Source: Rhodoblastus sphagnicola (lineage in GTDB: Bacteria > Pseudomonadota > Alphaproteobacteria > Rhizobiales > Beijerinckiaceae). Taken from it: DNA of 64,000 nucleotides. A program made the position numbers and the translations under genes. The notes under the pieces are model-generated. The model was not told where the DNA came from. It did no database searches and saw only the letters and a program-made list of their open reading frames with translations. The stretch spans positions 1 through 64,000 of the forward strand of contig NZ_NHSJ01000129.1 in NCBI RefSeq assembly GCF_002937075.1, written 5' to 3'. Shown here one piece after another: positions 1-64,000 of the stretch (its first letter is position 1; each line of letters opens with the position of its first letter).

Positions 1-222
1 AGCTTGAACCGGGGCGGCGGGCGCGGCGGAAACGGGAGCCGGAGGCGCGGCGGCGGGAGCCTTGGCCGGCTCGCCATGCTGACGGCGCTTCACATGTTCA
101 ACGACGACCGTCTTCGACCGGCCGTGCGAAAAGCTCTGCCGTACCGTGCCCTGCTCGATCGGGCGCTTCAGCGTCAGCGTCTTGTTCGCGGGTTTTTCGC
201 CGGGATTATTGGTGTCGTTCAT
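1..222 (-). CDS. infB: Translation initiation factor IF-2, N-terminal fragment
   Basis: IF-2 is the GTPase that places initiator tRNA on the ribosome. Only the first 74 codons are present; the gene runs off the left edge. The reading frame begins [20 protein letters not shown] and continues through [21 protein letters not shown], the lysine/arginine-rich opening typical of alphaproteobacterial IF-2, then an Ala/Pro-rich linker. The GTPase domain lies outside the window. The ATG overlaps the stop codon of the upstream ylxR-like gene in an ATGA, so the two are translationally coupled. The identification rests on this N-terminal signature and on the classic nusA-ylxR-infB order. Confidence 0.9.
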
Positions 223-971
223 ATCGTTCGTGCGTCCCAAGAGCTAATGTCCCCGGCGTCCTCGTCCGGGCGGCGGCTTCGCCCGGTCTCATCCGCCTTC
301 AAATCTTCCCCGCCTGCGGGGCTGTCCGCTTCTTCGTCGCCGCGATATACCGCAAGTCTGCGGCATGAGGCGAGCAAAACCTTCGTCGCCGCGCCATTTC
401 CCAGCGCGGCGTGCACCACATGGACGCGACCAAGCGCCGCATCGATCTCATCGGTCGAGAACAGACCGATCTCCGGCTTGCCCTCCGCGCCGTGCCGGCG
501 GCGCAAAGCCTGGCCCAGCTTGCGCTTGCCGTCCGCCTTGCCGTCGCGCGCGTGCAGCAGCGCGCCGACATCGCCCGCCTCGATCGCTTTCTCCACCTTG
601 ACGAAGCCGGCAGTGACCAGCCCCGCCTTGTTGGCCAGCGACAGGGTTTGCAGCGCGTCGCGCCGGAGCAGGCTCTCCACCATCTCCGGCAGGTCGGGCG
701 CGGCCAGAGCCTTGTTTTTCAAGGACCGCGCGAAAACCTGCTTCTTGACGGCCGCCGCGACACGTTGACGCGACAGGCCGATCCACACGCCCCGCCCCGG
801 AAGCTTGCGCTTGATGTCGGGGACGACGAAACCGTCCGGCCCGAGCACAAAACGCAGCATTTCCTCCGGCGGCGCCTTTTCCCGCGTGACGGCGCACGTC
901 CGCTCGGAACCGCTCTCCTCGTCGGAAGAGACGTCCAAAGCCTCGTTCTTGCCCCGCGCCGTCTTCGCCAA
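219..971 (-). CDS. YlxR (DUF448) RNA-binding protein with L7Ae-like C-terminal half
   Basis: A 250-residue nucleic-acid-binding protein encoded between nusA and infB. Residues about 25-100 form the YlxR/DUF448 domain ([17 protein letters not shown], then [12 protein letters not shown]). Residues about 105-205 look like an L7Ae-type RNA-binding fold. This two-domain form is usual in alphaproteobacteria. The acidic tail after residue 215 has no recognisable domain. It starts 10 bases after nusA ends and its stop overlaps the infB start, so it belongs to the transcription/translation operon. The exact biochemical role of the family is poorly known; RNA binding is inferred from the folds. Confidence 0.88.
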
Positions 972-981
972 TCCGTTCTCC

Positions 982-2655
982 TTACGCTTCCGCCGAGCTT
1001 GCGCCTTGCGCTGGCTCAGTTTCCGTCAAATCATTTGCAGCCGTCTCGTCCGAAACCGGCTCATGCAAACCCGACTCTTGCGAACCCGACTCGGGCGAAG
1101 TCAACTCGTCCTCCTGGACCCAGCCGACCTTGACGCGCGCGCGCATGACGATGACCTCCGCCTCTTCGCGGCTGACGTCGAGACCGTCGAGGAAACCTGT
1201 CTCCCTGACGGTTTCGCCGTTGCGCTTCTCGGTCCAGCCCACCAGATCGTCGGTGGCGCAGCCGGCGAGATCCTCGATCGTCTTCACGTCGTTCTCGCCG
1301 AGCTTGACCATCACGGCCGTGGTCACGCCTTCGATCTCGCGCAATTCGTCGGCGACGCCCAACTCGGTGCGGCGGGCGTCCAGCTCGGCTTCGAGGCGGG
1401 CGAGGTAATCGCGGCAGCGGGTCTGGATTTCCTCGGCGAAATCGGAGTCGAAGCCTTCGATGTTGGCGACCTCCGTGGGATCGACATAGGCCAGCTCCTC
1501 GACATTGCGGAAGCCTTCGGAGGCCAGCAACTGGGCGACCACTTCGTCCACGTCGAGCGCGTTCATGAAGGCGTGGGTGCGCTCGATGAATTCCTTCTGG
1601 CGGCGCTCGGATTCCTCCGCCTCGGTCAGGATGTCGATGTCCCAGCCGGTCAGTTGCGAGGCGAGGCGCACATTCTGGCCGCGACGGCCGATGGCGAGCG
1701 ACAACTGGTCGTCCGGCACCACCACCTCGATGCGCGAGGAATCCTCGTCCAGCACAACCTTGACCACTTCCGCCGGCTGCAAGGCGTTGACGATGAAGGT
1801 GGCTGCGTCAGCGGACCAGGGGATGATGTCGATCTTCTCGCCCTGCAACTCGTTGACCACGGCCTGCACGCGCGAGCCGCGCATGCCGACGCAGGCGCCC
1901 ACGGGATCGATGGAGGAATCGCGCGAGGTCACCGCGATCTTGGCGCGCGAGCCGGGGTCGCGAGCGACCGATTTCACCTCGATCACGCCATCGTAGATTT
2001 CCGGCACTTCCTGCGTGAACAGCTTGGCCATGAACTGCGGATGGGTGCGCGACAGGAAAATCTGCGGGCCGCGCTGCTCGCGGCGCACGTCATAGACATA
2101 GGCGCGCGCGCGGTCGCCCGGCCGGAACATTTCGCGCGGGATCATCTCGTCGCGGCGGATGATCGCCTCGGCGCGGCCGAGATCGATGATCACATTGCCA
2201 TATTCGACGCGCTTCACGGCGCCGTTGATGATCTCGCCGATGCGATCCTTGAATTCGTCATATTGGCGGTCGCGCTCGGCCTCGCGCACCTTCTGCACGA
2301 TCACCTGCTTGGCCGATTGCGCGGCGATGCGGCCGAAATCGAGCGGCGGCAGCTTTTCGGAAATCCAGTCGCCGACCTCGGCCGCCGGATTGCGCTTGTG
2401 GGCGTCGACCAGCGAAATCTGCGTGGAATCGTTGTCCACCAGATCGACCACCAGCATCAGGCGGGAGAAACGGGTCTCGCCGGTGCGCGGATCGATCTCG
2501 ACGCGGATCTCGGTCTCCTGGCCGTAGCGCGAGCGCGCCGCCTTGGCCATCGCCTCCTCCATGGAGGCGATCACGATGCCGCGATCAATGGACTTGTCGC
2601 GCGCGACCGCTTCGGCGATCTGCAAGAGTTCGAGCCTGTTGGCGCTGACGGCCAT
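982..2655 (-). CDS. nusA: Transcription termination/antitermination protein NusA
   Basis: NusA binds RNA polymerase and nascent RNA and modulates pausing, termination and antitermination. The 557-residue protein has the N-terminal polymerase-binding domain (about 1-130), an S1 RNA-binding domain (about 135-200), tandem KH domains (about 230-350, including [19 protein letters not shown]), and a C-terminal region with two helix-hairpin-helix acidic repeats (about 360-520) ending in a low-complexity acidic tail. Length and domain order are normal for alphaproteobacteria. It lies 17 bases downstream of rimP in the same operon, and the ATG at 2655 is the natural start ([20 protein letters not shown]). 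Confidence 0.97.
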
Positions 2656-2672
2656 TGTATTCTCCTATTGGA

Positions 2673-3584
<912 letters not shown>

Positions 3585-3712
3585 TCATTGTCGCTTGCGG
3601 GCAACAGGGCGGCAAAAAAGCTTGAGCCGGTCCGGAACAGGTTTGCCCGCCGGGAGGCGCCGCTATAGGTTGGCCGGACCTTCTTCTGTTTTTTTCACGA
3701 TCGGGTCGGATC

Positions 3713-4321
3713 ATGCGCAACAGGCTTGCGGCTGTATTGCTTTTGCTGGCGTTGGGCGCGCCGGCCGTCTGCCAAGCCCGGGTGCGGATCACCGTCGATC
3801 TCTCGAACCAGACCATGGATGTGGATGCGTCGGGCGGCTCCTATTCCTGGCCGATTTCCTCGGCGCGCGACGGCTATGTCACGCCGCGCGGAACCTACGG
3901 GGTGCAAAGCCTGCAAACCATGCACTATTCCAAAAAATATCATAATTCGCCGATGCCGCATTCGATCTTCTTCAATGGCGGCTTCGCCATCCACGGCACC
4001 TACGATCTCGCCAATCTCGGCCGCCCGGCTTCGCATGGCTGCGTGCGCATCTCGCCGGCCAACGCCGCGACGCTTTACGAGCTGGTGCGAGAGGAGGGCG
4101 CGACCATCCACATCATCGGCGACGCATCCAACGCGACCTATGTCCGCGATGTCGAGCCGCGGGAAGCGTCTCCGGCCGCGCCGCGCCAGACCGCCGCGCG
4201 GCCGCAGCGGGTCGCTGCGGCGCCCGTCGCCGCGCAAAACGACAATCCACTGGCCCTGATCTTCGGCTTCAGCGCGCCAAGCGAGCCGGCCGCCCAGCCG
4301 AAGCCGCGCGGACGGCGCTAA
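3713..4321 (+). CDS. Periplasmic L,D-transpeptidase (YkuD domain)
   Basis: L,D-transpeptidases cross-link or decorate peptidoglycan from the periplasmic side. Residues 1-22 form a signal peptide (MRNRLAAVLLLLALGAPAVC). The YkuD catalytic core spans about 24-135 and contains the hallmark His94 (AIHGT) and SHGCVRI with catalytic Cys110. The Ala/Pro/Arg-rich tail after residue 145 is low complexity. At 202 residues it is a short, single-domain member. It is transcribed divergently from rimP and has no evident partner genes nearby. Whether it makes 3-3 cross-links or attaches a lipoprotein cannot be told from sequence. Confidence 0.9.
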   Translation: MRNRLAAVLLLLALGAPAVCQARVRITVDLSNQTMDVDASGGSYSWPISSARDGYVTPRGTYGVQSLQTMHYSKKYHNSPMPHSIFFNGGFAIHGTYDLANLGRPASHGCVRISPANAATLYELVREEGATIHIIGDASNATYVRDVEPREASPAAPRQTAARPQRVAAAPVAAQNDNPLALIFGFSAPSEPAAQPKPRGRR

Positions 4322-4327
4322 GCAGGA

Positions 4328-4370
4328 TTTTTATCCAAAAACCGGCGCCCACTTTTTGGGATCATGCGCT
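4328..4370. repeat. Dispersed repeat, family 1 (copy 1)
   Basis: A block of about 40 bases containing CACTTTTTGGGATCATGCG. The reverse complement matches the block at 17742-17790 (ATGATCCCAAAAAGTGG, then CCGGTTTTTGG). It lies just after the L,D-transpeptidase stop. Confidence 0.7.
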
Positions 4371-4374
4371 GAAA

Positions 4375-4578
4375 TCAGCCACCCCGGCTTTGCTTCAGCA
4401 TTTCGAAGATTTGCTCTGGGGTCTCGACCACTTCGAGCATGGAATCGTCACTGACGCCGGTGGGAAACCAGATCCACGAGCATTTGTTGCCGCGCTGCAC
4501 GGTCAGCACATTGGTCATATTGACGAAAATCGGCTCGCCATTGTCGCGGTCGGTCAATTTGATCCATTCCGAAGCCAT
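4375..4578 (-). CDS. Small conserved-type hypothetical protein (67 aa)
   Basis: A 67-residue soluble protein (MASEWIKLTDRDNGEPIFVN, ending EQIFEMLKQSRGG) of unknown function. The ATG at 4578 is preceded by a strong ribosome-binding site (AAAGGAGG) about eight bases upstream, which separates it from the glycosyltransferase debris read in the same frame further upstream. The sequence is amphipathic, with no signal peptide, membrane segment or cysteine cluster. It is a stand-alone gene on the minus strand; I do not recognise the family. Confidence 0.65.
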   Translation of the reverse strand: MASEWIKLTDRDNGEPIFVNMTNVLTVQRGNKCSWIWFPTGVSDDSMLEVVETPEQIFEMLKQSRGG

Positions 4579-4635
4579 CGGCGGGCCTCCTTTCTTGCGT
4601 TGATTTTGCAGTAAGGCAAAAGCGCCGGGGGTCAA

Positions 4636-5002
4636 GAGAAAAGGGCGCGCCGCGCGATAGCGCGCGACCGGGATATGGCCGGTGAAATGAACTCGGCTGA
4701 GGTCGAGGCGCTCCTTTACTTCGTCGAGAAGGATCGATTTCCACGTCTGTCCGCAGAGCGCGGCCGGGCCGCAGGCGACACCGTCGCCGCCAATGATGAC
4801 GGCCCGCGCGGAGGGACGCGCCTGAAGGGTCGCCGACGGGACCGCCATGGGCAAGGGCATATTGGAACAGATTGACGCCCGGCAGGGACCCGGAGGTCAG
4901 CGACCCAATGGCGAAGACCGCGTGACGGGGGGCGACCGCCAGACACCCCGCGACAAGTCGAAATTGCGCCGGAATCCTTGTGTGAACCAACAGAAAATTC
5001 AT
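4636..5002 (-). pseudogene. Degraded glycosyltransferase (GT4-like) remnant
   Basis: Two pieces of one glycosyltransferase lie in different frames. The N-terminal piece starts at 5002 (MNFLLVHTRIPAQFRLVAG, then LPGVNLFQYALA, to about 4840). It resembles the opening of GT4 enzymes that begin with a VHQNFPGQFR-type motif. A later piece in another frame (about 4800-4636: GQTWKSILLDEVKERLDLSR, then VHFTGHIP) matches the middle of the same family. The stretch between them is far too short, so there has been a large internal deletion plus a frameshift, and the donor-binding C-terminal half is gone. Confidence 0.65.
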
Positions 5003-5312
5003 GCGGATATTGCGCTCGGCGTGATCATGGCGGCGGCAAGATTCGTCCCGAGCGGCGGGAACCACCCGATGATGCGCAACTGTCGCCCGGCGCCGCACGC
5101 CTTGCGCCGAAACCGGAGCGGACCGTGTCAGAACCGATGCCCTTGCCACAGCCAAGGTTGAGGCGAACACAAAGCCCGGATCCGGTCATCTGACCAAACT
5201 CCGCGCGCCGCTTGCGATTCCGCCTTGAAGAATTTCCGGCGACAGACAAGAACATGCGTCGCGACCCAGCGTCGCCCGTTGCGGCAAGGATGATCAAAAT
5301 GGACCCGCGCAG
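5003..5312. other. 310 bases without a recognisable gene
   Basis: Between the glycosyltransferase remnant and the MFS gene. A short ATG frame at 5300 ends after five codons. No clear promoter, RNA gene or repeat was seen. Confidence 0.5.
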
Positions 5313-6539
5313 TTGAATTTCGAAGCCGGAGCGACCGCTGGCGTGGGCGCCAGGCCAACCGGCCCGCGTGTGCTCGCCGTCGTTTGCGCCCTGATGGCCT
5401 TCGCCGCGATTTCGACCGATCTCTACCTCCCGGCGCTGCCCGCCATGGCCGTCGCGCTGCGGGCCGGATCCGGCGAGATGGAATGGACGATTTCGGGCTT
5501 TCTGATCGGTTTCAGCCTGGGACAATTGGTCTGGGGGCCGGTCGGCGACCGCTACGGCCGCCGCGCGCCCGTCGCGCTCGGCCTCGTCATTTATTCTTTC
5601 GGCTCCGGCGGTTGCGCCCTCGCGGCGACGCCCGGCCAGATCATCGGCTGGCGCATCGTGCAGGCGCTGGGCGCCTGCGCCGCCGTGGTGCTGTCGCGCG
5701 CCATGGTCCGCGATCTCTACCACGGCGAAAAAGCGGCGCGGATGATGTCCACGCTCATGTCCGTCATGGCCATCGCCCCGCTGGTCGCGCCGCTCGCGGG
5801 CAGCCAGATCCTGGCCTTCGCGTCGTGGCGCGCCATCTTCTGGACCCTGGTCGCCTGCGCCGCCGCCGCCCTGGCCGCGCTCGCGACCCTGCCGGAAACG
5901 CTGCCGGTCGCGCGCCGCAACAAGGAGTCCTTGCGCACGGCGTTCGCGGCTTATGGCCGCCTGCTCGGAGACAGGCGAATCCTTGGCTTCGCCAGCGTCG
6001 GCGCCCTGTTCTATGTCGGGCTGTTCGCCTATGTCGTCGGCTCTCCCTTCGCCTTCATCGTCTATCACGGCGTGACGCCGGCCCGCTATGCGCTGCTGTT
6101 CGGGCTGGGGACTTTTGGCATCATGGCCGCCAACCTGCTCAACGCGCGCCTCATTCCGCAATTTGGCAGCCTGCGCCTGCTGCGGATCGGCGCGCTGGCG
6201 GCGGCCGTTTCCGGGATCGCCGTGGCCGTCGATACGCGCCTTTGCCTGGGCGGGCTGGCGGGACTGGTCGCGCCGCTGTTGGTCTTCGTCGCCTCGACCG
6301 GGTTGATCGTCGCCAATTCCATCGCCGGCGCTCTCGCCGCCTTTCCCGAGCGCGCGGGGGCGGTTTCGGCGCTGGTCGGCGCCTCGCACTATGGCGCGGG
6401 CATTGTCGGCTCAGGCCTCGTCGGCGCGCTGGGCGACGGAACGCCTTCGAGCACCCCTTGGCCCATGGCCCTGACCATCGCGCTGTCGGGGCTCGGCTGC
6501 GCCGTGTGCGCGTGGACGCTGGTTTCCGCAAGGAAATAA
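5313..6539 (+). CDS. MFS multidrug efflux transporter, Bcr/CflA type
   Basis: A proton-driven drug or metabolite exporter of the inner membrane. The 408-residue protein has about twelve hydrophobic helices. It carries the Bcr/CflA signature around helix 1 (FAAISTDLYLPALPAMA) and the MFS loop 2-3 motif (GPVGDRYGRRAPV). Length is typical of the family. The start is uncertain: TTG at 5313 lacks a good ribosome-binding site and GTG at 5343 is an alternative. The gene stands alone and the substrate cannot be inferred. Confidence 0.88.
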   Translation: MNFEAGATAGVGARPTGPRVLAVVCALMAFAAISTDLYLPALPAMAVALRAGSGEMEWTISGFLIGFSLGQLVWGPVGDRYGRRAPVALGLVIYSFGSGGCALAATPGQIIGWRIVQALGACAAVVLSRAMVRDLYHGEKAARMMSTLMSVMAIAPLVAPLAGSQILAFASWRAIFWTLVACAAAALAALATLPETLPVARRNKESLRTAFAAYGRLLGDRRILGFASVGALFYVGLFAYVVGSPFAFIVYHGVTPARYALLFGLGTFGIMAANLLNARLIPQFGSLRLLRIGALAAAVSGIAVAVDTRLCLGGLAGLVAPLLVFVASTGLIVANSIAGALAAFPERAGAVSALVGASHYGAGIVGSGLVGALGDGTPSSTPWPMALTIALSGLGCAVCAWTLVSARK

Positions 6540-6672
6540 GCGCTTTCCTTGCGGCGCGCGCCTGAAAAAATTGCGTTGGGACAATGGGTCACATTTCGCC
6601 CCCGTGACAATGTGCTTAAGCGTTCGCATTGGTAATGTCTTGGTTTCGACAAACGACAAGCAGGAAACGTCC

Positions 6673-8121
6673 ATGGCCAACATCAAATTCTACTCCGGCG
6701 AGCAAGTCCCGCTGGAGATGCACAAGGTCCGCATTGTGCAAAAACTGAACTTGCCGCCGATCGAGCGCCGGCTGGCCGCGCTGGACGAGGCCGGCAACAA
6801 CACCTTCCTGCTGAAGAACGCCGATATCTACCTCGACATGCTGACCGACAGCGGCGTCAACGCCATGAGCGACAAGCAACTCGCGGCGATGATGGAATCC
6901 GACGACAGCTATGCCGGATCGGCCACCTTCACCAAGCTCGAAACCAAGATCCGCGACATCTTCGGCATGGACTATTTCCTGCCGGTGCATCAGGGCCGCG
7001 CCGCCGAGAACGTCCTCGCGCGCGTGTTCTGCCGGCCCGGTTCCGTCGTGCCGATGAACTACCATTTCACCACGACCAAGGCCCATATCACCGTCAATGG
7101 CGGCGCCGTGGAGGAACTCATCATCGATGCGGGGCTGGAGGTCACCAGCGATCTGCCGTTCAAGGGCGACATGGACATCGCCAAGCTGGAGGCGTCGATT
7201 ACCCGGCATGGCGCCGCCAACATCGCCTTCGTCCGCGTCGAGACCGGCACCAACCTGATCGGCGGCCAGCCGCATTCGCTGGAAAACCTGCGGCAGGTCA
7301 GCAAGGTCTGCAAACAGCACGGCGTCCTGCTCGTGCTCGACGCCAGCCTGCTCGCCGACAACCTCTATTTCATCAAGACGCGCGAGCAAGCCTGCAAGGG
7401 CATGAGCGTGCGGGAGATCACCCGCGCCATCGCGGATCTGTGCGACATCGTCTATTTCTCGGCGCGAAAACTCGGCTGCGCGCGCGGCGGCGGCATCTGC
7501 ACCAGAAGCCGCGATCTCTACATGAAGATGCGCGAACTGGTCACGCTGTTCGAGGGCTTCCTCACCTATGGCGGCATGTCCGTGCGCGAAATCGAGGCGA
7601 TCGCGGTCGGCCTTGAGGAAACCATGGACGAGGACATGATTTCGCAGGGGCCGCAATTCATCAAATTCATGGTCGATGAGTTGAACCGCAAGGGCGTGCC
7701 GGTGATCACCCCGCCGGGGGGGCTGGGCTGCCATCTCGACGCGCTGCGCTTCATTCCCCATGTGCCGCAGACGCAATATCCGGCCGGCGCGCTGGCCTCG
7801 GCCTTGTTCCTCGTCAGCGGCGTGCGCGGCATGGAGCGCGGCTCGGTGTCCGAACAGCGCGACGACCAGGGCAACGAAGTCTATTCCAACATGGAATTGC
7901 TGCGCCTCGCGGTGCCGCGCCGCGTCTTCACCCTGTCGCAGTTGAAATATGCGGTCGATCGCATTGTCTGGCTCCACGAGAACCGCGATCTGATCGGCGG
8001 CCTGCGCTTTGTCGAGGAGCCGAAAATGTTGCGGTTCTTCTTCGGCAAGCTGGTTGCGACCAGCGACTGGCAGCACAAGCTGCTGGCGAAGTTCCGCGCT
8101 GATTTGGGCGACAGTCTGTAA
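6673..8121 (+). CDS. tpl: Tyrosine phenol-lyase-like PLP enzyme (beta-eliminating lyase)
   Basis: A PLP enzyme of the tryptophanase/tyrosine phenol-lyase family, about 482 residues. The PLP lysine is K266 in SARKLGCARGGG. Three positions that separate the two activities match tyrosine phenol-lyase: Thr133 (FTTTK; tryptophanase has Asp), Arg389 in GVRGMERG (tryptophanase reads VEIGS), and Phe455 in MLRFFF (tryptophanase has His). The inferred reaction is L-tyrosine to phenol, pyruvate and ammonia. The ATG at 6673 follows CAGGAAACG. The upstream 130 bases contain GTCAC and GTGAC half-sites but no clear TyrR box. No linked transporter is seen. Tryptophanase is the alternative. Confidence 0.8.
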   Translation: MANIKFYSGEQVPLEMHKVRIVQKLNLPPIERRLAALDEAGNNTFLLKNADIYLDMLTDSGVNAMSDKQLAAMMESDDSYAGSATFTKLETKIRDIFGMDYFLPVHQGRAAENVLARVFCRPGSVVPMNYHFTTTKAHITVNGGAVEELIIDAGLEVTSDLPFKGDMDIAKLEASITRHGAANIAFVRVETGTNLIGGQPHSLENLRQVSKVCKQHGVLLVLDASLLADNLYFIKTREQACKGMSVREITRAIADLCDIVYFSARKLGCARGGGICTRSRDLYMKMRELVTLFEGFLTYGGMSVREIEAIAVGLEETMDEDMISQGPQFIKFMVDELNRKGVPVITPPGGLGCHLDALRFIPHVPQTQYPAGALASALFLVSGVRGMERGSVSEQRDDQGNEVYSNMELLRLAVPRRVFTLSQLKYAVDRIVWLHENRDLIGGLRFVEEPKMLRFFFGKLVATSDWQHKLLAKFRADLGDSL

Positions 8122-8671
8122 GGCATGAGGCCGCCGCGCTTCCTTCTCCCCTTGCGCTGCCGCGCGCTTGGGCGACGGCGGGGCGCGGCGGCGGCTGTCC
8201 GCGGAAACGCATGACGCGAAGCGCGTCGCGCCGTCAAAAGTGAAAACGCGCAAACCACAACACCCGCCGCGCGCTGAGGCGTCACCCACCCGATCCAGCC
8301 GGCAACAGTGACAGGAGCCGGCGGAAAGCGGGAGTCGGGCGATGGACCAGTCGAAGGCTCAGCCGGAGGGATGCGCCATTTCCAGTCGTTGCCGACCACA
8401 ATGATGATTTAACTGAATAGTCTAATTTCGGAAAAACGTTTGCGCCTGTCGGCGCCCTTCATGCCAATCGTCACCTGTCTGGCGCCGTCGCGGGACGTCG
8501 GGCGACAAGAAAGTCTACCCAGGCGCGGGTCTTGGCGGCGGGCCGACGATTGGGATGTGTCAGCGCATGGACGGCGCCCGGCTCCATTGGCGATGGGTCC
8601 AGCTTGGCCTCGACAAGCGCCAGAAGCGGAGGGCCCGAGCCGGAGGGCTCGGGCCGAGGCGCGGGGGACGT
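8122..8671. other. 550 bases without a recognisable gene
   Basis: Between the lyase and sulfatase genes. It holds a worn copy of the CTTCTCCCCTTGCG repeat core at about 8142 and, at its right end, the sulfatase terminator hairpin. No convincing coding frame or RNA gene was seen. Confidence 0.5.
8632..8655 (-). terminator. Hairpin after the arylsulfatase gene
   Basis: A perfect 10-bp stem, GGCCCGAGCC (8632-8641) with GGCTCGGGCC (8646-8655) and a four-base loop. It starts 17 bases past the sulfatase stop. There is no U-tract, so termination would be Rho-assisted or weak. Confidence 0.5.
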
Positions 8672-10546
8672 CTACTGGTTGTCGCCCGCCTTTGTTATGT
8701 CTTTGACGGCTTCGAAAAAGTTCTTTCTGCCTTTGGTGGCGTGAATACGTCCCTTGAGAACGTCATCCCAGGTGATCAGGGGATAGACATTGTGCGCCTT
8801 GGCCTGCGCTTCGAATTCGGCCTTCAGTTCGGCGAGTTTTTCCGGATTCTTCTTGGCCAGATCGATGCGCTCGGTGGGATCGTCGTTCAGGTTGTAGAGC
8901 TCCCAGGCGTTTTCGTCGAACGGCTCACGGTTGCTCAGATTGCCGGTGATAAAGCTGCTGGGATAGGCGAGCCCCGCTTTCCATCCGTCCTTGTAGATCG
9001 CGCGCGACCCGAAGATGTAATAATATTGCTCGGTGTGATGCCAGGGCGCGTTGGCGTTGTCGATAGAATCGGCGAAGGAGACGCCCTCGATCGGCTGCTG
9101 CTTGACGCTGCGAATTTCCTCGGGCGCCTTGACGCCGATCAGATCAAGCGTCGTCGGCAGCAGATCGATGACGTGGCTGTATTGCGGCCGGATGCCGCCC
9201 TTGTCCTTGATGCCCTTCGGCCAATAGACGATCAGCGGGTTGTGCGTGCCGCCTTCGGCATTGGCGTCCTGCTTCCATTGCTTGAACGGCGTATCGGCCG
9301 CCTGGGCCCAGCCGAGCGGGTAATTGCCCTCGACGGCTTCCGGCGTGCCGATTTCGCCGATCTTGGCGAGATTATGGGCGATGTTTTCCTTCTCCGGCAG
9401 TGGCGGCGTCGCCAGGGAGCGGTCGATGTCGCCGTTGAGCGTGCCTTCCTTGCTGGCGCCGTTGTCGCCGACGGAAATGAAGATCAGCGTGTTGTCGAGT
9501 TGGCCGCTTTCCTTCAAATGGTTGACCAGACGGCTGATTTCATAGTCGGTATAGGCGAGATAGCCGGCATAGACCTCCATGAACCGCGCATAGAGCTTTT
9601 TCTCTTCGGGCGGCAACGTGTCCCATGGCTTGATGTTGGGGTTGCGGTCCGGCAGTTGGGCGTTGGCCGGGATCACGCCGAGTTTCTTCTGGCGCTTGAA
9701 GACCTCGTCGCGATACGCATCCCATCCCGCGTCGAATTTGCCCTTGTACTGATCGCTCCAGGATTTATCGACCTGATGCGGCGCGTGCGTGGCGCCGGGC
9801 GCGTAATACAGGAAGAACGGCTTGTTGGGAGCGACCTTCTTCTGGCGATCGATGTAGGAGATCGCCTTGTCGGTGATCTGCGCGCTGAGGTGGCGTCCGT
9901 CGGGACGGACGTGGGCCTGATCCTCGACCAGATCGGGCTTGTATTGATCGGTCTGTGAGCCGAGGAAGCCGAAGAAGTGGTCAAAACCCTTTCCGGTGGG
10001 CCAGTGATCGAAGGGACCGGCGTCGGTGGCTTCCTCGTCGGGAGTCACGCCATATTTGCCGACCGCGAACGTATTGTAGCCGTTGTCGCGCAAGATCTCG
10101 GCGACGGTGCCGGCCGTGGAGGGAAGCCGGCCGTCCCATCCGGGGAAGCCGGCGGACAGCACGGTGTGGCTGAATCCGGAGACGTGAACCGAGGCGCTGT
10201 TGCGGCCGGTCAGCAGCGCCGAGCGGGTGGGCGCGCAGATCGCGGTGGTGTGGAAGTTGGTGTAGCGCAAACCGTTGTTGGCCAACGTGTCGAGGGTGGG
10301 GGTTTCGATCAGCCCGCCGAAGGCGTCGGACGCGCCATAGCCCACATCGTCGAGCAAAATCCAGATGATGTTGGGGGCGCTGGCGGGAGCCTGCGTCGGC
10401 GTCGGCCACCATTCCTTGGATTCAGCGAGCGTTCTGCCGACGACTCCCTGATACGGCTGCGCCGTTTGGGCCTGGAGCGCGCTTCCCGCGCTTGAGGCGA
10501 GGAACACCGCCAAGGTCGCAGTCTTCAATATTGTTTTTTCGTTCAT
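8672..10546 (-). CDS. Periplasmic arylsulfatase (type I, formylglycine-dependent)
   Basis: Hydrolyses sulfate esters outside the cytoplasm, probably to scavenge sulfate. The 624-residue protein has a signal peptide (residues 1-27). Asp66-Asp67 (LLDDVGYG) are predicted calcium ligands. The activation motif is CAPTRSALLTGR, with Cys104 converted to formylglycine in this family. Its Thr occupies the position usually held by Ser or Ala. Other catalytic blocks are GKYGVTP, THAPHQ and GDNGAS. Length and C-terminus match AtsA-type arylsulfatases. No sulfatase-maturing enzyme gene is in the window. It is a single transcription unit. Substrate unknown. Confidence 0.93.
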   Translation of the reverse strand: MNEKTILKTATLAVFLASSAGSALQAQTAQPYQGVVGRTLAESKEWWPTPTQAPASAPNIIWILLDDVGYGASDAFGGLIETPTLDTLANNGLRYTNFHTTAICAPTRSALLTGRNSASVHVSGFSHTVLSAGFPGWDGRLPSTAGTVAEILRDNGYNTFAVGKYGVTPDEEATDAGPFDHWPTGKGFDHFFGFLGSQTDQYKPDLVEDQAHVRPDGRHLSAQITDKAISYIDRQKKVAPNKPFFLYYAPGATHAPHQVDKSWSDQYKGKFDAGWDAYRDEVFKRQKKLGVIPANAQLPDRNPNIKPWDTLPPEEKKLYARFMEVYAGYLAYTDYEISRLVNHLKESGQLDNTLIFISVGDNGASKEGTLNGDIDRSLATPPLPEKENIAHNLAKIGEIGTPEAVEGNYPLGWAQAADTPFKQWKQDANAEGGTHNPLIVYWPKGIKDKGGIRPQYSHVIDLLPTTLDLIGVKAPEEIRSVKQQPIEGVSFADSIDNANAPWHHTEQYYYIFGSRAIYKDGWKAGLAYPSSFITGNLSNREPFDENAWELYNLNDDPTERIDLAKKNPEKLAELKAEFEAQAKAHNVYPLITWDDVLKGRIHATKGRKNFFEAVKDITKAGDNQ

Positions 10547-11078
10547 GGAGGGCCCCGTTTGCTGCGCGAAGATGACTTGGTTAGCGGGTGTCAAGCCGGT
10601 TCCCGCCGAAGGGATCGGGCCGCCGCCGACCGGGCGCCAGCCCGATTTCGGCGCGCCATTCCGCTCCGTCGAATCCCGCGTTTCACACACAAAGTCAGCT
10701 TATAGAGGCCACTCTACTTAGTCTACCGATTAAATCGGAAATGTCTTTTTTCAACTGGCGTTTCCCACATGGAAAACACATCCGCCCTGTCTTCCACAAA
10801 ACAGCCGGATTCTGCCCAATTGAATGGGACGTGATGAGAGTTCCCTCGGCGAGCGACGGCTTCGCGACATCAATTCGCGTTTGACCGAGGCCGGGAAATT
10901 CCGCTGACGGCATGGTTCCCGCCATCGCCAGAAAAGCTTGAAAGACGCCTTCGCGCCGAACGCAGCCGATCTCAAATCTGGCTCGCCGCCAAGCCCATGT
11001 CTGGTGGGTGTCTTGGATGCCCCCTCATCCGTCTCGCCGCGACGAGCCGCCTTCTCCCGCAAGGGGAGAAACAAGCGC
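10547..11078. other. 530-base intergenic region upstream of the sulfatase
   Basis: Contains the presumed sulfatase promoter (AT-rich near 10690-10745, no clear consensus hexamers) and a family-2 repeat at 11020-11070. No coding frame with family resemblance was found. Confidence 0.45.
11020..11070. repeat. Dispersed palindromic repeat, family 2 (copy 1)
   Basis: CCCCTCATCCG, a short variable hairpin, then CTTCTCCCGCAAGGGGAGAA. The same two halves recur at 50721-50856 (two inverted copies) and 52741-52792. It resembles a REP/RUP-type intergenic palindrome. Confidence 0.75.
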
Positions 11079-11636
11079 TCACTGCGCCGGCGCCAGCGCC
11101 AAATCCTTTTCCATCACCGCGAGATAAATGCCGTCCACCAGCGCCGTGCTCAGCCCGTCCTCGAACGGGAACGGCAGGCGCTCGCCGGTCAGCGTGTAGC
11201 CGCAACGCTGGTAATAGGCGATCAATTCGCTGCGCAGGCCGATCACGCTCATCGTCATGCGCGTCACGCCCCAGCGCCGTCGCGCCGTCGCCTCGGCCTC
11301 CCGCATGAAGCGCCGGCCGAGGCCCCTGCCCTGCAAGCCGGGCCTGATGACGAACATGCCGAGATAGCCGACGCCCTCGGATACCTTTTGCAACTGCACC
11401 GAGCCGATCAGCCTGTCATCCTGGAAGCAGAGCAGAAACATTGTATCCGGCGCCGCCATGACGCGGGCCAGTCCGGCCTCGTCGATGCGGCGTCCCTGGA
11501 GGATGTTCGCTTCGGTGGTCCAGCCCATGGCGCTGGATTCGCCGCGATAGGCCGAATTGATCAGAACGGTTACGGCGGGAATGTCGGCGGCCTCGGCGGC
11601 GCGCAGGACGAAAGGATCTGAATCGGACGAAGCCAT
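11079..11636 (-). CDS. GNAT family N-acetyltransferase
   Basis: A 185-residue acetyl-CoA dependent acetyltransferase of unknown substrate. The fold shows the strand-4 acceptor region (GYLGMFVIRPGLQGRGLGRR) with the acetyl-CoA pyrophosphate loop QGRGLG, and the C-terminal TLTGERLPFPF-type ending often seen in small-molecule acetyltransferases. I start at ATG 11636 (MASSDSDPFVLRAAEAADIP), where GNAT homology begins. Its neighbours on either side are unrelated, so the substrate cannot be inferred from context. Confidence 0.85.
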   Translation of the reverse strand: MASSDSDPFVLRAAEAADIPAVTVLINSAYRGESSAMGWTTEANILQGRRIDEAGLARVMAAPDTMFLLCFQDDRLIGSVQLQKVSEGVGYLGMFVIRPGLQGRGLGRRFMREAEATARRRWGVTRMTMSVIGLRSELIAYYQRCGYTLTGERLPFPFEDGLSTALVDGIYLAVMEKDLALAPAQ

Positions 11637-11816
11637 GAACGGAAGTCCCACGGAAAAAAACGGACGAGCGAGCGCGGCGATATTAGGCGTCTCCGTCACA
11701 AGTCGCCATCCGCCCAGCGCAGGCAAAATGTCACGCCCGCGACCGCCAACGTGCTTCAGGGAAAATAAATGACCTTAGGTCCATGATGCGCCCAGGTTTT
11801 ATTGGACACCGCCAAA

Positions 11817-13064
11817 ATGCCGGACATTCGCGCCGTTGATTCCCTCGACGCCCCCGACGTCTCCATCGTCATGCCCTGCCTCAACGAGGCGCTGAGCCTG
11901 CCGCATTGCCTCGCCAACGCCCGCGAGGCGCTGGCGCTGCTGGCGTCGCGCCTCGGCCTCACCGGCGAGATCGTGATCGCCGACAATGGCTCGACCGACG
12001 GCAGCCAGTTGATCGCCCGCGCCGGCGGCGCCCGCGTCGTCGATGCGCCCCGCCGGGGCTATGGCGCCGCCTTGATTGCTGGCTTCGAAGGCGCGTCCGG
12101 CCGCTATCTCGTGATGGGCGATTGCGACGGCTCCTATGATTTCCGCGAGGCGGTCGATCTCGTCGCCCTGCTGCGCGACGGCGCCGGCCTCGCCATGGGC
12201 TCGCGCTTCAAGGGCGGCATCGCGCCGGGCGCCATGCCCTGGAAGAATCGCCATATCGGCAATCCCGTGCTCACCGGAATCCTGAACCTGTTTTTCCGCT
12301 CGGGCGTGTCCGACGCCCATTGCGGCCTGCGCGCGCTGACCAAGGATTGCTTCCACCGCCTGGGGCTGAGCGGCTCGGGCATGGAATTCGCCAGCGAAAT
12401 GATCATCAAGGCGGCGCTGAAGGGCGAGAAGATCGCCGAGGCCCCGGTCAAACTGTCGCGCGACATTCGCGACCGGCCGCCACATCTGCGCCCGTGGCGC
12501 GACGGCTGGCGCCATTTGCGCTATCTGCTGATGCTCAGCCCCGCCTGGGCCTTCGCGGCCCCGGCCGCGCTGGCCGCGAGCGTCTCGCTGTTCATTTTCG
12601 CCATGAGCCTGTCGGCCTGGGCGAGCGGCCATTGGGAGGAGAGCTTTTTCGGCAATTACTGGGCGATTCTCGCCGGTTCGCTGCTCGGCCTCGCCCATAC
12701 CGCCGGCCTGCTCGGCGCCGCCACCCATCTCTACAGCGTGCGCGCCGGCTACCGCCCCGCCCTCCGCGCCGATGGCTTTCTGGCGCGGTGGATTTCGCTG
12801 GAAAGCATGCTGATCGCCGGCGGCTTGGTTTTCCTCGCCGGCGCCGGCCTGCTGTCGGGCGTGCTGGCCTGGTGGTCCGGCCATAATTTCAGCGGCATCC
12901 GCAATGTCCTGCCCGCCGTGCTCGGTTCGACGCTGATGGTGATCGGCGCGCAAAACGCCATGGGCGGCTTTTTGCTGGCGATCGGCGCCGGCCATGAGGC
13001 GGACTTTTTGAAGCCGGCGCAGCCGGAGGCCAGACCCGCCGAACCGATGCGCGAGGCGGCTTAA
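11817..13064 (+). CDS. Membrane-anchored family 2 glycosyltransferase (DPM/GtrB-like)
   Basis: Transfers a sugar, probably to a polyprenyl phosphate carrier, at the cytoplasmic face of the inner membrane. The GT-A domain (about 15-230) has DVSIVMPCLNE, the nucleotide-binding IVIADNGSTDGS and the DxD region MGDCDGSYD. The last 190 residues hold about four membrane helices. This layout is that of dolichol-phosphate-mannose synthase and GtrB-like proteins, which act with GtrA flippase-like partners; a GtrA gene lies at 17265. ATG 11817 was chosen over TTG 11802. The stop overlaps the convergent gene's stop. Confidence 0.88.
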   Translation: MPDIRAVDSLDAPDVSIVMPCLNEALSLPHCLANAREALALLASRLGLTGEIVIADNGSTDGSQLIARAGGARVVDAPRRGYGAALIAGFEGASGRYLVMGDCDGSYDFREAVDLVALLRDGAGLAMGSRFKGGIAPGAMPWKNRHIGNPVLTGILNLFFRSGVSDAHCGLRALTKDCFHRLGLSGSGMEFASEMIIKAALKGEKIAEAPVKLSRDIRDRPPHLRPWRDGWRHLRYLLMLSPAWAFAAPAALAASVSLFIFAMSLSAWASGHWEESFFGNYWAILAGSLLGLAHTAGLLGAATHLYSVRAGYRPALRADGFLARWISLESMLIAGGLVFLAGAGLLSGVLAWWSGHNFSGIRNVLPAVLGSTLMVIGAQNAMGGFLLAIGAGHEADFLKPAQPEARPAEPMREAA

Positions 13065-13282
13065 GCCCGCGCAAAAGTCCAGAATTTCAGCAGCGCGGAC
13101 AGTTGCAATCCGAGCAATTGCGTCGCGACATATTTGGGAAACGCTTTTGCGTGCGGCTCGCTGGAGCGGAAGGCGAGGCTTCGCTGCGCCGGATAGACCA
13201 GCGGAATCATCGTCGCATAGGCGAGCGCGCCCGCGCCGCCGACGCCAGCAAACCCGTTGAGGGCGCGCAGGTCCGATCGCAT
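13061..13282 (-). pseudogene. GtrA-like remnant with internal deletion
   Basis: A 73-residue frame that starts like a GtrA helix 1 (NGFAGVGGAGALAYATMI) and jumps to the region before helix 3 (RSLAFRSSEPHAKAFPKYVA, then LLGLQLSALL). Helix 2 and its loop are missing and the C-terminus is cut short; intact GtrA proteins are about 130 residues. The ATG overlaps the stop of the upstream membrane glycosyltransferase in ATGA form, so it may still be translated. I read it as a deleted flippase-like gene that once partnered its neighbours. Confidence 0.55.
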
Positions 13283-15111
13283 CAGTCGCTCGGCGGCAGA
13301 ACTTGGTAGAGCCGCGCCGGGGCGCCCTCGGGCGAGACCTCGCGCAGCCAGCCGGGGATTTCGCCGTCCTCGACGCGCGCCGCGAGACCGTCCGGCGACA
13401 GCGCGCGCAGCGCCGCGGCGTCGGCCGGCGTCGCCCAGCACAACAGCACGTAATCCACACCCGCCTTGCGCGCCAAAATCTCGGCCTGCGGCGGCGCGGC
13501 GCGTAAAATGTTCAGCGCGGCGAGATTGCCGGCATTGTTGCGATGATAGGGCGCGGCCAGCGCGCGCATGGCGCTATGCGCAAGGATATAGGAGCCGGGC
13601 GAGATCGGCCCCGCGACCAGACCGGGCTTATGGTCGTCGAGGTAACGATAGCTGGCGGAGTCGATGCAGGGATCGGGCCGCCGCCACGCCAAATCCGGCG
13701 AAGCCTTCGCCTCCGGCGCCGGCTCCAGCTCCGGCATGGCGAGCGCGACGCCGAAGGACGACCCGGCCAGCAGCGCCACACTCGCGGCCACCCCGGCCAG
13801 CAGTTTTCCGCGCGGCGCCAGAGCGCGGCGGACCGCATCGACCGGCGCCAGCAGGCCGACGGCGGCCAGTGGCGCCAGCGAAGAGAAGATGCGCAGGCAG
13901 GCGCAGGCGGCGACAAAACCCAGCGCCAGCAGCACCGCGAGCACCAGCCAGCGCGCCCGCGCCACGCCGCGTCCGACGACAACGCCGAACAGGGCGCAGG
14001 CGAGGCCGATCAACGTCGGAACCGCCATCAAGACCGCCGCGCCGGGCGCGATGACATAGTTTTGCGCAAGCGTCTGGTTTTCGCCGATATGGTCCATCCA
14101 GAAGGTTTTCAGCACCGGATCGACATCGGCATAGGGCGGGCGCAGGCAGTCCGGCCACAAGGCCACGACGGGCGCCAGCGCCGCCGCCCCGGCGAGGACC
14201 AGCAGCACGGCGCGACCGGCGCGCGAAAAATTGCCGGCGAAGGACAGCAAGAAGTAGGCGGCGGCGCCGATCAGGGCTGGCGTCATCCACGATATCGACA
14301 GGGCGTCGCAGGCGGGAACGCGCCAGCGTTGCGCGCCGACCGTCAGCAGGAACACGGCGATCAGGGCGAGGGCGAGGCCGCCGCCAAAACGCCGCAGCAG
14401 CCCGCGCGCCTCGGCGCCGCGCAGCAAAAAGGCGAGGCCCGGCGCCGCCGCCAGCGCGGTGAAAAACGGCAGGTTCTCCAGGCCAATACCCAGCGACACC
14501 GCGACACAAGCGCCCGACAACGCCGCCCAGCGCGCCTGTGCTGGATCGAAGGCGCGGGCCAGCGTCGCGACGGCGAACAGCAACAGCGTGATCTGGACGG
14601 AATGATGATCGACGCGGCCGGGCGGAAACTGCCAGAACATCACGCCGCAGCAGAACACGGCGAAGACGCCGAACAGGCGCATCGCGGACCCGGCGAAGAC
14701 TCGCGCCGCGAAACCGCCGCCGGCGAGCAGCACGGCGAGGACGAGCGTCGGGAAGACGATGCGCGCGGCGCGCTCGGCGAGGTCCGGGGTGAGGAACAGG
14801 CCAAAAAACTTCAGCAGAATAACAAGGGGAATATCGACGATGCGCGACCAGTGCAGGATCGAACCCTGCGGCGGGTTGAGCCGATATTGCGTCAGGTCGT
14901 ACCAGCCCTGTCCCGCCAGCAGGTCGCGCACCTGAACCATGCGCATGGCGTCGTCGGTGTCGTAAAAACCGCCGCCGCTCCAGACGTCAAGCAGCCGCCC
15001 CTGCTGGAAAACCAGCGACAGCACCAGGGCGCCGAGCACGAACAGCGCGAAGACAAGGTTGTCCGGCGGCGCCGCGGCGCGGGCGGGTGTGGAGGAAACG
15101 GAGAACGACAT
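13282..15111 (-). CDS. Polytopic GT-C type glycosyltransferase-like membrane protein
   Basis: A 609-residue inner-membrane protein with about twelve helices and a soluble C-terminal domain of about 150 residues. The first periplasmic loop carries an acidic motif (YDTDDAMRMVQVRDLL) and HWSRIVD, followed by GRVDHHSVQ. This pattern resembles PMT/STT3-like GT-C enzymes that take sugars from polyprenyl carriers. The start at ATG 15111 (MSFSVSSTPARAAAP) precedes the first helix. It is divergent from another GT-C gene at 15307. Donor and acceptor are unknown. Confidence 0.75.
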   Translation of the reverse strand: MSFSVSSTPARAAAPPDNLVFALFVLGALVLSLVFQQGRLLDVWSGGGFYDTDDAMRMVQVRDLLAGQGWYDLTQYRLNPPQGSILHWSRIVDIPLVILLKFFGLFLTPDLAERAARIVFPTLVLAVLLAGGGFAARVFAGSAMRLFGVFAVFCCGVMFWQFPPGRVDHHSVQITLLLFAVATLARAFDPAQARWAALSGACVAVSLGIGLENLPFFTALAAAPGLAFLLRGAEARGLLRRFGGGLALALIAVFLLTVGAQRWRVPACDALSISWMTPALIGAAAYFLLSFAGNFSRAGRAVLLVLAGAAALAPVVALWPDCLRPPYADVDPVLKTFWMDHIGENQTLAQNYVIAPGAAVLMAVPTLIGLACALFGVVVGRGVARARWLVLAVLLALGFVAACACLRIFSSLAPLAAVGLLAPVDAVRRALAPRGKLLAGVAASVALLAGSSFGVALAMPELEPAPEAKASPDLAWRRPDPCIDSASYRYLDDHKPGLVAGPISPGSYILAHSAMRALAAPYHRNNAGNLAALNILRAAPPQAEILARKAGVDYVLLCWATPADAAALRALSPDGLAARVEDGEIPGWLREVSPEGAPARLYQVLPPSD

Positions 15112-15144
15112 GATCCAGTCTTGCCCGCAAATAGTTAACCTTAG

Positions 15145-15184
15145 GTCGCCGACAGGCTTGGGAAGTCGCCGACAGGCTTGGGAA
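15145..15184. repeat. Two-copy 20-bp tandem duplication
   Basis: The unit GTCGCCGACAGGCTTGGGAA occurs twice head to tail, followed by a further GTCGCC. It sits in the divergent promoter region between the two GT-C genes. Probably a slippage product. Confidence 0.8.
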
Positions 15185-15306
15185 GTCGCCGCAACGCGCG
15201 GGAGGCCGTCAAACCAGGCCGAAGCAGCGTAAGGCAAAGAGTTCGTAACGGTTCTCGCCTAATTTGACCTCGCGCTTGGCGTTATTCGGGCATCGAGGTC
15301 TTGCGG

Positions 15307-16755
15307 ATGGGGAAAGCAGTCGAAAATGCGGGCGCGCCGCGCCTTGAGTCCGTGCTGTTGGCCTTCGGCCTCGCCTTTCCCTTCCTGATCCTGCGTCTGG
15401 CCAATGTGTTTCATTACGACGACATGCGCATTTTCGTCGAATGGGCGGATTGCTGGAAGGCCGACGCGCGCCATGTCTATGGCCTGTGCCCGAGCGCCAA
15501 TTATCCCTTGGTCGGAACTTTTTTCAGCGCCGGCGTCATCGCCGGGCTGCGGGAGGTCTTCCACCTCGACGATGTCGAGGAGATCGCCCGTTATTATCGC
15601 CTTGTGCTGGCCTGTTTCGACGCCGCCAATTTCGTCCTGCTGGCGTTGATCGGCCGCGCGCTGGGCCTTCGCCATGCGGTCGCGCTCGCCCTGGCGATCG
15701 AACTGCTGCCTTCGACCTGGGCTGGCGGCGAGGTCTGGGGCCAGATCGACACCATCTCCCAGTTCTTTCTGCTCGCCAGCCTGCATGGTCTTATGCGCGC
15801 CTGGCAATTGGCCGGCGCGGCGCAAACCAGGGACCGGGCCAAGGCGCAAGCGCATTTCCTCGTCGGCCTGTGCGCGCTCGCGCTATGCGCCCTGACCAAG
15901 CAACTGGCGATTTTCTCCATCGTCGCCATGGCGCCGCTGGCGGCCGCCGCGCTCTGGCGTCTCGGCGCCGCTTCGAAACGCGCCCTCGCCCTCGGCGCCG
16001 TTGCGGTGGCGCTGGCGGGCGCCCTGTTGCTGTGGCTTGACCGGCAGGCCGACATCCCCGGCTATTTCGGCTCCAGCTTCCTTTATGTCTGGTTCGGCGG
16101 CGGCAGCCATCACGGCCGCATCCTCACCGGCAATGGCTTCAACATCTGGGTGTTTCTCGGCCGCGACATGGCGTCGTCCTCCGACGACCCGTTCTTGAAC
16201 CTGAGCCTGTTCGGGCGCGCGGTCAGCCTGACGCCGCGCGTCGCCGGCTTCGCGCTCTACGGCCTTTATGCGCTGGGCGCGGGCGCGCTGCTGGCGCGGT
16301 TCTGTTGGCGCGCCGCCGCCGACGCCGAGTCGTCAAGACGCTTTCTGGCCGGCTGCCTGCTGCTGGTGGCGCTCATGAACCTCGGCTTCAACCTCTTCCT
16401 CACCGGCACGCACGAGCGCTATCTCTACCACTTCTATCCGTTCGCGCTGCTGGCCGCCGCCGTGCTGGCGCCGCGCGGCGCGCGCGCCGCGACGATCGGC
16501 TGCTATCTCTCGGCCGGGACGCTCTACGGGTTGTTCGTCCTCTCCATCATCCAGGAATTGCCTGAACTCCTGGCGCGCTTGGTCCGGCCCGAAGTCCTGG
16601 CCGGCCTGCATCTCGCGGTGCTGCTGAGTCTGGCCGCGCTGGTCCGGCGCGCGACCGTACCGACGCGGCCCCCGTGGCGGCTCCCCCCTCGCGCGGCTGA
16701 CATCGTCATGGCCCCTGCTGGCGCGCGCTCGCCCGCAAGCAAAAATTCACTATAA
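15307..16755 (+). CDS. GT-C type membrane glycosyltransferase (ALG/GT87-like)
   Basis: A 482-residue polytopic membrane protein, probably moving sugar residues from lipid carriers on the periplasmic side. The first loop holds the acidic pair FHYDDMRIFVEW. The middle has GEVWGQIDTISQFFLLASL, like the W-x-Q-x-D block of ALG6/GT87 mannosyltransferases. A late loop has GTHERYLYHFYPF. About ten to eleven helices are visible. The ORF allows TTG 15301; ATG 15307 is preferred. Part of the surface polysaccharide region. Confidence 0.78.
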   Translation: MGKAVENAGAPRLESVLLAFGLAFPFLILRLANVFHYDDMRIFVEWADCWKADARHVYGLCPSANYPLVGTFFSAGVIAGLREVFHLDDVEEIARYYRLVLACFDAANFVLLALIGRALGLRHAVALALAIELLPSTWAGGEVWGQIDTISQFFLLASLHGLMRAWQLAGAAQTRDRAKAQAHFLVGLCALALCALTKQLAIFSIVAMAPLAAAALWRLGAASKRALALGAVAVALAGALLLWLDRQADIPGYFGSSFLYVWFGGGSHHGRILTGNGFNIWVFLGRDMASSSDDPFLNLSLFGRAVSLTPRVAGFALYGLYALGAGALLARFCWRAAADAESSRRFLAGCLLLVALMNLGFNLFLTGTHERYLYHFYPFALLAAAVLAPRGARAATIGCYLSAGTLYGLFVLSIIQELPELLARLVRPEVLAGLHLAVLLSLAALVRRATVPTRPPWRLPPRAADIVMAPAGARSPASKNSL

Positions 16756-16806
16756 TGTTCAGCGCGTTGCGAGAAACGCTGCATCACCATCAAGCACTCC
16801 TTCACG

Positions 16807-16827
16807 TAAACGAAATTGCAACGTTTA
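16807..16827. promoter_or_regulatory. Inverted repeat upstream of the Flp pilin gene
   Basis: TAAACG (16807-16812) and CGTTTA (16822-16827) are perfect inverted repeats nine bases apart, 62 bases before the pilin ATG. A possible operator; no regulator family can be assigned. Confidence 0.35.
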
Positions 16828-16889
16828 AGCCTCCATAACCCGACTGACGGAAGGGCAGCCCCAACCTTCCGCGATCGAGAGAGACTATC

Positions 16890-17054
16890 ATGATCCGTCA
16901 GCTCAAGAATTTCCTCCGTGACGAGTCCGGCGCCACCGCGATCGAATATGGCCTGATCGCCGCGCTGATTTCCGTGGTCGCCATCGCGACCCTCACCACG
17001 GTCGGCACCAAGATCAACAGCAAGTTCATCGCGGTTTCAAACGGCCTCAACTGA
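16890..17054 (+). CDS. Flp/Fap-type pilin (54 aa)
   Basis: A type IVb Flp pilin subunit for tight-adherence pili. The peptide has a short leader ending in Gly, then the processing and assembly motif GATAIEYGLIAALISVV. The Glu at +5 and the hydrophobic stalk of about 20 residues are diagnostic, and the family runs to 50-65 residues. A prepilin peptidase would cut after Gly14. No tad/cpa assembly gene is in the window, so the subunit depends on machinery elsewhere or is a paralogue. It sits between GT-C and gtrA genes. Confidence 0.9.
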   Translation: MIRQLKNFLRDESGATAIEYGLIAALISVVAIATLTTVGTKINSKFIAVSNGLN

Positions 17055-17264
17055 TCGGGCTGCGGCGCGACGCAAGGCCGTCGGCGCCGTTCCCCCCGTC
17101 TTTCCAGCTTTTGTGGCGCGAGAGCCTGCTCCCGCGCCATCTTCTTGCGTCCATTTCTCCCGCCATTTTCTCCTGCGTTGTGTCGCGGGCCGCCCGGTGC
17201 TATCGCAGGGCGAGCCGAGGCGGCGCGCCGCCTCGAACCCCGCGAACTCTGGACTTGGCGCGTC

Positions 17265-17702
17265 ATGCGGCTGCATCGTTTCGCGATCATTTCCGGCCTT
17301 GGCTGGCTGATCGACATGCTGGTGATGACCCTGCTGGTTTCGGGCGGGGTTTCGGTTTTCATCGCCAACCTGACCAGCGCCGGCCTCGCCATCAGCTTTG
17401 TCTTCTTCGCCGCGCAAAACCGCGTCTTCATCGACAACGGCCGCTTTCTGTTCGCCAAATTCGCGGCTTATTTCCTGTATCAGGCCGTGGCGGTCCCTTT
17501 GGCTTCCATCGTGATCCAGAAACTGGCGTTCGTCCTGCTCGCCGCCGCGCCGGCCGACCTCTTCGCCCTGCTGCATCTCCACGACGGGCAAAAGCTGACC
17601 TTCGCCTCGCTCGCCGCCAAGGTGGCGGTGACGCCGCTGACGCTCTACAGCAATTTCCTGTTCATGGGCTGGCTGGTCGAACGGAGGGTTTCGCTGCTGT
17701 GA
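17265..17702 (+). CDS. GtrA family membrane protein
   Basis: A 145-residue, four-helix GtrA-type protein. Members are thought to flip polyprenyl-phosphate sugars used to glucosylate O-antigen or arabinogalactan. It begins MRLHRFAIISGLGWLIDMLV and has the FFAAQNRVFI segment before helix 3, matching the N-R-x-F/W motif of the family. ATG 17265 gives the usual length; an in-frame ATG at 17145 would add 40 non-homologous residues. It lies upstream of a family-2 glycosyltransferase, the standard partner. Confidence 0.82.
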   Translation: MRLHRFAIISGLGWLIDMLVMTLLVSGGVSVFIANLTSAGLAISFVFFAAQNRVFIDNGRFLFAKFAAYFLYQAVAVPLASIVIQKLAFVLLAAAPADLFALLHLHDGQKLTFASLAAKVAVTPLTLYSNFLFMGWLVERRVSLL

Positions 17703-17741
17703 GCGCCGAAATTTCGCAAGACAAGGCCGGGCTTGTCGGGT

Positions 17742-17790
17742 AGAGCATGATCCCAAAAAGTGGACACCGGTTTTTGGAAAAGATCATGCG
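17742..17790. repeat. Dispersed repeat, family 1 (copy 2)
   Basis: AGCATGATCCCAAAAAGTGG, then CACCGGTTTTTGGAAAAGAT. It is the reverse complement of the block at 4328-4370 and lies in the gap between gtrA and the next glycosyltransferase. Confidence 0.75.
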
Positions 17791-17802
17791 AAAACAAATA
17801 GC

Positions 17803-17844
17803 CTAGAGCGCGATGCGTTTCCGTGGAAACGCATCGCGCTCTAG
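17803..17844. repeat. Perfect 42-bp palindrome
   Basis: Arms of 20 bp around a two-base centre (17823-17824); each arm reads CTAGAGCGCGATGCGTTTCC inward. It is adjacent to a family-1 repeat and may be part of the same composite element, or a terminator for gtrA. Confidence 0.85.
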
Positions 17845-17872
17845 AGAACCCCGGCATAAGACGAGTTTGTTC

Positions 17873-18676
17873 ATGGCCGACAAAATCCTGATTTTCATCC
17901 CGATGTATAATTGCGCTCAACAGATCGGGCGCGTGCTGAAGCAACTCGAAAACCCCGATGTCGCCAAGTTTTTCCATGGCGTGCTCTGCGTGGACAACCA
18001 ATCGCCGGATGCGACACTAGAGGTCGCCGCCGCCGCGATGGAGCGCGTCCCCCTTCCCTTTCGCGCGATTTTGCGCAACGCCGGCAATTACGGTCTGGGC
18101 GGCTCGCACAAGGTCGCGATCGATTTCGGTCTCGCGCAAGGCTATTCGCACCTCGTCGTGCTGCATGGCGACGACCAGGGTTCGATCGCCGATCTCACGC
18201 CGCTTGTCGCCGCCGGCGCCCATGACTCGCTGGACTGCCTGCTCGGCGCGCGTTTCATGCCCGGCTCCCGACTGCAAGGCTATTCGGCGCTGCGCACCCT
18301 GGCGAACCGGGTTTTCAATGCCATTTTCTCGATCATTTCAGGTCAAAAACTTTACGATCTTGGCTCCGGCCTCAATCTCTACCGGCTCGACATCTTCCGC
18401 GACGGCTTTCACCGGCGCTTTCGCGACGATCTGACCTTCAATTATTTCCTGATTCTGGCCTGCTGCCAGAAGGGCTTCCGGCAAAAATTCTTTCCCTTGA
18501 CCTGGTGCGAGGACGATCAGATCTCCAACGCCAAGCTGTTCCGCCAGGGCGTGCGCATGCTGAAGCTGCTGGCGCAACGCATTTTCGATCCGAAGGGGTT
18601 TCTGGCGTCCGAACATCGCGCGGTCGCCATCGCCGATTATTCATCGCAAACCGTCAGGGCATGGCCCGGAGCCTGA
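17873..18676 (+). CDS. Family 2 glycosyltransferase
   Basis: A 267-residue cytoplasmic GT-A fold glycosyltransferase. Key blocks are ILIFIPMYNCAQQIGRVL, the uridine-binding VLCVDNQSPD, GGSHKVAIDFG and the DxD region HGDDQGS, followed by a dolichol-phosphate-sugar synthase-like SGLNLYRLDIF. There is no C-terminal membrane anchor, unlike the 11817 enzyme. ATG 17873 excludes the palindrome from the coding sequence. The next gene begins seven bases downstream, so they form an operon. Sugar and acceptor unknown. Confidence 0.87.
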   Translation: MADKILIFIPMYNCAQQIGRVLKQLENPDVAKFFHGVLCVDNQSPDATLEVAAAAMERVPLPFRAILRNAGNYGLGGSHKVAIDFGLAQGYSHLVVLHGDDQGSIADLTPLVAAGAHDSLDCLLGARFMPGSRLQGYSALRTLANRVFNAIFSIISGQKLYDLGSGLNLYRLDIFRDGFHRRFRDDLTFNYFLILACCQKGFRQKFFPLTWCEDDQISNAKLFRQGVRMLKLLAQRIFDPKGFLASEHRAVAIADYSSQTVRAWPGA

Positions 18677-18683
18677 GTCACCC

Positions 18684-19655
18684 GTGCGCAACGCGACGAC
18701 CTTCCTCAAATCCTTGTCCATTGTCGCGGGGCTGTCGCTTGCGGGACTGTTCCTGGTTTACGCCCACGCCTGGGTCAAGACCTCGTCCCCGATCCTTCCG
18801 GCCTGGAACTGGCTGCTCGCGGCGGGCGCGTTCTATCTGCTGTCCCATGTCTTGCGCGCGCTGCGGCTGGCGCTGATCGCGGCGGGGGTCGCGCCGCTGC
18901 GGCTGCGCCAATTGCTGGCGCTGCATTTTCACGCCGCGCCGGCCTCGCTGGTGCTGCCGTTCAAGCTGGGCGACGCCTATCTGATCGCGGCGCTGACCCT
19001 GCTGTCGGGCGATCCCGGCAAGGCGTTCCTGATCGCGCTGGTGCAGCGCGTTTTCGACGCCATCGCCCTGATCGTGTTCACCATCGGCCTGAGCGCGCTC
19101 GGAGTCGGATTTCCCGAACCGTTCCGCCTCACGTTGACGATCCTGGCCCTTGTCATCGGCGCCGGCTTCGCCCTGGTCTTCATCGCCGGTCCGGGCCTGC
19201 TGGCGTTGCAGGACTATGTCTTCACCCATCATCTGTCGCGCGACGCGCGTTTCGTGTTGCGAATCCTCTGCTCGCTGCGCCAGGCCGTCGAACTCGCCCG
19301 CGGCTGCGCCGCCCGCAATTTCGCGGCCTTGCTCGCCTTTTCCCTGGCGGTGTGGCTGGCGGAAGCCGCGACCGTGGCGAGCCTCGCCCCGGCGCTGTCG
19401 CTGCCGAAACTGGCCGACGATTTCGTGGGCCTCCTGTCGTTCCAGAACGGGCTGCCGCCGAGCGCCTATGGCGCGGTGGCGCTGACGGCGATCGCCGTGA
19501 GCTGGCCGTTCGCCAGCTTCCAGTTGCTGCGCATGGCGCGCAAGCCCGGCCGCAAGGCCAACGGCGACCTCAAGCATATTTCCTTCGCCAACCGCTCGCA
19601 GCCGCGCCGGGTCCGCCTTCACATGTTCCGCAGGTCAACATGTTCGCCAGATTGA
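18684..19655 (+). CDS. Lysylphosphatidylglycerol synthase TM-region / flippase-like membrane protein
   Basis: A 323-residue integral membrane protein of the LPG_synthase_TM (UPF0104) group, often found in polysaccharide clusters where it may flip lipid-linked intermediates. It has six to eight helices and the family blocks LLSHVLRALRLALI, ASLVLPFKLGDAY and RVFDAIALIV. GTG at 18684 is the start. The last 16 bases overlap the next gene, whose ATG is at 19640, implying coupled translation. The catalytic lysyl-transferase domain of MprF is absent. Confidence 0.8.
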   Translation: MRNATTFLKSLSIVAGLSLAGLFLVYAHAWVKTSSPILPAWNWLLAAGAFYLLSHVLRALRLALIAAGVAPLRLRQLLALHFHAAPASLVLPFKLGDAYLIAALTLLSGDPGKAFLIALVQRVFDAIALIVFTIGLSALGVGFPEPFRLTLTILALVIGAGFALVFIAGPGLLALQDYVFTHHLSRDARFVLRILCSLRQAVELARGCAARNFAALLAFSLAVWLAEAATVASLAPALSLPKLADDFVGLLSFQNGLPPSAYGAVALTAIAVSWPFASFQLLRMARKPGRKANGDLKHISFANRSQPRRVRLHMFRRSTCSPD

Positions 19656-21109
19656 CCGTCGTTTACGACGATCGGCCGCCGCTGCCCCGCGAGATCGAGG
19701 AAATTGTCGGCGCGGGCCGCTTTTCCGCCATTCTCAGGCGACGCGTCACCTTCGGCGAATCGATCCGCGACGAGATCCTCAAAGGCGGCTGCGAGGATTT
19801 CTACCATCTCACCGACGATCTCGACGCCAATTTCCTCGCGGGCATGATCCAGACCTCCGCGCCGGGCTCGATTTTCCTGCGCCTGCCCTCGTGCCAGATG
19901 CCCACGCGCGCCGGCAAGCTCGCCGACCTCGCCGCGCAGGCGATCTACACACCGGGCTCCCGCCTGCTGGCCGAGCCGGTGAATGGCGAGGCCCCCGCCC
20001 TGCTGGAGGCGTCCGACCTGTTGCCCCTGCTGCGGCCCTACAACCAGCAGGGCATACGCGAGCATTTCCTCAGCCCCGTCTTCAACGCCAAGGTCAGCGC
20101 CAACCCGTGCGGCTTCGTGGACCTGCGCCGTCCCGAAACGTTTCTGGAATTCATGGCCGGCGCGACCGAAACGCGCGCCTTCAACAATGCCCGCATCAGC
20201 GGCTGGACCCTGCGCAAGAGTTCGTCCGACCGCGCCAAAATGGAGGCGGAATACCAGTTCTTCCATATCGTGCCGGAGCAGTTGAAACCCTTCCTGTTGC
20301 CGACCTTCGGCTTCGAGGATGACGGGCGCGTGGCCTCCTACGCCATGGAGCGGCTGGCGGTGCCCGATTGCGCCATGCAATTCATCCATTTCGCCTTCGA
20401 CGAAACCTCGTTTGGCGACCTGATCGACAGCTTTCTCTGCTTCATCGCGGCGCGGCCATTGCGCCCGGACGGCGCCACTTCGGTGCGAAATGTCGCGCGG
20501 AAAACGATTGTCGAAAAGATGGACGCAAGGCTGGAAACATTTCTCGGCTGCGACATGGGCCGGCGGGTGGACCGGATGCTGGCGGAGGCCGGCCCGCTCG
20601 GCGCGCTGTCCCAGTTCGCTGGACGTGCGCGCGCCCTGATCGCGCAAGCCATCGACGCCGACCGCTCCGACAGCCTGGCGATCGGCCATGGCGATCCCTG
20701 CTTTTCCAACATCCTGTTCGACCGCCGCACCCGCCTGATGCGGCTGATCGACCCGCGCGGCGCCCGCTCGCGCGACGAAGCCTGGATGCATCCGCTTTAC
20801 GATCTGGCCAAATTCAGCCATTCCGTGCTGGGTGGCTATGATTTCATCAACAACGACCTGTTCGACTGCGTGATCGACAAATCGCTGTCGCTGCAACTGC
20901 TGCTTCAATCCGGCGGCCCGCCGCGCTGGAGCCAGGAGATGTTTTCCGCCCGGCTCCAAGGCGCCGGAATCGACCTGAAGGTGGTCCGGGCCTATGAATT
21001 GTCGCTGTTTCTGTCCATGCTGCCGCTGCACATGGACCATCCGCAAAAACTGGTCGGCTTCGCGCTGACCGCATGCCAATTGATCGACTGGTTGGAACAA
21101 CAACCGTGA
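19640..21109 (+). CDS. Aminoglycoside phosphotransferase-like kinase of the capsule cluster
   Basis: A 489-residue protein whose C-terminal half has a protein-kinase/APH fold. His350 begins the catalytic loop HGDPCFSNILFD and the metal-binding Asp follows in LIDPRG. The N-terminal third (to about residue 150) has no recognised domain. It probably phosphorylates a small molecule or sugar. It is embedded in a run of overlapping genes: 16 bases with the flippase-like gene upstream and a GTGA overlap with the HAD gene downstream. Kinase, HAD phosphatase and nucleotidyltransferase together suggest synthesis of a nucleotide-activated decoration. Confidence 0.75.
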   Translation: MFARLTVVYDDRPPLPREIEEIVGAGRFSAILRRRVTFGESIRDEILKGGCEDFYHLTDDLDANFLAGMIQTSAPGSIFLRLPSCQMPTRAGKLADLAAQAIYTPGSRLLAEPVNGEAPALLEASDLLPLLRPYNQQGIREHFLSPVFNAKVSANPCGFVDLRRPETFLEFMAGATETRAFNNARISGWTLRKSSSDRAKMEAEYQFFHIVPEQLKPFLLPTFGFEDDGRVASYAMERLAVPDCAMQFIHFAFDETSFGDLIDSFLCFIAARPLRPDGATSVRNVARKTIVEKMDARLETFLGCDMGRRVDRMLAEAGPLGALSQFAGRARALIAQAIDADRSDSLAIGHGDPCFSNILFDRRTRLMRLIDPRGARSRDEAWMHPLYDLAKFSHSVLGGYDFINNDLFDCVIDKSLSLQLLLQSGGPPRWSQEMFSARLQGAGIDLKVVRAYELSLFLSMLPLHMDHPQKLVGFALTACQLIDWLEQQP

Positions 21110-21525
21110 TAGCAAGCAAGAACATCCTGATTGTCGATGTCGACGGCACGCTGTGCCCGATCAAGTCGCGCGATCAAAGTTACGCCGATCTGACGCCGGA
21201 GCCGCGCATCGTAGCGAAGCTCAAAACCCTGGCCGACCAAGGCTGGCGCATCGTGATCCAGACCGCCCGGGGCATGCGCACCTATGACGGCAATGCCGGC
21301 GAGATCGCCATCAATGTCGCGCCGGTCCTGCTCGACTGGCTGCGCCGCCACGACATTCCCTTTCACGAATTGCACGTCGCCAAACCGTGGGCGGGGTCGA
21401 ACGGTTTTTATATCGACGACCGCGCCGTGCGTCCGCGCGAATTCCTCGACAATACCTTTGAGGGTCTCGAAGCCATTTGCCGGCGTGATCGGCTCGCGGG
21501 CGAAGGCGAGATGCAGGACTCATGA
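21106..21525 (+). CDS. HAD family phosphatase of the capsule cluster
   Basis: A 139-residue HAD-superfamily hydrolase. The nucleophile and acid-base aspartates are Asp11 and Asp13 in DVDGTLCP; later motifs are VIQTARGM and FYIDDRAV. It is a minimal, capless HAD, similar to capsule-biosynthesis phosphatases. The start is GTG 21106, overlapping the kinase stop as GTGA; its own stop overlaps the next ATG as ATGA. Substrate is inferred to be a phosphorylated intermediate of the neighbouring enzymes. Confidence 0.8.
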   Translation: MIASKNILIVDVDGTLCPIKSRDQSYADLTPEPRIVAKLKTLADQGWRIVIQTARGMRTYDGNAGEIAINVAPVLLDWLRRHDIPFHELHVAKPWAGSNGFYIDDRAVRPREFLDNTFEGLEAICRRDRLAGEGEMQDS

Positions 21526-22283
21526 CGGCGACGCTCGCGATCACCATGGCGGGCTTCGGCTCGCGTTTCGCCAATGCCGGCTATACCGCGCCGAAATATC
21601 GCATCGAGGCGCTGGGGCGGCCGCTGTTCGACTGGTCCATGCTGGCGCTGGAGGGCTTTCGCCAGGCGGGCTGGACCTTCGACTTCGCGGTGCGCGCGCA
21701 GGAAAACGCCGAGGATTTCATTCGCGCCCGCTGCCGCGCCCTGAACATTCCGCTCGGCCGCCTGCTGAGCCTGCCGGCGCCGACCGACGGCCAGGCCACC
21801 ACCGCCCTGCTGCTGGCCGAGCACGCCCCGGCCGACGCGCCCTTCGCGGTGTTCAACATCGACACTTTCGTGCGGCCGGGCGCCATGACCCCCGCCGCCA
21901 TACCGCCCTGCGACGGCTGGATCCCCTGCTTTCCCGGCGCCGGCGAAGGCTGGTCGTTCGTGCGCCTCGATGACACCGGAGTCGCGGTGGAATTGCGCGA
22001 GAAAAAGCGCATCTCCGATCACGCCACGGTCGGATTCTACTGGTTCTCCAGCGCGAAACTGTATCGCGACGCCTATCGGCGCTTCTTCGATGGGGGCGGC
22101 GAGGAAAAGGGCGAGCGCTATATCGCGCCCATGTACAACCAGTTGATCGCGGACGGCTGCAAATTGCGCATTCTCGAACTTGCCCTCGACGAGGTCGGGC
22201 AATTGGGCACGCCCGCACAAGTTGAAGATTTCATTCGCAACCCGCCGGCATCGGCGCGCGCGGTCGCCGCGCGCGCAAGCTGA
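21522..22283 (+). CDS. Nucleotidyltransferase-like protein of the capsule cluster
   Basis: A 253-residue GT-A/nucleotidyltransferase-fold protein. It opens with TLAITMAGFGSRFANAGY, a variant of the NTP-binding loop (usually AAGxGxR), followed by KYRIEALGRPLFDWSM, where a Lys contacts substrate in relatives. FNIDTFV and KKRISDHATVGFYWF fit the metal and product sites. It likely makes an NDP-activated compound from the product of the adjacent kinase or HAD. The start overlaps the HAD stop (ATGA). The nucleotide is unknown. Confidence 0.75.
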   Translation: MTATLAITMAGFGSRFANAGYTAPKYRIEALGRPLFDWSMLALEGFRQAGWTFDFAVRAQENAEDFIRARCRALNIPLGRLLSLPAPTDGQATTALLLAEHAPADAPFAVFNIDTFVRPGAMTPAAIPPCDGWIPCFPGAGEGWSFVRLDDTGVAVELREKKRISDHATVGFYWFSSAKLYRDAYRRFFDGGGEEKGERYIAPMYNQLIADGCKLRILELALDEVGQLGTPAQVEDFIRNPPASARAVAARAS

Positions 22284-22313
22284 CGGCGACCGGCAAACCA
22301 GAGACGAGACCTC

Positions 22314-23918
22314 ATGTCCAACCGGATTTATCTTGCCTTGCTGGCGCTGCTGGCGATCGCGCGCTATGCGCTGTGCGCCGACACGGAAATCGTCGGCGCG
22401 CAATGGGACACCGAAGGCCTGGCCAATCTGGCGCGCGCCGGCTATTGGGGCGACATGGGCTCGCTTTACCGTCCGCCCGTCGTTCCCATTGTCGCGCACT
22501 GGTTCGCCGCCCTCGCCATCCCCTACCGGATGGGGCTGGAAGCCGCCCTGATCGGCGCCGCCGCCTTTCTCGCCCTGCAAGTGCGGCCCCGGTTCAACGC
22601 CTGGGTCTCCCTCGCCGTTTTCGCCGCCCTGCTATTCAACCCCTACGCCATCCGCGCCTTCACGGAATTCCAGCGCGAACCGTTCCTCTATGTGGAATAT
22701 ATCGTTCTGCTGGGCTGCGCGCTGATCGTGCTGGACGAGGCTGAGGCCATTCGCAAGCGCGCCATCGCCTCGGCCTTCTTCGGCCTGTTCTGCGCCGCGA
22801 TCGTCCTGACGCGGGAGGGCGAGGAGGTCTTCATTGTCGTGTTCGTCGCCTCGCTTTGCCTGTTCAGCCTGTTCCGGCGCGATGACCGGCGCGACTGGGT
22901 CAGGAAGGCCGGCTTGCTGGTCGCGCCGGCGGCGCTGATCACGGTGACGCTGTGCAGCTTGACGGCGGTGGCGCACAACGCCAACTGGGGCGTGCCGGCT
23001 TATCGCGGCCTGTTCCCCTACATCCGGGACTTCCTGACCGAAATCCACCAGATCAAGGTGGACGATTCCGTGCGCTACGCCCCGGCGACGCGGAAAAGTT
23101 TCGCCGAGGCCGCGCGCGTCAGCAAGACCTTCGCCGAATTCGTGGGACCGGCTCTGGCCTCGGATGAGGAGGCGCCGCCGATGATCAAAATCCCGCGCGA
23201 ACATTCGTCAGGCTTCGTTCACAGACTCGAAATCGATCCTTCGCGCACGCTCTGGCTGGTGAATAACCTCGTCGTCGCCCAATATGGCGCAAACCCGAAG
23301 GTTCTGGTCGAGAAGTTGCAGGCGGCGACGGCGGAAGTCCATGCCGCGCTGGCGAGCGGCGCATTGCCCCGGACAGACCTGCGCCTGCCCTACCCGTTCG
23401 ATCCCAATCTGTCGGCATGGCTGCCGGCCTTGCCTGCGGAACTGGGACAGGTGCTGCACATGCTGGTCGCGCCCTCCGCCGACGAGGCCGGCGTGCGCAA
23501 ACTCGACGATTTCCGCCCCGATCTGTTCGACGCCGCCCTGACGCGGCGGGGCGCTCTGGTCGCGCGCCAGTTCCGAGGCCCGCAAGACGCCATCCGCGAA
23601 GCGGTGGCTGGAAATTATCGCTTTGGTATCGCGGCGCTGGCCGCCCTGTGTTTCGTCATCGGCGTGTTCGGCGCGATCTCGGGCCGGCTGTGGCCGCTGA
23701 CCCTGGCGCTGTTCAGCCTGATCGGCGCGCGGCTGGTGATTTACGGGGTCATGCTGGTTTCGGTGGCGCCGGTTGACCGTTACGTCGTTTTCATGTCGCC
23801 GCTCACCGGCGCGCTGATCTGCCTGTTGTGCGCTTTCGCCGGTTCGGGGGTCCGCTCTGTCCTGACACGTGGGAGGACCGGACGGCCCGAAGACGCGGGC
23901 GCGATCGCGCGGGCTTGA
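22314..23918 (+). CDS. Polytopic membrane protein, GT-C-like, function unknown
   Basis: A 534-residue membrane protein with eight to ten helices. A large hydrophilic segment (about residues 225-425) lies between the N- and C-terminal helix groups. The first loop contains acidic residues (ADTEIVGAQWDTEGLANLAR), as in GT-C glycosyltransferases, but no definite family motif was recognised. It begins 30 bases after the nucleotidyltransferase and closes the polysaccharide gene run, so a role in glycan transfer or export is likely but unproved. Confidence 0.7.
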   Translation: MSNRIYLALLALLAIARYALCADTEIVGAQWDTEGLANLARAGYWGDMGSLYRPPVVPIVAHWFAALAIPYRMGLEAALIGAAAFLALQVRPRFNAWVSLAVFAALLFNPYAIRAFTEFQREPFLYVEYIVLLGCALIVLDEAEAIRKRAIASAFFGLFCAAIVLTREGEEVFIVVFVASLCLFSLFRRDDRRDWVRKAGLLVAPAALITVTLCSLTAVAHNANWGVPAYRGLFPYIRDFLTEIHQIKVDDSVRYAPATRKSFAEAARVSKTFAEFVGPALASDEEAPPMIKIPREHSSGFVHRLEIDPSRTLWLVNNLVVAQYGANPKVLVEKLQAATAEVHAALASGALPRTDLRLPYPFDPNLSAWLPALPAELGQVLHMLVAPSADEAGVRKLDDFRPDLFDAALTRRGALVARQFRGPQDAIREAVAGNYRFGIAALAALCFVIGVFGAISGRLWPLTLALFSLIGARLVIYGVMLVSVAPVDRYVVFMSPLTGALICLLCAFAGSGVRSVLTRGRTGRPEDAGAIARA

Positions 23919-23932
23919 GGATCGCGGCGACT

Positions 23933-23952
23933 GGGGCGGCCGTGGCCGCCCC
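23933..23952. terminator. Bidirectional hairpin between convergent genes
   Basis: GGGGCGGCC (23933-23941) pairs perfectly with GGCCGCCCC (23944-23952). It lies between the membrane-protein stop and the hupS stop and could end both transcripts. No U-tract. Confidence 0.5.
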
Positions 23953-23954
23953 GC

Positions 23955-25028
23955 TCACTTGTCCAGCTTGAACCGCGCGCGGCTCACCGCCGACACCGCC
24001 GCATGGGCCACCACCGCCGTCCCGACGATGGCCGCGGAAGCCGCGCCGACGTCATAGGCGGTGCTCTCGATATTGCCCATGGGAATGCGCGTGAGACGCG
24101 CATAGAACGGGCCATTGTCCCAGAAGTCCGGCTCCGAACAGCCGATGCAGCCGTGGCCCGACTGGATCGGGAAGGACACGCCATCGTTCCAGCGCACCGT
24201 CGAACAGGCGTTGTAGGTGGTCGGCCCCTTGCAGCCCATCTTGTAGAGACAAAAGCCCTTCCGCGCGAATTCGTCGTCCCACTCTTCCACGAACTGTCCC
24301 GCGTCGAAATGCGGGCGGCGGTAGCATTTGTCGTGGATGCGCTGCGAATAGAACATTTGCGGGCGCCCCTGACGGTCGAGCGTCGGCAAGCGTCCGAATG
24401 TATTGATGAAGGTGATGACGCCGGTCATGACCTCGGCGATGGGCGGGCAGCCCGGCACCTTGATGATCGGCTTGTCCGTGATGACCTTGTCGATCGGCAC
24501 GGCATGGGTCGGATTGGGCTTGGCCGCCTGCACGCAGCCCCAGGAGGCGCAGGAGCCCCAGGCGATCACGGCCATGGCGTCGGCGGCCATGGTTTTCAGC
24601 TTTTCCACGAAGGGACGGCCGCCGTCGATGCAGAACATGCCGCCTTCGTTGAGCGGCGGATTGCCCTCCACCGCCAGAATATATTTGCCTTTATATTTTT
24701 CGCGCGTCTCCTGAAGAATGGCCTCAGCCTGATGTCCGGCCGCCGCCATCAGCGTGTCGTCGTAATCGAGCGAAATCATCGACAGCACGACATCCTTCGC
24801 CAGCGGATGCGCCGAGCGAATAAAGCTTTCCGAACAGCAGGTGCATTCCAGGCCGTGCAGCCAGATCACGGGCACGCGGGGATTGGTCTCCAGCGCATGG
24901 GCCACCTCGGACGCGCCGGTCGCGCCCAGCCCCATGCTGGCTGCGGTCAGGGAGCAGAATTTGGAGAAATTGCGTCGGGTGATCCCCTGGCGCCTGATAA
25001 CATCGTAAAACGTTTCCGCGCCTTGCAT
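23955..25028 (-). CDS. hupS: Uptake [NiFe] hydrogenase small subunit
   Basis: Electron-transfer subunit of a membrane-bound group 1 hydrogenase, 357 residues. It has a twin-arginine signal (TRRNFSKFC, Arg18-Arg19) and the proximal-cluster motif [12 protein letters not shown]. The medial and distal cluster blocks follow ([37 protein letters not shown]). A C-terminal membrane helix ([17 protein letters not shown]) anchors it near a cytochrome b partner. All ligands look intact. Unlike usual hupSL operons it is transcribed away from hupL. The export signal and tail exclude a HupU-type sensor. No hupC or maturation gene is present. Confidence 0.96.
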
Positions 25029-25079
25029 GAAAGACCTTTTTCCGGTTTCGCGCAGCGTGCGCCTCTCGGCAGGCTAAGG

Positions 25080-25093
25080 CGGCAAGCTTGCCG
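25080..25093. promoter_or_regulatory. 14-bp perfect palindrome between hupS and hupL
   Basis: CGGCAAGCTTGCCG, roughly midway between the two divergent start codons (25028 and 25156). It is a candidate operator for both promoters. No sigma-54 or FNR element was recognised in the 127-base gap. Confidence 0.4.
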
Positions 25094-25155
25094 AAAGCTG
25101 GCGCGAAAGGCTCGATCCAGCCTGGCCGCCTATCGAGGGGCATGAGGGATCCAGC

Positions 25156-26946
<1,791 letters not shown>

Positions 26947-26996
26947 CGACGCGAAGCCCCCGGCGGCGCAAGGCGCGGCGCCCAGCGCCACATGAA

Positions 26997-27017
26997 GCGG
27001 GGACACTCTATCCCCGC
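26997..27017. terminator. Hairpin between hupL and the methyltransferase gene
   Basis: GCGGGGA (26997-27003) and TCCCCGC (27011-27017) form a perfect 7-bp stem with a seven-base loop. It overlaps the end of the convergent methyltransferase gene. Likely a shared terminator. Confidence 0.4.
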
Positions 27018-28135
27018 GGCCGATACGCCACGGCCAGCACGTAATCGAAACCCTCGTCCATCGGCGTCTCCGGCATGGCGCGCAGCAGCCAGCCCACGGG
27101 GCCAAGCCGCCGGCGCAACCCGGCGTCCTCGACCACGGCGCGGCGCCAGCCCGGAAACACCTGATCGCGGATCGAGTCCACCCGCACGGACTCGAACCCG
27201 GCGGCGGCGAGTTTTTGCGCATAAACCTCGCGCGGGTAAACATTGGCAAGCGGCACCGCGAGCGCGGCGCGGACCAATGCGTGCAGAAAAGTCCGCAGCG
27301 GGTGGCGCCACGGATCGGACTCGACCCTGATCGGGATCGAGTCGGCGAGCACGAGGCGGCCACCCGGCCGCAACAAGCGGGCGGCCTCGGCGAAAAACAG
27401 TTCGCGCGTATCGAAATGGAAGGCGCATTCGACGGCGGTGACCACGTCGCAACAGGCGTCCGGCAAGCCGGTCGCGGTGGCCGAACCTTCGCGCAGATCG
27501 ATCCGCGCCTCCAGCCCCAGTTCGCGGACGCGCTCCCGCGCCACCCGCACCTGCTCGGGCGTGATGTTAACCCCGATGATGCGTCGCGGCGAAAAGCGCC
27601 GGATCCAGTAGATATCCTGCTCGGCGAAGCCGAAGCCGACATCCACGACCTCATCCTCGCTGGTGAGGCCGGCCGTCTGGCCGACCAGTTCGACCATGGC
27701 TTCGCAGGCCTCGTCGATGGTCCGCGCTTTCGGCCAGTAACCGAGGTTCAGGTATAGACCACGCTCGGTGAAAGCGTGGGTTGACGCGGCCTTGTAAAGC
27801 AGGCGCGCCGGCAGCGCCGGGATGGTCATCCCGCTCCTGTCCGCCGAGGCCGTGTCCAGGCGACCGCTTTCGCGCCGCCACCTTTGCCGCAGATCGACCA
27901 GATGAATGAACAGCGCAACCAGGAAAAGCCAGGAAACCGCTGTCCAGGACGCGCCGGAGAGAACCGCGCGCGAGGCCAGCAACAGACAGGTTCCCGGCGC
28001 GAGAATGAGCAGGGTCGAGCTCGGCCGCAACGGGCACAGGCGCTTGCGCCACAGCACGATCAGCACAATCGCCTCCAGGGCGATCATCGCCAGAACGAAG
28101 TCGATGGAGCGCCCGCTCGCAAGCAATTCAGCCAT
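27008..28135 (-). CDS. Membrane-anchored SAM-dependent methyltransferase
   Basis: A 375-residue protein with two parts. About three hydrophobic helices occupy residues 12-80, and a class I SAM methyltransferase occupies about 110-375, with the SAM motif VVDVGFGFAEQD and VVTAVECAFHFD. The C-terminal domain resembles small-molecule O- or C-methyltransferases of the UbiE/erythromycin type, so a lipid or quinone-like substrate is possible. ATG 28135 is preceded by GGAAGGAGC. The gene is convergent with hupL and monocistronic, and nothing nearby names the substrate. Confidence 0.78.
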   Translation of the reverse strand: MAELLASGRSIDFVLAMIALEAIVLIVLWRKRLCPLRPSSTLLILAPGTCLLLASRAVLSGASWTAVSWLFLVALFIHLVDLRQRWRRESGRLDTASADRSGMTIPALPARLLYKAASTHAFTERGLYLNLGYWPKARTIDEACEAMVELVGQTAGLTSEDEVVDVGFGFAEQDIYWIRRFSPRRIIGVNITPEQVRVARERVRELGLEARIDLREGSATATGLPDACCDVVTAVECAFHFDTRELFFAEAARLLRPGGRLVLADSIPIRVESDPWRHPLRTFLHALVRAALAVPLANVYPREVYAQKLAAAGFESVRVDSIRDQVFPGWRRAVVEDAGLRRRLGPVGWLLRAMPETPMDEGFDYVLAVAYRPRG

Positions 28136-28403
28136 GGCCCGCTCCTTCCGCCTTGTCAGCAATCATTCCGCCGAGACCATGGCCCGCGCGGGCCGCCCGA
28201 GCTTTGAAAAAACCCGCATAGGCGCGGCTGGCGTGGCGCGTAATAGGCGCCAGCGCGCCAGCGCTGTCAACTTCAACGCGACGCGCGGAATGGGAAACGG
28301 CGGCGGCGCCAGTGATACGACTTCTGCCGGATCGCTTGGCGATTAGCGGAAACAAAATCGCGCGGACTTCCTTGAGGCGGAAGCGAAATTCCGCGCGAAC
28401 GGG

Positions 28404-28439
28404 ATACGAAATCAATAATGGATCATTCGGATTTCGTAT
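28404..28439. promoter_or_regulatory. Dyad with 10-bp perfect arms
   Basis: ATACGAAATC (28404-28413) and GATTTCGTAT (28430-28439) are perfect inverted repeats separated by 16 bases. The spacer contains a partial match to the operator at 28579. It may be a further regulator site or an RNA hairpin. Confidence 0.45.
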
Positions 28440-28578
28440 GACACCGCCAGAGCCATTTCGGCCAGCGGGGGAAAACCCGCAGCTCTGCTTTTCACTGTGC
28501 GGCCACGCCGAAGAAGGCGCGCAATTCGGCGCGTCTCGATCGTTCCTGAAGGGCCGGCGCTTGACTCGACTCCAAAAT

Positions 28579-28592
28579 TGAATGATCATTCA
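28579..28592. promoter_or_regulatory. TetR-type operator of the alicyclic-acid operon
   Basis: TGAATGATCATTCA is a perfect 14-bp palindrome, 43 bases before the first start codon. A near copy (12 of 14 identical) lies in the promoter of the tetR gene at 35186-35199, which links the two transcription units. Confidence 0.65.
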
Positions 28593-28634
28593 TTTAATAA
28601 ACAACGCTGCGGAAGCGGCAAGGGGAGGAACGAC

Positions 28635-29399
28635 GTGACTGTCGAACTGTCGCGCGGCGATGGCGTCGCCGTGCTCACGCTCGCTTCGCCGCCGGTGAAT
28701 GCGCTGAGCAAGACCCTCGTGCGCGCGCTCCATGCCGCGCTCGATCAGGTCGAAGCCGACGCCGAAATCCGCGTCCTCCATGTGAGAAGCGCGCTCAAAG
28801 TGTTCTGCGCCGGGGCGGATCTGGCGGAAATGCGCGCCAATCTCGCCCGGCCGGATTTGATCGACACCCAGATCGCCGCCGTGCGCGACATGCAGGGCCT
28901 GTTGCAGCGCATCGAATCCCTGGCCCTGACCACCGTCGCGGAGATTGGCGGCGCGGCGCTGGGCGGCGGCCTTGAACTGGCGCTCGCCTGCGATCTCCGG
29001 GTCGCGGCCAACGCGGCCAAGCTCGCCCTGCCCGAGTGCAATCTCGGACTGATCCCCGGCGCCGGCGGCACACAACGGCTGACCGCTCTGTGCGGAACGG
29101 CCATCGCCAAGCGCCTGATCCTCGGCGCCGAAATTCTGGATGGCGCGACCGCGCAAGACCTCGGCCTCGCGCATTGGTCGGTCGCGCGCGAAAACGTCGC
29201 CGGCTTCGTCGCCGACCTGACCGCGCGCCTCGCCAAAATCCCCCGCGCCGCCGCCGCCGCCGCCAAATCCTGCATCGCCGCCTATGCCGACCCCGCCCGC
29301 GACGGTTTTGAAGAAGAATTGCAGCAAACCAAATACCTCCTGCTCAACGAGTCGGAGACGCGCGCACGCGTGGACGCCTTCCTGTCCAACAAAAGCTGA
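28635..29399 (+). CDS. Enoyl-CoA hydratase/isomerase family protein
   Basis: A 254-residue crotonase-fold enzyme, probably hydrating an alicyclic or chain enoyl-CoA. Both hydratase glutamates are present, in GGGLELALACD and [18 protein letters not shown], and the oxyanion-hole CAGADLAEM is normal. The GTG start at 28635 follows a strong GGGGAGGA; the frame is open further upstream but without homology. First gene of an operon with an SDR, a second crotonase, an acyl-CoA dehydrogenase, another SDR and an aromatic acid transporter. A BadK-like role is possible. Confidence 0.85.
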   Translation: MTVELSRGDGVAVLTLASPPVNALSKTLVRALHAALDQVEADAEIRVLHVRSALKVFCAGADLAEMRANLARPDLIDTQIAAVRDMQGLLQRIESLALTTVAEIGGAALGGGLELALACDLRVAANAAKLALPECNLGLIPGAGGTQRLTALCGTAIAKRLILGAEILDGATAQDLGLAHWSVARENVAGFVADLTARLAKIPRAAAAAAKSCIAAYADPARDGFEEELQQTKYLLLNESETRARVDAFLSNKS

Positions 29400-29413
29400 T
29401 TTGGGAGAACATC

Positions 29414-30160
29414 ATGAATTTTGAAGGGAAAATCGCCCTGGTGACGGGCGCCGCCTCCGGCATCGGCCATTGCACGGCGCAAGGCCTCGCCGCGCTCGGC
29501 GCCGAAGTTCTCGTCGCCGACATCAATGCGGAAGCGGGCGAAGCGGCGGCGGCCGACATCCGCGCCGCCGGCGGCAAGGCGCATTTCATAAAACTGGACA
29601 TCACCGACACGGCATCGATCAAGGCCGCCAAGGATCACGTCCTGGAAAAGCATGGCCGGCTCGACGTGCTCGCCAATGTCGCGGGCTGGGGCCACATCCA
29701 GCCCTTCGTCGACAATGACGACGCCTTCGTCGACAAGGTGATGGCGCTCAACCTGCGCGGCCCCGTCGAACTTTTGCGCGCCTTCTTCCCCGTCTTCATC
29801 GCGCAGAAAGGCGGCCGTGTCGTGCTGGTGTCGAGCGACGCCGGCCGCGTCGGCAGCCTCGGCGAATCCGTCTATTCCGCGGCCAAGGGCGGCGTCATCG
29901 CCTTCTCCAAGGCGCTGGCGCGGGAAGGCGCCCGCCACGGCATCAATGTGAACTGCGTCTGCCCCGGCCCGACCGACACGCCGCTGCTGCGCTCGGAGCC
30001 GGAAAAGTTCCTGGAAGCCTTCCTGAAAGCCATTCCGCTGCGCCGCTTCGGCAAACCGTCGGAAGTCGCCGACGCCATCATTTTCATGGCCAGCGACCGC
30101 GCCAGCTACATCACCGGCCAGGTTTTATCCGCCAACGGCGGCATAGCCATGGTTGGCTGA
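29414..30160 (+). CDS. SDR oxidoreductase, BadH-like (2-hydroxycyclohexanecarboxyl-CoA dehydrogenase type)
   Basis: A 248-residue NAD-dependent short-chain dehydrogenase. It has TGAASGIG for cofactor binding and the catalytic YSAAK, with Ser in LVSSDAGRVGSLGES. The stretch through RVGSLGESVYSAAKGGV, the run ARHGINVNCVCPGPTDT and the ending SYITGQVLSANGG closely resemble R. palustris BadH, which oxidises 2-hydroxycyclohexanecarboxyl-CoA. Length is typical. It lies 14 bases after the hydratase gene. The true substrate could be a related ring hydroxyacyl-CoA. Confidence 0.8.
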   Translation: MNFEGKIALVTGAASGIGHCTAQGLAALGAEVLVADINAEAGEAAAADIRAAGGKAHFIKLDITDTASIKAAKDHVLEKHGRLDVLANVAGWGHIQPFVDNDDAFVDKVMALNLRGPVELLRAFFPVFIAQKGGRVVLVSSDAGRVGSLGESVYSAAKGGVIAFSKALAREGARHGINVNCVCPGPTDTPLLRSEPEKFLEAFLKAIPLRRFGKPSEVADAIIFMASDRASYITGQVLSANGGIAMVG

Positions 30161-30171
30161 ACATTCATTCA
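30158..30171. promoter_or_regulatory. Partial TetR-type site inside the operon
   Basis: TGAACATTCATTCA overlaps the SDR stop codon and lies 17 bases before the next start. It keeps the TGAA and CATTCA ends of the 28579 operator but not the centre, so it may be a weak internal site or chance. Confidence 0.3.
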
Positions 30172-30187
30172 ATAAGGGGAGACAGCC

Positions 30188-31006
30188 ATGAGAGAGTTTA
30201 GGGCGGCCGACTACAAGGCCCAGCATTTCGACTGGAAAGTCGAAAACAAGGTGGCGACGCTCACGCTGAACCGCCCGGAAAAGAAAAACCCGCTGACGTT
30301 CGACTCCTATGGCGAACTCCGCGACCTCTTCACCAACCTCGTTTACGCCAATGACGTGAAAGCCGTGGTCCTCACCGGCGCGGGCGGCAACTTTTGTTCG
30401 GGCGGCGACGTCCACGAGATCATCGGGCCGCTCACCAAAATGGACATGCCGGAACTGCTCGAATTCACCCGCATGACCGGCGACGCGGTCAAGGCGATGC
30501 GCATGGCGCCGCAACCGATCGTCGCGGCCATAGACGGCATTTGCGCCGGCGCTGGAACCATGCTCGCCTGCGCCTCCGATATCCGTCTCGGCACGGCGCG
30601 CAGCAAGGTCGCCTTCCTGTTTGTGCGCGTCGGCCTCGCCGGCGCCGACATGGGCGCCTGCACGCTGCTGCCGCGCCTGATCGGCCTCAGCCGCGCCGCC
30701 GAACTGTTGTACACCGGCCGCGCCATGCCGGGCGACGAGGCCGAACGCTTCGGCTTCTACAATTCCCTCCACGAGTCCGACGATGTGTTGGCGGCGGCGA
30801 CCAGCCTCGCCAGAAGCCTCGCCGACGGCCCCACCTTCGGCCACGCCATGACGAAGAAAATGCTGTGGCAGGAGTGGAGCGCGGGCCTTGGCGAATGCAT
30901 CGAGGCGGAAGCGCAGGCGCAGGCCATCTGCATGAAAACCAAGGATTTCGAGCGCGCCTACACCGCCTTCGCCAACAAGAAGTCTCCGGTTTTCGCGGGG
31001 GATTGA
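30188..31006 (+). CDS. Crotonase-fold enzyme lacking hydratase glutamates
   Basis: A 272-residue enoyl-CoA hydratase/isomerase superfamily protein. Oxyanion-hole loops are present ([10 protein letters not shown] and [16 protein letters not shown]). The two catalytic glutamates of true hydratases are replaced ([16 protein letters not shown]), while an Asp sits in LAGADMGA, where dienoyl-CoA isomerases have a catalytic Asp. An isomerase or C-C hydrolase role is therefore more likely. As I recall, close homologues occur in clusters for aminobenzoyl- or salicylyl-CoA type aerobic pathways. The start follows AGGGGAGA. The stop overlaps the next ATG by one base. Confidence 0.8.
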
Positions 31007-32193
31007 TGTCCGACGCTTCGTTCCTCTCCTGGCCGTTTTTTGAAAGCTCGCATCGCGCCTTCGCGGCGGCGTTGGAAAACTGGTCGACCAACGGCTTGGC
31101 GGAACTTTGCGGCGGTGACGCGCACGGCGCCGCGATGGACGAAACCGTCCGCCGCCTCGTGCGCGCCCTCGGCGCAGCAGGCTTCCTCAAAGCCTGCATC
31201 CCCGCCGCATATGGCGGTCGCGCGGAAACTTTCGACGTGCGCGGCCTGTGTCTCGCCCGCGAAATCCTCGGGCGGCGCGATGGCCTTGCCGACTTCGCCT
31301 TCGCCATGCAGGGCCTCGGCAGCGGCGCGATCACCCTGTTCGGCGACGCCGAACAGAAGGCGCGCTTTCTGCCGGCGGTGGGGCGCGGCGAGGCCATCGC
31401 CGCCTTCGCGATTTCCGAGCCGGACGCCGGCTCGGACGTCGGCGCGATGTCAACAAATGCCGTTAGGGACGGCGACGATTACGTCATCGACGGCGCCAAG
31501 ACCTGGATTTCCAACGCCGGCCTCGCCGACTTCTATACCGTCTTCGCCCGCGTCGGCGACGACCCTGGCGCAAAGGGCATCTCGGCCTTCATCGTCGAGG
31601 CGACGACGCCCGGTCTGTCGGTCTCGGAGCGGATCGACGTCATCGCGCCTCATCCCCTGGGCGCGCTAAAATTCAGCAATTGCCGCGTACCGGCGGCAAA
31701 CATGCTGAGCAAGCCCGGCGACGGTTTCAAAATCGCCATGTCGGTGCTGGACGTGTTCCGCTCCACCGTCGGCGCGGCGGCGCTGGGTTTCGCCCGGCGC
31801 GCGCTCGACGAGGCGGCGCAACGCGCGCTCAACCGGCGCGTCTTCGGCAAACCCCTGGCCGATTTCCAACTGACACAGGCCAAGATCGCGGATATGGCGG
31901 TGGCGATCGACGCGAGCGCCCTGCTGATTTACCGCGCGGCCTGGGTGAAAGATTCTTCAGGCGCGCGCGTGACCCGCGAGGCCTCGATGGCCAAACTGTT
32001 CGCCACGGAAGAAGCGCAAAAAGTCATCGACGCGGCGGTGCAGATTTTCGGCGGAACCGGCGTGGTCAGCGGCGTCACGGTGGAAACCCTCTATCGCGAA
32101 ATCCGCGCGCTGCGAATCTACGAGGGCGCCAGCGAAATCCAGAAACTGGTCATCGCCGGCAAGGTGCTCGAAGCCTACAAGCCGCAGGAGTGA
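31006..32193 (+). CDS. Acyl-CoA dehydrogenase
   Basis: A 395-residue FAD enzyme that introduces a double bond alpha-beta to the CoA thioester. The N-terminal helical domain, the flavin-binding block ([22 protein letters not shown]) and the C-terminal domain are complete. The catalytic Glu lies in [11 protein letters not shown], as in short- and medium-chain enzymes. ATG 31006 overlaps the previous stop (TGATG). Within this operon it may act like AliB on a cyclohexane- or cyclohexene-carboxyl-CoA, or on a ring-opened acyl-CoA. Electrons would go to ETF, whose genes are not here. Confidence 0.9.
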
Positions 32194-32196
32194 TCC

Positions 32197-32988
32197 GTGC
32201 CCGATGACGCCCCTCCCCTGGCCGGACGACACGCGATCGTGACAGGCGGCGGTCGCGGCATCGGGCTTGCCGTCGCCGAGGCGCTGGCAAGCCGTGGCGC
32301 TGTCGTCACGCTCATGGGCCGCAACGAAAATGTGTTGCAGACCCAGGCCGCCGAGCTTTCCCTGCGATTTCAGGTCGATGTCGCACACGAAAGGGTAGAT
32401 GTCACCGACGGCGCCCTGATCGAAGCCGCGTTCCAGAGCGCGGCGGCCCGGTTTGGCCCCGCCGCGATCCTGGTCAACAATGCGGGCATCGCGCGCGCCG
32501 CGCCGTTCCCGAAAACAGACCAGAAATTCTGGCGCGAAGTGATCGACACCGACCTCACCGGCGCCTTCCTCTGCATCGGTCAGGTGATCGCGAAAATGGC
32601 GGCGTCGGACTACGGCCGCATCGTCAACATCGCCTCGACGGCGGGGCTGTCAGGCTATCCCTATATCGCCGCCTATTGCGCCGCCAAGCACGGCCTGATC
32701 GGCCTGACCCGCGCGCTGGCGCGGGAATATGCGCGGACGCCCGTCACCGTCAACGCGGTCTGTCCGGGCTATACCGACACCGATATCGTCTCCGGCGCCG
32801 TCGCCGGCATATCGGCGAAAACCGGCCGCGCCACCGAAGCGGCCCTCGCGGAATTGATCGCGCACAATCCGCAAGGCAGGCTGATCCAGCCGAGCGAAGT
32901 CGCGGAGACGGTGGCGTGGCTCTGCCTGCCGTCGTCGGCCTCCATCACCGGCCAGAGCATACTCGTCGCCGGCGGCGAATTGATGTGA
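32197..32988 (+). CDS. SDR oxidoreductase (3-hydroxyacyl-CoA dehydrogenase-like)
   Basis: A 263-residue short-chain dehydrogenase with TGGGRGIG, NNAG and the catalytic YCAAK (Ser in IVNIASTAG). The pattern resembles 3-hydroxybutyrate or 3-hydroxyacyl-CoA dehydrogenases. GTG 32197 starts three bases after the acyl-CoA dehydrogenase stop and is preceded by AGGAG. With the BadH-like SDR it gives the operon two alcohol-oxidising steps, as expected for a hydroxylated ring substrate or for ring oxidation followed by beta-oxidation. Confidence 0.87.
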   Translation: MPDDAPPLAGRHAIVTGGGRGIGLAVAEALASRGAVVTLMGRNENVLQTQAAELSLRFQVDVAHERVDVTDGALIEAAFQSAAARFGPAAILVNNAGIARAAPFPKTDQKFWREVIDTDLTGAFLCIGQVIAKMAASDYGRIVNIASTAGLSGYPYIAAYCAAKHGLIGLTRALAREYARTPVTVNAVCPGYTDTDIVSGAVAGISAKTGRATEAALAELIAHNPQGRLIQPSEVAETVAWLCLPSSASITGQSILVAGGELM

Positions 32989-33070
32989 AGATTTATAATC
33001 GCGCAAGAAAAAGCGCGACATTTACGGGCGGCCAACAACAACACCAAGCCGCCCGATTGGGGAGGAACCT

Positions 33071-34447
33071 ATGCCAGACACGCGTGGGAATGCCATCAAC
33101 GTTCACGACTTCATCGACAGGGCAAAATATTCCACCTTCCAGTGGATCATCTTCGCGATCTGCCTATTCATCGTCATTCTCGACGGTTTCGACACGGCGG
33201 CGATCGGCTATATCGCGCCGTCGCTGATGACGGAATGGCATATCGCCCGGCCCGACCTCGCGCCCGTTCTCAGCGCCGCTTTGTTCGGCCTCGCCTTCGG
33301 CGCGCTGTGCTCCGGCCCGATCGCCGACAGGTTCGGCCGCAAGCTGGTCCTGCTCGTCTCCGTCGCCGTCATGGGCGCGGCCAGCATCGCCGCCGCCTAT
33401 GCCGCCGATTTGCAGGCTCTGACCATTTGGCGTTTCGTCACCGGTCTCGGCCTGGGCGCGGCCATGCCCAACGCCGTGACGCTGGTCGCGGAATACACGC
33501 CGAAATCCAAGCGCGCCTTTCTCACCAACGCGATGTTTTGCGGCTTTCCGGTCGGCTCGGCCTTCGGCGGCTTCCTCGCGGCGTGGATCATCGCGCATTT
33601 CGGCTGGCGCATGGTCATGCTGGTCGGCGGCGTCCTGCCGCTGCTGCTGACGCTGGCGATCGTCTTCAACCTGCCGGAATCCGTGCGTTACATGGCGCAG
33701 CGGCGTTTTCCTGCCCACAAGATTCGCAAGGCGCTGCGCCGCATTTCGCCCGAGGCCGACAACGCCGACAGCTTTTATTTGAAAGAGCCGATCGCGCCAT
33801 CGGAAGCCTTCACCGGCGACAAGGCGGGCATAGGCCTGGTGCTGTCGCGCTATTTCATGCTGGGGACGATCTGTCTGTGGCTGGCCTATTTCAGCGGCCT
33901 CGTCATCGTCTATGGCCTGCTCAACTGGATGCCGGTGATTTTCAAGGCCAGCGGCATCGACCAATCGACGGCGGTGGTGATCGCGGCGCTGTTCCAACTC
34001 GGCGGCCTCGGCGCCTTGGCGTCCGGCTGGCTGATGGATCGCTTCAACGCCAATTACACTGTGGCGTTTTGCTATCTGCTGACGTCGATCCTGGTCTATT
34101 GCATCGGCCAGAGCATCGGCAGTGTCGGCGGTCTGGCGCTTGTCGTCTTCCTCGCGGGCACGGCGATGAACACGGCGCAGGTTTCAATGCCGACGCTGGC
34201 GGCGAGTTTCTATCCGACGCGCGGCCGCGCCACCGGCGTGTCCTGGATGCTCGGCGTCGGCCGCTTCGGCGGCATAGCCGGCACCTTCATGGTCGCCGAA
34301 CTCGCCCGCCGGCAGTTCGGCTTTTCGGAAATCTTCGCCGTCGCGGCGGTTCCCGCTGGGGTCGCGGTGGTCGCGCTGCTGGTCAAGCAGATCGCCTATC
34401 GCGCCGAAGCCGCCGCCGAAAAGGCCGAACTTTCGGTGCTGCACTGA
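33071..34447 (+). CDS. Aromatic acid:H+ symporter (AAHS family MFS)
   Basis: A 458-residue, twelve-helix inner-membrane transporter. The family marker DGFDTAAIGYIAPSL in helix 1 and the loop 2-3 motif GPIADRFGRKLV match PcaK/BenK/MhpT-type importers of benzoates, hydroxybenzoates or related acids. It is the last gene of the operon, 82 bases after the SDR, with GGGGAGGAACC as ribosome-binding site. It indicates that the operon's substrate enters as an aromatic or alicyclic carboxylate. A hairpin terminator follows. Confidence 0.9.
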   Translation: MPDTRGNAINVHDFIDRAKYSTFQWIIFAICLFIVILDGFDTAAIGYIAPSLMTEWHIARPDLAPVLSAALFGLAFGALCSGPIADRFGRKLVLLVSVAVMGAASIAAAYAADLQALTIWRFVTGLGLGAAMPNAVTLVAEYTPKSKRAFLTNAMFCGFPVGSAFGGFLAAWIIAHFGWRMVMLVGGVLPLLLTLAIVFNLPESVRYMAQRRFPAHKIRKALRRISPEADNADSFYLKEPIAPSEAFTGDKAGIGLVLSRYFMLGTICLWLAYFSGLVIVYGLLNWMPVIFKASGIDQSTAVVIAALFQLGGLGALASGWLMDRFNANYTVAFCYLLTSILVYCIGQSIGSVGGLALVVFLAGTAMNTAQVSMPTLAASFYPTRGRATGVSWMLGVGRFGGIAGTFMVAELARRQFGFSEIFAVAAVPAGVAVVALLVKQIAYRAEAAAEKAELSVLH

Positions 34448-34462
34448 AGACTCCAAAGTCAC

Positions 34463-34487
34463 GATCCCCCGGCTCAACCGGGGGATC
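34463..34487. terminator. Bidirectional terminator between transporter and tetR genes
   Basis: GATCCCCCGG (34463-34472) and CCGGGGGATC (34478-34487) form a perfect 10-bp stem with loop CTCAA. It lies 15 bases past the transporter stop and overlaps the tetR stop. Confidence 0.7.
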
Positions 34488-35136
34488 ATCCCTTGGCTTC
34501 AGCGCGCCAGCGCTCCCATCCCGAAGGGGTCAACGAACTGTTGAGGAAGCGGCTCAGGCCCTCCTCGATATAGCCGTTAAGCGAAATTCTCTCGCGAAAG
34601 AACCAGTTCTTCAGCGCCCAGCCATGGGCGTGCAGGATCAGGTGAAAGGTCGCCAGATCGACATTGGCGCAGGCGATATAGCCCGCCTTGATGCAGTCCT
34701 GGAGCGGTTCGGAAATCAAGGCGTTGGTCTTGATCTCCAGGTCCTGGACGATCTTGCGCCGCCCCGGTTTCAGGGACTTGCTTTCCTGATAGGCGATCAG
34801 AGTCGAGTCGAGATTGCTCCCGACACATTCGCAATAGGCGCGAAAGGCGGCGCGGAATTTTTGCAGCGGGTCCGAAATTCCGGCGATCTTTTGCGGGATT
34901 TCCGTCTGATATCTCCGAAACGCCGCCAGGAAGACAAGCAGGAGAACATCTTCCTTGTCCTTGACATAGGTGTAGATCAGGCCGGGGCTGACGCCGGCCG
35001 TCTCGGCGATCTCCTTGATCGTGGTGGCGTGATAGCCGTTCTGGGCGAATCTCTCGACCGCCGCATTGACGACCTGCTCGCGGCGCCATTCCACGCGATC
35101 GGGATTTTCGATCTGGCTTTCGATTTCGATGCTCAT
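34486..35136 (-). CDS. TetR family repressor of the alicyclic-acid operon
   Basis: A 216-residue TetR-type regulator. The N-terminal helix-turn-helix spans about residues 15-60 (NGYHATTIKEIAETAGVS, then GLIYTYVKDKEDVL). The C-terminal ligand domain resembles those of acyl-CoA responsive regulators such as PaaR or FadR-type TetRs. ATG 35136 follows GGAGGACGCG. It is convergent with the six-gene operon. Its own promoter region contains TGAATGAACATTTA, a near copy of the palindrome in front of that operon, so it probably represses both. The ligand is likely an acyl-CoA intermediate. Confidence 0.88.
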   Translation of the reverse strand: MSIEIESQIENPDRVEWRREQVVNAAVERFAQNGYHATTIKEIAETAGVSPGLIYTYVKDKEDVLLLVFLAAFRRYQTEIPQKIAGISDPLQKFRAAFRAYCECVGSNLDSTLIAYQESKSLKPGRRKIVQDLEIKTNALISEPLQDCIKAGYIACANVDLATFHLILHAHGWALKNWFFRERISLNGYIEEGLSRFLNSSLTPSGWERWRAEAKG

Positions 35137-35175
35137 CGCGTCCTCCGCAAACGGCGGACAGACCGCGCGACGGTG

Positions 35176-35204
35176 AGAATGAAAATGAATGAACATTTAG
35201 TCAA
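35176..35204 (-). promoter_or_regulatory. tetR promoter with embedded operator
   Basis: On the minus strand TTGACT (35199-35204) and CATTCT (35176-35181) are 17 bases apart. The operator-like TGAATGAACATTTA (35186-35199) fills the spacer. This is the layout expected for autorepression. Confidence 0.55.
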
Positions 35205-35404
35205 CCCTGCATGATATTGCAACACGACTTGACATATCGCCCATTTACGGCATCACTATGCTTTATAATGCGCAACCGTTGGCGCAGGTAGACGCAGGAG
35301 AGCGCCAGGATTGGAAAAGCCCCCGGTCCTCGCCTTTCAAGCGACGCCCTGCGTTTCACGTCGGGAAAAAGCGCCGGAGCGGCTGCAACGACGAAAGACA
35401 GGTC

Positions 35405-36418
35405 ATGAGCGACATCACCGAAATCCTGGCGGCGGCGTTCGACTGGCTCGCAAACGGCCGGCGCGTGGCGCTCGCCACGGTGATCCAGACCTGGGGCTCG
35501 TCGCCGCGCCCGGTCGGCGCGCGCCTCCTCATCGACGAACACGGCGATTTCCTCGGCTCGGTGTCCGGCGGCTGCGTCGAGGGCGCCGTGATCGAGGAAG
35601 CTTTCGACGTCATCGCGACGGGCCGCCCCAAAGTGCTGGATTTCGGCGTCAGCGACGAAAAGGCCTGGACCGTCGGCCTGTCCTGCGGCGGCAAGATTTC
35701 GGTGTTGGTCGAGCCCCTGCTTGATGGCGATCTCCTGCGACAGGCGCTGGCCGACCAGCGCGGCGGACGCGAGGTTTTTCTGGCGACGCGTCTGTCCGAC
35801 GGCGCGCGCTGGCGCCCGGACATCGACGCCGACGCCGCCAGCGTGTTGCGGGAGGCCACGCAAAGAAAGCGCAGCCGCCGCATCGAAACCGACGCGGGCG
35901 AATTTTTCTTCGAATTCTGGCGTCCCGATCTCCGGCTTGTGCTGGTCGGCGCGGTTCACATCGCGCAGGCGCTGGCGCCGATCGCTGCAGCCTGCGGCTA
36001 CTGCGCCACCATCATCGATCCGCGCAGCGCCTTCGCCACGCCGGAACGTTTTCCCGGCCTCGCGGTGGAGCCGGTCTGGCCCGACGACTTTTTGCCCGCC
36101 TTCGGCCTCGACGCCGGCTGCGCCATCGTCGCGCTGACCCACGACCCCAAGATCGACGACCGCGCGCTGGCCGCCGCGCTGCGCAGCGACGCCTTCTACA
36201 TCGGCGCGCTCGGCTCGAAAAAAACGGGGCTGGCGCGGGAAGCGCGCTTGCGCAAACAAGGGTTTTCCGACGCAGATCTCGCGCGCATTCACGGCCCGGT
36301 CGGTCTCGATATCGGCGCGGTCGGCCCGGCGGAAATCGCGGTGTCGATCATGGCCGAGATCACCGCCTGCCGCCATCGCGCAACCGCCGAGATCAAGGAC
36401 GTCGCACATGCGCTATGA
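35405..36418 (+). CDS. XdhC/CoxI family molybdenum-enzyme maturation factor
   Basis: XdhC-type proteins bind molybdenum cofactor, help sulfurate it and insert it into xanthine-oxidase-family enzymes. The 337-residue protein has the N-terminal XdhC_CoxI domain with GSVSGGCVEGAV and a C-terminal Rossmann-like domain (RLVLVGAVHIAQALAPIAAA). ATG 35405 starts at the homology. The gene overlaps the mocA-like fusion by 11 bases and lies upstream of hcrCAB, the only molybdenum hydroxylase in the window, so it presumably matures 4-hydroxybenzoyl-CoA reductase. Confidence 0.87.
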   Translation: MSDITEILAAAFDWLANGRRVALATVIQTWGSSPRPVGARLLIDEHGDFLGSVSGGCVEGAVIEEAFDVIATGRPKVLDFGVSDEKAWTVGLSCGGKISVLVEPLLDGDLLRQALADQRGGREVFLATRLSDGARWRPDIDADAASVLREATQRKRSRRIETDAGEFFFEFWRPDLRLVLVGAVHIAQALAPIAAACGYCATIIDPRSAFATPERFPGLAVEPVWPDDFLPAFGLDAGCAIVALTHDPKIDDRALAAALRSDAFYIGALGSKKTGLAREARLRKQGFSDADLARIHGPVGLDIGAVGPAEIAVSIMAEITACRHRATAEIKDVAHAL

Positions 36419-38015
36419 CAAGCGAACGCCCGAACAGGCCGAGGGCGCGCTGCTCGCCCACAGCCAACACATCGCTGGCGCCAAACTGCCCAAGGGCCTG
36501 CGCCTGACAAGCAAAATCATTGCGGAGCTGAAGGCGGCGGGCGCCGGGCCGATCCTGGTCGCCGTGCTCGAAGACGGCGACATCCACGAGGACGAGGCCG
36601 CCCGGCGGATCGCCGCGCCGCTGGTCGGCGAGGATTTTTTCGCCCGCGACGCCGAGGGCGGAAGGGTCAATCTGCACGCGGCGCGGCGCGGCTTGTTATG
36701 TTTCGAGCCGGACGAGATTTGCAGGCTCAACCTGATCGACGAGTCGCTCACCGTCGCCACCGTGCTGGAAAAGACTTTGGTCGAGGCGGGCGAAATCGTC
36801 GCGACGTTCAAAGTGATTCCGTTCGCGGCGCCCGAACAAGCTGTGATCGCATGGGAACAGGCGGCGAAACCGTGGCGCATCGCCGCCCTGCGGCCGCTGC
36901 GGGCGTCGCTGATCCAGACCCAAGCTGGCGGGCCGAAACCAAGCGTGATCGAAAAAACGGCGCGCGTCACCAAAAACCGGGTCGAGACGCTGGACGGCGC
37001 GCTCGTCGCGCAGGCGCGGACGGCCCATGCGACGGCCGATCTGGCGCAGGCGCTGCAAACGCGCCTGAGCGCGGGCGACGATGTCATCCTCATCTGCGGC
37101 GCCTCCGCCGCGTCGGACCGAAAGGACGTCGCCCCCATGGCCATCACCGCCTGCGGCGGCGTGATCGAGCATTTCGGCATGCCGGTCGAACCCGGCAATC
37201 TCATGCTGATCGGCCGCGTCGGCGCGACCCCGGTTGTGGTGATGCCGGGCTGCGCGCGCGCCCCGACGCCCAACGGATTTGACGCCATCCTGCGTCTGGT
37301 CTTCGCTGGCGAAGCCATTTCGCGGCAAGACATCGCCCGCATGGGCGTCGGCGGCCTTTTACGCGAGGCGCCGTCGCCGCGCGAACAGACGAGGGCGGAG
37401 GTGAACACAAAGCCAAAAATCGCGGCCGTCATCCTCGCCGCCGGGCGCTCCAGCCGCATGGGCGCGCATAAGCCGGCGCTCGATCTCGACGGCAAGCCGC
37501 TGCTGCGTCACGTGTTGGACAAGGCCAAGGCCGCTGGCTTTTCGGATATTGTCGTGGTGCTCGGGCATCGCGCCGAGGAGACCCGCGCCTTGTTCGAGGG
37601 CGAAACCCTGCGGTTTGTCGTCAACCCGCGCTACGCCGAGGGCCTCTCGACCTCGTTGCAGGCGGGCGTGCGCGCCCTGACCGACGACATTGACGCGGCC
37701 ATGATCTTTCTCGGCGACATGCCCGATGTCGATCTCGCCTTGATCGGCCGGATGGTTCAGGCCTTCGATCCCGCCGCGCTGCGCGCCATCGTCGTTCCCA
37801 TGCGCGAGGGCAAGCGCGGCCATCCCGTGCTGTGGGCCAAAACCTTCTTTCCGGCGCTGATCGAGCGCACGCATGGCGATTCCGGCGCCCGGCATCTGCT
37901 GGGCGAATTCGCGGAATGGGTCGTCGAGGTCGAGGCGGACGACGACGGCGTGCTGACCGATCTCGATACGCCCGAAGACTTGCTGCGGCGCCAGCGCCTT
38001 ACGCTATCCAGTTGA
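36408..38015 (+). CDS. Molybdopterin-binding domain fused to MocA-like cytidylyltransferase
   Basis: A 535-residue two-domain protein. Residues about 1-330 are MoeA/MoaB-like molybdopterin binding (DDVILICGASAASDRKDVAP). Residues about 345-535 are an NTP transferase with AVILAAGRSSRMG, KPALDLDGKPLL and FLGDMPDV, like MocA. MocA attaches CMP to molybdopterin to form the dinucleotide cofactor used by xanthine-oxidase-family enzymes. The fusion suggests the cofactor is adenylated or metallated and then cytidylylated on one chain. It overlaps xdhC by 11 bases and precedes hcrCAB by 139. Confidence 0.87.
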   Translation: MRYDKRTPEQAEGALLAHSQHIAGAKLPKGLRLTSKIIAELKAAGAGPILVAVLEDGDIHEDEAARRIAAPLVGEDFFARDAEGGRVNLHAARRGLLCFEPDEICRLNLIDESLTVATVLEKTLVEAGEIVATFKVIPFAAPEQAVIAWEQAAKPWRIAALRPLRASLIQTQAGGPKPSVIEKTARVTKNRVETLDGALVAQARTAHATADLAQALQTRLSAGDDVILICGASAASDRKDVAPMAITACGGVIEHFGMPVEPGNLMLIGRVGATPVVVMPGCARAPTPNGFDAILRLVFAGEAISRQDIARMGVGGLLREAPSPREQTRAEVNTKPKIAAVILAAGRSSRMGAHKPALDLDGKPLLRHVLDKAKAAGFSDIVVVLGHRAEETRALFEGETLRFVVNPRYAEGLSTSLQAGVRALTDDIDAAMIFLGDMPDVDLALIGRMVQAFDPAALRAIVVPMREGKRGHPVLWAKTFFPALIERTHGDSGARHLLGEFAEWVVEVEADDDGVLTDLDTPEDLLRRQRLTLSS

Positions 38016-38045
38016 TCCGCCAAACCATCCCTCCGCAGCCCTATT

Positions 38046-38059
38046 TTGATGCGGATCAA
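38046..38059. promoter_or_regulatory. Perfect FNR/CRP-type box upstream of hcrCAB
   Basis: TTGATGCGGATCAA matches the FNR/FixK consensus TTGAT-N4-ATCAA exactly. It lies 95 bases before the hcrC start, in a 139-base gap. In R. palustris the FNR-family proteins HbaR and AadR activate the corresponding hba genes, so anaerobic and/or 4-hydroxybenzoate-dependent activation is the natural reading. Confidence 0.75.
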
Positions 38060-38154
38060 TGTGGAAAAAGCCGAAAAACTGTTTCCTAGGCAAACAAATT
38101 TGAACACGCCGGAAAGCCGGCGCAGAGGAAGCGCGACCTGGCGCTCGAAGTCTT

Positions 38155-38670
38155 ATGAAATCAATCCTTTCCGTCACCGTCAATGGGCGGCGGCGCGAAG
38201 ATCTCGTTCCCGACAACATGCTCTTGATCGACTATCTGCGCGAGGTCGTCGGGCTCACCGGGACGAAACAGGGCTGCGATGGCGGCGAGTGCGGCGCCTG
38301 CACGGTCCTGGTCGATGACGAGCAGCGGCTGGCCTGTTCGACGCTGGCCTTGCAGGTGCGGGATCGCCGCGTCGAAACCATCGAGGGACAGGCCAAGGAT
38401 GGCGAACTCAGCCCGCTGCAACGCGCCTTCCACGAAAAGCTCGGGACGCAATGCGGCTTCTGCACGCCGGGCATGATCCTGTCGGCCGAAGCCCTTTTGC
38501 GGCGCAATCCGCGTCCCGACCGCGAGGAAATCAAGGTGGCGATTTCCGGCAACCTGTGCCGCTGCACCGGCTACGTCAAAATCATCGAGGCGATCGAGTC
38601 CGCGGCGCAAGCCATGCAGGCCGCCGCCGAGGCCAAACAAGCGGCCGAGACCATGGAGGCCGCCCGGTGA
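38155..38670 (+). CDS. hcrC: 4-Hydroxybenzoyl-CoA reductase, [2Fe-2S] small subunit
   Basis: Carries the two [2Fe-2S] clusters of 4-hydroxybenzoyl-CoA reductase, which removes the para-hydroxyl group to give benzoyl-CoA. The plant-ferredoxin-like domain has [16 protein letters not shown] plus a later Cys. The helical domain has [11 protein letters not shown] and NLCRCTGY. The last 20 residues are an Ala/Gln-rich helix beyond the usual end. At 171 residues it fits the family. The stop overlaps hcrA as GTGA. The order small-large-medium equals hbaBCD of R. palustris. The protein also resembles small subunits of other Mo hydroxylases; the neighbours settle the identity. Confidence 0.92.
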
Positions 38671-40985
38671 GCATCAAGGAGCTTAAAAAGACCCGCATCG
38701 GCGGCGTCGGCGTGCCCACCCCTCTCATCGACGGCGTGGACAAAGTCACCGGCAAGGCGCTCTACACGGCGGACCTGCCCGCGCCCGACGCCCTGTGCGG
38801 CCGCATTTTGCGCGCATCGCTTCCCCATGCGCGCATCGTGTCCGTGGATGTGTCGCAGGCCCTGGCGCTTGAGGGCGTCATCGCCATCTGCACCGGCGAG
38901 GACTGCCGCATTCCCTTCGGCGTGCTGCCGATCGCGGAAAACGAATTTCCGCTGGCGCGCGAAAAGGTGCGCTATCGCGGCGAGCCGGTCGCGGCCGTCG
39001 CGGCGATAGACGAGAAAACCGCCGACAAGGCGCTGAAACTGATCCGCGTCGAATACGAAAAGCTGCCGGCCTATTTTGACGCCAAAAAGGCGATGGCCGA
39101 GGGCGTCACGGCTGTTCACGCCGACAAGCCCAACAATATTTTGCGCGAGGTCCACGCGGAGTTTGGCGATTCCGAAGCCGGCTTCGCCAGCGCCGATCTG
39201 GTGCGCGAAAAGACCTACAAATTCGCCGAGGTCAACCACGCCCACATCGAGCCGAACGCGACGCTCGCGGAATATGAGACGGACGGAGGTCGCCTGGTGA
39301 TCCACACCACGACGCAGGTGCCGTATTATGTGCTGCGCAACGTGTCCAAATGCCTCGAAATCGAGGAAGCGCACGTCCGCGTCATAAAACCCTTTGTCGG
39401 CGGCGGTTTCGGCGCGCGCACGGAATGCCTGCATTTCGAGATCATCGCGGCGCTGCTGGCGCGCAAGGCCAAACGGACCGTGCGCCTGCTGCAAACCCGC
39501 GAAGAGACGTTCCTGGCCCATCGCGGCCGGCCGGAAACCTCGATCACGGTCAAACTCGGCATGAAGAAGGACGGCAGGCTCACCGCCTGCCACCTCCAGG
39601 CGACCCAGTGCGGCGGCGCCTACGCCAGCTACGGCATCATCACCATTCTCTACACCGGCGCGCTGCTGCACGGCATCTACGACATTCCCGCCATCAAGCA
39701 CGACGGCTGGCGCGTCTACACCAACACGCCGCCCTGCGGCGCGCAGCGCGGCCACGGCACGGTCGATCCCCGCGCAGCGTTCGAGGCGCTGATGAACGAA
39801 ATGGCCGACGAACTCGGCCTCGACCCGTTCGCGGTGCGCGAGATCAACCTGCTGCCGCAAGTCCCCTATGTCACCGCCTACGCCCAGCGCGTGATGAGCT
39901 ACGGCCTGCCGGAATGCCTGGAGAAGGTCAAAAAAGCTTCGGGCTGGGACGAGCGCCGGGGCAAGATGCCCAAGGGGCGCGGCCTTGGCGTGGCCTGCTC
40001 GCATTTCGTCTCGGGCACGACGACGCCGAAACACTGGACCGGCGAACCCCATGCGGTGGTCAATCTGCGGCTCGATTTCGATGGCGGCGTCACCGTGCTC
40101 ACCGGCGCGGCCGACATCGGCCAGGGCTCCAACACCATGGCCGGCCAGATGGTGGCCGAAACCCTCGGCATCGACTGGCGCCGCATCCGCGTGATCTCCG
40201 CCGACAGCGCGCTCACGCCCAAGGACAACGGCAGCTATTCCTCGCGCGTCACCTTCATGGTCGGCAACGCCGCCATCGACGCGGCGCAGCAACTCAGGCA
40301 AATCCTGATCGAGGCGGCGGCGAAAAAACTCGACGCGCGGCCGGAAGACGTCGAATGCGACGATGAGGTTTTCCGCGTCGTCGGTCAGGATCCCGGCCTC
40401 AGCTTCGCCGAAGTCGCCAAGGCCGCCTTGATTGGCGGCGGGGCCATCACGGTGAGCGGCGCCTTCAACAGTCCCAAGGAATTCATGGGCGACAGGGCGA
40501 TCAAGGGCAGCGCCATCGGCGCCACCATGGGGTTTTGTTACGCCGCGCAGGTGGTCGAGGCCTCGGTGGACGAGGTTACCGGCAAGGTGACCGCCCACAA
40601 GGTCTGGGTCGCCGTCGATGTCGGCCGTGCGTTAAATCCGCTGGCGGTCGAAGGGCAGATTCAGGGCGGCGTCTGGATGGGCATGGGGCAAGCGTTGTCG
40701 GAGGAAACCCGTTTTGTCGATGGCAAGATGCTGCACGGCAACCTGCTCGACTATCGCGTGCCCACCAGCGTCGAAAGTCCGGACATCGAAGTCCACATCG
40801 TCGAAAGCATCGACCCCAACGGCCCCTTCGGCGCCAAGGAGGCGAGCGAGGGCATGCTCGCCGGCTTCCTGCCCGCGCTGATGGACGCAGTCCATGAAGC
40901 GGCCGGCGTCTGGCCGCACACGCTGCCGCTGTCGCCCGACCGCATCAGCGACCTTCTCGATGCGCGCGACAGGGTGAAAAAATGA
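38667..40985 (+). CDS. hcrA: 4-Hydroxybenzoyl-CoA reductase, molybdenum large subunit
   Basis: Catalytic subunit with molybdopterin cytosine dinucleotide, 772 residues. It belongs to the xanthine oxidase family: an N-terminal a/b-hammerhead domain ([19 protein letters not shown]), then the molybdopterin domains with [23 protein letters not shown] and the active-site Glu in [10 protein letters not shown]. The GTG start at 38667 overlaps the hcrC stop, and the stop overlaps hcrB (ATGA). Its neighbours (a medium subunit with the extra 4Fe-4S loop, a CoA ligase and the benzoyl-CoA reductase genes) identify it rather than xanthine or CO dehydrogenase. Confidence 0.93.
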
Positions 40986-41980
40986 ACATCCTTCCCGACT
41001 TCCGCCTTCACCGTCCGGCCACGCTCGACGAAGCCGTGCGCCTGAAAACCCAATTCGGAAACCCGGCCTGCGTCGCCGGGGGCACCGATCTCCTGGTCAA
41101 CCTGCGACGCGGCCTCGCCGAGCCGCGCGACCTGATCGACCTCTCCGGCCTGCGCGACCTCAACGAAATTCAGCGCCAGGGCGACGAACTATGGATCGGC
41201 GCGCTGGTGACGCTGGCGCGGCTCACGCGCGACCCCGAGATCACCTCGGCCTATCCCGTCATCGCTGAAGCGGCGGCGAGCGTCGCCGGCCCCACGCATC
41301 GCGCCGCCGCGACGCTCGGCGGCAATCTGTGCCAGGACACGCGCTGCGTCTATTTCAACCAGAGCGAATGGTGGCGCACCGGCAACGGGTTCTGTCTCAA
41401 ACACGACGGCGACAAGTGCCATGTCGTCGCCAAGAGCGACCGCTGCTACGCCACCTATCACGGCGATCTCGCGCCCGTCCTGATCGCGCTCGGCGCCAGC
41501 GCCATCGTGGTGCGGGAGGGCGGCATCAGGCGGCTGCCGGTCGAGGATCTGTTCAAGGAGGACGGCGCCCATTACCTGACGCTCGCGCCCGATGAAATCC
41601 TTGCCGCCATCGCCCTGCCGCCGCTCGGCGCGCAGCGCGCGGCTTACGTCAAGGCGCGCGTGCGCGACGCCATCGACTTTCCCCTCACCGGCATCGCGGT
41701 GGCGCTGACGCGCGAAAACGACGTCATCGCCGCCCTGCGCGTCGCCATCACCGGCATGAATTCCGCGCCGCTCTTGGTCGATGTCAGCAAGCTGATCGGC
41801 AAGCCGTGGGGCGACGAAACGGCCACGCTGCTGTCGAACGCCCTGCGCTCGCGCGCGACCGCGCTGGCCACCACGCTCGCCGGCCCGAAATACCGCCGCC
41901 GCGCGATGCAGGGCCTGGCGCGCCGGCTGATGGACCAGGCGTGGGCGCAAGAATCGACAAATGAGTCGGCCAATGAATGA
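40982..41980 (+). CDS. hcrB: 4-Hydroxybenzoyl-CoA reductase, FAD/[4Fe-4S] medium subunit
   Basis: FAD-binding subunit, 332 residues. It has the CO-dehydrogenase-type flavin fold ([25 protein letters not shown]). The diagnostic feature is an insertion of about 40 residues with Cys122, Cys138, Cys146 and Cys155. That spacing matches, as I recall, the [4Fe-4S] ligands of Thauera HcrB, a cluster unique to 4-hydroxybenzoyl-CoA reductases and linked to their reversed, low-potential electron flow. This makes the substrate assignment of the whole operon strong. The ATG overlaps the hcrA stop. Confidence 0.95.
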
Positions 41981-42494
41981 TCGGAGGATCGTCCGGCTCG
42001 CATCAAAGGATCGCGAACCGCGCGACGCCTCCGACTCCGCGCCGGTCTCCTATGGCGTGCTGCCGCAATTGCTGGGGTTTCATCTGCGCCGCAGCCAGAC
42101 GGCGGTTTTTTCCCATTTCATGGAGTTTGTCAGCCCCGAGGAATCGATCACGCCGGGCCTGTTCGGCATGCTGGAGGTGATCGCCGCCAATGAGGGGCTG
42201 GCGCAAAGCGAACTCGCCAAGGCCATGGGCGTGGACCGCTCGACCATTGTGAAGGCGATCGACCAGTTGGAGGCGCGCCGCCTGATCGCGCGCCGGCCAT
42301 CGAGCGACGACAAACGCCGCCATAGGCTGTGCCTGACCCCGGCCGGCAAGGCGGCGCGCGCCCGCATCCGCGAATTGATTTTGAATCACGAGGCGCTTCT
42401 GGTCCGGTCCCGCCTGTCGACCGAGGAAGTGCAAACCCTGATCGGCCTGCTGGAGCGGCTGTGCCAGGGCGCTCAGCCCGCAAGCTTTCCCTAA
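41961..42494 (+). CDS. MarR family regulator (BadR-like position)
   Basis: A 177-residue winged-helix regulator. The DNA-binding part is ITPGLFGMLEVIAANEGLAQ, then ELAKAMGVDRSTIVKAIDQL and the wing RRPSSDDKRRHRLCLT. It overlaps the end of hcrB by 20 bases (ATG 41961; ATG 41973 is possible), so it is co-transcribed with the reductase. In R. palustris the MarR protein BadR activates benzoyl-CoA reductase genes; an equivalent role or local repression by aryl-CoA is plausible. The ligand is unknown. Confidence 0.87.
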   Translation: MSRPMNDRRIVRLASKDREPRDASDSAPVSYGVLPQLLGFHLRRSQTAVFSHFMEFVSPEESITPGLFGMLEVIAANEGLAQSELAKAMGVDRSTIVKAIDQLEARRLIARRPSSDDKRRHRLCLTPAGKAARARIRELILNHEALLVRSRLSTEEVQTLIGLLERLCQGAQPASFP

Positions 42495-42575
42495 GAATTT
42501 GGGAAGCCCGGACGGCGGCGCGACGCGCCCGCCGTCCAAACAAAAAGGCCAAAAGGCCTGTGCTGGGAGGATGCT

Positions 42576-44108
42576 ATGAACGACCGCGATTACAACGCGG
42601 CGGTCGATTTTGTCGATCGCCATATTGCCGAGGGCCGCGCCGAAAAAATCGCCTTCATCGACACCAACCGCAGCCTGACCTACGGCGCCATGGCCGATTC
42701 CGTGTCGCGCGTCGGGCCGATGCTGGCCAAGATGGGCGTCGAGCCGGAAAACCGCGTCGCGCTGGTGCTGCTCGACACCGTCGATTTCCCGATCCTGTTC
42801 TGGGGCGCCATCCGCGCGGGCGTCGTTCCCGTCCTGCTCAACACGCGGCTGACGGTCGAGCAATACCGCTACCTTCTGGCGGATTCGCGCGCGAAAGCCG
42901 TGTTCGTCTCGCCGCAACTCCTGCCGGCGGTCAAGGAGGCGTCGGCCGGTTGCCCGCGTTTGAGAGCCTTGGTCGCCGTGGGCGGCGCGCCTCCGGGCGT
43001 TCCCAATTTCGAAACCCTGCTCGCCGCCGAAAAGCGCCCCGCCGAACCCGCCCAGACCAGCGTGGACGAAGTCGCCTACTGGCTGTATTCGTCGGGCACC
43101 ACCGGCATGCCGAAAGGGGTGATGCACGTCCACGGCGCCCCCCGCGCGGTCGCCAAGGCCGCGGGCGAGAAGCGGGTCGGCTACAGAGAGGAGGATGTGG
43201 TGTTCTCGGCCGCGAAAATGTTCTTCTCCTATGGCCTGTCGAATTCCATCGTCTGCACGAACTGGGCGGGATCGACCAGCGTGCTCTATCCGGAGCGCCC
43301 GACGCCGACCACCGTGTTCGAAACGCTGAACACCTACCAGCCCAGCATTTTCTTCGGCGTTCCCACGCTCTACGCGGCGATCCTCGCCGACCGAAACTGC
43401 ACGCGGGAGAACGGCTCGCACGCGCTGCGCCTGTGCTTTTCCGCCGGCGAAGCCTTGCCGGCCCATGTCGGCCAGGCGTGGAAGGAGCGGTTCGGCGTGG
43501 ACATTGTCAACGGCGTCGGCTCCACCGAAATGGGGCATCTGTTCGTGACCAACATTCCCGGCGCGGTGGAATATGGCACGGCCGGCGTGCCGGTCGAGGG
43601 CTACAGCTTAAAACTGGTGGATGAAGCCGGCCAGGAGGTCGGCGCCAACGAACCCGGCGAACTCTGGGTGCGCGGCGAAACCTCGGCCGCCGGCTACTGG
43701 AACCAGCGCGCCCGGTCGCGCAACACTTTCATCGGCGAATGGACGCGCACCGGCGACAAATACATGCGCCGGGACGACGGGGTCTATGTCCTGATCGGCC
43801 GCACCGACGACATGTTCAAGGTGTCGGGCATCTGGGTGTCGCCCTACGAGGTCGAGGAGGCGCTCGCCAGCCATCCCGCCATTCTGGAAGCCGCCGTCGT
43901 TCCCAGCCAGGACCAGGACGATCTGATCAAGCCAAAAGCCTATGTCGTGCTGTCCGAAGGCGTCGCGCTCGACGACGACTTGTTCGACGACCTGAAATCG
44001 CATGTCAAGAATGCGGTCGGGCCGTGGAAATACCCGCGCTGGATCGAGGTGGTCCCGGAATTGCCGAAAACGGCGACGGGAAAATTGCAACGCTTTCTGC
44101 TACGCTGA
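42576..44108 (+). CDS. Benzoate/4-hydroxybenzoate-CoA ligase (copy 1)
   Basis: Activates an aromatic acid with ATP and CoA; 510 residues of the ANL superfamily, benzoate-CoA ligase group. Motifs are YSSGTTGMPKG (phosphate loop), SAAKMFFSYGLSNS, GVGSTEMGH, GRTDDMFKVSGIW (hinge) and PKTATGKLQR with the catalytic, acetylatable Lys. It follows hcrCAB and the marR gene, so 4-hydroxybenzoate (an HbaA role) is the likely substrate. Sequence alone does not separate it from benzoate. The start follows GGGAGG. An SDR gene begins five bases after its stop. Confidence 0.88.
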   Translation: MNDRDYNAAVDFVDRHIAEGRAEKIAFIDTNRSLTYGAMADSVSRVGPMLAKMGVEPENRVALVLLDTVDFPILFWGAIRAGVVPVLLNTRLTVEQYRYLLADSRAKAVFVSPQLLPAVKEASAGCPRLRALVAVGGAPPGVPNFETLLAAEKRPAEPAQTSVDEVAYWLYSSGTTGMPKGVMHVHGAPRAVAKAAGEKRVGYREEDVVFSAAKMFFSYGLSNSIVCTNWAGSTSVLYPERPTPTTVFETLNTYQPSIFFGVPTLYAAILADRNCTRENGSHALRLCFSAGEALPAHVGQAWKERFGVDIVNGVGSTEMGHLFVTNIPGAVEYGTAGVPVEGYSLKLVDEAGQEVGANEPGELWVRGETSAAGYWNQRARSRNTFIGEWTRTGDKYMRRDDGVYVLIGRTDDMFKVSGIWVSPYEVEEALASHPAILEAAVVPSQDQDDLIKPKAYVVLSEGVALDDDLFDDLKSHVKNAVGPWKYPRWIEVVPELPKTATGKLQRFLLR

Positions 44109-44113
44109 TCGCC

Positions 44114-44872
44114 ATGGATCTCAGTCTCGCCGGAAAAGTGGTTCTCGTGACGGGCGGCTCGAAAGGCATCGGGCTCGCCTGCGCAAGACTTTTTGTGGAG
44201 GAAGGGGCGCGCGTCGCGATCTGCGCGCGCTCCGTCGCGAACGCGCTTCCCGGCGCGTTCGGCGTCGCCGCCGACCTGTCGGATGCCGCGCAGGCGGAGG
44301 CGATGATCGACGCCGTCGAAGCGCGCCTCGGCCCCATCGACGTGCTGGTGAATTCCGCCGGCGCGGCCAAGCGCAGCCCGCCGGACGCGCTGACCCCGGA
44401 TTTCTGGCGCGCGGCGATGGACGCAAAATTCTTCACAACGATCAACGCTGTCGATCCGCTGGTGAAAAGAATGGCGCAACGTGGCCGGGGCGTGATCGTC
44501 AACATCATCGGCGTCGGCGGAAAGACGGCGACCTCCACCCATCTGGCGGGCGGCGCGGCCAATGCCGCGCTGATGCTGGCGACGGCGGGCCTTGGCGCGG
44601 CCTATGCGGGCAAAGGCGTGCGCGTGGTCGGCGTCAGTCCGGGCCTGACCGACACCACCCGCGTCGCCGAAGGCATGATCGCGGAGGCCCACCTGATGGG
44701 AACCGATGTCGCGCAAGCCCTGCTCCAGAACCTCGCGGACATTCCGATGGGCCGTCTGGCGACGCCGGAGGAAATCGCCAATGCCGTGGCGTTCCTGGCG
44801 TCGGACAAGGCCAGCTATGTCACCGGCGTCACCCTGGTGATGGACGGCGGCAAAAGCCCGACGGTGGTTTAG
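44114..44872 (+). CDS. Atypical SDR protein without the catalytic Ser-Tyr-Lys set
   Basis: A 252-residue short-chain dehydrogenase fold. The cofactor loop TGGSKGIG and NSAG are present and the C-terminus (GVTLVMDGG) is normal. Where the active-site Ser and Tyr-x-x-x-Lys belong, residues 130-150 read NIIGVGGKTATSTHLAGG followed by AAN; Gly and Asn replace the Tyr and Lys. Proteins of this look occur beside aromatic CoA-pathway genes, and some SDRs without this set are not dehydrogenases. It is five bases after the ligase gene and clearly in its operon, perhaps a ring-modifying or CoA-binding role. Function unknown. Confidence 0.8.
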   Translation: MDLSLAGKVVLVTGGSKGIGLACARLFVEEGARVAICARSVANALPGAFGVAADLSDAAQAEAMIDAVEARLGPIDVLVNSAGAAKRSPPDALTPDFWRAAMDAKFFTTINAVDPLVKRMAQRGRGVIVNIIGVGGKTATSTHLAGGAANAALMLATAGLGAAYAGKGVRVVGVSPGLTDTTRVAEGMIAEAHLMGTDVAQALLQNLADIPMGRLATPEEIANAVAFLASDKASYVTGVTLVMDGGKSPTVV

Positions 44873-44900
44873 AAAGAAAGCCGCTGAAAGATGCGCCAAG

Positions 44901-45022
44901 CGCCCTCGTCCTTCGAGACGGCCCCTCCGGGGCCTCCTCAGGATGAGGGCGCTTCCATTGATTCCATTGAACCCCTCATGCTGAGGAGCAATGCGCGGCA
45001 TTGCGTCTCGAAGCACGAGGGG
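44901..45022. repeat. Dispersed palindromic repeats, family 3 (inverted pair)
   Basis: Two imperfect hairpins, 44901-44951 and 44971-45022. Each is made of a CCTCGTCCTTCGAGACG-like half and a CTCAGGATGAGGG-like half, in opposite order. The same elements recur at 56964-57083. They lie between convergent genes and may act as terminators. Confidence 0.7.
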
Positions 45023-45055
45023 TTCAACGCGCGGCTTTTTCGTCAGCTTGCCAGA

Positions 45056-46258
45056 TCACACTTTCTCCAGAGCCAGCGCGATGCCCTGCCCGACCCCGAT
45101 GCACATGGTCGCCAGCGCCCGCTTTTCGCCGCGCGCCAAAAGCTCCATCGCCGCCGTCAGGGCGAGCCGGGCGCCGGACATGCCGAGCGGATGGCCGATG
45201 GCGATGGCGCCGCCATTCGGATTGACGAATTCCGCGTCATCCGCGATGCCCAGCCCACGCAGGCAGGCCAAGGCCTGCGCGGCGAAAGCCTCGTTCAATT
45301 CGATCACGCCGAAATCGCCGATCTTCAGCCCCAGCCGCGCCATCAGTTTTTGCGTCGCCGGGATCGGCCCTAGACCCATCAGGCGCGGCGCGACGCCGGC
45401 CGTGGCAAGGCCTGATATCCGCGCCATCGGGTTCAGTCCGTAAAGCGCGACAGCTTCGCCGGAGGCGACGATCAAAGCCGCCGCGCCATCATTGACGCCC
45501 GAGGCATTGCCCGCCGTCACCGATCCGCCCTTGCGAAACGGCGTCGGCAAAGCCGCGAGTTTTTCGAGCGTGGTCGCGCGGGGATGTTCGTCCTTTTCGA
45601 CCAGGGTGATATTGCCCTTGCGATCAGAAATCTCGACCGCGACGATCTCGCGCGCGAGCCGGCCGCTCGCCTGCGCTTTCGCCGCGCGCGCCTGACTGCG
45701 GCAGGCGAATGCGTCCTGATCCGCGCGTAAAATGTTGAATTCGGCGGCGACGTTTTCCGCCGTCTCCGGCATGGACTCGATGCCGTATTGCGCCTTGATC
45801 AGCGGATTCACAAACCGCCAGCCGATGGTGGTGTCGAAAATTTCCGCCTTGCGTGAAAAGGCTTCCTCCGCCTTGCCGTAGACAAACGGCGCGCGCGACA
45901 TGGATTCGACCCCGCCCGCCAGCACGACCTCGGCCTCGCCCGCCCGAATGGCGCGCGCCGCCGCGCCGATGGCGTCGAGACCGGAGCCGCACAAACGATT
46001 GATGGTCGCGCCGGGAATTTCAGGCGGCAGACCGGCCAGCAGGAGCGCCATGCGCGCGACATTGCGATTGTCCTCGCCGGCCTGATTGGCGCAGCCGGCG
46101 TAAAAATCGTCAATGCTTTCCGCCGGCAGACCGGGCGCCCGCGCCAGCACGGCGCGCAAAACATGGGCGAGCATGTCGTCGGGCCGCGCGCACGAAAGCG
46201 CCCCGCCATAACGTCCCACCGGCGTGCGCAAGCCCTCGCAGAGATAGGCGTCCTTCAT
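45056..46258 (-). CDS. Acyl-CoA thiolase (3-oxopimelyl/3-oxoadipyl-CoA type)
   Basis: Cleaves a 3-oxoacyl-CoA with CoA; 400 residues. The nucleophile is Cys90 in NRLCGSGLDAIG. The other catalytic blocks are GGAIAIGHPLGMSGAR (His) and CIGVGQG (Cys). It resembles PcaF/FadA-like degradative thiolases. It follows the fadJ-like gene with an ATGA overlap and lies in the had operon. The expected reaction is 3-oxopimelyl-CoA to glutaryl-CoA plus acetyl-CoA. ATG 46258 fits homology and overlap; the frame extends upstream without homology. Confidence 0.9.
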   Translation of the reverse strand: MKDAYLCEGLRTPVGRYGGALSCARPDDMLAHVLRAVLARAPGLPAESIDDFYAGCANQAGEDNRNVARMALLLAGLPPEIPGATINRLCGSGLDAIGAAARAIRAGEAEVVLAGGVESMSRAPFVYGKAEEAFSRKAEIFDTTIGWRFVNPLIKAQYGIESMPETAENVAAEFNILRADQDAFACRSQARAAKAQASGRLAREIVAVEISDRKGNITLVEKDEHPRATTLEKLAALPTPFRKGGSVTAGNASGVNDGAAALIVASGEAVALYGLNPMARISGLATAGVAPRLMGLGPIPATQKLMARLGLKIGDFGVIELNEAFAAQALACLRGLGIADDAEFVNPNGGAIAIGHPLGMSGARLALTAAMELLARGEKRALATMCIGVGQGIALALEKV

Positions 46259-48393
46259 CGCAACGACTCCACCAGCGAGTTTTTGGGCGCGGCCTCGCCG
46301 GGCGCGAGTTCGCCAAACGTCCCGCCGGAATCGGCGAGTTGCTGGATCAAGGCCGCCGGTTCGTATGCGGGACCGGCGAACGCGCGCAAAGCCTCGATAT
46401 CGGCGAGAATGCACTCAAGGCCGATGGCGTCGGCCTCGAACATCGGCCCGCCGCGCCAGGCGGGATAACCGTAGCCGTGGACGAGAACCATATCCACGTC
46501 GAGCGCGCGCCCGACGATCCCCTCCGACAGGATTTTGGCGCCTTCGTTGATCATGGCGGCGCGCACCAGACGCTGGATATCCTCGGCCGGACTCGTCTTG
46601 CGCGCGAAACCTTTTTCAGCGGAAACTTTTTCCACGAGTTCGCTCACCACCGGATCAATCGTGCGCTTGCCGTCGGGATAGACGTACCAGCCGGCCCCCG
46701 TTTTTTGGCCGAACCGCCCGAGATCGCAGAGCCGATCGGCGACGGTCGAGGCATAACGTTCATTCGGATCGCGCGTCGCGGCGAGACGCTTGCGCCGCGC
46801 CCAGGCGATATCGAGGCCGGCAAGATCGGACACCGCGAACGGCCCCATGGCGAATCCGTAAGCTTCAAGCGCGCCGTCTACGTCCTGTGGCAGCGCGCCG
46901 GCCTCCAGAAACATTTCCGCCACCGGCCGCCACACCGCCAACATGCGATTGCCGACAAAGCCATCGCACACGCCGCAGACCACAGGCAGTTTTTTCAGCC
47001 TTTTCGCGACCGCCACGCCGGTCGCAACCGCGTCCGCAGAACTCCGGCCGCCTTCGACAACCTCGACCAACCGCATGACATGGGCTGGCGAGAAGAAATG
47101 CAGCCCGATCACATCGGCGGCCCGGCCGCTGAACGCGGCGATCGCGTTGACGTCGAGCGCGGAGGTGTTGGTGGCGAGAACGGCGCCCGGCCTGGCGAGC
47201 GCGCCAAGGCGCGAAAAAATGTCCTGCTTCACGGCCATGTCCTCGAAGGCCGCCTCGATAATCAGATCGCAATCCGCCAGCGCGGAAAAATCCGCGCTCA
47301 CATATGCGCGCGCCCGCTTCTGATCGAACTGCGCCTGCGTGAGCTTGCCCGATTTAAGCGGACGCGCCCAAAGCCCTTCAATTCTCTGAACGCCCGCATC
47401 GACCGCCGCCGCGCTGGTCTCGACCACGCGGACGTCATAGCCGCCATCCACAAGCGCGACGGCGATCCCCGCGCCCATCGTCCCGGCGCCGATCACGCCG
47501 ACCTTTTCCACGGGACGAGGCGCGACGCCTTCGAGCCGCGCCACCCGCGCGACTTCGCGCTCGGCGGCGAAGACGTAGCGCAGCGCCCTGGACTGGTCGC
47601 TCCGCATCAGCTCGAAAAAAGTTTTGCGCTCGCGCGCGATGCCCTCGGCGAAGGGAAGCGCTGAGGCCGCCGCAACCAAGCCGGCGGCGACTCCCGGCGC
47701 GATCTGCCCCCGCGCCTTTTTGTCCACCTGCGCGCGCGCGGCGGCGAAGGCGACTTGGTCGCAAGCCGGAACCTCCAGTCGCCCGGCGCGACGCAAATCC
47801 TTGCCGATCAGTTTTCGCGCCTGCGCGCGCGCGGCCTCAAACACATCGCCGGAAACGACGACATCGACGAGGCCGAGCGACAGGGCTTCTTGCGCCTTGA
47901 CCTGGCGCCCGCTGGCGACAAGATCGAGCGCGGGCAGCATCCCGACGAGACGCGGCAAACGCTGGGTTCCGCCCGCGCCGGGGACGAGGCCGAGCTTGAC
48001 TTCGGGCAGCCCGACCAAAGCGTCGGCCGCCATGACCCGCGCATGGCAGGCCAGAGCGGTCTCAAGACCGCCGCCGAGCGCGGTTCCGTGGATCGCCGCG
48101 ACGAGCGGTTTGCCGCTGTCCTCAATGGCCTGCAACACGTCGGGCAAGTGGGGCAAAAGCGGCGGCTTGCCGAATTCCCGAATATCGCCGCCGGCGATAA
48201 AAGTCTTGCCGGCGCAGCCGATGACGCCAGCCTTGACAGCGGGATCGGCGTTGATCTTTTCGACCGCGTCGAGAAGCCCCTGCCGCACCGCCTGCGACGT
48301 GGCGTTCACCGGCGGATTGTCGATGATGACGAGCGCAATCTCGTCGTGTCGTCGGATGGAAACGGACAAAGAAAACTCCCTGGCTCCGTTCAC
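46255..48393 (-). CDS. Bifunctional enoyl-CoA hydratase/3-hydroxyacyl-CoA dehydrogenase (FadJ-like)
   Basis: A 712-residue beta-oxidation fusion. The N-terminal hydratase (about 1-190) keeps both glutamates ([25 protein letters not shown]). The C-terminal 3-hydroxyacyl-CoA dehydrogenase (about 290-690) has [13 protein letters not shown] for NAD and [15 protein letters not shown]. Between had and a thiolase it should oxidise 3-hydroxypimelyl-CoA, the product of Oah, and process shorter dicarboxyl-CoAs. The GTG start at 48393 overlaps the had stop (GTGA). It resembles PimF of the R. palustris pimelate operon; true substrate chain length is not visible. Confidence 0.9.
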
Positions 48394-49460
48394 GGCACCA
48401 GAACGGCGCGGCGTTTCAACTGGTGTGAATGCGCCTCGGCGAAAACGGCGTTGATGTCCGCGAGCGGCCGCCGTTCGACAAAGGCGCCGAGTTCGATCTT
48501 GCCGTCGAGCACCAGATCGAGCGCGCCGGGATAAAGCTCCGGAGGACAGCCCCAGTTGCCGATGGCGCGCGCGTCAAACGCCATCAGGTTGGAGAGGCGC
48601 ACCTCGACACGATCCATGGTGAAGCCGACGATGCAGAGCGTCGCGCCGAAGGTGAGCAGCCCGAAAGCGGTGGTCTGGCCAATGGCGGTCCCCGAGCACT
48701 CGAAAATGATCCACTCGGTCAGCGGCAGGTTTTGCGCCTTGCAATAGTCGGAAATCTTCGCCTTCAGGCTTTTCTGGTCGTGATCCCGCGCGTTGAGGGT
48801 CAGCGCGGCGCCATACTGGCCGATCAGCGCGAGCTTGGCGTCATCGACGTCGATCGCGATCACGGTCGCGCCGAAGGCCTTGGCGATCTGCGCGGCATAG
48901 CCGCCGACGCCGCCGACGCCGACGACGATCGCCACCGACCCCGGCTTGACCTCCGCGCGCACGACAGCCTGATAGGGCGTGGTCACGGCGTCCGCGACCA
49001 CGCTGACGTCGGCGAGCGTGAGACCCGCCTTGGCGAGCCGCGTCTCATCCACCGGGCACAGGCCGCGCGCGGGTACGACGATATGCGTGCCAAAACCGCC
49101 GTGGATATCGTTGCCCGGCATTTTCTGCTTGCGGCAGATGTTGGGGCGGCCGCGCTTGCATTGCTCGCATTCCCCGCAAGGCAGAACGGCGGGAATGATC
49201 ACGGCGCGGCCGATCCAGGATTCGGCTCCGGCGCCGGCGGCGACGACGCGGCCCGAGATTTCATGGCCCAGCGCCAGCGGCAGCGGCTGGTTGGTGCGCA
49301 CGCCATCGTAGAGATAGCCGAGATCGGTGTGGCAGACGCCGCAACCGGCGATGGCGACGACAACCTCTCCGGCGTCAGGCGTCGCCAAGAAACCTTCCTG
49401 CACCATGGGCGCGCCGACCGCGGTCATCAGCCAGCGACGTGCGGAAATCTGTTCGTTCAT
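48390..49460 (-). CDS. had: 6-Hydroxycyclohex-1-ene-1-carbonyl-CoA dehydrogenase
   Basis: Zinc alcohol dehydrogenase, 356 residues, oxidising 6-hydroxycyclohex-1-ene-1-carbonyl-CoA to the 6-oxo compound with NAD. The catalytic zinc site is [14 protein letters not shown] with GHEISGRV, the structural zinc loop is [15 protein letters not shown], and the nucleotide motif is [13 protein letters not shown]. The sequence resembles Thauera Had more than generic dehydrogenases, and Dch and Oah, the enzymes before and after it, are encoded at 62-64 kb. ATG 49460 follows GGGGAGCG. Its promoter carries a 28-bp operator. Confidence 0.87.
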
Positions 49461-49500
49461 CTGCGCTCCCCTTGGTGTTCTTACCTTGGTTTTCTTATTT

Positions 49501-49535
49501 AATGGCAATCTAGTAATAAAATACCAATTTGCAAG
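49501..49535 (-). promoter_or_regulatory. had promoter with 28-bp operator (site A)
   Basis: On the minus strand CTTGCA (49530-49535) and TAGATT (49507-49512) are 17 bases apart. A 28-bp motif at 49501-49528 begins ATTGGTAT, has TAC in the centre and ends CCATT. It fills the promoter core. It matches site C at 53902-53929 at 19 of 28 positions without gaps. Confidence 0.6.
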
Positions 49536-49565
49536 CGCGAAATTCAGCGCGAGCGCAACCGCGCC

Positions 49566-50018
49566 TCAGCCGCCGCTGGCGGCGCGGCCGACGACAGCCT
49601 TCACCTCCGGGTCCCGCTTCTGCTTCTCGTTGATTTTCAGCAAGGTGGTGATCGAAACCGCGCGCAACGACGCCAGGGCGATGTCGTCGATCTCGCGCAA
49701 AACCTTGTGCAGCGTGCGCCCCTCGACATGATCGACCGGCGGCGCGGGTTCGGCGTCGGGGCCGACCTCTTCAAACAGCTGGATGATGTCGAGCAGCGTG
49801 ACGCGCTTGGGATTGCCGCAGAAGCGATAGCCCCCGCCAGCGCCGCGCACGGACTCGACCAGCCGCGCGCGGACCAGGGTTCGCAGCACTTTCGCCAGAT
49901 GATTGAGCGAGATTTCGTACTTTGACGCGATTTCGGCGGCCGAAATCTGTTGATCGCGATGGGTGGCGAGTTCAAGCACCGCGTAGAGTCCACACATTGT
50001 GGCTTTCTGAAGCTTCAT
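49566..50018 (-). CDS. Rrf2 family repressor (BadM-like)
   Basis: A 150-residue Rrf2-type winged-helix regulator: MKLQKATMCGLYAVLELATH, then IASKYEISLNHLAKVLRTLV and the wing VRGAGGGYRFC. The three clustered cysteines that hold an iron-sulfur cluster in IscR and NsrR are missing after residue 85, so it probably senses a metabolite. In R. palustris the Rrf2 protein BadM represses the benzoyl-CoA reductase operon. This gene sits directly upstream of had, whose promoter carries site A, making it a first candidate for that operator. Confidence 0.87.
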   Translation of the reverse strand: MKLQKATMCGLYAVLELATHRDQQISAAEIASKYEISLNHLAKVLRTLVRARLVESVRGAGGGYRFCGNPKRVTLLDIIQLFEEVGPDAEPAPPVDHVEGRTLHKVLREIDDIALASLRAVSITTLLKINEKQKRDPEVKAVVGRAASGG

Positions 50019-50084
50019 CGCCTTCGATCATCCCAAAGCTGGCGCCTGTTTTTTGTGATGACGCCGAATCAAACGGCCAAAACC

Positions 50085-50564
50085 TTAATCCAGTTCCTTC
50101 TCCAACTGAATAAGCGGCCCTGTCATCATCCCCAGGCTGCGAAAGAACGCGAGCACCAGATCATTGTCGCGATCCACCATCGTCCGCACCTTCTCGACGC
50201 CGGCGCTGCTAAACCTTTCGCACAGAGCTTCGAACAGCCGCGTCCCCACATTATTGACGCGAATGTCCTGATCGACATTCAGCGCGAACACCCAGCCGCA
50301 GCGTTCCGCCCCGAATTCAAACGCCCTGATCTCGCCGGCGATGAACCCGACCAAACGCCCCTGCTGCTCCGCCACGAGAAAAGCGCGGCCCTCGCCGGGC
50401 GTCTGCGCGAAATGGGCGAACAACTCCCGCCAGTAGCAGCATTTTGAATGTCCCGTCGCGCGTTCGTCGAGCATGACGATGAATGGAACGTCCTCGAACG
50501 CCGCCGAGCGAATTTTTATATCGGCGGCCGGCATCGCCTGCGCCGTCTTGATCGAACTGGTCAT
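50085..50564 (-). CDS. GNAT family acetyltransferase (BadL-like position)
   Basis: A 159-residue acetyltransferase. The acetyl-CoA region reads FALNVDQDIRVNNVGTRLFE, with a weakened pyrophosphate loop (RVNNVG) instead of the usual Q/R-x-x-G-x-G. It lies 66 bases upstream of the Rrf2 gene on the same strand. In R. palustris the GNAT BadL adjoins badM. A role in acetylating aminobenzoates or the nearby CoA ligase is conceivable, but the substrate is not visible. ATG 50564 follows GGGAGGGGGA. Confidence 0.82.
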   Translation of the reverse strand: MTSSIKTAQAMPAADIKIRSAAFEDVPFIVMLDERATGHSKCCYWRELFAHFAQTPGEGRAFLVAEQQGRLVGFIAGEIRAFEFGAERCGWVFALNVDQDIRVNNVGTRLFEALCERFSSAGVEKVRTMVDRDNDLVLAFFRSLGMMTGPLIQLEKELD

Positions 50565-50720
50565 TCCCCCTCCCGCCTCGTTGTTGTTGCAGCGTCAGCT
50601 TGCTGACTTTCGGCGACAGTCTTGTCTGAAGGCCGGGCGGATGCAAGCGGCGCGTTGGGCTAACGCGAAACCCGACAGGACAATCGGGTGAATTAAGAGA
50701 AGGCGCGCGCGGTCGTGTTC

Positions 50721-50856
50721 CCTTCTCCCCTTGCGGGAGAAGGTGGCCCCGAAGGGGTCGGATGAGGGGTTCAAACGCAAGAACAAAGGCGTTTTTCTCC
50801 GGCAGGCGCCCCCTCATCCGGCGCTTCGCGCCACCTTCTCCCGCAAGGGGAGAAGG
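50721..50856. repeat. Dispersed palindromic repeats, family 2 (inverted pair)
   Basis: CCTTCTCCCCTTGCGGGAGA at 50721 leads to GGATGAGGGG at about 50769. The reverse-order copy runs from CCCCTCATCCG (about 50810) to CTTCTCCCGCAAGGGGAGAA (50835-50854). Together they can fold into one large cruciform or hairpin. Confidence 0.8.
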
Positions 50857-50921
50857 GGTTCCCGGCCTGACTGCGACCATACTCATTCATCCGATTGCCC
50901 TGGGAAACCCGACCTGGATCA

Positions 50922-50975
50922 TTGACAAGTTCAACGGGCGCTCCTTAAAGTTATAGTGGTAAAACTATACCAAAA
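50922..50975 (+). promoter_or_regulatory. Promoter of CoA ligase 2 with 28-bp operator (site B)
   Basis: TTGACA (50922-50927) and TTAAAG (50945-50950) are 17 bases apart. The operator-like block at 50948-50975, on the minus strand, contains TTGGTATAGT then TACCA. It begins in the -10 element and covers the likely start point, a repressor position. Confidence 0.6.
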
Positions 50976-51027
50976 TACATTATTGCGCAAGGACGGCCCC
51001 AGACCGCCCCGCAGCGAGGATAAGCCG

Positions 51028-52608
51028 ATGGAGCCGAACGAGATTCAGATCGACCGCGCACAGACCCCCGTGCGTCTTTCCTACGCCGAAAATTTCAATG
51101 TCGCGGTTCCCTTCATCGACCGTCATCCAAGGGAAGGTCGGGGGGAAAAGATCGCGATCCATGCCCGCGCGGGCGACGTCACCTATGCCGAACTCGCCGC
51201 CAACGTGAACCGCGCCGCCTCCGGGTTCACGGCGCTGGGCCTGAGGCCGGGCGACAGGCTGCTGATGATCATAAAGGATTGTCCCGCCTTTTTTTACACG
51301 TTCTGGGGCGCGATCAAGGCCGGTGTCATTCCCGTTCCGCTCAACACGCTGTTGCGCTCCGACACTTACGCCTTCGTCATCGAAAATTCCGCCGCCACCG
51401 CTTTTTTCTACTCGCCGGAATTTTCCGCCGAGGTCGAGCGCGCGCTCGAACTCTCCGCGCACAAGCCAAGCCATGTCCTGCCGACGGAGGGCGCGAACAG
51501 CCTTGACGCCGTTCTGGCGCAAGCGTCCGACACGTTCGAAGCCGTCCCCTCCACGCCGGACAGCGATTGCTTCTGGCTGTATTCCTCGGGTTCGACCGGC
51601 CGACCCAAGGGCGCGGTGCATCGCCAGCGCGACATGGTGGCGACCAGCGTGCTTTATGGCGTTGAAGTCCTCGGCATCCGCGAAGACGACATCTGCTATT
51701 CCGAGGCCAAACTGTTTTTCGCCTATGGCATCGGCAACGCGCTCACCTTTCCGCTCTGGGTCGGCGCCACCAGCGTTCTCAACGAGTCAAAACCCGGGCC
51801 GGACACCAGCTTCCCGCTGATCGCGCGCCACCGGCCGACGCTCTATTACGGCGTGCCCACGCTCTATGCCGCCTATCTCGCCCTGTTCGACAAACAAAAG
51901 CCCGACCTGTCCTCGATCCGCGCCTGCGTCTCGGCCGGCGAGGCGCTGCCGCCGGACATTTATCAACGCTGGAAGGCGGCGACCGGCCTCGACATTCTCG
52001 ACGGCATCGGCTCCACCGAAGCGTTGCACATTTTCATCAGCAACCGCCACGGCGCGGCGCGACCGGGCTCCAGCGGCCTGCCCGTGCCGGGCTATGGCGC
52101 GCGGATCGTCGATGACGCGGGCGACGACATTCTGGGCGCGGGCGAAGGGCGCCTGTTCATCTCCGGCCCCTCGCTGGCGCGCTGCTACTGGAACAATCCC
52201 GAAAAAACCGCCGCGACCATGGTGGGAGACTGGTTCGACACCGGCGACACCTATCGCCGCGACGACGAGGGGTTTTACTATTACTGCGGGCGCACAGACG
52301 ACATGATGAAGGTCGGGGGCATCTGGTGTTCCGCCTTCGACATCGAATCAAAATTGATCGAACATCCGGCCGTGCTGGAGGCGGCGGTCGTCGGCAAGGC
52401 CGATGCGGAAAGCCTGATCAAACCGGCGGCCTATGTCGTTCTACAAGCAGGCCGCGAAGGCGATGCCGCCCTGACGGCCGAGCTGATGCAGTTCTGCAAG
52501 AGCCGACTGGCGCCCTATCAATATCCGCGCTGGATCCGCTTCGTTCCCGAACTGCCGAAAACCGCGACCGGAAAAATTCAGCGTTTTCGTCTGCGCGCCG
52601 AAGCCTGA
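51028..52608 (+). CDS. Benzoate-CoA ligase family protein (copy 2)
   Basis: A 526-residue ATP-dependent aryl-CoA ligase. Motifs are LYSSGSTGRPKGAVH, SEAKLFFAYGIGNALTFP, GIGSTEALH, GRTDDMMKVGGIW and PKTATGKIQR with the catalytic Lys. The GIGNALTFP block resembles BadA-type benzoate-CoA ligases. ATG 51028 follows GCGAGGA; an in-frame GTG at 50956 lies inside the operator and is rejected. Flanked by two GNAT genes. Benzoate is the likely substrate, with hydroxylated benzoates possible. It would feed the bcr pathway directly. Confidence 0.88.
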   Translation: MEPNEIQIDRAQTPVRLSYAENFNVAVPFIDRHPREGRGEKIAIHARAGDVTYAELAANVNRAASGFTALGLRPGDRLLMIIKDCPAFFYTFWGAIKAGVIPVPLNTLLRSDTYAFVIENSAATAFFYSPEFSAEVERALELSAHKPSHVLPTEGANSLDAVLAQASDTFEAVPSTPDSDCFWLYSSGSTGRPKGAVHRQRDMVATSVLYGVEVLGIREDDICYSEAKLFFAYGIGNALTFPLWVGATSVLNESKPGPDTSFPLIARHRPTLYYGVPTLYAAYLALFDKQKPDLSSIRACVSAGEALPPDIYQRWKAATGLDILDGIGSTEALHIFISNRHGAARPGSSGLPVPGYGARIVDDAGDDILGAGEGRLFISGPSLARCYWNNPEKTAATMVGDWFDTGDTYRRDDEGFYYYCGRTDDMMKVGGIWCSAFDIESKLIEHPAVLEAAVVGKADAESLIKPAAYVVLQAGREGDAALTAELMQFCKSRLAPYQYPRWIRFVPELPKTATGKIQRFRLRAEA

Positions 52609-52616
52609 CGAACGAA

Positions 52617-52646
52617 AGCGCGTTCGACGCCGACGCCGAACGCGCT
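52617..52646 (+). terminator. Hairpin after CoA ligase 2
   Basis: AGCGCGTTCG (52617-52626) and CGAACGCGCT (52637-52646) form a perfect 10-bp stem with a ten-base loop, eight bases past the stop. There is no U-tract. Confidence 0.5.
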
Positions 52647-52740
52647 GCAAAAACGCGCCTCCTGGAGGCTTAGGCAACGAAGCGAAATAGCCGCTTCAAT
52701 TCCGGCGCCAGATAAGCGCCACGAATCGCCAGCGCGCTTT

Positions 52741-52792
52741 CCTTCTCCCCTTGCGGGAGAAGGTGTCGCGCGCAAGCGCGACGGATGAGGGG
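52741..52792. repeat. Dispersed palindromic repeat, family 2
   Basis: CCTTCTCCCCTTGCGGGAGA, a small hairpin (TCGCGCGCAAGCGCGA), then GGATGAGGGG. Same organisation as 50721-50770. It lies between convergent genes. Confidence 0.8.
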
Positions 52793-52838
52793 TTCGTCCC
52801 TTGCAACGCGGACGATTCACTTATTTTGCCACGTCGCA

Positions 52839-53798
52839 CTAGAGCGCCAGGGTCAAACTCAAGCGTTGCGAAGGCCGAAAGCCCTGGCGCCTCAAAAATC
52901 CGAGCAGTTCGAACTCATCCCATTTCACTTCGGTGCGCACGCGCTCGACGCGCAAAACCTGCAAATTGGCGAGCAATTGCTTCATCAAGGCGCTTCCCGT
53001 GCGCTTCCCCGCAAAATCCGGGTGAACGCCCAGCGTGTCCATCACCGCTTCCGTCGCGGTTTCGCCGAATTCGCCATAATCCACGCGCGCCATGATGAAG
53101 CCGACTTGCACGCCGTCGGATTCGGCGATCATCGACATGCGGACGCCGCTGTCGCGCAACGATTCCCGAACCATGCGCTCGTAATAGCGCGTGCGGTCGC
53201 GGCCGGTCACGCGCCGGTCGATCCCGATGATGGTGGCGAGGTCGTCGCGCACGAGGGAGCGCACCGGGATTTCATCGCGCCAGGAGTCATCCCCGTCCCA
53301 CGCGTCGTCCCCGTCCGGCCTGTCCGTCTCGGCGTCGCGTTCGAGCACGAGTCGGTGGCCGAGCACAAAACCCGCGGCGGCAAAGAAATGCGCCAGCCGC
53401 CGATCGGTCCACGGCGCCTGCGTGCGGATTTCGGTCGCGCCCTGCGCGCGGGCGTGGGCCTTTAACTCGTCCAGCAGCGCGCGCGCGCCGCCATGCCCGC
53501 GCACGGTTTCGCTGGTGGCGACCGCATCGAGCACGGCGACGGGCGCCGAGCCGCCAAACTCGCCATCGAGAATTTGCGCCAGGACAAAACCTTCGAGCAC
53601 GCCGTTCTCGATATAGCCGAGCGAAATGAACCCTTGCGCGTCGCGGACGCTGGCTTGCAGGCGGTTCTCAAAAAAGCCCCGCCGCGATTGGCCGATGATG
53701 GCGCGATCGATCTGGGTGATCCGATCGAGGTCCGCCGGCGTGAGAACCCGGATGGTTTTGGACCGAGCGTCGGACGGTTTTTCAATGACTTCGCTCAT
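52839..53798 (-). CDS. Tandem-domain GNAT acetyltransferase
   Basis: A 319-residue protein built of two GNAT domains: about 15-150 (LDAVATSETVRGHGGARALL) and 175-319 (MDTLGVHPDFAGKRTGSALM). An acidic linker (ETDRPDGDDAWDGDDSW) separates them. Only the first keeps a near-canonical acetyl-CoA loop (RGHGGA); the second reads AGKRTG. It is convergent with the benzoate-CoA ligase gene. R. palustris has GNAT enzymes that acetylate and switch off aryl-CoA ligases, so control of the ligase lysine is an attractive hypothesis. Site C lies upstream of the gene. Confidence 0.85.
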   Translation of the reverse strand: MSEVIEKPSDARSKTIRVLTPADLDRITQIDRAIIGQSRRGFFENRLQASVRDAQGFISLGYIENGVLEGFVLAQILDGEFGGSAPVAVLDAVATSETVRGHGGARALLDELKAHARAQGATEIRTQAPWTDRRLAHFFAAAGFVLGHRLVLERDAETDRPDGDDAWDGDDSWRDEIPVRSLVRDDLATIIGIDRRVTGRDRTRYYERMVRESLRDSGVRMSMIAESDGVQVGFIMARVDYGEFGETATEAVMDTLGVHPDFAGKRTGSALMKQLLANLQVLRVERVRTEVKWDEFELLGFLRRQGFRPSQRLSLTLAL

Positions 53799-53901
53799 GG
53801 GGTCTCCTCGATTTTAACTTGGGAAAATTTGTCTCCCCGCACCCATGCGCGGATCGGTCAACGCTCGTTGCGCAAAGGCCAAGCCAGGCGCCGAGAGTCC
53901 A

Positions 53902-53929
53902 ATTGGTATAGTCATACGATATTACCATT
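53902..53929. promoter_or_regulatory. 28-bp operator (site C)
   Basis: Begins ATTGGTATAGT, has TAC in the middle and ends TTACCATT; an imperfect dyad (TGGTA and TACCA halves). It lies between the divergent tandem-GNAT and hydrolase genes, 103 bases from the GNAT start and 115 from the hydrolase start. It matches site A strongly and site B over TTGGTATAGT. Confidence 0.6.
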
Positions 53930-53986
53930 ATCAGGGACTGCGCAAGCGATTTCGCGCGCCCTCGCCGCAACCGCGCGTCCGAAATA

Positions 53987-54043
53987 TGCAACAAATTGCC
54001 GCAATATCGTTGCGAACCGCTGCGTCTCTTGCAATATAACGCA
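53987..54043 (+). promoter_or_regulatory. GCAA/TTGC dyads and promoter of the hydrolase-boxR operon
   Basis: Two inverted repeats, GCAACAAATTGC (53988-53999) and GCAATATCGTTGC (54001-54013), are followed by TTGCAATA (54029-54036). TTGCGA (54010-54015) and AATATA (54033-54038) have a 17-base spacer. BzdR/BoxR-type regulators bind short repeats containing TGCA or GCAA, and such a gene closes this operon. The start point would fall close to the ATG. Confidence 0.4.
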
Positions 54044-54044
54044 T

Positions 54045-54854
54045 ATGCGCCGAATTGACTGGGCCGCGGGTCGCGGAATTTTCGAGAGTGACGGCAAGGG
54101 CCTGGAATGGCGGCGCTGGGGGCCGCCGCCCGGCGACGCGCCGACGATTGCGCTGCTGCATGAAGGCCTCGGCTGCGTGGCGCTGTGGCGCGATTTTCCC
54201 GCCCGCCTCGCCGAGGCCACCGGCCTTGGCGTGTTCGCTTGGTCCCGCGCCGGCTATGGCCAATCCGACCCGGCGGACCTGCCCCGGCCGCTCGATTATC
54301 TCTCGCGCGAAGCCAAAATCCTGCCGCGCGCGCTCGACGCGCTCGGCGCCCGAGAAATCATTCTGTTCGGCCATTCCGACGGCGCCACCATCGCCGCAAT
54401 CCACGCCGGCGCGCATCACGATCCGCGCCTGCGCGGCCTGATCCTGATGGCGCCGCATTTCTTCACCGAATCCATGGGGCTGGCCGAAATCGCCAAGGCG
54501 AAAACCGCCTTCGACACCACCGATCTCAAACACCGGATGGCGCAACATCACAGGGACGCGGAAGCGACGTTTCGCGGCTGGAACGACGCCTGGCTCGCGC
54601 CCGGCTTCGCGCGCTGGAACGTGGCGGAGGTTATCGAACACTGGCGCGTCCCGGTTCTCGCGATCCAGGGCCTTCAGGACCAGTACGGCACGCTGGCGCA
54701 AATCCGCGAGATCGAGCGCCGGTCGCGCGCGCCCGTCACGCTGGCGCTGATCGACGCCTGCCGCCATGCGCCGCACCTCGAACAGCCCGACAGGACGCTC
54801 GCGGCCGTGGCTGACTTCATCGCCGGATTACAACAAGTGGAGATCAATGAATGA
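54045..54854 (+). CDS. Alpha/beta hydrolase
   Basis: A 269-residue alpha/beta hydrolase. The oxyanion block is LLHEGLGCVALW, the nucleophile elbow GHSDGATIAA and the catalytic His lies in DACRHAPHLEQ; the acid is probably the Asp in GLQDQYG. The fold fits esterases or C-C/thioester hydrolases. First gene of an operon with a thioesterase (ATGA overlap) and a BoxR/BzdR-type regulator, so release of stalled aryl-CoA or cleavage of an ester precursor is possible. The start at 54045 sits very close to the predicted promoter. Confidence 0.8.
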   Translation: MRRIDWAAGRGIFESDGKGLEWRRWGPPPGDAPTIALLHEGLGCVALWRDFPARLAEATGLGVFAWSRAGYGQSDPADLPRPLDYLSREAKILPRALDALGAREIILFGHSDGATIAAIHAGAHHDPRLRGLILMAPHFFTESMGLAEIAKAKTAFDTTDLKHRMAQHHRDAEATFRGWNDAWLAPGFARWNVAEVIEHWRVPVLAIQGLQDQYGTLAQIREIERRSRAPVTLALIDACRHAPHLEQPDRTLAAVADFIAGLQQVEINE

Positions 54855-55270
54855 CGGAATTCGAGCACCAGATTCGCGTGGGCTGGGGCGATTGCGACCC
54901 CGCCAGGATCGTCTATACCGGCCGCGTGCCGGCCTTCGCGCTCGAGTCCATCGAAGCCTGGTGGGAGCATCACACCGGCGGCGGCTGGTTCCATATGGAG
55001 CTGGACCGCAACATCGGCACGCCCTTTGTCAGCATCGCCATGACCATGCGCTCCCCGATCACGCCGCGCCACCGCCTGATCTGCCGGGTGTGGCCGACCA
55101 AGCTCGGCGAGACCTCGATCGGCTTCCACGTCGAAGGCTTTCAGAATGGCGTGCTGTGTTTCGAGGGCGATTTCGTCTGCGTGTTCGTCGCGGTCGATCA
55201 GTTCAAGAAGACGCGTCCGCCCGAGGAAATCCGCACCCTCGTCCTGTCAAAGATACGGCCGGCGCGATGA
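54851..55270 (+). CDS. Hotdog-fold acyl-CoA thioesterase (4-hydroxybenzoyl-CoA thioesterase family)
   Basis: A 139-residue single-hotdog thioesterase. The family motif is VGWGDCDPARIVYTGRVPAF, with Asp16 as predicted catalytic residue. Length fits the 4-hydroxybenzoyl-CoA thioesterase group. It overlaps the hydrolase stop and the regulator start by four bases each. In benzoyl-CoA pathways such enzymes hydrolyse unproductive aryl-CoA esters and free trapped CoA. The exact thioester is not determined by sequence. Confidence 0.87.
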   Translation: MTEFEHQIRVGWGDCDPARIVYTGRVPAFALESIEAWWEHHTGGGWFHMELDRNIGTPFVSIAMTMRSPITPRHRLICRVWPTKLGETSIGFHVEGFQNGVLCFEGDFVCVFVAVDQFKKTRPPEEIRTLVLSKIRPAR

Positions 55271-56127
55271 CCAAGCCGGACGCGGTCGCCGAACTGATGG
55301 CGCGCGTCGGCGAGCGCGTGCGCAAGGCGCGCGAGCGACGCGGCGTGTCCCGTAAAACCCTGTCTGAAATATCCGGCGTGTCGCCGCGCTATCTCGCGCA
55401 ACTGGAGGCGGGCGACGGCAATATTTCCATCGGCCTGCTCCAGCGCGTGGCGCTGGCGCTCGACCAAAAAATCGACGCGCTGGTGGGAGACGAAGACCCC
55501 TGGACCTCGCAGGTTTTGCGGGTCGCCGCCCTGTTTCGCGCCGCGCCAACCGATCTGCGTAAAACCGTGCTGGAGCTCTTGACGACAGTCGAGCGCCCCC
55601 GCGCCAAACGCATCTGCCTGATCGGCCTGCGCGGGGCGGGAAAATCGACGCTCGGCCGCATGGCCGGCGCGGCGCTGAAAATCCCCTTTGTCGAACTCAA
55701 TCGCACAATCGAGGATTTGGCCGGAATTCCCGTGGCGGACGTGATGGCGCTCTATGGCCCCGAGGGTTTTCGCACGCTGGAGGCCCAGGCGCTCCAACGG
55801 ATCATCGCGCTGCACGACACGGTGATCGTCGCGGTCGCCGGCGGCGTGGTCGGGGAGCCCGAGACGTACAAAAACCTGCTCGCGCATTTTCACAGCGTCT
55901 GGATCACGGCGGCGCCCGGCGAATACATGCCCCGCCTGCGCGCCCAGGGCGACCTGCGTCCGATGGCGGGCAATCCCGAGGCGATGCGGCAGTTGGAGGC
56001 GATCCTGGCGAGCCGGACGCCGCTTTACCAGCAGGCGCAAGCCACGGTGGACACCACCGGAAAAACGCCGGAAATCTCGCTCGCCGATCTCTTGCAAACC
56101 ATCGCGCGAGAGAAATTTCTGGACTGA
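55267..56127 (+). CDS. BoxR/BzdR-type regulator (XRE domain fused to shikimate-kinase-like domain)
   Basis: A 286-residue regulator of aryl-CoA catabolism. The N-terminal XRE helix-turn-helix covers about 13-70 (RKTLSEISGVSPRYLAQLEA). A linker leads to a shikimate-kinase-like domain from about 112, with Walker A GLRGAGKST (120-128). This architecture defines BzdR (anaerobic) and BoxR (aerobic) repressors, which sense benzoyl-CoA through the kinase-like domain. ATG 55267 overlaps the thioesterase stop. It faces the bcr operon end. No boxABC genes are present, so a BzdR-like role is more likely. Confidence 0.92.
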   Translation: MTKPDAVAELMARVGERVRKARERRGVSRKTLSEISGVSPRYLAQLEAGDGNISIGLLQRVALALDQKIDALVGDEDPWTSQVLRVAALFRAAPTDLRKTVLELLTTVERPRAKRICLIGLRGAGKSTLGRMAGAALKIPFVELNRTIEDLAGIPVADVMALYGPEGFRTLEAQALQRIIALHDTVIVAVAGGVVGEPETYKNLLAHFHSVWITAAPGEYMPRLRAQGDLRPMAGNPEAMRQLEAILASRTPLYQQAQATVDTTGKTPEISLADLLQTIAREKFLD

Positions 56128-56128
56128 G

Positions 56129-56908
56129 TCACGGACTCATGAATGTCCCGCCATCGACCGAAAGAATCTGCCCGGTGATGTAGGACGCGGCCTCGCTGAG
56201 CAAAAAGCACACGGGCTTGGCCGATTCCTCCGGCGAGGTGAAGCGACCCATCGGAATGCGCGCGAGCATTTTGTCGCGGAACTTCTCGCCGCGGATCACC
56301 TCGGTCATTTCGGTCTCGACGAGGCCATAGCAGACCGCGTTGCAGCGGATGCCAAATTTCGCCCATTCCAGCGCCGCACTCATGGTGACGCCGAACAGGC
56401 CGGATTTGGCGGCGCTGTAATTGATCTGCCCGATCGTGCCCTTGCGGCCCGTCACCGAGGAAATGTTGACCACCGCCGCCGGCGCCTCGTCGCCCGCTTC
56501 ATGGCGGGAGATCACCGACCGTCCGAACGCCTGAAGCACGATATAGGGCCCGGTGAGATTCACGGAGATGACGTCCGACCATTGCTGCGCCGTCATCTTT
56601 TCCAGCATGGCCGGGCGGGTAATGCCGGCATTGTTGACCAGCCCGTGCAGCGCGCCGAATTTTTCTTTCGCCTCCGCCATCGCCTCCGCGACAAAGGCTT
56701 CGTCGGTGACGCTGCCCGCGCGAGTGAGAATGCGCGACGGCTCGAAATTTCTCGACGCCGCGTCCAGCGCATCGGCCTTGACGTCGATCATCACAAGATT
56801 GGCGCCAAGTTTTTGGGCGAGGTCGCAGATCGCGAGGCCGATGCCCTGGGCGGCGCCGGTGACGACGATGGTCCGCCCTTCGAGGCTCATGGGATTGATC
56901 ACAAACAT
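56129..56908 (-). CDS. SDR oxidoreductase (FabG-like)
   Basis: A 259-residue NAD(P)-dependent short-chain dehydrogenase with TGAAQGIG, NNAG and the catalytic YSAAK (Ser in NISSVTGRKG). It ends SYITGQILSVDGG as usual. ATG 56908 is chosen; ATG 56890 (MSLEGRTIVVTG) is equally possible. The frame extends upstream only into repeat DNA. It lies downstream of fdx on the same strand but is separated from it by a repeat block, so co-transcription with the bcr operon is uncertain. A 3-hydroxyacyl-CoA or ring alcohol substrate is plausible. Confidence 0.85.
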   Translation of the reverse strand: MFVINPMSLEGRTIVVTGAAQGIGLAICDLAQKLGANLVMIDVKADALDAASRNFEPSRILTRAGSVTDEAFVAEAMAEAKEKFGALHGLVNNAGITRPAMLEKMTAQQWSDVISVNLTGPYIVLQAFGRSVISRHEAGDEAPAAVVNISSVTGRKGTIGQINYSAAKSGLFGVTMSAALEWAKFGIRCNAVCYGLVETEMTEVIRGEKFRDKMLARIPMGRFTSPEESAKPVCFLLSEAASYITGQILSVDGGTFMSP

Positions 56909-56963
56909 CTCCGTCTCGCGGTTACTGTGCTCGGCAATAGGCCGCTGAAAAAGGCGTGTGTTG

Positions 56964-57083
56964 ATCCCCTCGTGCTTCGAGACGCAAGGCTCCGCCTTGC
57001 TCCTCAGCATGAGGGGATCAATGGAATCGAGTAGCCCTCATCCTGAGGAGCGCCTGAAAGGCGCGTCTCGAAGGACGAGGGCG
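56964..57083. repeat. Dispersed palindromic repeats, family 3 (inverted pair)
   Basis: Two hairpins, about 56964-57017 and 57034-57083, with the same CTCGTGCTTCGAGACGC and CTCAGCATGAGGGG halves seen at 44901-45022. They separate fdx from the SDR gene and could attenuate transcription. Confidence 0.75.
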
Positions 57084-57133
57084 CTGGGCGTCTCCTTCAG
57101 CAGCCTGCTCTCCAAGAGTCTCTGACCCGATGC

Positions 57134-57379
57134 TCAGGAATGCAGCGCGCTGTATTTGGCGAGCAACTCGTCGCGCGTTTCCTCGAAATCCGGGTTCTCC
57201 ACGATGCAATCGGCCGGGCAGACCGGCTTGCATTGCGGCTCGTCATGCGCGCCGACGCATTCGGTGCAACGCAGCGCGTCAATGATGAAAATCGGATCGC
57301 CGGCCTTGATCGCCTCGTTCGGGCAGGCCGACGGGCAAGCGTCGCAGGCGGTGCAATCCTCGTTGATCATCAGGGCCAT
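57134..57379 (-). CDS. 2[4Fe-4S] ferredoxin, electron donor of benzoyl-CoA reductase
   Basis: An 81-residue low-potential ferredoxin that delivers electrons to benzoyl-CoA reductase. The first cluster motif is CTACDACPSACP. The second is CTECVGAHDEPQCKPVCP, with the longer inter-cysteine loop of the Allochromatium/Thauera type. A C-terminal helix (FEETRDELLAKYSAL) is typical. It lies 12 bases after bcrD, as in the Thauera cluster. No ferredoxin-reducing 2-oxoglutarate oxidoreductase or Rnf genes are in the window. Confidence 0.93.
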   Translation of the reverse strand: MALMINEDCTACDACPSACPNEAIKAGDPIFIIDALRCTECVGAHDEPQCKPVCPADCIVENPDFEETRDELLAKYSALHS

Positions 57380-57391
57380 GGTCTTCTCCCG

Positions 57392-58231
57392 TCACGCCGC
57401 GCGTTTCGCGCCGAGGTTTTTGAGTTTTTCATGCCGGAACGCGCCCCACAGCGCGGCCCCGACGGCGCCGGCGTAGATGGCGTCACTGTGCGAAGCGATG
57501 GGAACCGACACCTTCTCGCGCGCCATCGCCTCCTTCATCGCCTCGACCAGGCCATCGTCGAGCGCGAGACCGCCGGTCATCTGGATGACGCCCTCAAGGC
57601 CGCCAATCGTCTTCAGCAATTTGGCGAGGCGGTCCGCCATCGAAGAGTGAATGCCTTTAAGGATGTTGGAGGCGGTGATGCCGCGCGACACCATGTTGAT
57701 GACGTCGGTCTCGGCCAGCACGGCGCAAATGCCCGAGACCTTTTCGGGATTGTCCGCCTGTTTTGACAGCGCGCCGATTTCGTCCTGGGCGATACCGAGA
57801 TAGCGCGCGATATTTTCCAGAAACTGGCCGGAGCCGGAGGCGCATTGGCTGGTCATCTTGTAGTTCAAGACTTTGCCATGCGCGTCGATGCGAATGGCGC
57901 GGCCGTGCAGGGCGCCGCAATCGAGCACGGCGCGGGCCTCCGGCTGGAGATAGATGGCGCCGCGCGCATGCGTGGTCATGGAATAGAAGTGACCGGTGTG
58001 GAACGGGATGGATTCGCCATCGCCGGTGGTGGCGCAATAAGCCACGTCCTTGCGCGAAAAACCGGCTTCGCCGAGCAGATCGTCGTAAACGCCGGCGGCG
58101 AGCGCGAGCGGATCGCGCTGGCGCAGACGTTCGCAGCGCCACGAAATCAGCTTTTCATCGGCGCCGTCCACGTCGAACAGCGCGACTTTGACGGCGCCGG
58201 CGCCGATATCAATTCCAGCGGTGATGGTCAT
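57392..58231 (-). CDS. bcrD: Benzoyl-CoA reductase subunit D (ATPase)
   Basis: One of two ASKHA-fold ATPase subunits that drive electrons onto the aromatic ring (BadG in R. palustris); 279 residues. The phosphate loops are AGIDIGAGAVKVALFD and CGALHGRAIRI, and the cluster-bridging cysteine region is TSQCASGSGQFLENIARYLG with a second Cys in GICAVLAETDVIN. These hold the [4Fe-4S] cluster shared with BcrA. Spacing to bcrA is 11 bases. The gene order C-B-A-D is that of class I, ATP-dependent reductases. Confidence 0.95.
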   Translation of the reverse strand: MTITAGIDIGAGAVKVALFDVDGADEKLISWRCERLRQRDPLALAAGVYDDLLGEAGFSRKDVAYCATTGDGESIPFHTGHFYSMTTHARGAIYLQPEARAVLDCGALHGRAIRIDAHGKVLNYKMTSQCASGSGQFLENIARYLGIAQDEIGALSKQADNPEKVSGICAVLAETDVINMVSRGITASNILKGIHSSMADRLAKLLKTIGGLEGVIQMTGGLALDDGLVEAMKEAMAREKVSVPIASHSDAIYAGAVGAALWGAFRHEKLKNLGAKRAA

Positions 58232-58242
58232 GAAAAGCTCCT

Positions 58243-59556
58243 TCAGGCGTCAACCGCGCGTCGCGCGAATTCGGCGGCGCCGAGCGCGCCGGTGTAGATG
58301 GAATCCGGGTTGATGTTGATGACGACGTCGCCGTAATTCTCCTTGATGAGCTGGCGCAACTCGCGCACGGCGGCATCGTTCTTGGCGACGCCGCCGGTGA
58401 AGGTGAACTCGTCGGTGACGCCGCCCGAGCGCGAGATGATCGACATGGCGCGCAGCATGATGGCGCGATGCAGACCGGCCAGAATGTCCTCGCGTTTTTC
58501 GCCAAGGGAAAGGCGGTCGCGCAATTCGGCGCCGGCGAACACGGTGCAGGTCGAGTTGATGCGCGCCGGCTTGTTCGATTGCATGGCGAGCGGCCCGAGT
58601 TCGTGCAGGCCCATGTTCATTTCGTCGGCGATATAGCCGAGATAGCGCCCGCAACCCGCCGCGCAGCGGTCGTTCATCTGGAAATTCTCGACGATGCCGC
58701 TTGCGTCGACCTGAATGCCCTTGGTGTCCTGCCCGCCAATATCCAGCACCGTGCGGGTCTTGGGATACATCATATGCGCGCCGAGGCCGTGGCACAGGAT
58801 TTCCGAGCGGATGTGTTCCTTCGAGAACGGCAGGGTGACGCGGCCATAGCCGGTGCCGACCAAATAGGTTTCGGCAAGCTCGATGCCAAGGCTGCCCTCA
58901 ATCGCCGTCGTCAGGCTCGCCGCGTCGCCGGAGAGCGCCTTGGTGTCGCCGAGCACGCGGGCCATGGCGCGGCGGAACTTGTCGTCGAGATCGCCCGACG
59001 GCGGGCGGTTCTCGACATCGATGATCGACTTGTCATAGGCGTTGAGCAGCATGTCATGGCCAACGCCCGCCTCTTTCGCAATCGCTTCGGCATGGACATG
59101 AAAGCGCGAACCGGCGATATCGCGAAAGAAATCCGACTTGCGCTTGGCGCCCGGCGCGTAAAGCTCGGGCGCCTCCTTGCGCAGGCGCAGGAAAATTTCG
59201 CCCAGCGCTTCGCGCAGGCTGTCGCCGACCTTGGCGAAACGCTCCGCCTTCAACTGGTCGATGCAGGTGACTTCGAGATCGGTCAGTTGCTCGAGAAATT
59301 GCTCCAGGCGAAAACCGCGTTCGAGCGCGGCCAAAAACTCGTCGAAACGATGCGCCCCGCCGTCGAGATCGGTCAGCGCGCGGCGGAACAGAGTGAAGCG
59401 GCCGTCAACGCGCGCCTCCTCGCTGGCCACGCGCGCGGCCGTGGCGTAATTGGAGCGGGAATTGGTGATCCCGCGCCCTAAAACATGCTGGTTTTCGTCG
59501 AGCAACACCGCCTTGGTGGTGGTGGAGCCAAGGTCGATTCCAATGAATGTGCGCAT
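58243..59556 (-). CDS. bcrA: Benzoyl-CoA reductase subunit A (ATPase)
   Basis: Larger ATPase subunit (BadF in R. palustris), 437 residues. It opens [20 protein letters not shown], the ASKHA phosphate-1 loop. An insertion of about 150 residues relative to BcrD follows, then [15 protein letters not shown] and the cluster motif [14 protein letters not shown], with a second Cys in [13 protein letters not shown] hydrolysis here lowers the redox potential of the electron sent to BcrBC. It is nine bases from bcrB. All expected cysteines are present. Confidence 0.95.
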
Positions 59557-59565
59557 ATTGGCTCC

Positions 59566-60876
59566 TTACGCGGCGGCGGATGACGACCGTTTCTGCTCGA
59601 TCATCTGGAAATAGGATTCGAGACGGTTTTTCACGTTGGCCGCCGAGAAATAGCGGGGGTCCACCAGATCGGTTTCGATGAAGGCGGCGGGTTTTCCCGT
59701 GCGCTTCTCCACCTCGCGCATCATCAACAATTGGCCGGCGGAAAAACTGTTGCAGCTCTTGATCGAATTGATCAGCAGCCCGTCCGCCTCATATTCGTTG
59801 ATATAATTGGCGAGCATGTCCACGCGCATCGGCAGGTTGCGGTTGGTGTAGACATTCAGGCAATATTCCGCGAGCGATTCCAGCGGGTTGTCGGCATCGT
59901 GGCGGAAACCATAATCATAGGTGCCGCCGACCTTGGTGTAGCTCGACGCCACCACCACCGCGCCTTCGTCATAGAACATTTTCCAGAACTGGCGGAAGTG
60001 CGTGTAGTTCGGCGGCCCCTCGACGACGAGCCGATATTTCTCGCGGGGCATGTCGCCATCGGGCGTCACCGGCCCCTTGCCGAGGCGAATGCGTTCTTCC
60101 ACTTCCTCGCGTAAAAACTTGTAATATTCGATGGCGTCGTCGGTGCCGCGGAAGGCGCCAAAGATAGGGCCGACATAATAGATGCCGCCGAAATAGGCGT
60201 CGATCGGCGACGGCTTGTTTTTGGCGCTTTGCAGCACCCAGAGGTGATCGTCCTCCGCCTTGGCCGAGCGGCGCAGATTTTCGCGCAAGCGGTCAATGTC
60301 GAATTTCACGCCGGAGACGCGCTCCAGCGTCGGGATCACGTCCTGCTTGAGTTGCTTGACCATATACTGGATCATCTCGGGCGTGATCTTGCCATCTCCG
60401 AGATAGGGCGTGTGCAGCATGACGGTTTCGCACTTGTACTGCTCGCGCAGCAGCTCGAACCATTTCATGAAGGTGAAGCAACCGGTGTAGGACAGCAGCA
60501 GCACGTCGGGGTCGGGCATGCGGCGCCCGTTTGGCCCGATATTGCCCTTGGCCATCATGCCGATGTCGGATTTCACATAGGTGCAGACATCCTCGGAATG
60601 GCCGATCTTTTCGGATTCCAGCACATAGGGTCCGCTCTGCTTGCGCAGGCCCGATTGAATGGCGTTCACTTCAGGCAGGTTGTTGACCATATCGAAACAC
60701 ATGATCAGTTCGTTGAGATTGCCGGGCACGAAAGTCGCGCACACCTTCTCGCCGCTTTGCGGCGCGTCGGACAGGCGGTCGTAATGGCGCGCCAGCATGT
60801 CCTTCTGCTTGGACATCGACGCGTCGCGAATGATTTCCGCCGGGGCGGAATTGGGTCGAATGATCGTCGTGCTCAT
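59566..60876 (-). CDS. bcrB: Benzoyl-CoA reductase subunit B
   Basis: Together with BcrC this subunit binds benzoyl-CoA and carries [4Fe-4S] clusters at the ring-reduction site (BadE in R. palustris). The 436-residue protein belongs to the HgdB/BcrB family, with Cys in EKVCATFVPGN, LSYTGCFTFMKW and INSIKSCNSFSAG. ATG 60876 overlaps the bcrC stop in an ATGA; a longer frame upstream has no homology. Length agrees with Thauera and R. palustris counterparts. Confidence 0.95.
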   Translation of the reverse strand: MSTTIIRPNSAPAEIIRDASMSKQKDMLARHYDRLSDAPQSGEKVCATFVPGNLNELIMCFDMVNNLPEVNAIQSGLRKQSGPYVLESEKIGHSEDVCTYVKSDIGMMAKGNIGPNGRRMPDPDVLLLSYTGCFTFMKWFELLREQYKCETVMLHTPYLGDGKITPEMIQYMVKQLKQDVIPTLERVSGVKFDIDRLRENLRRSAKAEDDHLWVLQSAKNKPSPIDAYFGGIYYVGPIFGAFRGTDDAIEYYKFLREEVEERIRLGKGPVTPDGDMPREKYRLVVEGPPNYTHFRQFWKMFYDEGAVVVASSYTKVGGTYDYGFRHDADNPLESLAEYCLNVYTNRNLPMRVDMLANYINEYEADGLLINSIKSCNSFSAGQLLMMREVEKRTGKPAAFIETDLVDPRYFSAANVKNRLESYFQMIEQKRSSSAAA

Positions 60877-62057
60877 TGTCCGCTCCACAGTTTGATGGAA
60901 TCCGCAAAGGTGCCGGCCTGCTCGCGCACCGGCTGCATCTGTCCGGTGTTTTCGGCGTATTTGAAGCCGATATAGGGAATGTTGGCGGCCTTGAGCGCCG
61001 CCTGCAGCATGGGGCGATCCAGCAACGCCGGATCGCAAAAGCTGGGCATGGCGAAGATCACGCCCTCGGCGCCATTTTCGCGCACGCTGTCAACGAGATA
61101 CTTGCCCTTGAGCGCGACGTTCGGCTCGTATTTCGGCGCGATCGACTTGGAATCATTTATGTAGGCGCGCGAAAGATTTTCCAGCGGATCGCCTTGCGTG
61201 GCGACCTCGGATTTCTCCCAGCGGTTCACGACGAGAAAATCGTCATCGACGATATAGCAGCCGGCCAGTTCGATGCTCTTGATGAGGTTCAGCGGCGGCT
61301 GCTCGCAGAACACGCCGGACAGCACGATGCGGCTGTTGTCCTTCATCGGCCGGTCGGACTGGCGCGCCAGCCGCATGTAGTCGACGAGCATCGCATTGTG
61401 CTCCTCGACCGGCAGCAGCAGGCCCGCCCGCATCAGCAGATAGACTTCCGACGCGGGCAGGTTCCACGGCATGTCCGCGCGCAGCTGGTACACTTCGCGC
61501 ACGAGGCGCCGGTTCTCGTTGAACAGGGCGATGGAGGCGCGGATATCGTCGTCGGCGATCGGCCTGCCGACAATATGTTCGAGAAACTCACGAAGCTCTT
61601 TCAGCTCCTGCGCGTAAAACGGAACGCCGATGTCGGGCGAAAAATTCTGCGGCAGGTCGAGATAGCGCGCCGGCGTTTGCGGGAACATCAGCTTCCACAT
61701 GCCCGACAGGTTGCGGATCACGTCGCAGATTGACGGGAACAACATGCCATCGACAAAGTCGAGCCGGGCCGAGACGCCCAGTTCTATCGTGGAGCGGGGA
61801 ATGCGGCAGATGTAGCTCTGATAATAGGCGTCGCCGTGGATGACTTCGAGTTGGTCGCCGCCGCCAAGTATGGCGATGGGCAGGCAGCCGGCGGCATGGA
61901 CGAGTTCGCGCGGCGCGTAATAGGGCAGAAAGCCGATGACCTTTCGTCCGGGCTTGGCCGCCTTCCAGGCGCGCTGAGCTTCGAAGTGCAAGTCGGAGAA
62001 CAGCGCCTCGCAGCGCTCAATGATGTGCGCCGTCGTCGGCGTCGCCAGATCGAGCAT
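60873..62057 (-). CDS. bcrC: Benzoyl-CoA reductase subunit C
   Basis: Second subunit of the substrate-reducing half (BadD in R. palustris), 394 residues of the HgdB/BcrC family. Family blocks include GRKVIGFLPYYAPRELVHAA, the conserved Cys in VHAAGCLPIAI, SYICRIPRSTIELG, and LSGVFCEQPP with a conserved Cys. ATG 62057 lies one base after the dch stop; its ribosome-binding site (GGAAGGAT) lies inside dch, so translation is coupled. The product of the complex is cyclohexa-1,5-diene-1-carbonyl-CoA, the substrate of Dch. Confidence 0.95.
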   Translation of the reverse strand: MLDLATPTTAHIIERCEALFSDLHFEAQRAWKAAKPGRKVIGFLPYYAPRELVHAAGCLPIAILGGGDQLEVIHGDAYYQSYICRIPRSTIELGVSARLDFVDGMLFPSICDVIRNLSGMWKLMFPQTPARYLDLPQNFSPDIGVPFYAQELKELREFLEHIVGRPIADDDIRASIALFNENRRLVREVYQLRADMPWNLPASEVYLLMRAGLLLPVEEHNAMLVDYMRLARQSDRPMKDNSRIVLSGVFCEQPPLNLIKSIELAGCYIVDDDFLVVNRWEKSEVATQGDPLENLSRAYINDSKSIAPKYEPNVALKGKYLVDSVRENGAEGVIFAMPSFCDPALLDRPMLQAALKAANIPYIGFKYAENTGQMQPVREQAGTFADSIKLWSGQ

Positions 62058-62058
62058 G

Positions 62059-62826
62059 TTATTGATCCTTCCACCGTGTCTCGCGCTTTTCGATGAAGGC
62101 GGTGAGGCCTTCGACCGCATCGTGCGTTTGCATGAGTTCGTTCAGATAAAGCTCTTCCACCGCCGCCAGTTTTGTCGCGACGCGCGCGGAAAAATCGAGA
62201 CGGGCGGCGCGCGTAGCAAAGCGCAGCGCGTTGGCGCTTTTTCGCGCCAGATGCGCGTCGAAATAGTCCAGCGCCGCCGCTTCGGGATTGTCGCTGAGGC
62301 CGTTGATCAGCCCCATGTCGTAAGCCTCGATGCCCGTGATCGAGCGCCCGGACAGCAGCAAATCCTCGGCCGCCGCCCGCGTGATGCGCTCGGTGAGCAG
62401 GCAGGAGGCGGCGGGCGCGAAAACCCCGAGCGCAATTTCGGGCTGCCCCAGCCGCGTATCCGGCGCCGCGAACAGCAAATGCGCGGCGCTCGCCAGTTCC
62501 AAGCCGCCACCGAGGCATTGCCCGCGCAACGCGACCAGCACCGGAATCGGCGACTTGAGAACGTCGAGGATCAGCGCGTGAAAACCGCCGAGCATGGCGG
62601 CGCATTTTTCGGGTAGATGCTCCTCGACGCTGGCGCCGAAACTGAAATGCGGGCCGGAAGCATCGATCAGCACGCCACGCAGCGAGGCATTGGCGCAATG
62701 CGTTGCGAAAGCGGCCCTGAGCGCGGCGATCATTTCGGCGTCGAGCACATTGGCCTTGGGGCGGTCGAGACGCAGGCGCAGCAGCTTGCCGTCACGCTCG
62801 ATCCAGACGGACAGGGAGCCGCTCAT
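62059..62826 (-). CDS. dch: Cyclohexa-1,5-diene-1-carbonyl-CoA hydratase
   Basis: A 255-residue crotonase-family hydratase that adds water to the dienoyl-CoA made by benzoyl-CoA reductase, giving 6-hydroxycyclohex-1-ene-1-carbonyl-CoA. It has GQCLGGGLELASAAHLLFAA and TRLGQPEIALGVFAP with a glutamate in each; the oxyanion hole is FSFGASVEEH. This is the Dch pattern of Thauera and Magnetospirillum, not R. palustris BadK. It overlaps the oah stop by four bases and precedes bcrC by one. Confidence 0.93.
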   Translation of the reverse strand: MSGSLSVWIERDGKLLRLRLDRPKANVLDAEMIAALRAAFATHCANASLRGVLIDASGPHFSFGASVEEHLPEKCAAMLGGFHALILDVLKSPIPVLVALRGQCLGGGLELASAAHLLFAAPDTRLGQPEIALGVFAPAASCLLTERITRAAAEDLLLSGRSITGIEAYDMGLINGLSDNPEAAALDYFDAHLARKSANALRFATRAARLDFSARVATKLAAVEELYLNELMQTHDAVEGLTAFIEKRETRWKDQ

Positions 62827-63920
62827 GCTTTTGCCTTGGGAATGAGGGCTTCAATCATCGCCTCGGTCCACGGCGCGCCCTTGGCAAGCTGCTGGCGCAG
62901 CGCGACGAAATCGATCTCGCGCTCGTTCTTCGGCCCTTCGTTGAAGGCGCGGAATCCCGTGCGCGCCTCGGTCATCATGTTCAGCGCCAGCCACGCCCGG
63001 CTGTTCTCCTTATTGCGGTTCCAGGCCTCGATCTTCGGTTTGCGCAACTCCTCAAAACTCTTGGTCAGGCATTCCGGGAAGGTGACCAGCAGCTTTGCAC
63101 AGAGCGCCTCGACCTTGGCGTCGAGCAGCGCCAAATCCACCGCGCCGCGCGCCAACAGCGCCTTGCCCTTGGCCAGCGCCTCGCCGGTTTTGGCTTCGCC
63201 GTGGACGATGCGGCCGTATTCGTCGAGGTAGCGCTCGGTCTCGACCAGCGGATTGGCCACGAACTTGCCGTCCACCTTCAGGCCGGGAACGATGTCGAGG
63301 CAGATGCCGAGACGATAGGCCTTGTGCGCCGACCACGGCTCGCACAGCGTGCCCGATTCCATCGCCCGCTCGGCGCCAACCATCAGCGGCAAAAAGTCCG
63401 TCGCGCCGCCGATGGCCGCCGAACCGTGCTTGGGACCGGCTTGGCCGAAGCGCGCAAGGTCCTGGGCGATGGTGAAATCGCAGGCCATGCCGATCTCCTG
63501 GCCGCCGCCGATCCGCATCCCGTTGACGCGCGCGATCACCGGCTTGTCGCAGCCGAGGATGGCCGAGACCATGTCGTTGAACAGCCGCATGTACTGGCGG
63601 TATTCCTGCGGGTTGCCGGCGTAATATTCGGCATATTCCTTGGTGTTGCCGCCGGTGCAGAACGCCTTGTCGCCGACGCCGGTGAAAACGACCGCCACGA
63701 CGTCGCGGGCGTTGGAGGCCGCACGGAAGGCGCGGATCACACCCTTGACCATGTCGGTGGTGTAGGAATTGAACTGGCTGGGATTATCGAGCCAAATCCA
63801 CGCGTTATAAAGCCCCTCGGCGATTGCGCCGTCGGGCCTGCGCGCCGGCCGTTTCTCAAAAATCACGCCGGGAACCGCCTCCATCGGCGTGACGTCGTGA
63901 TCAACCAAGGCTTTCGACAT
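62823..63920 (-). CDS. oah: 6-Oxocyclohex-1-ene-1-carbonyl-CoA hydrolase (BamA/Oah)
   Basis: Hydrolytic ring opening to 3-hydroxypimelyl-CoA; 365 residues, much longer than ordinary crotonases, as expected for BamA/Oah. Diagnostic blocks are AFCTGGNTKEYAEYYAGNPQ, NGMRIGGGQEIGMACDFTIA and FGQAGPKHGSAAIGGATDFL. ATG 63920 has GGAG seven bases upstream. It is the first gene of the oah-dch-bcrCBAD-fdx run as far as visible; only 80 bases lie upstream in the window, without a recognised operator. BamA is a widely used marker of anaerobic aromatic degradation. Confidence 0.96.
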   Translation of the reverse strand: MSKALVDHDVTPMEAVPGVIFEKRPARRPDGAIAEGLYNAWIWLDNPSQFNSYTTDMVKGVIRAFRAASNARDVVAVVFTGVGDKAFCTGGNTKEYAEYYAGNPQEYRQYMRLFNDMVSAILGCDKPVIARVNGMRIGGGQEIGMACDFTIAQDLARFGQAGPKHGSAAIGGATDFLPLMVGAERAMESGTLCEPWSAHKAYRLGICLDIVPGLKVDGKFVANPLVETERYLDEYGRIVHGEAKTGEALAKGKALLARGAVDLALLDAKVEALCAKLLVTFPECLTKSFEELRKPKIEAWNRNKENSRAWLALNMMTEARTGFRAFNEGPKNEREIDFVALRQQLAKGAPWTEAMIEALIPKAKA

Positions 63921-64000
63921 TGACGTCTCCAAAATCAAAAAGACAAACGGCGCGCAGGGGGGCGTAAAAGGCGTGAGGGCCGGCGTGGCGAAGCGCGGTC

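Follow-up and report, generated by a model that had tools for sequence, protein, structure and literature searches.

Four related DNA sites, A to D, are very probably the operators of one repressor, a predicted Rrf2-family orthologue of BadM (49566-50018), and would place four transcription units in a benzoyl-CoA regulon. Sites A, B, and C lie in the window, the whole 64,000-nucleotide stretch of DNA that was analyzed, and D lies just beyond its end on the same contig, C129. The sites and genes concerned are as follows.

41961-42494: MarR protein, in the same cluster
45056-48393, minus strand: closely spaced genes behind had for hydroxyacyl-CoA dehydrogenase/enoyl-CoA hydratase and thiolase (named from translations, no family search)
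48390-49472, minus strand: had, 6-hydroxycyclohex-1-ene-1-carbonyl-CoA dehydrogenase (TIGR03201, 585.8 bits, cut-off 338.65)
49500-49531, minus strand: site A, operator candidate upstream of had (28-bp look-alike 49500-49527; R1 match 49507-49530)
49566-50018, minus strand: Rrf2-family regulator of 150 aa, predicted BadM orthologue (TIGR00738, PF02082, BLASTP)
50085-50564, minus strand: BadL-like GNAT acetyltransferase, directly upstream of badM on the same strand
50946-50978, minus strand: site B, operator candidate between bcl2 and the badL-badM-like pair (core at 50956-50973, matched by the model at 50951-50978)
51028-52608, plus strand: bcl2, benzoate-CoA ligase family protein (TIGR02262)
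52839-53798, minus strand: GNAT2, two GNAT domains, divergent from the hydrolase unit across site C
53899-53930, plus strand: site C, operator candidate in the GNAT2/hydrolase gap, the weakest of the four
54045-56127, plus strand: alpha/beta hydrolase, thioesterase, and BoxR/BzdR-type regulator (family and domain matches)
55234-56127: the BoxR/BzdR-type regulator itself, next to site C (HTH_3 plus shikimate-kinase-like domain)
57392-63938, minus strand: oah-dch-bcrC-bcrB-bcrA-bcrD (oah, 62823-63938, by TIGR03200; dch and bcr named from translations)
64223-64250 of contig C129: site D, operator candidate of oah-dch-bcrCBAD (relatives' matrix and R1)

An earlier note had described A, B, and C as three look-alikes at identical spacing. 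The sites are confirmed as real and as one family, sharing the core TTGGTA-N6-TACCAA within a 26-bp dyad whose center differs from that of the earlier 28-bp frame; B, however, had been placed 2 bp out of register. In the earlier coordinates, A (minus strand) and C are identical at 21 of 28 positions, not the 19 originally counted, and the corresponding values for A/B and B/C are 9 and 7, rising to 18 and 20 once B is shifted to 50946-50973. Shuffled promoter regions reached the A-C value of 21 in 1 of 500 trials; the A-B and B-C values were inside the shuffled range (maxima 21 and 21, 200 shuffles each). Pairwise likeness on its own is thus modest evidence. As a family, the three sites exceed chance: with up to 2 mismatches, the core's occurrences in the 64 kb were A, B, and C and no others, against 0.3 expected (10 resamplings), the core itself having been derived from these sites. 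The right-hand ATTRCCATTA in A and C is an extra half-site; at A and at D this half-site also reaches the probable -10. From site C (53903) the distance to the start of GNAT2 is 104 bp and to that of the hydrolase 114 bp.

To scan beyond the window we used a matrix and a model, adopted because the 28-bp pattern was too loose: at up to 3 mismatches it matched 52 of 295 genomes of the order, many probably by chance. The relatives' matrix was trained without any window sequence and holds 27.7 bits of information. Its log-likelihood was 299.6 (best of 120 starts), whereas 12 shuffled controls, with 40 starts apiece, gave 114-137, and a motif search from 60 random starts recovered the same dyad. 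Over 120 kb of the contig, the matrix scored D at 34.2, B at 30.8, A at 22.0, and C at 18.6 bits, the next match being 10.1; at A, its match and that of model R1 differ in register by 8 bp. The motif had been predicted upstream of oah, and site D is indeed found there. The gene had been thought to lie outside the window; it lies inside, and what falls beyond the end is just its promoter with site D.

Model R1 was built from 38 non-window sites, L135 among them. In 124 kb it found A (E = 0.042) and B (E = 0.0077) and also reported D; on the whole genome at E ≤ 10 it matched contig C129 only, with D, B, and A. Site C was missed in both searches. The motif therefore does not recur at many unrelated promoters, the outcome named earlier as damaging to the proposal. 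The 18-bp core alone is weak genome-wide: with up to 2 mismatches it occurred in 26 places, versus 78 for the reversed pattern, and one of the five matches on C129 (67547) is within an open reading frame.

Judged by its sequence, the window Rrf2 protein is a BadM orthologue paired with a BadL-like acetyltransferase. It scores 106.7 bits against TIGR00738, above the cut-off, and matches at 69% over 138 aa the Rrf2 protein that neighbors the bad cluster in a Rhodopseudomonas genome and at 67% that of R. pseudopalustris; the GNAT adjoining the Rhodopseudomonas Rrf2 matches the window GNAT at 55% over 159 aa. Regulator, partner, and gene pairing thus resemble BadM/BadL of R. palustris, the repressor of badDEFGAB. 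Each of the 13 structurally solved relatives in the sequence-based list is a regulator, and most carry an Rrf2 name. The fold family (TIGR00738, PF02082) is shared with IscR, NsrR, CymR, and RirA, but the equivalog scores of the window protein for these are far under cut-off. IscR carries a three-cysteine cluster set; the window protein, with cysteines at 9 and 67 only, therefore does not have that set.

Binding and repression by BadM at badD, and its release by acetamidobenzoates, are in print for R. palustris only (PMC6191541). In all four Rhodopseudomonas genomes with Rrf2, badD is preceded by a same-family site of 23.5-30.6 bits in the badC-badD gap, 75-76 bp from badD in G304, G305, and G306 and 73 bp in R. 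pseudopalustris. These sites fall inside the fragment, -191 to +21, described for the BadM gel shifts at badD (PMC6191541), and, as in the window, stand in front of the benzoyl-CoA reductase operon. Upstream of badL-badM, three Rhodopseudomonas genomes have no site of at least 12 bits, whereas the window has one between bcl2 and the pair. In this genus the model matched 4/4 genomes with Rrf2 versus 1/12 without (p = 0.003), one of the four, G300, having supplied sites to the model. Among 297 genomes of the order, matches at E ≤ 0.1 occurred in 17 of 19 with Rrf2 and 12 of 278 without. The order sample does not single out the regulator, since the motif tracks bcrC as well: it was present in 16/16 genomes with Rrf2 and bcrC, 1/3 with Rrf2 alone, and 2/4 with bcrC alone.

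We also examined badL-badM-like loci elsewhere. A site of at least 14 bits lies upstream of the GNAT-Rrf2 pair in 57 of the 71 loci outside the matrix training set, which are not independent because 18 of 75 loci are named Thalassospira. Seven loci had no such site. A further seven (L135, L137, L151, L157, L160, L165, and L171) had their match at a constant position within the GNAT coding sequence, where coding constraint is a likelier cause than an operator, and were therefore not counted among the 57. Column-permuted matrices gave a mean of 1.8 loci and a maximum of 10/71 (200 permutations); when a different stretch of these loci was scanned, 2/66 had sites. L139 and L158 are bcr-linked yet have no upstream site; both have sites elsewhere, that of L139 before had. 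The GNAT2 homologue in L093-L096 has a site in front. Aerobic boxB/boxC genes are also present in 18 loci; hcrA homologues went unnamed in the BLAST comparison, the hcrA reference being in the wrong frame (6 stops). This comparative evidence favors the Rrf2 protein, previously put forward as the leading candidate regulator.

The MarR and BoxR-type proteins had been named as alternatives, and both fare worse. That A-D are operators of the MarR protein, acting like BadR on the cluster, is very unlikely, even though its gene is in the same cluster, an 18-bp dyad would suit a MarR dimer, and BadR offers a precedent. In R. palustris this MarR protein represses a neighboring pathway, and in that species and Aromatoleum sp. 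CIB it likewise acts through a dyad operator, at alicyclic acid degradation promoters; it differs from BadM in protein family, gene set, and operator (CAA-N4-TTG) (PMC9795900). The published operator, CAAT-N2-ATTG / CAA-N4-TTG, is absent from A-D, and CAATNNATTG, searched as a check on the BadR operator, has 0 occurrences in the window. Moreover, the Rhodopseudomonas MarR encoded divergently from badH, presumably BadR, shows no significant similarity to the window MarR (BLASTP E = 0.58). Across 80 Rrf2 loci, most of which carry the motif, no predicted gene had the window MarR, or BoxR, as its best match at 38% identity or above. The L093 genome, a MAG of unstated completeness, has three sites and no MarR match at E ≤ 1e-10; the other four relatives searched had MarR matches of 29-39%.

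Operators of the BoxR/BzdR-type regulator would be a still more improbable reading. Its gene adjoins site C, homologues of 44-48% occur in 5/5 relatives examined, and BzdR/BoxR of Azoarcus/Aromatoleum also controls benzoyl-CoA pathway genes. It differs, however, in its HTH_3 plus shikimate-kinase-like domain architecture and in its operator, TGCA-N6-TGCA (PMC6678401), which occurs once in the window, at 35208, and is absent from A-D. In this had/oah-route genome, control appears to rest with a BadM-type regulator and not with BzdR.

The promoter context bears on a last reading, equally improbable, by which A-D are A+T-rich promoter elements, alike as promoters are, with no common repressor. 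The sites do overlap or adjoin possible -35/-10 elements, and the A-B and B-C similarity falls inside the shuffled range. Site A covers the putative promoter of had and its trailing genes (-35 TTGCAA, -10 TAGATT), and site B starts at the -10 of the best bcl2 promoter match, TTGACA-18-TAAAGT (50922-50951), both placements agreeing with the earlier note. Promoter matches other than that of bcl2 are weak. At A, C, and D, the -35 and -10 elements are assigned only tentatively because consensus scans returned the bcl2 promoter only (1 found, 1.2 expected), with no promoter match at D. The 27.7 bits of the relatives' matrix, the lack of any other match in the genome, and the long-range conservation argue against mere promoter likeness.

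Under regulation by the BadM orthologue, a dimer would bind the 26-bp dyad over or beside the core promoters of four units: had with its trailing genes (A); bcl2, the second gene of the benzoate-CoA ligase family, possibly with badL-badM (B); GNAT2 and/or hydrolase-thioesterase-boxR (C); and oah-dch-bcrCBAD (D). Bound BadM would block RNA polymerase, keeping the benzoate-breakdown genes off until needed. Its release would follow from an acetylated aromatic acid formed by the BadL-like GNAT; in R. palustris this acid is acetamidobenzoate. By analogy, we infer that the window protein binds A-D and is released as in R. palustris. The two systems would differ in scope: here four units bear sites, and these include the Thauera-type ring-cleavage steps of had and oah; R. 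palustris uses badK/H/I (PMC6191541).

The BadM mechanism is already known; novelty may lie in the operator consensus and in the link to box genes. No BadM operator sequence appeared in the literature searched, from which the two main BadM papers (Peres and Harwood, 2006; Hirakawa et al., 2015) were missing. With somewhat better than even confidence, we propose that BadL-BadM and the 26-bp operator form a widespread benzoyl-CoA switch, set on anaerobic bcr/had/oah operons in some bacteria and on the aerobic boxBC operon in others. The switch would span Alphaproteobacteria as well as genomes classified under Myxococcales, Anaeromyxobacter, and Burkholderiales, and would respond throughout to acetylated aromatic acids. 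For a Thauera-type had/oah genome, the analysis provides a testable BadM operator consensus and a putative four-unit regulon. A further prediction is that in Rhodospirillales and related groups the aerobic box pathway is under the same regulator pair. Targets of BadM-like proteins would be assignable from sequence alone, and the signal role of BadL's acetylated product would therefore be testable in several organisms.

We examined the Rhodoblastus sphagnicola genome, G000 (5.09 Mb, 141 contigs), the window being G000:C129:1-64000 (C129, contig NZ_NHSJ01000129.1). The look-alike sites A, B, and C were present where the earlier note, which read them as benzoate operators, had placed them. These sites, a fourth, and the genes around them are as follows, with sequences in a common register:

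Site A, 49500..49531 (-): TTGGTATTTTATTACTAGATTGCCATTA
Site B, 50946..50978 (-): TTGGTATAGTTTTACCACTATAACTTTA
Site C, 53899..53930 (+), in the GNAT2/hydrolase gap: TTGGTATAGTCATACGATATTACCATTA
Site D, C129:64223-64250: TCGGTATTTAAATACTAAATTACCACTG
had, 48390..49472 (-)
Rrf2, 49566..50018 (-), regulator gene, BadM orthologue
GNAT1, 50085..50564 (-), BadL-like GNAT gene
bcl2, 51028..52608 (+), benzoate-CoA ligase family
GNAT2, 52839..53798 (-)
oah, 62823-63938 (TIGR03200), first gene of oah-dch-bcrCBAD

The likeness of A and C was borne out (21 of 28 positions in the original coordinates, not 19), but the identical spacing was not, B lying 2 bp out of register. The best A-C identity, 21, was equalled in 1 of 500 shuffles, and the A-B and B-C identities fell inside the shuffled range; by itself, the pairwise likeness would not convince. 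The core common to the sites is an imperfect dyad, TTGGTA-N6-TACCAA. At ≤2 mismatches, this core, derived from these same sites, occurred in the window at A, B, and C only (0.3 expected). A third half-site (ATTACCA-like) follows 8 bp on in A, C, D, and the had sites of L093 and L022, two loci fetched around Rrf2 homologues.

Across the whole genome, the core occurred at 26 places, five of them on C129. One of these, C129:64228-64245 (site D), lies approximately 300 bp upstream of oah, and thus the predicted oah site was found. The stretch divergent from site D, C129:64392-69660 (L084 4392-9660), carries an AraC-family gene, which scores below the HpaA cut-off, together with genes reading like p-cresol methylhydroxylase and aldehyde dehydrogenase.

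The dyad was also recovered by motif discovery. Using 60 random starts on 123 intergenic stretches (28.4 kb) from 14 loci, including the window and the neighbouring piece of C129, it was the best 26-bp motif. An independent matrix was trained on 91 stretches from relatives only, its best of 120 starts scoring 299.6 versus 114-137 for 12 shuffled sets given 40 starts each. On C129:1-120000, this matrix ranked D (34.2 bits), B (30.8), A (22.0), and C (18.6) on top, the next match scoring 10.1. Model R1, a sequence-only model built from 38 non-window sites, matched three sites in 124 kb (D, B, and A), and the genome-wide scan proposed earlier returned these three only (E ≤ 10). Site C had no R1 match in the 124 kb or, at E ≤ 10, in the entire genome. 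In eight relatives, model matches lay mostly on the Rrf2-bearing contig; those elsewhere were on G298:C8, G298:C12, and G102:C13 and at G030:C12:1650477.

The window Rrf2 shares 71-73% identity with homologues in four MAG loci, 67% with that of Rhodopseudomonas pseudopalustris, and 69% with the Rrf2 adjoining the bad cluster of G306, a Rhodopseudomonas genome; for GNAT1, encoded upstream of the window Rrf2, identity to the corresponding G306 GNAT is 55%. In three Rhodopseudomonas genomes (G304-G306), the sole site of ≥12 bits across 12 kb is 75-76 bp ahead of the bcrC/badD gene, following a dehydrogenase gene (badC by position); in R. pseudopalustris, a site is found 73 bp before badD. All these badD sites were absent from the matrix training stretches, whereas the R. 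pseudopalustris site is one of the 38 in R1. Excerpts of PMC6191541 report that R. palustris BadM binds a 212-nt fragment that spans -191 to +21 of badD and is released by 2-acetamidobenzoate (10 mM), the product of BadL, the 3- and 4-isomers being weaker.

The search for Rrf2 homologues covered 297 genomes of the order, 19 of which had a match, and GTDB genomes, from which the best 80 loci were kept. The operator was counted in 75 loci outside the matrix training set, 18 of which are named Thalassospira and hence not independent; for 71, the available sequence reached ≥700 bp upstream of rrf2. Of these 71, 64 had a match scoring ≥14 bits within 950 bp of the gene, as compared to a mean of 1.8 loci (maximum 10) for 200 column-permuted matrices and 2 of 66 for another stretch of the same loci. 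Fifty-seven matches were upstream of the GNAT coding match, that in L163 meeting the likely start. The other seven, at one fixed place within the GNAT gene (322-371 bp before rrf2; L135, L137, L151, L157, L160, L165, L171), were discounted, reflecting either coding constraint or an internal operator. The feature common to the loci is the GNAT-Rrf2 gene pair; 48 of 75 showed no box or bcr/had/oah genes.

Among Rhodopseudomonas, the model matched 4/4 genomes with Rrf2 and 1/12 without. At E ≤ 0.1, the order sample gave 17/19 with Rrf2 (12/14 excluding four training genomes and one genus mate) and 12/278 without, the latter no more than chance at such a threshold. Sorted by gene, matches occurred in 16/16 genomes with both Rrf2 and bcrC, 1/3 with Rrf2 only, 2/4 with bcrC only, and 10/274 with neither. 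In this sample, the motif tracks bcrC equally well, counter to a simple regulator reading. As for the MarR and BoxR-type alternatives, the operators given in excerpts for BadR (CAATacATTG in R. palustris, CAA-N4-TTG in Aromatoleum; PMC9795900) and BzdR (TGCA-N6-TGCA; PMC6678401) were both absent from A-D. For no predicted gene in the 80 Rrf2 loci was MarR or BoxR the best match at ≥38%, and the window MarR did not significantly resemble the MarR encoded divergently from badH (TIGR03206) in G306. The best family for the window MarR is NF053777 (103 bits, below the cut-off of 200); on either side of its gene (41961-42494) are genes whose products resemble 4-hydroxybenzoyl-CoA reductase and a ligase.

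At A and D, the dyad occupies the space between a possible -35 (TTGCAA, TTGCTA) and -10 (TAGATT, TAAATT), 16-17 bp apart, and L093 has the same layout. As the earlier note described, A would overlie the had promoter, and B starts at the -10 of a TTGACA-18-TAAAGT ligase promoter. This placement fits a repressor which, on the dyad, would block polymerase. The third half-site could hold a second dimer, and the signal, as in R. palustris, may be an aromatic acid that the adjacent GNAT has acetylated. A REP-like palindromic element of the CCTTCTCCCGCAAGGGGAGAAGG type recurs at 50721-50743, 50834-50856, 52741-52763, and 11050-11072; two of the copies fall between the start of GNAT1 and site B, where they may keep badL-badM apart from its operator.

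In relatives, sites lie upstream of had (L093, L094, L096, L023, L025), GNAT2 (L093-L096), bcl2/GNAT1 (L023, L025), acyl-CoA dehydrogenase (L095 by Pfam; L093 and L090 by reading), hemerythrin-GNAT2 (L089, 40.3 bits), and an ABC-type binding protein gene (L095). Sites at L033 11129-11154 (26.2 bits) and L239 1783-1808 (30.3 bits) precede a molybdopterin oxidoreductase operon, beside a small hotdog-thioesterase-like gene. Weaker sites at L238 1664-1689 (Rhodopseudomonas; 21.0 bits) and L097 1916-1941 (26.8 bits) precede a gene that encodes a CRP-type regulator close to hcr genes and may, judging by its position, be hbaR.

Both the regulator with its partner and the target operon are already known from R. 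palustris, and the Fig. 5 legend of PMC6191541 describes badL-badM clustering in other proteobacteria. No mention of the operator consensus, the had/oah regulon, or the box link was found in the literature searched, the two main BadM papers lying outside it. A boxB or boxC homologue (≥40%) occurred in 18 of the 75 fetched loci, every one of them belonging to the 57 that have a site upstream, and all seven proteins checked, from four loci (L102, L124, L128, L154), passed the BoxC/BoxB cut-offs. The badL-badM-like pair and the same operator in these loci suggest BadM-type control of box genes, the aerobic benzoyl-CoA route.
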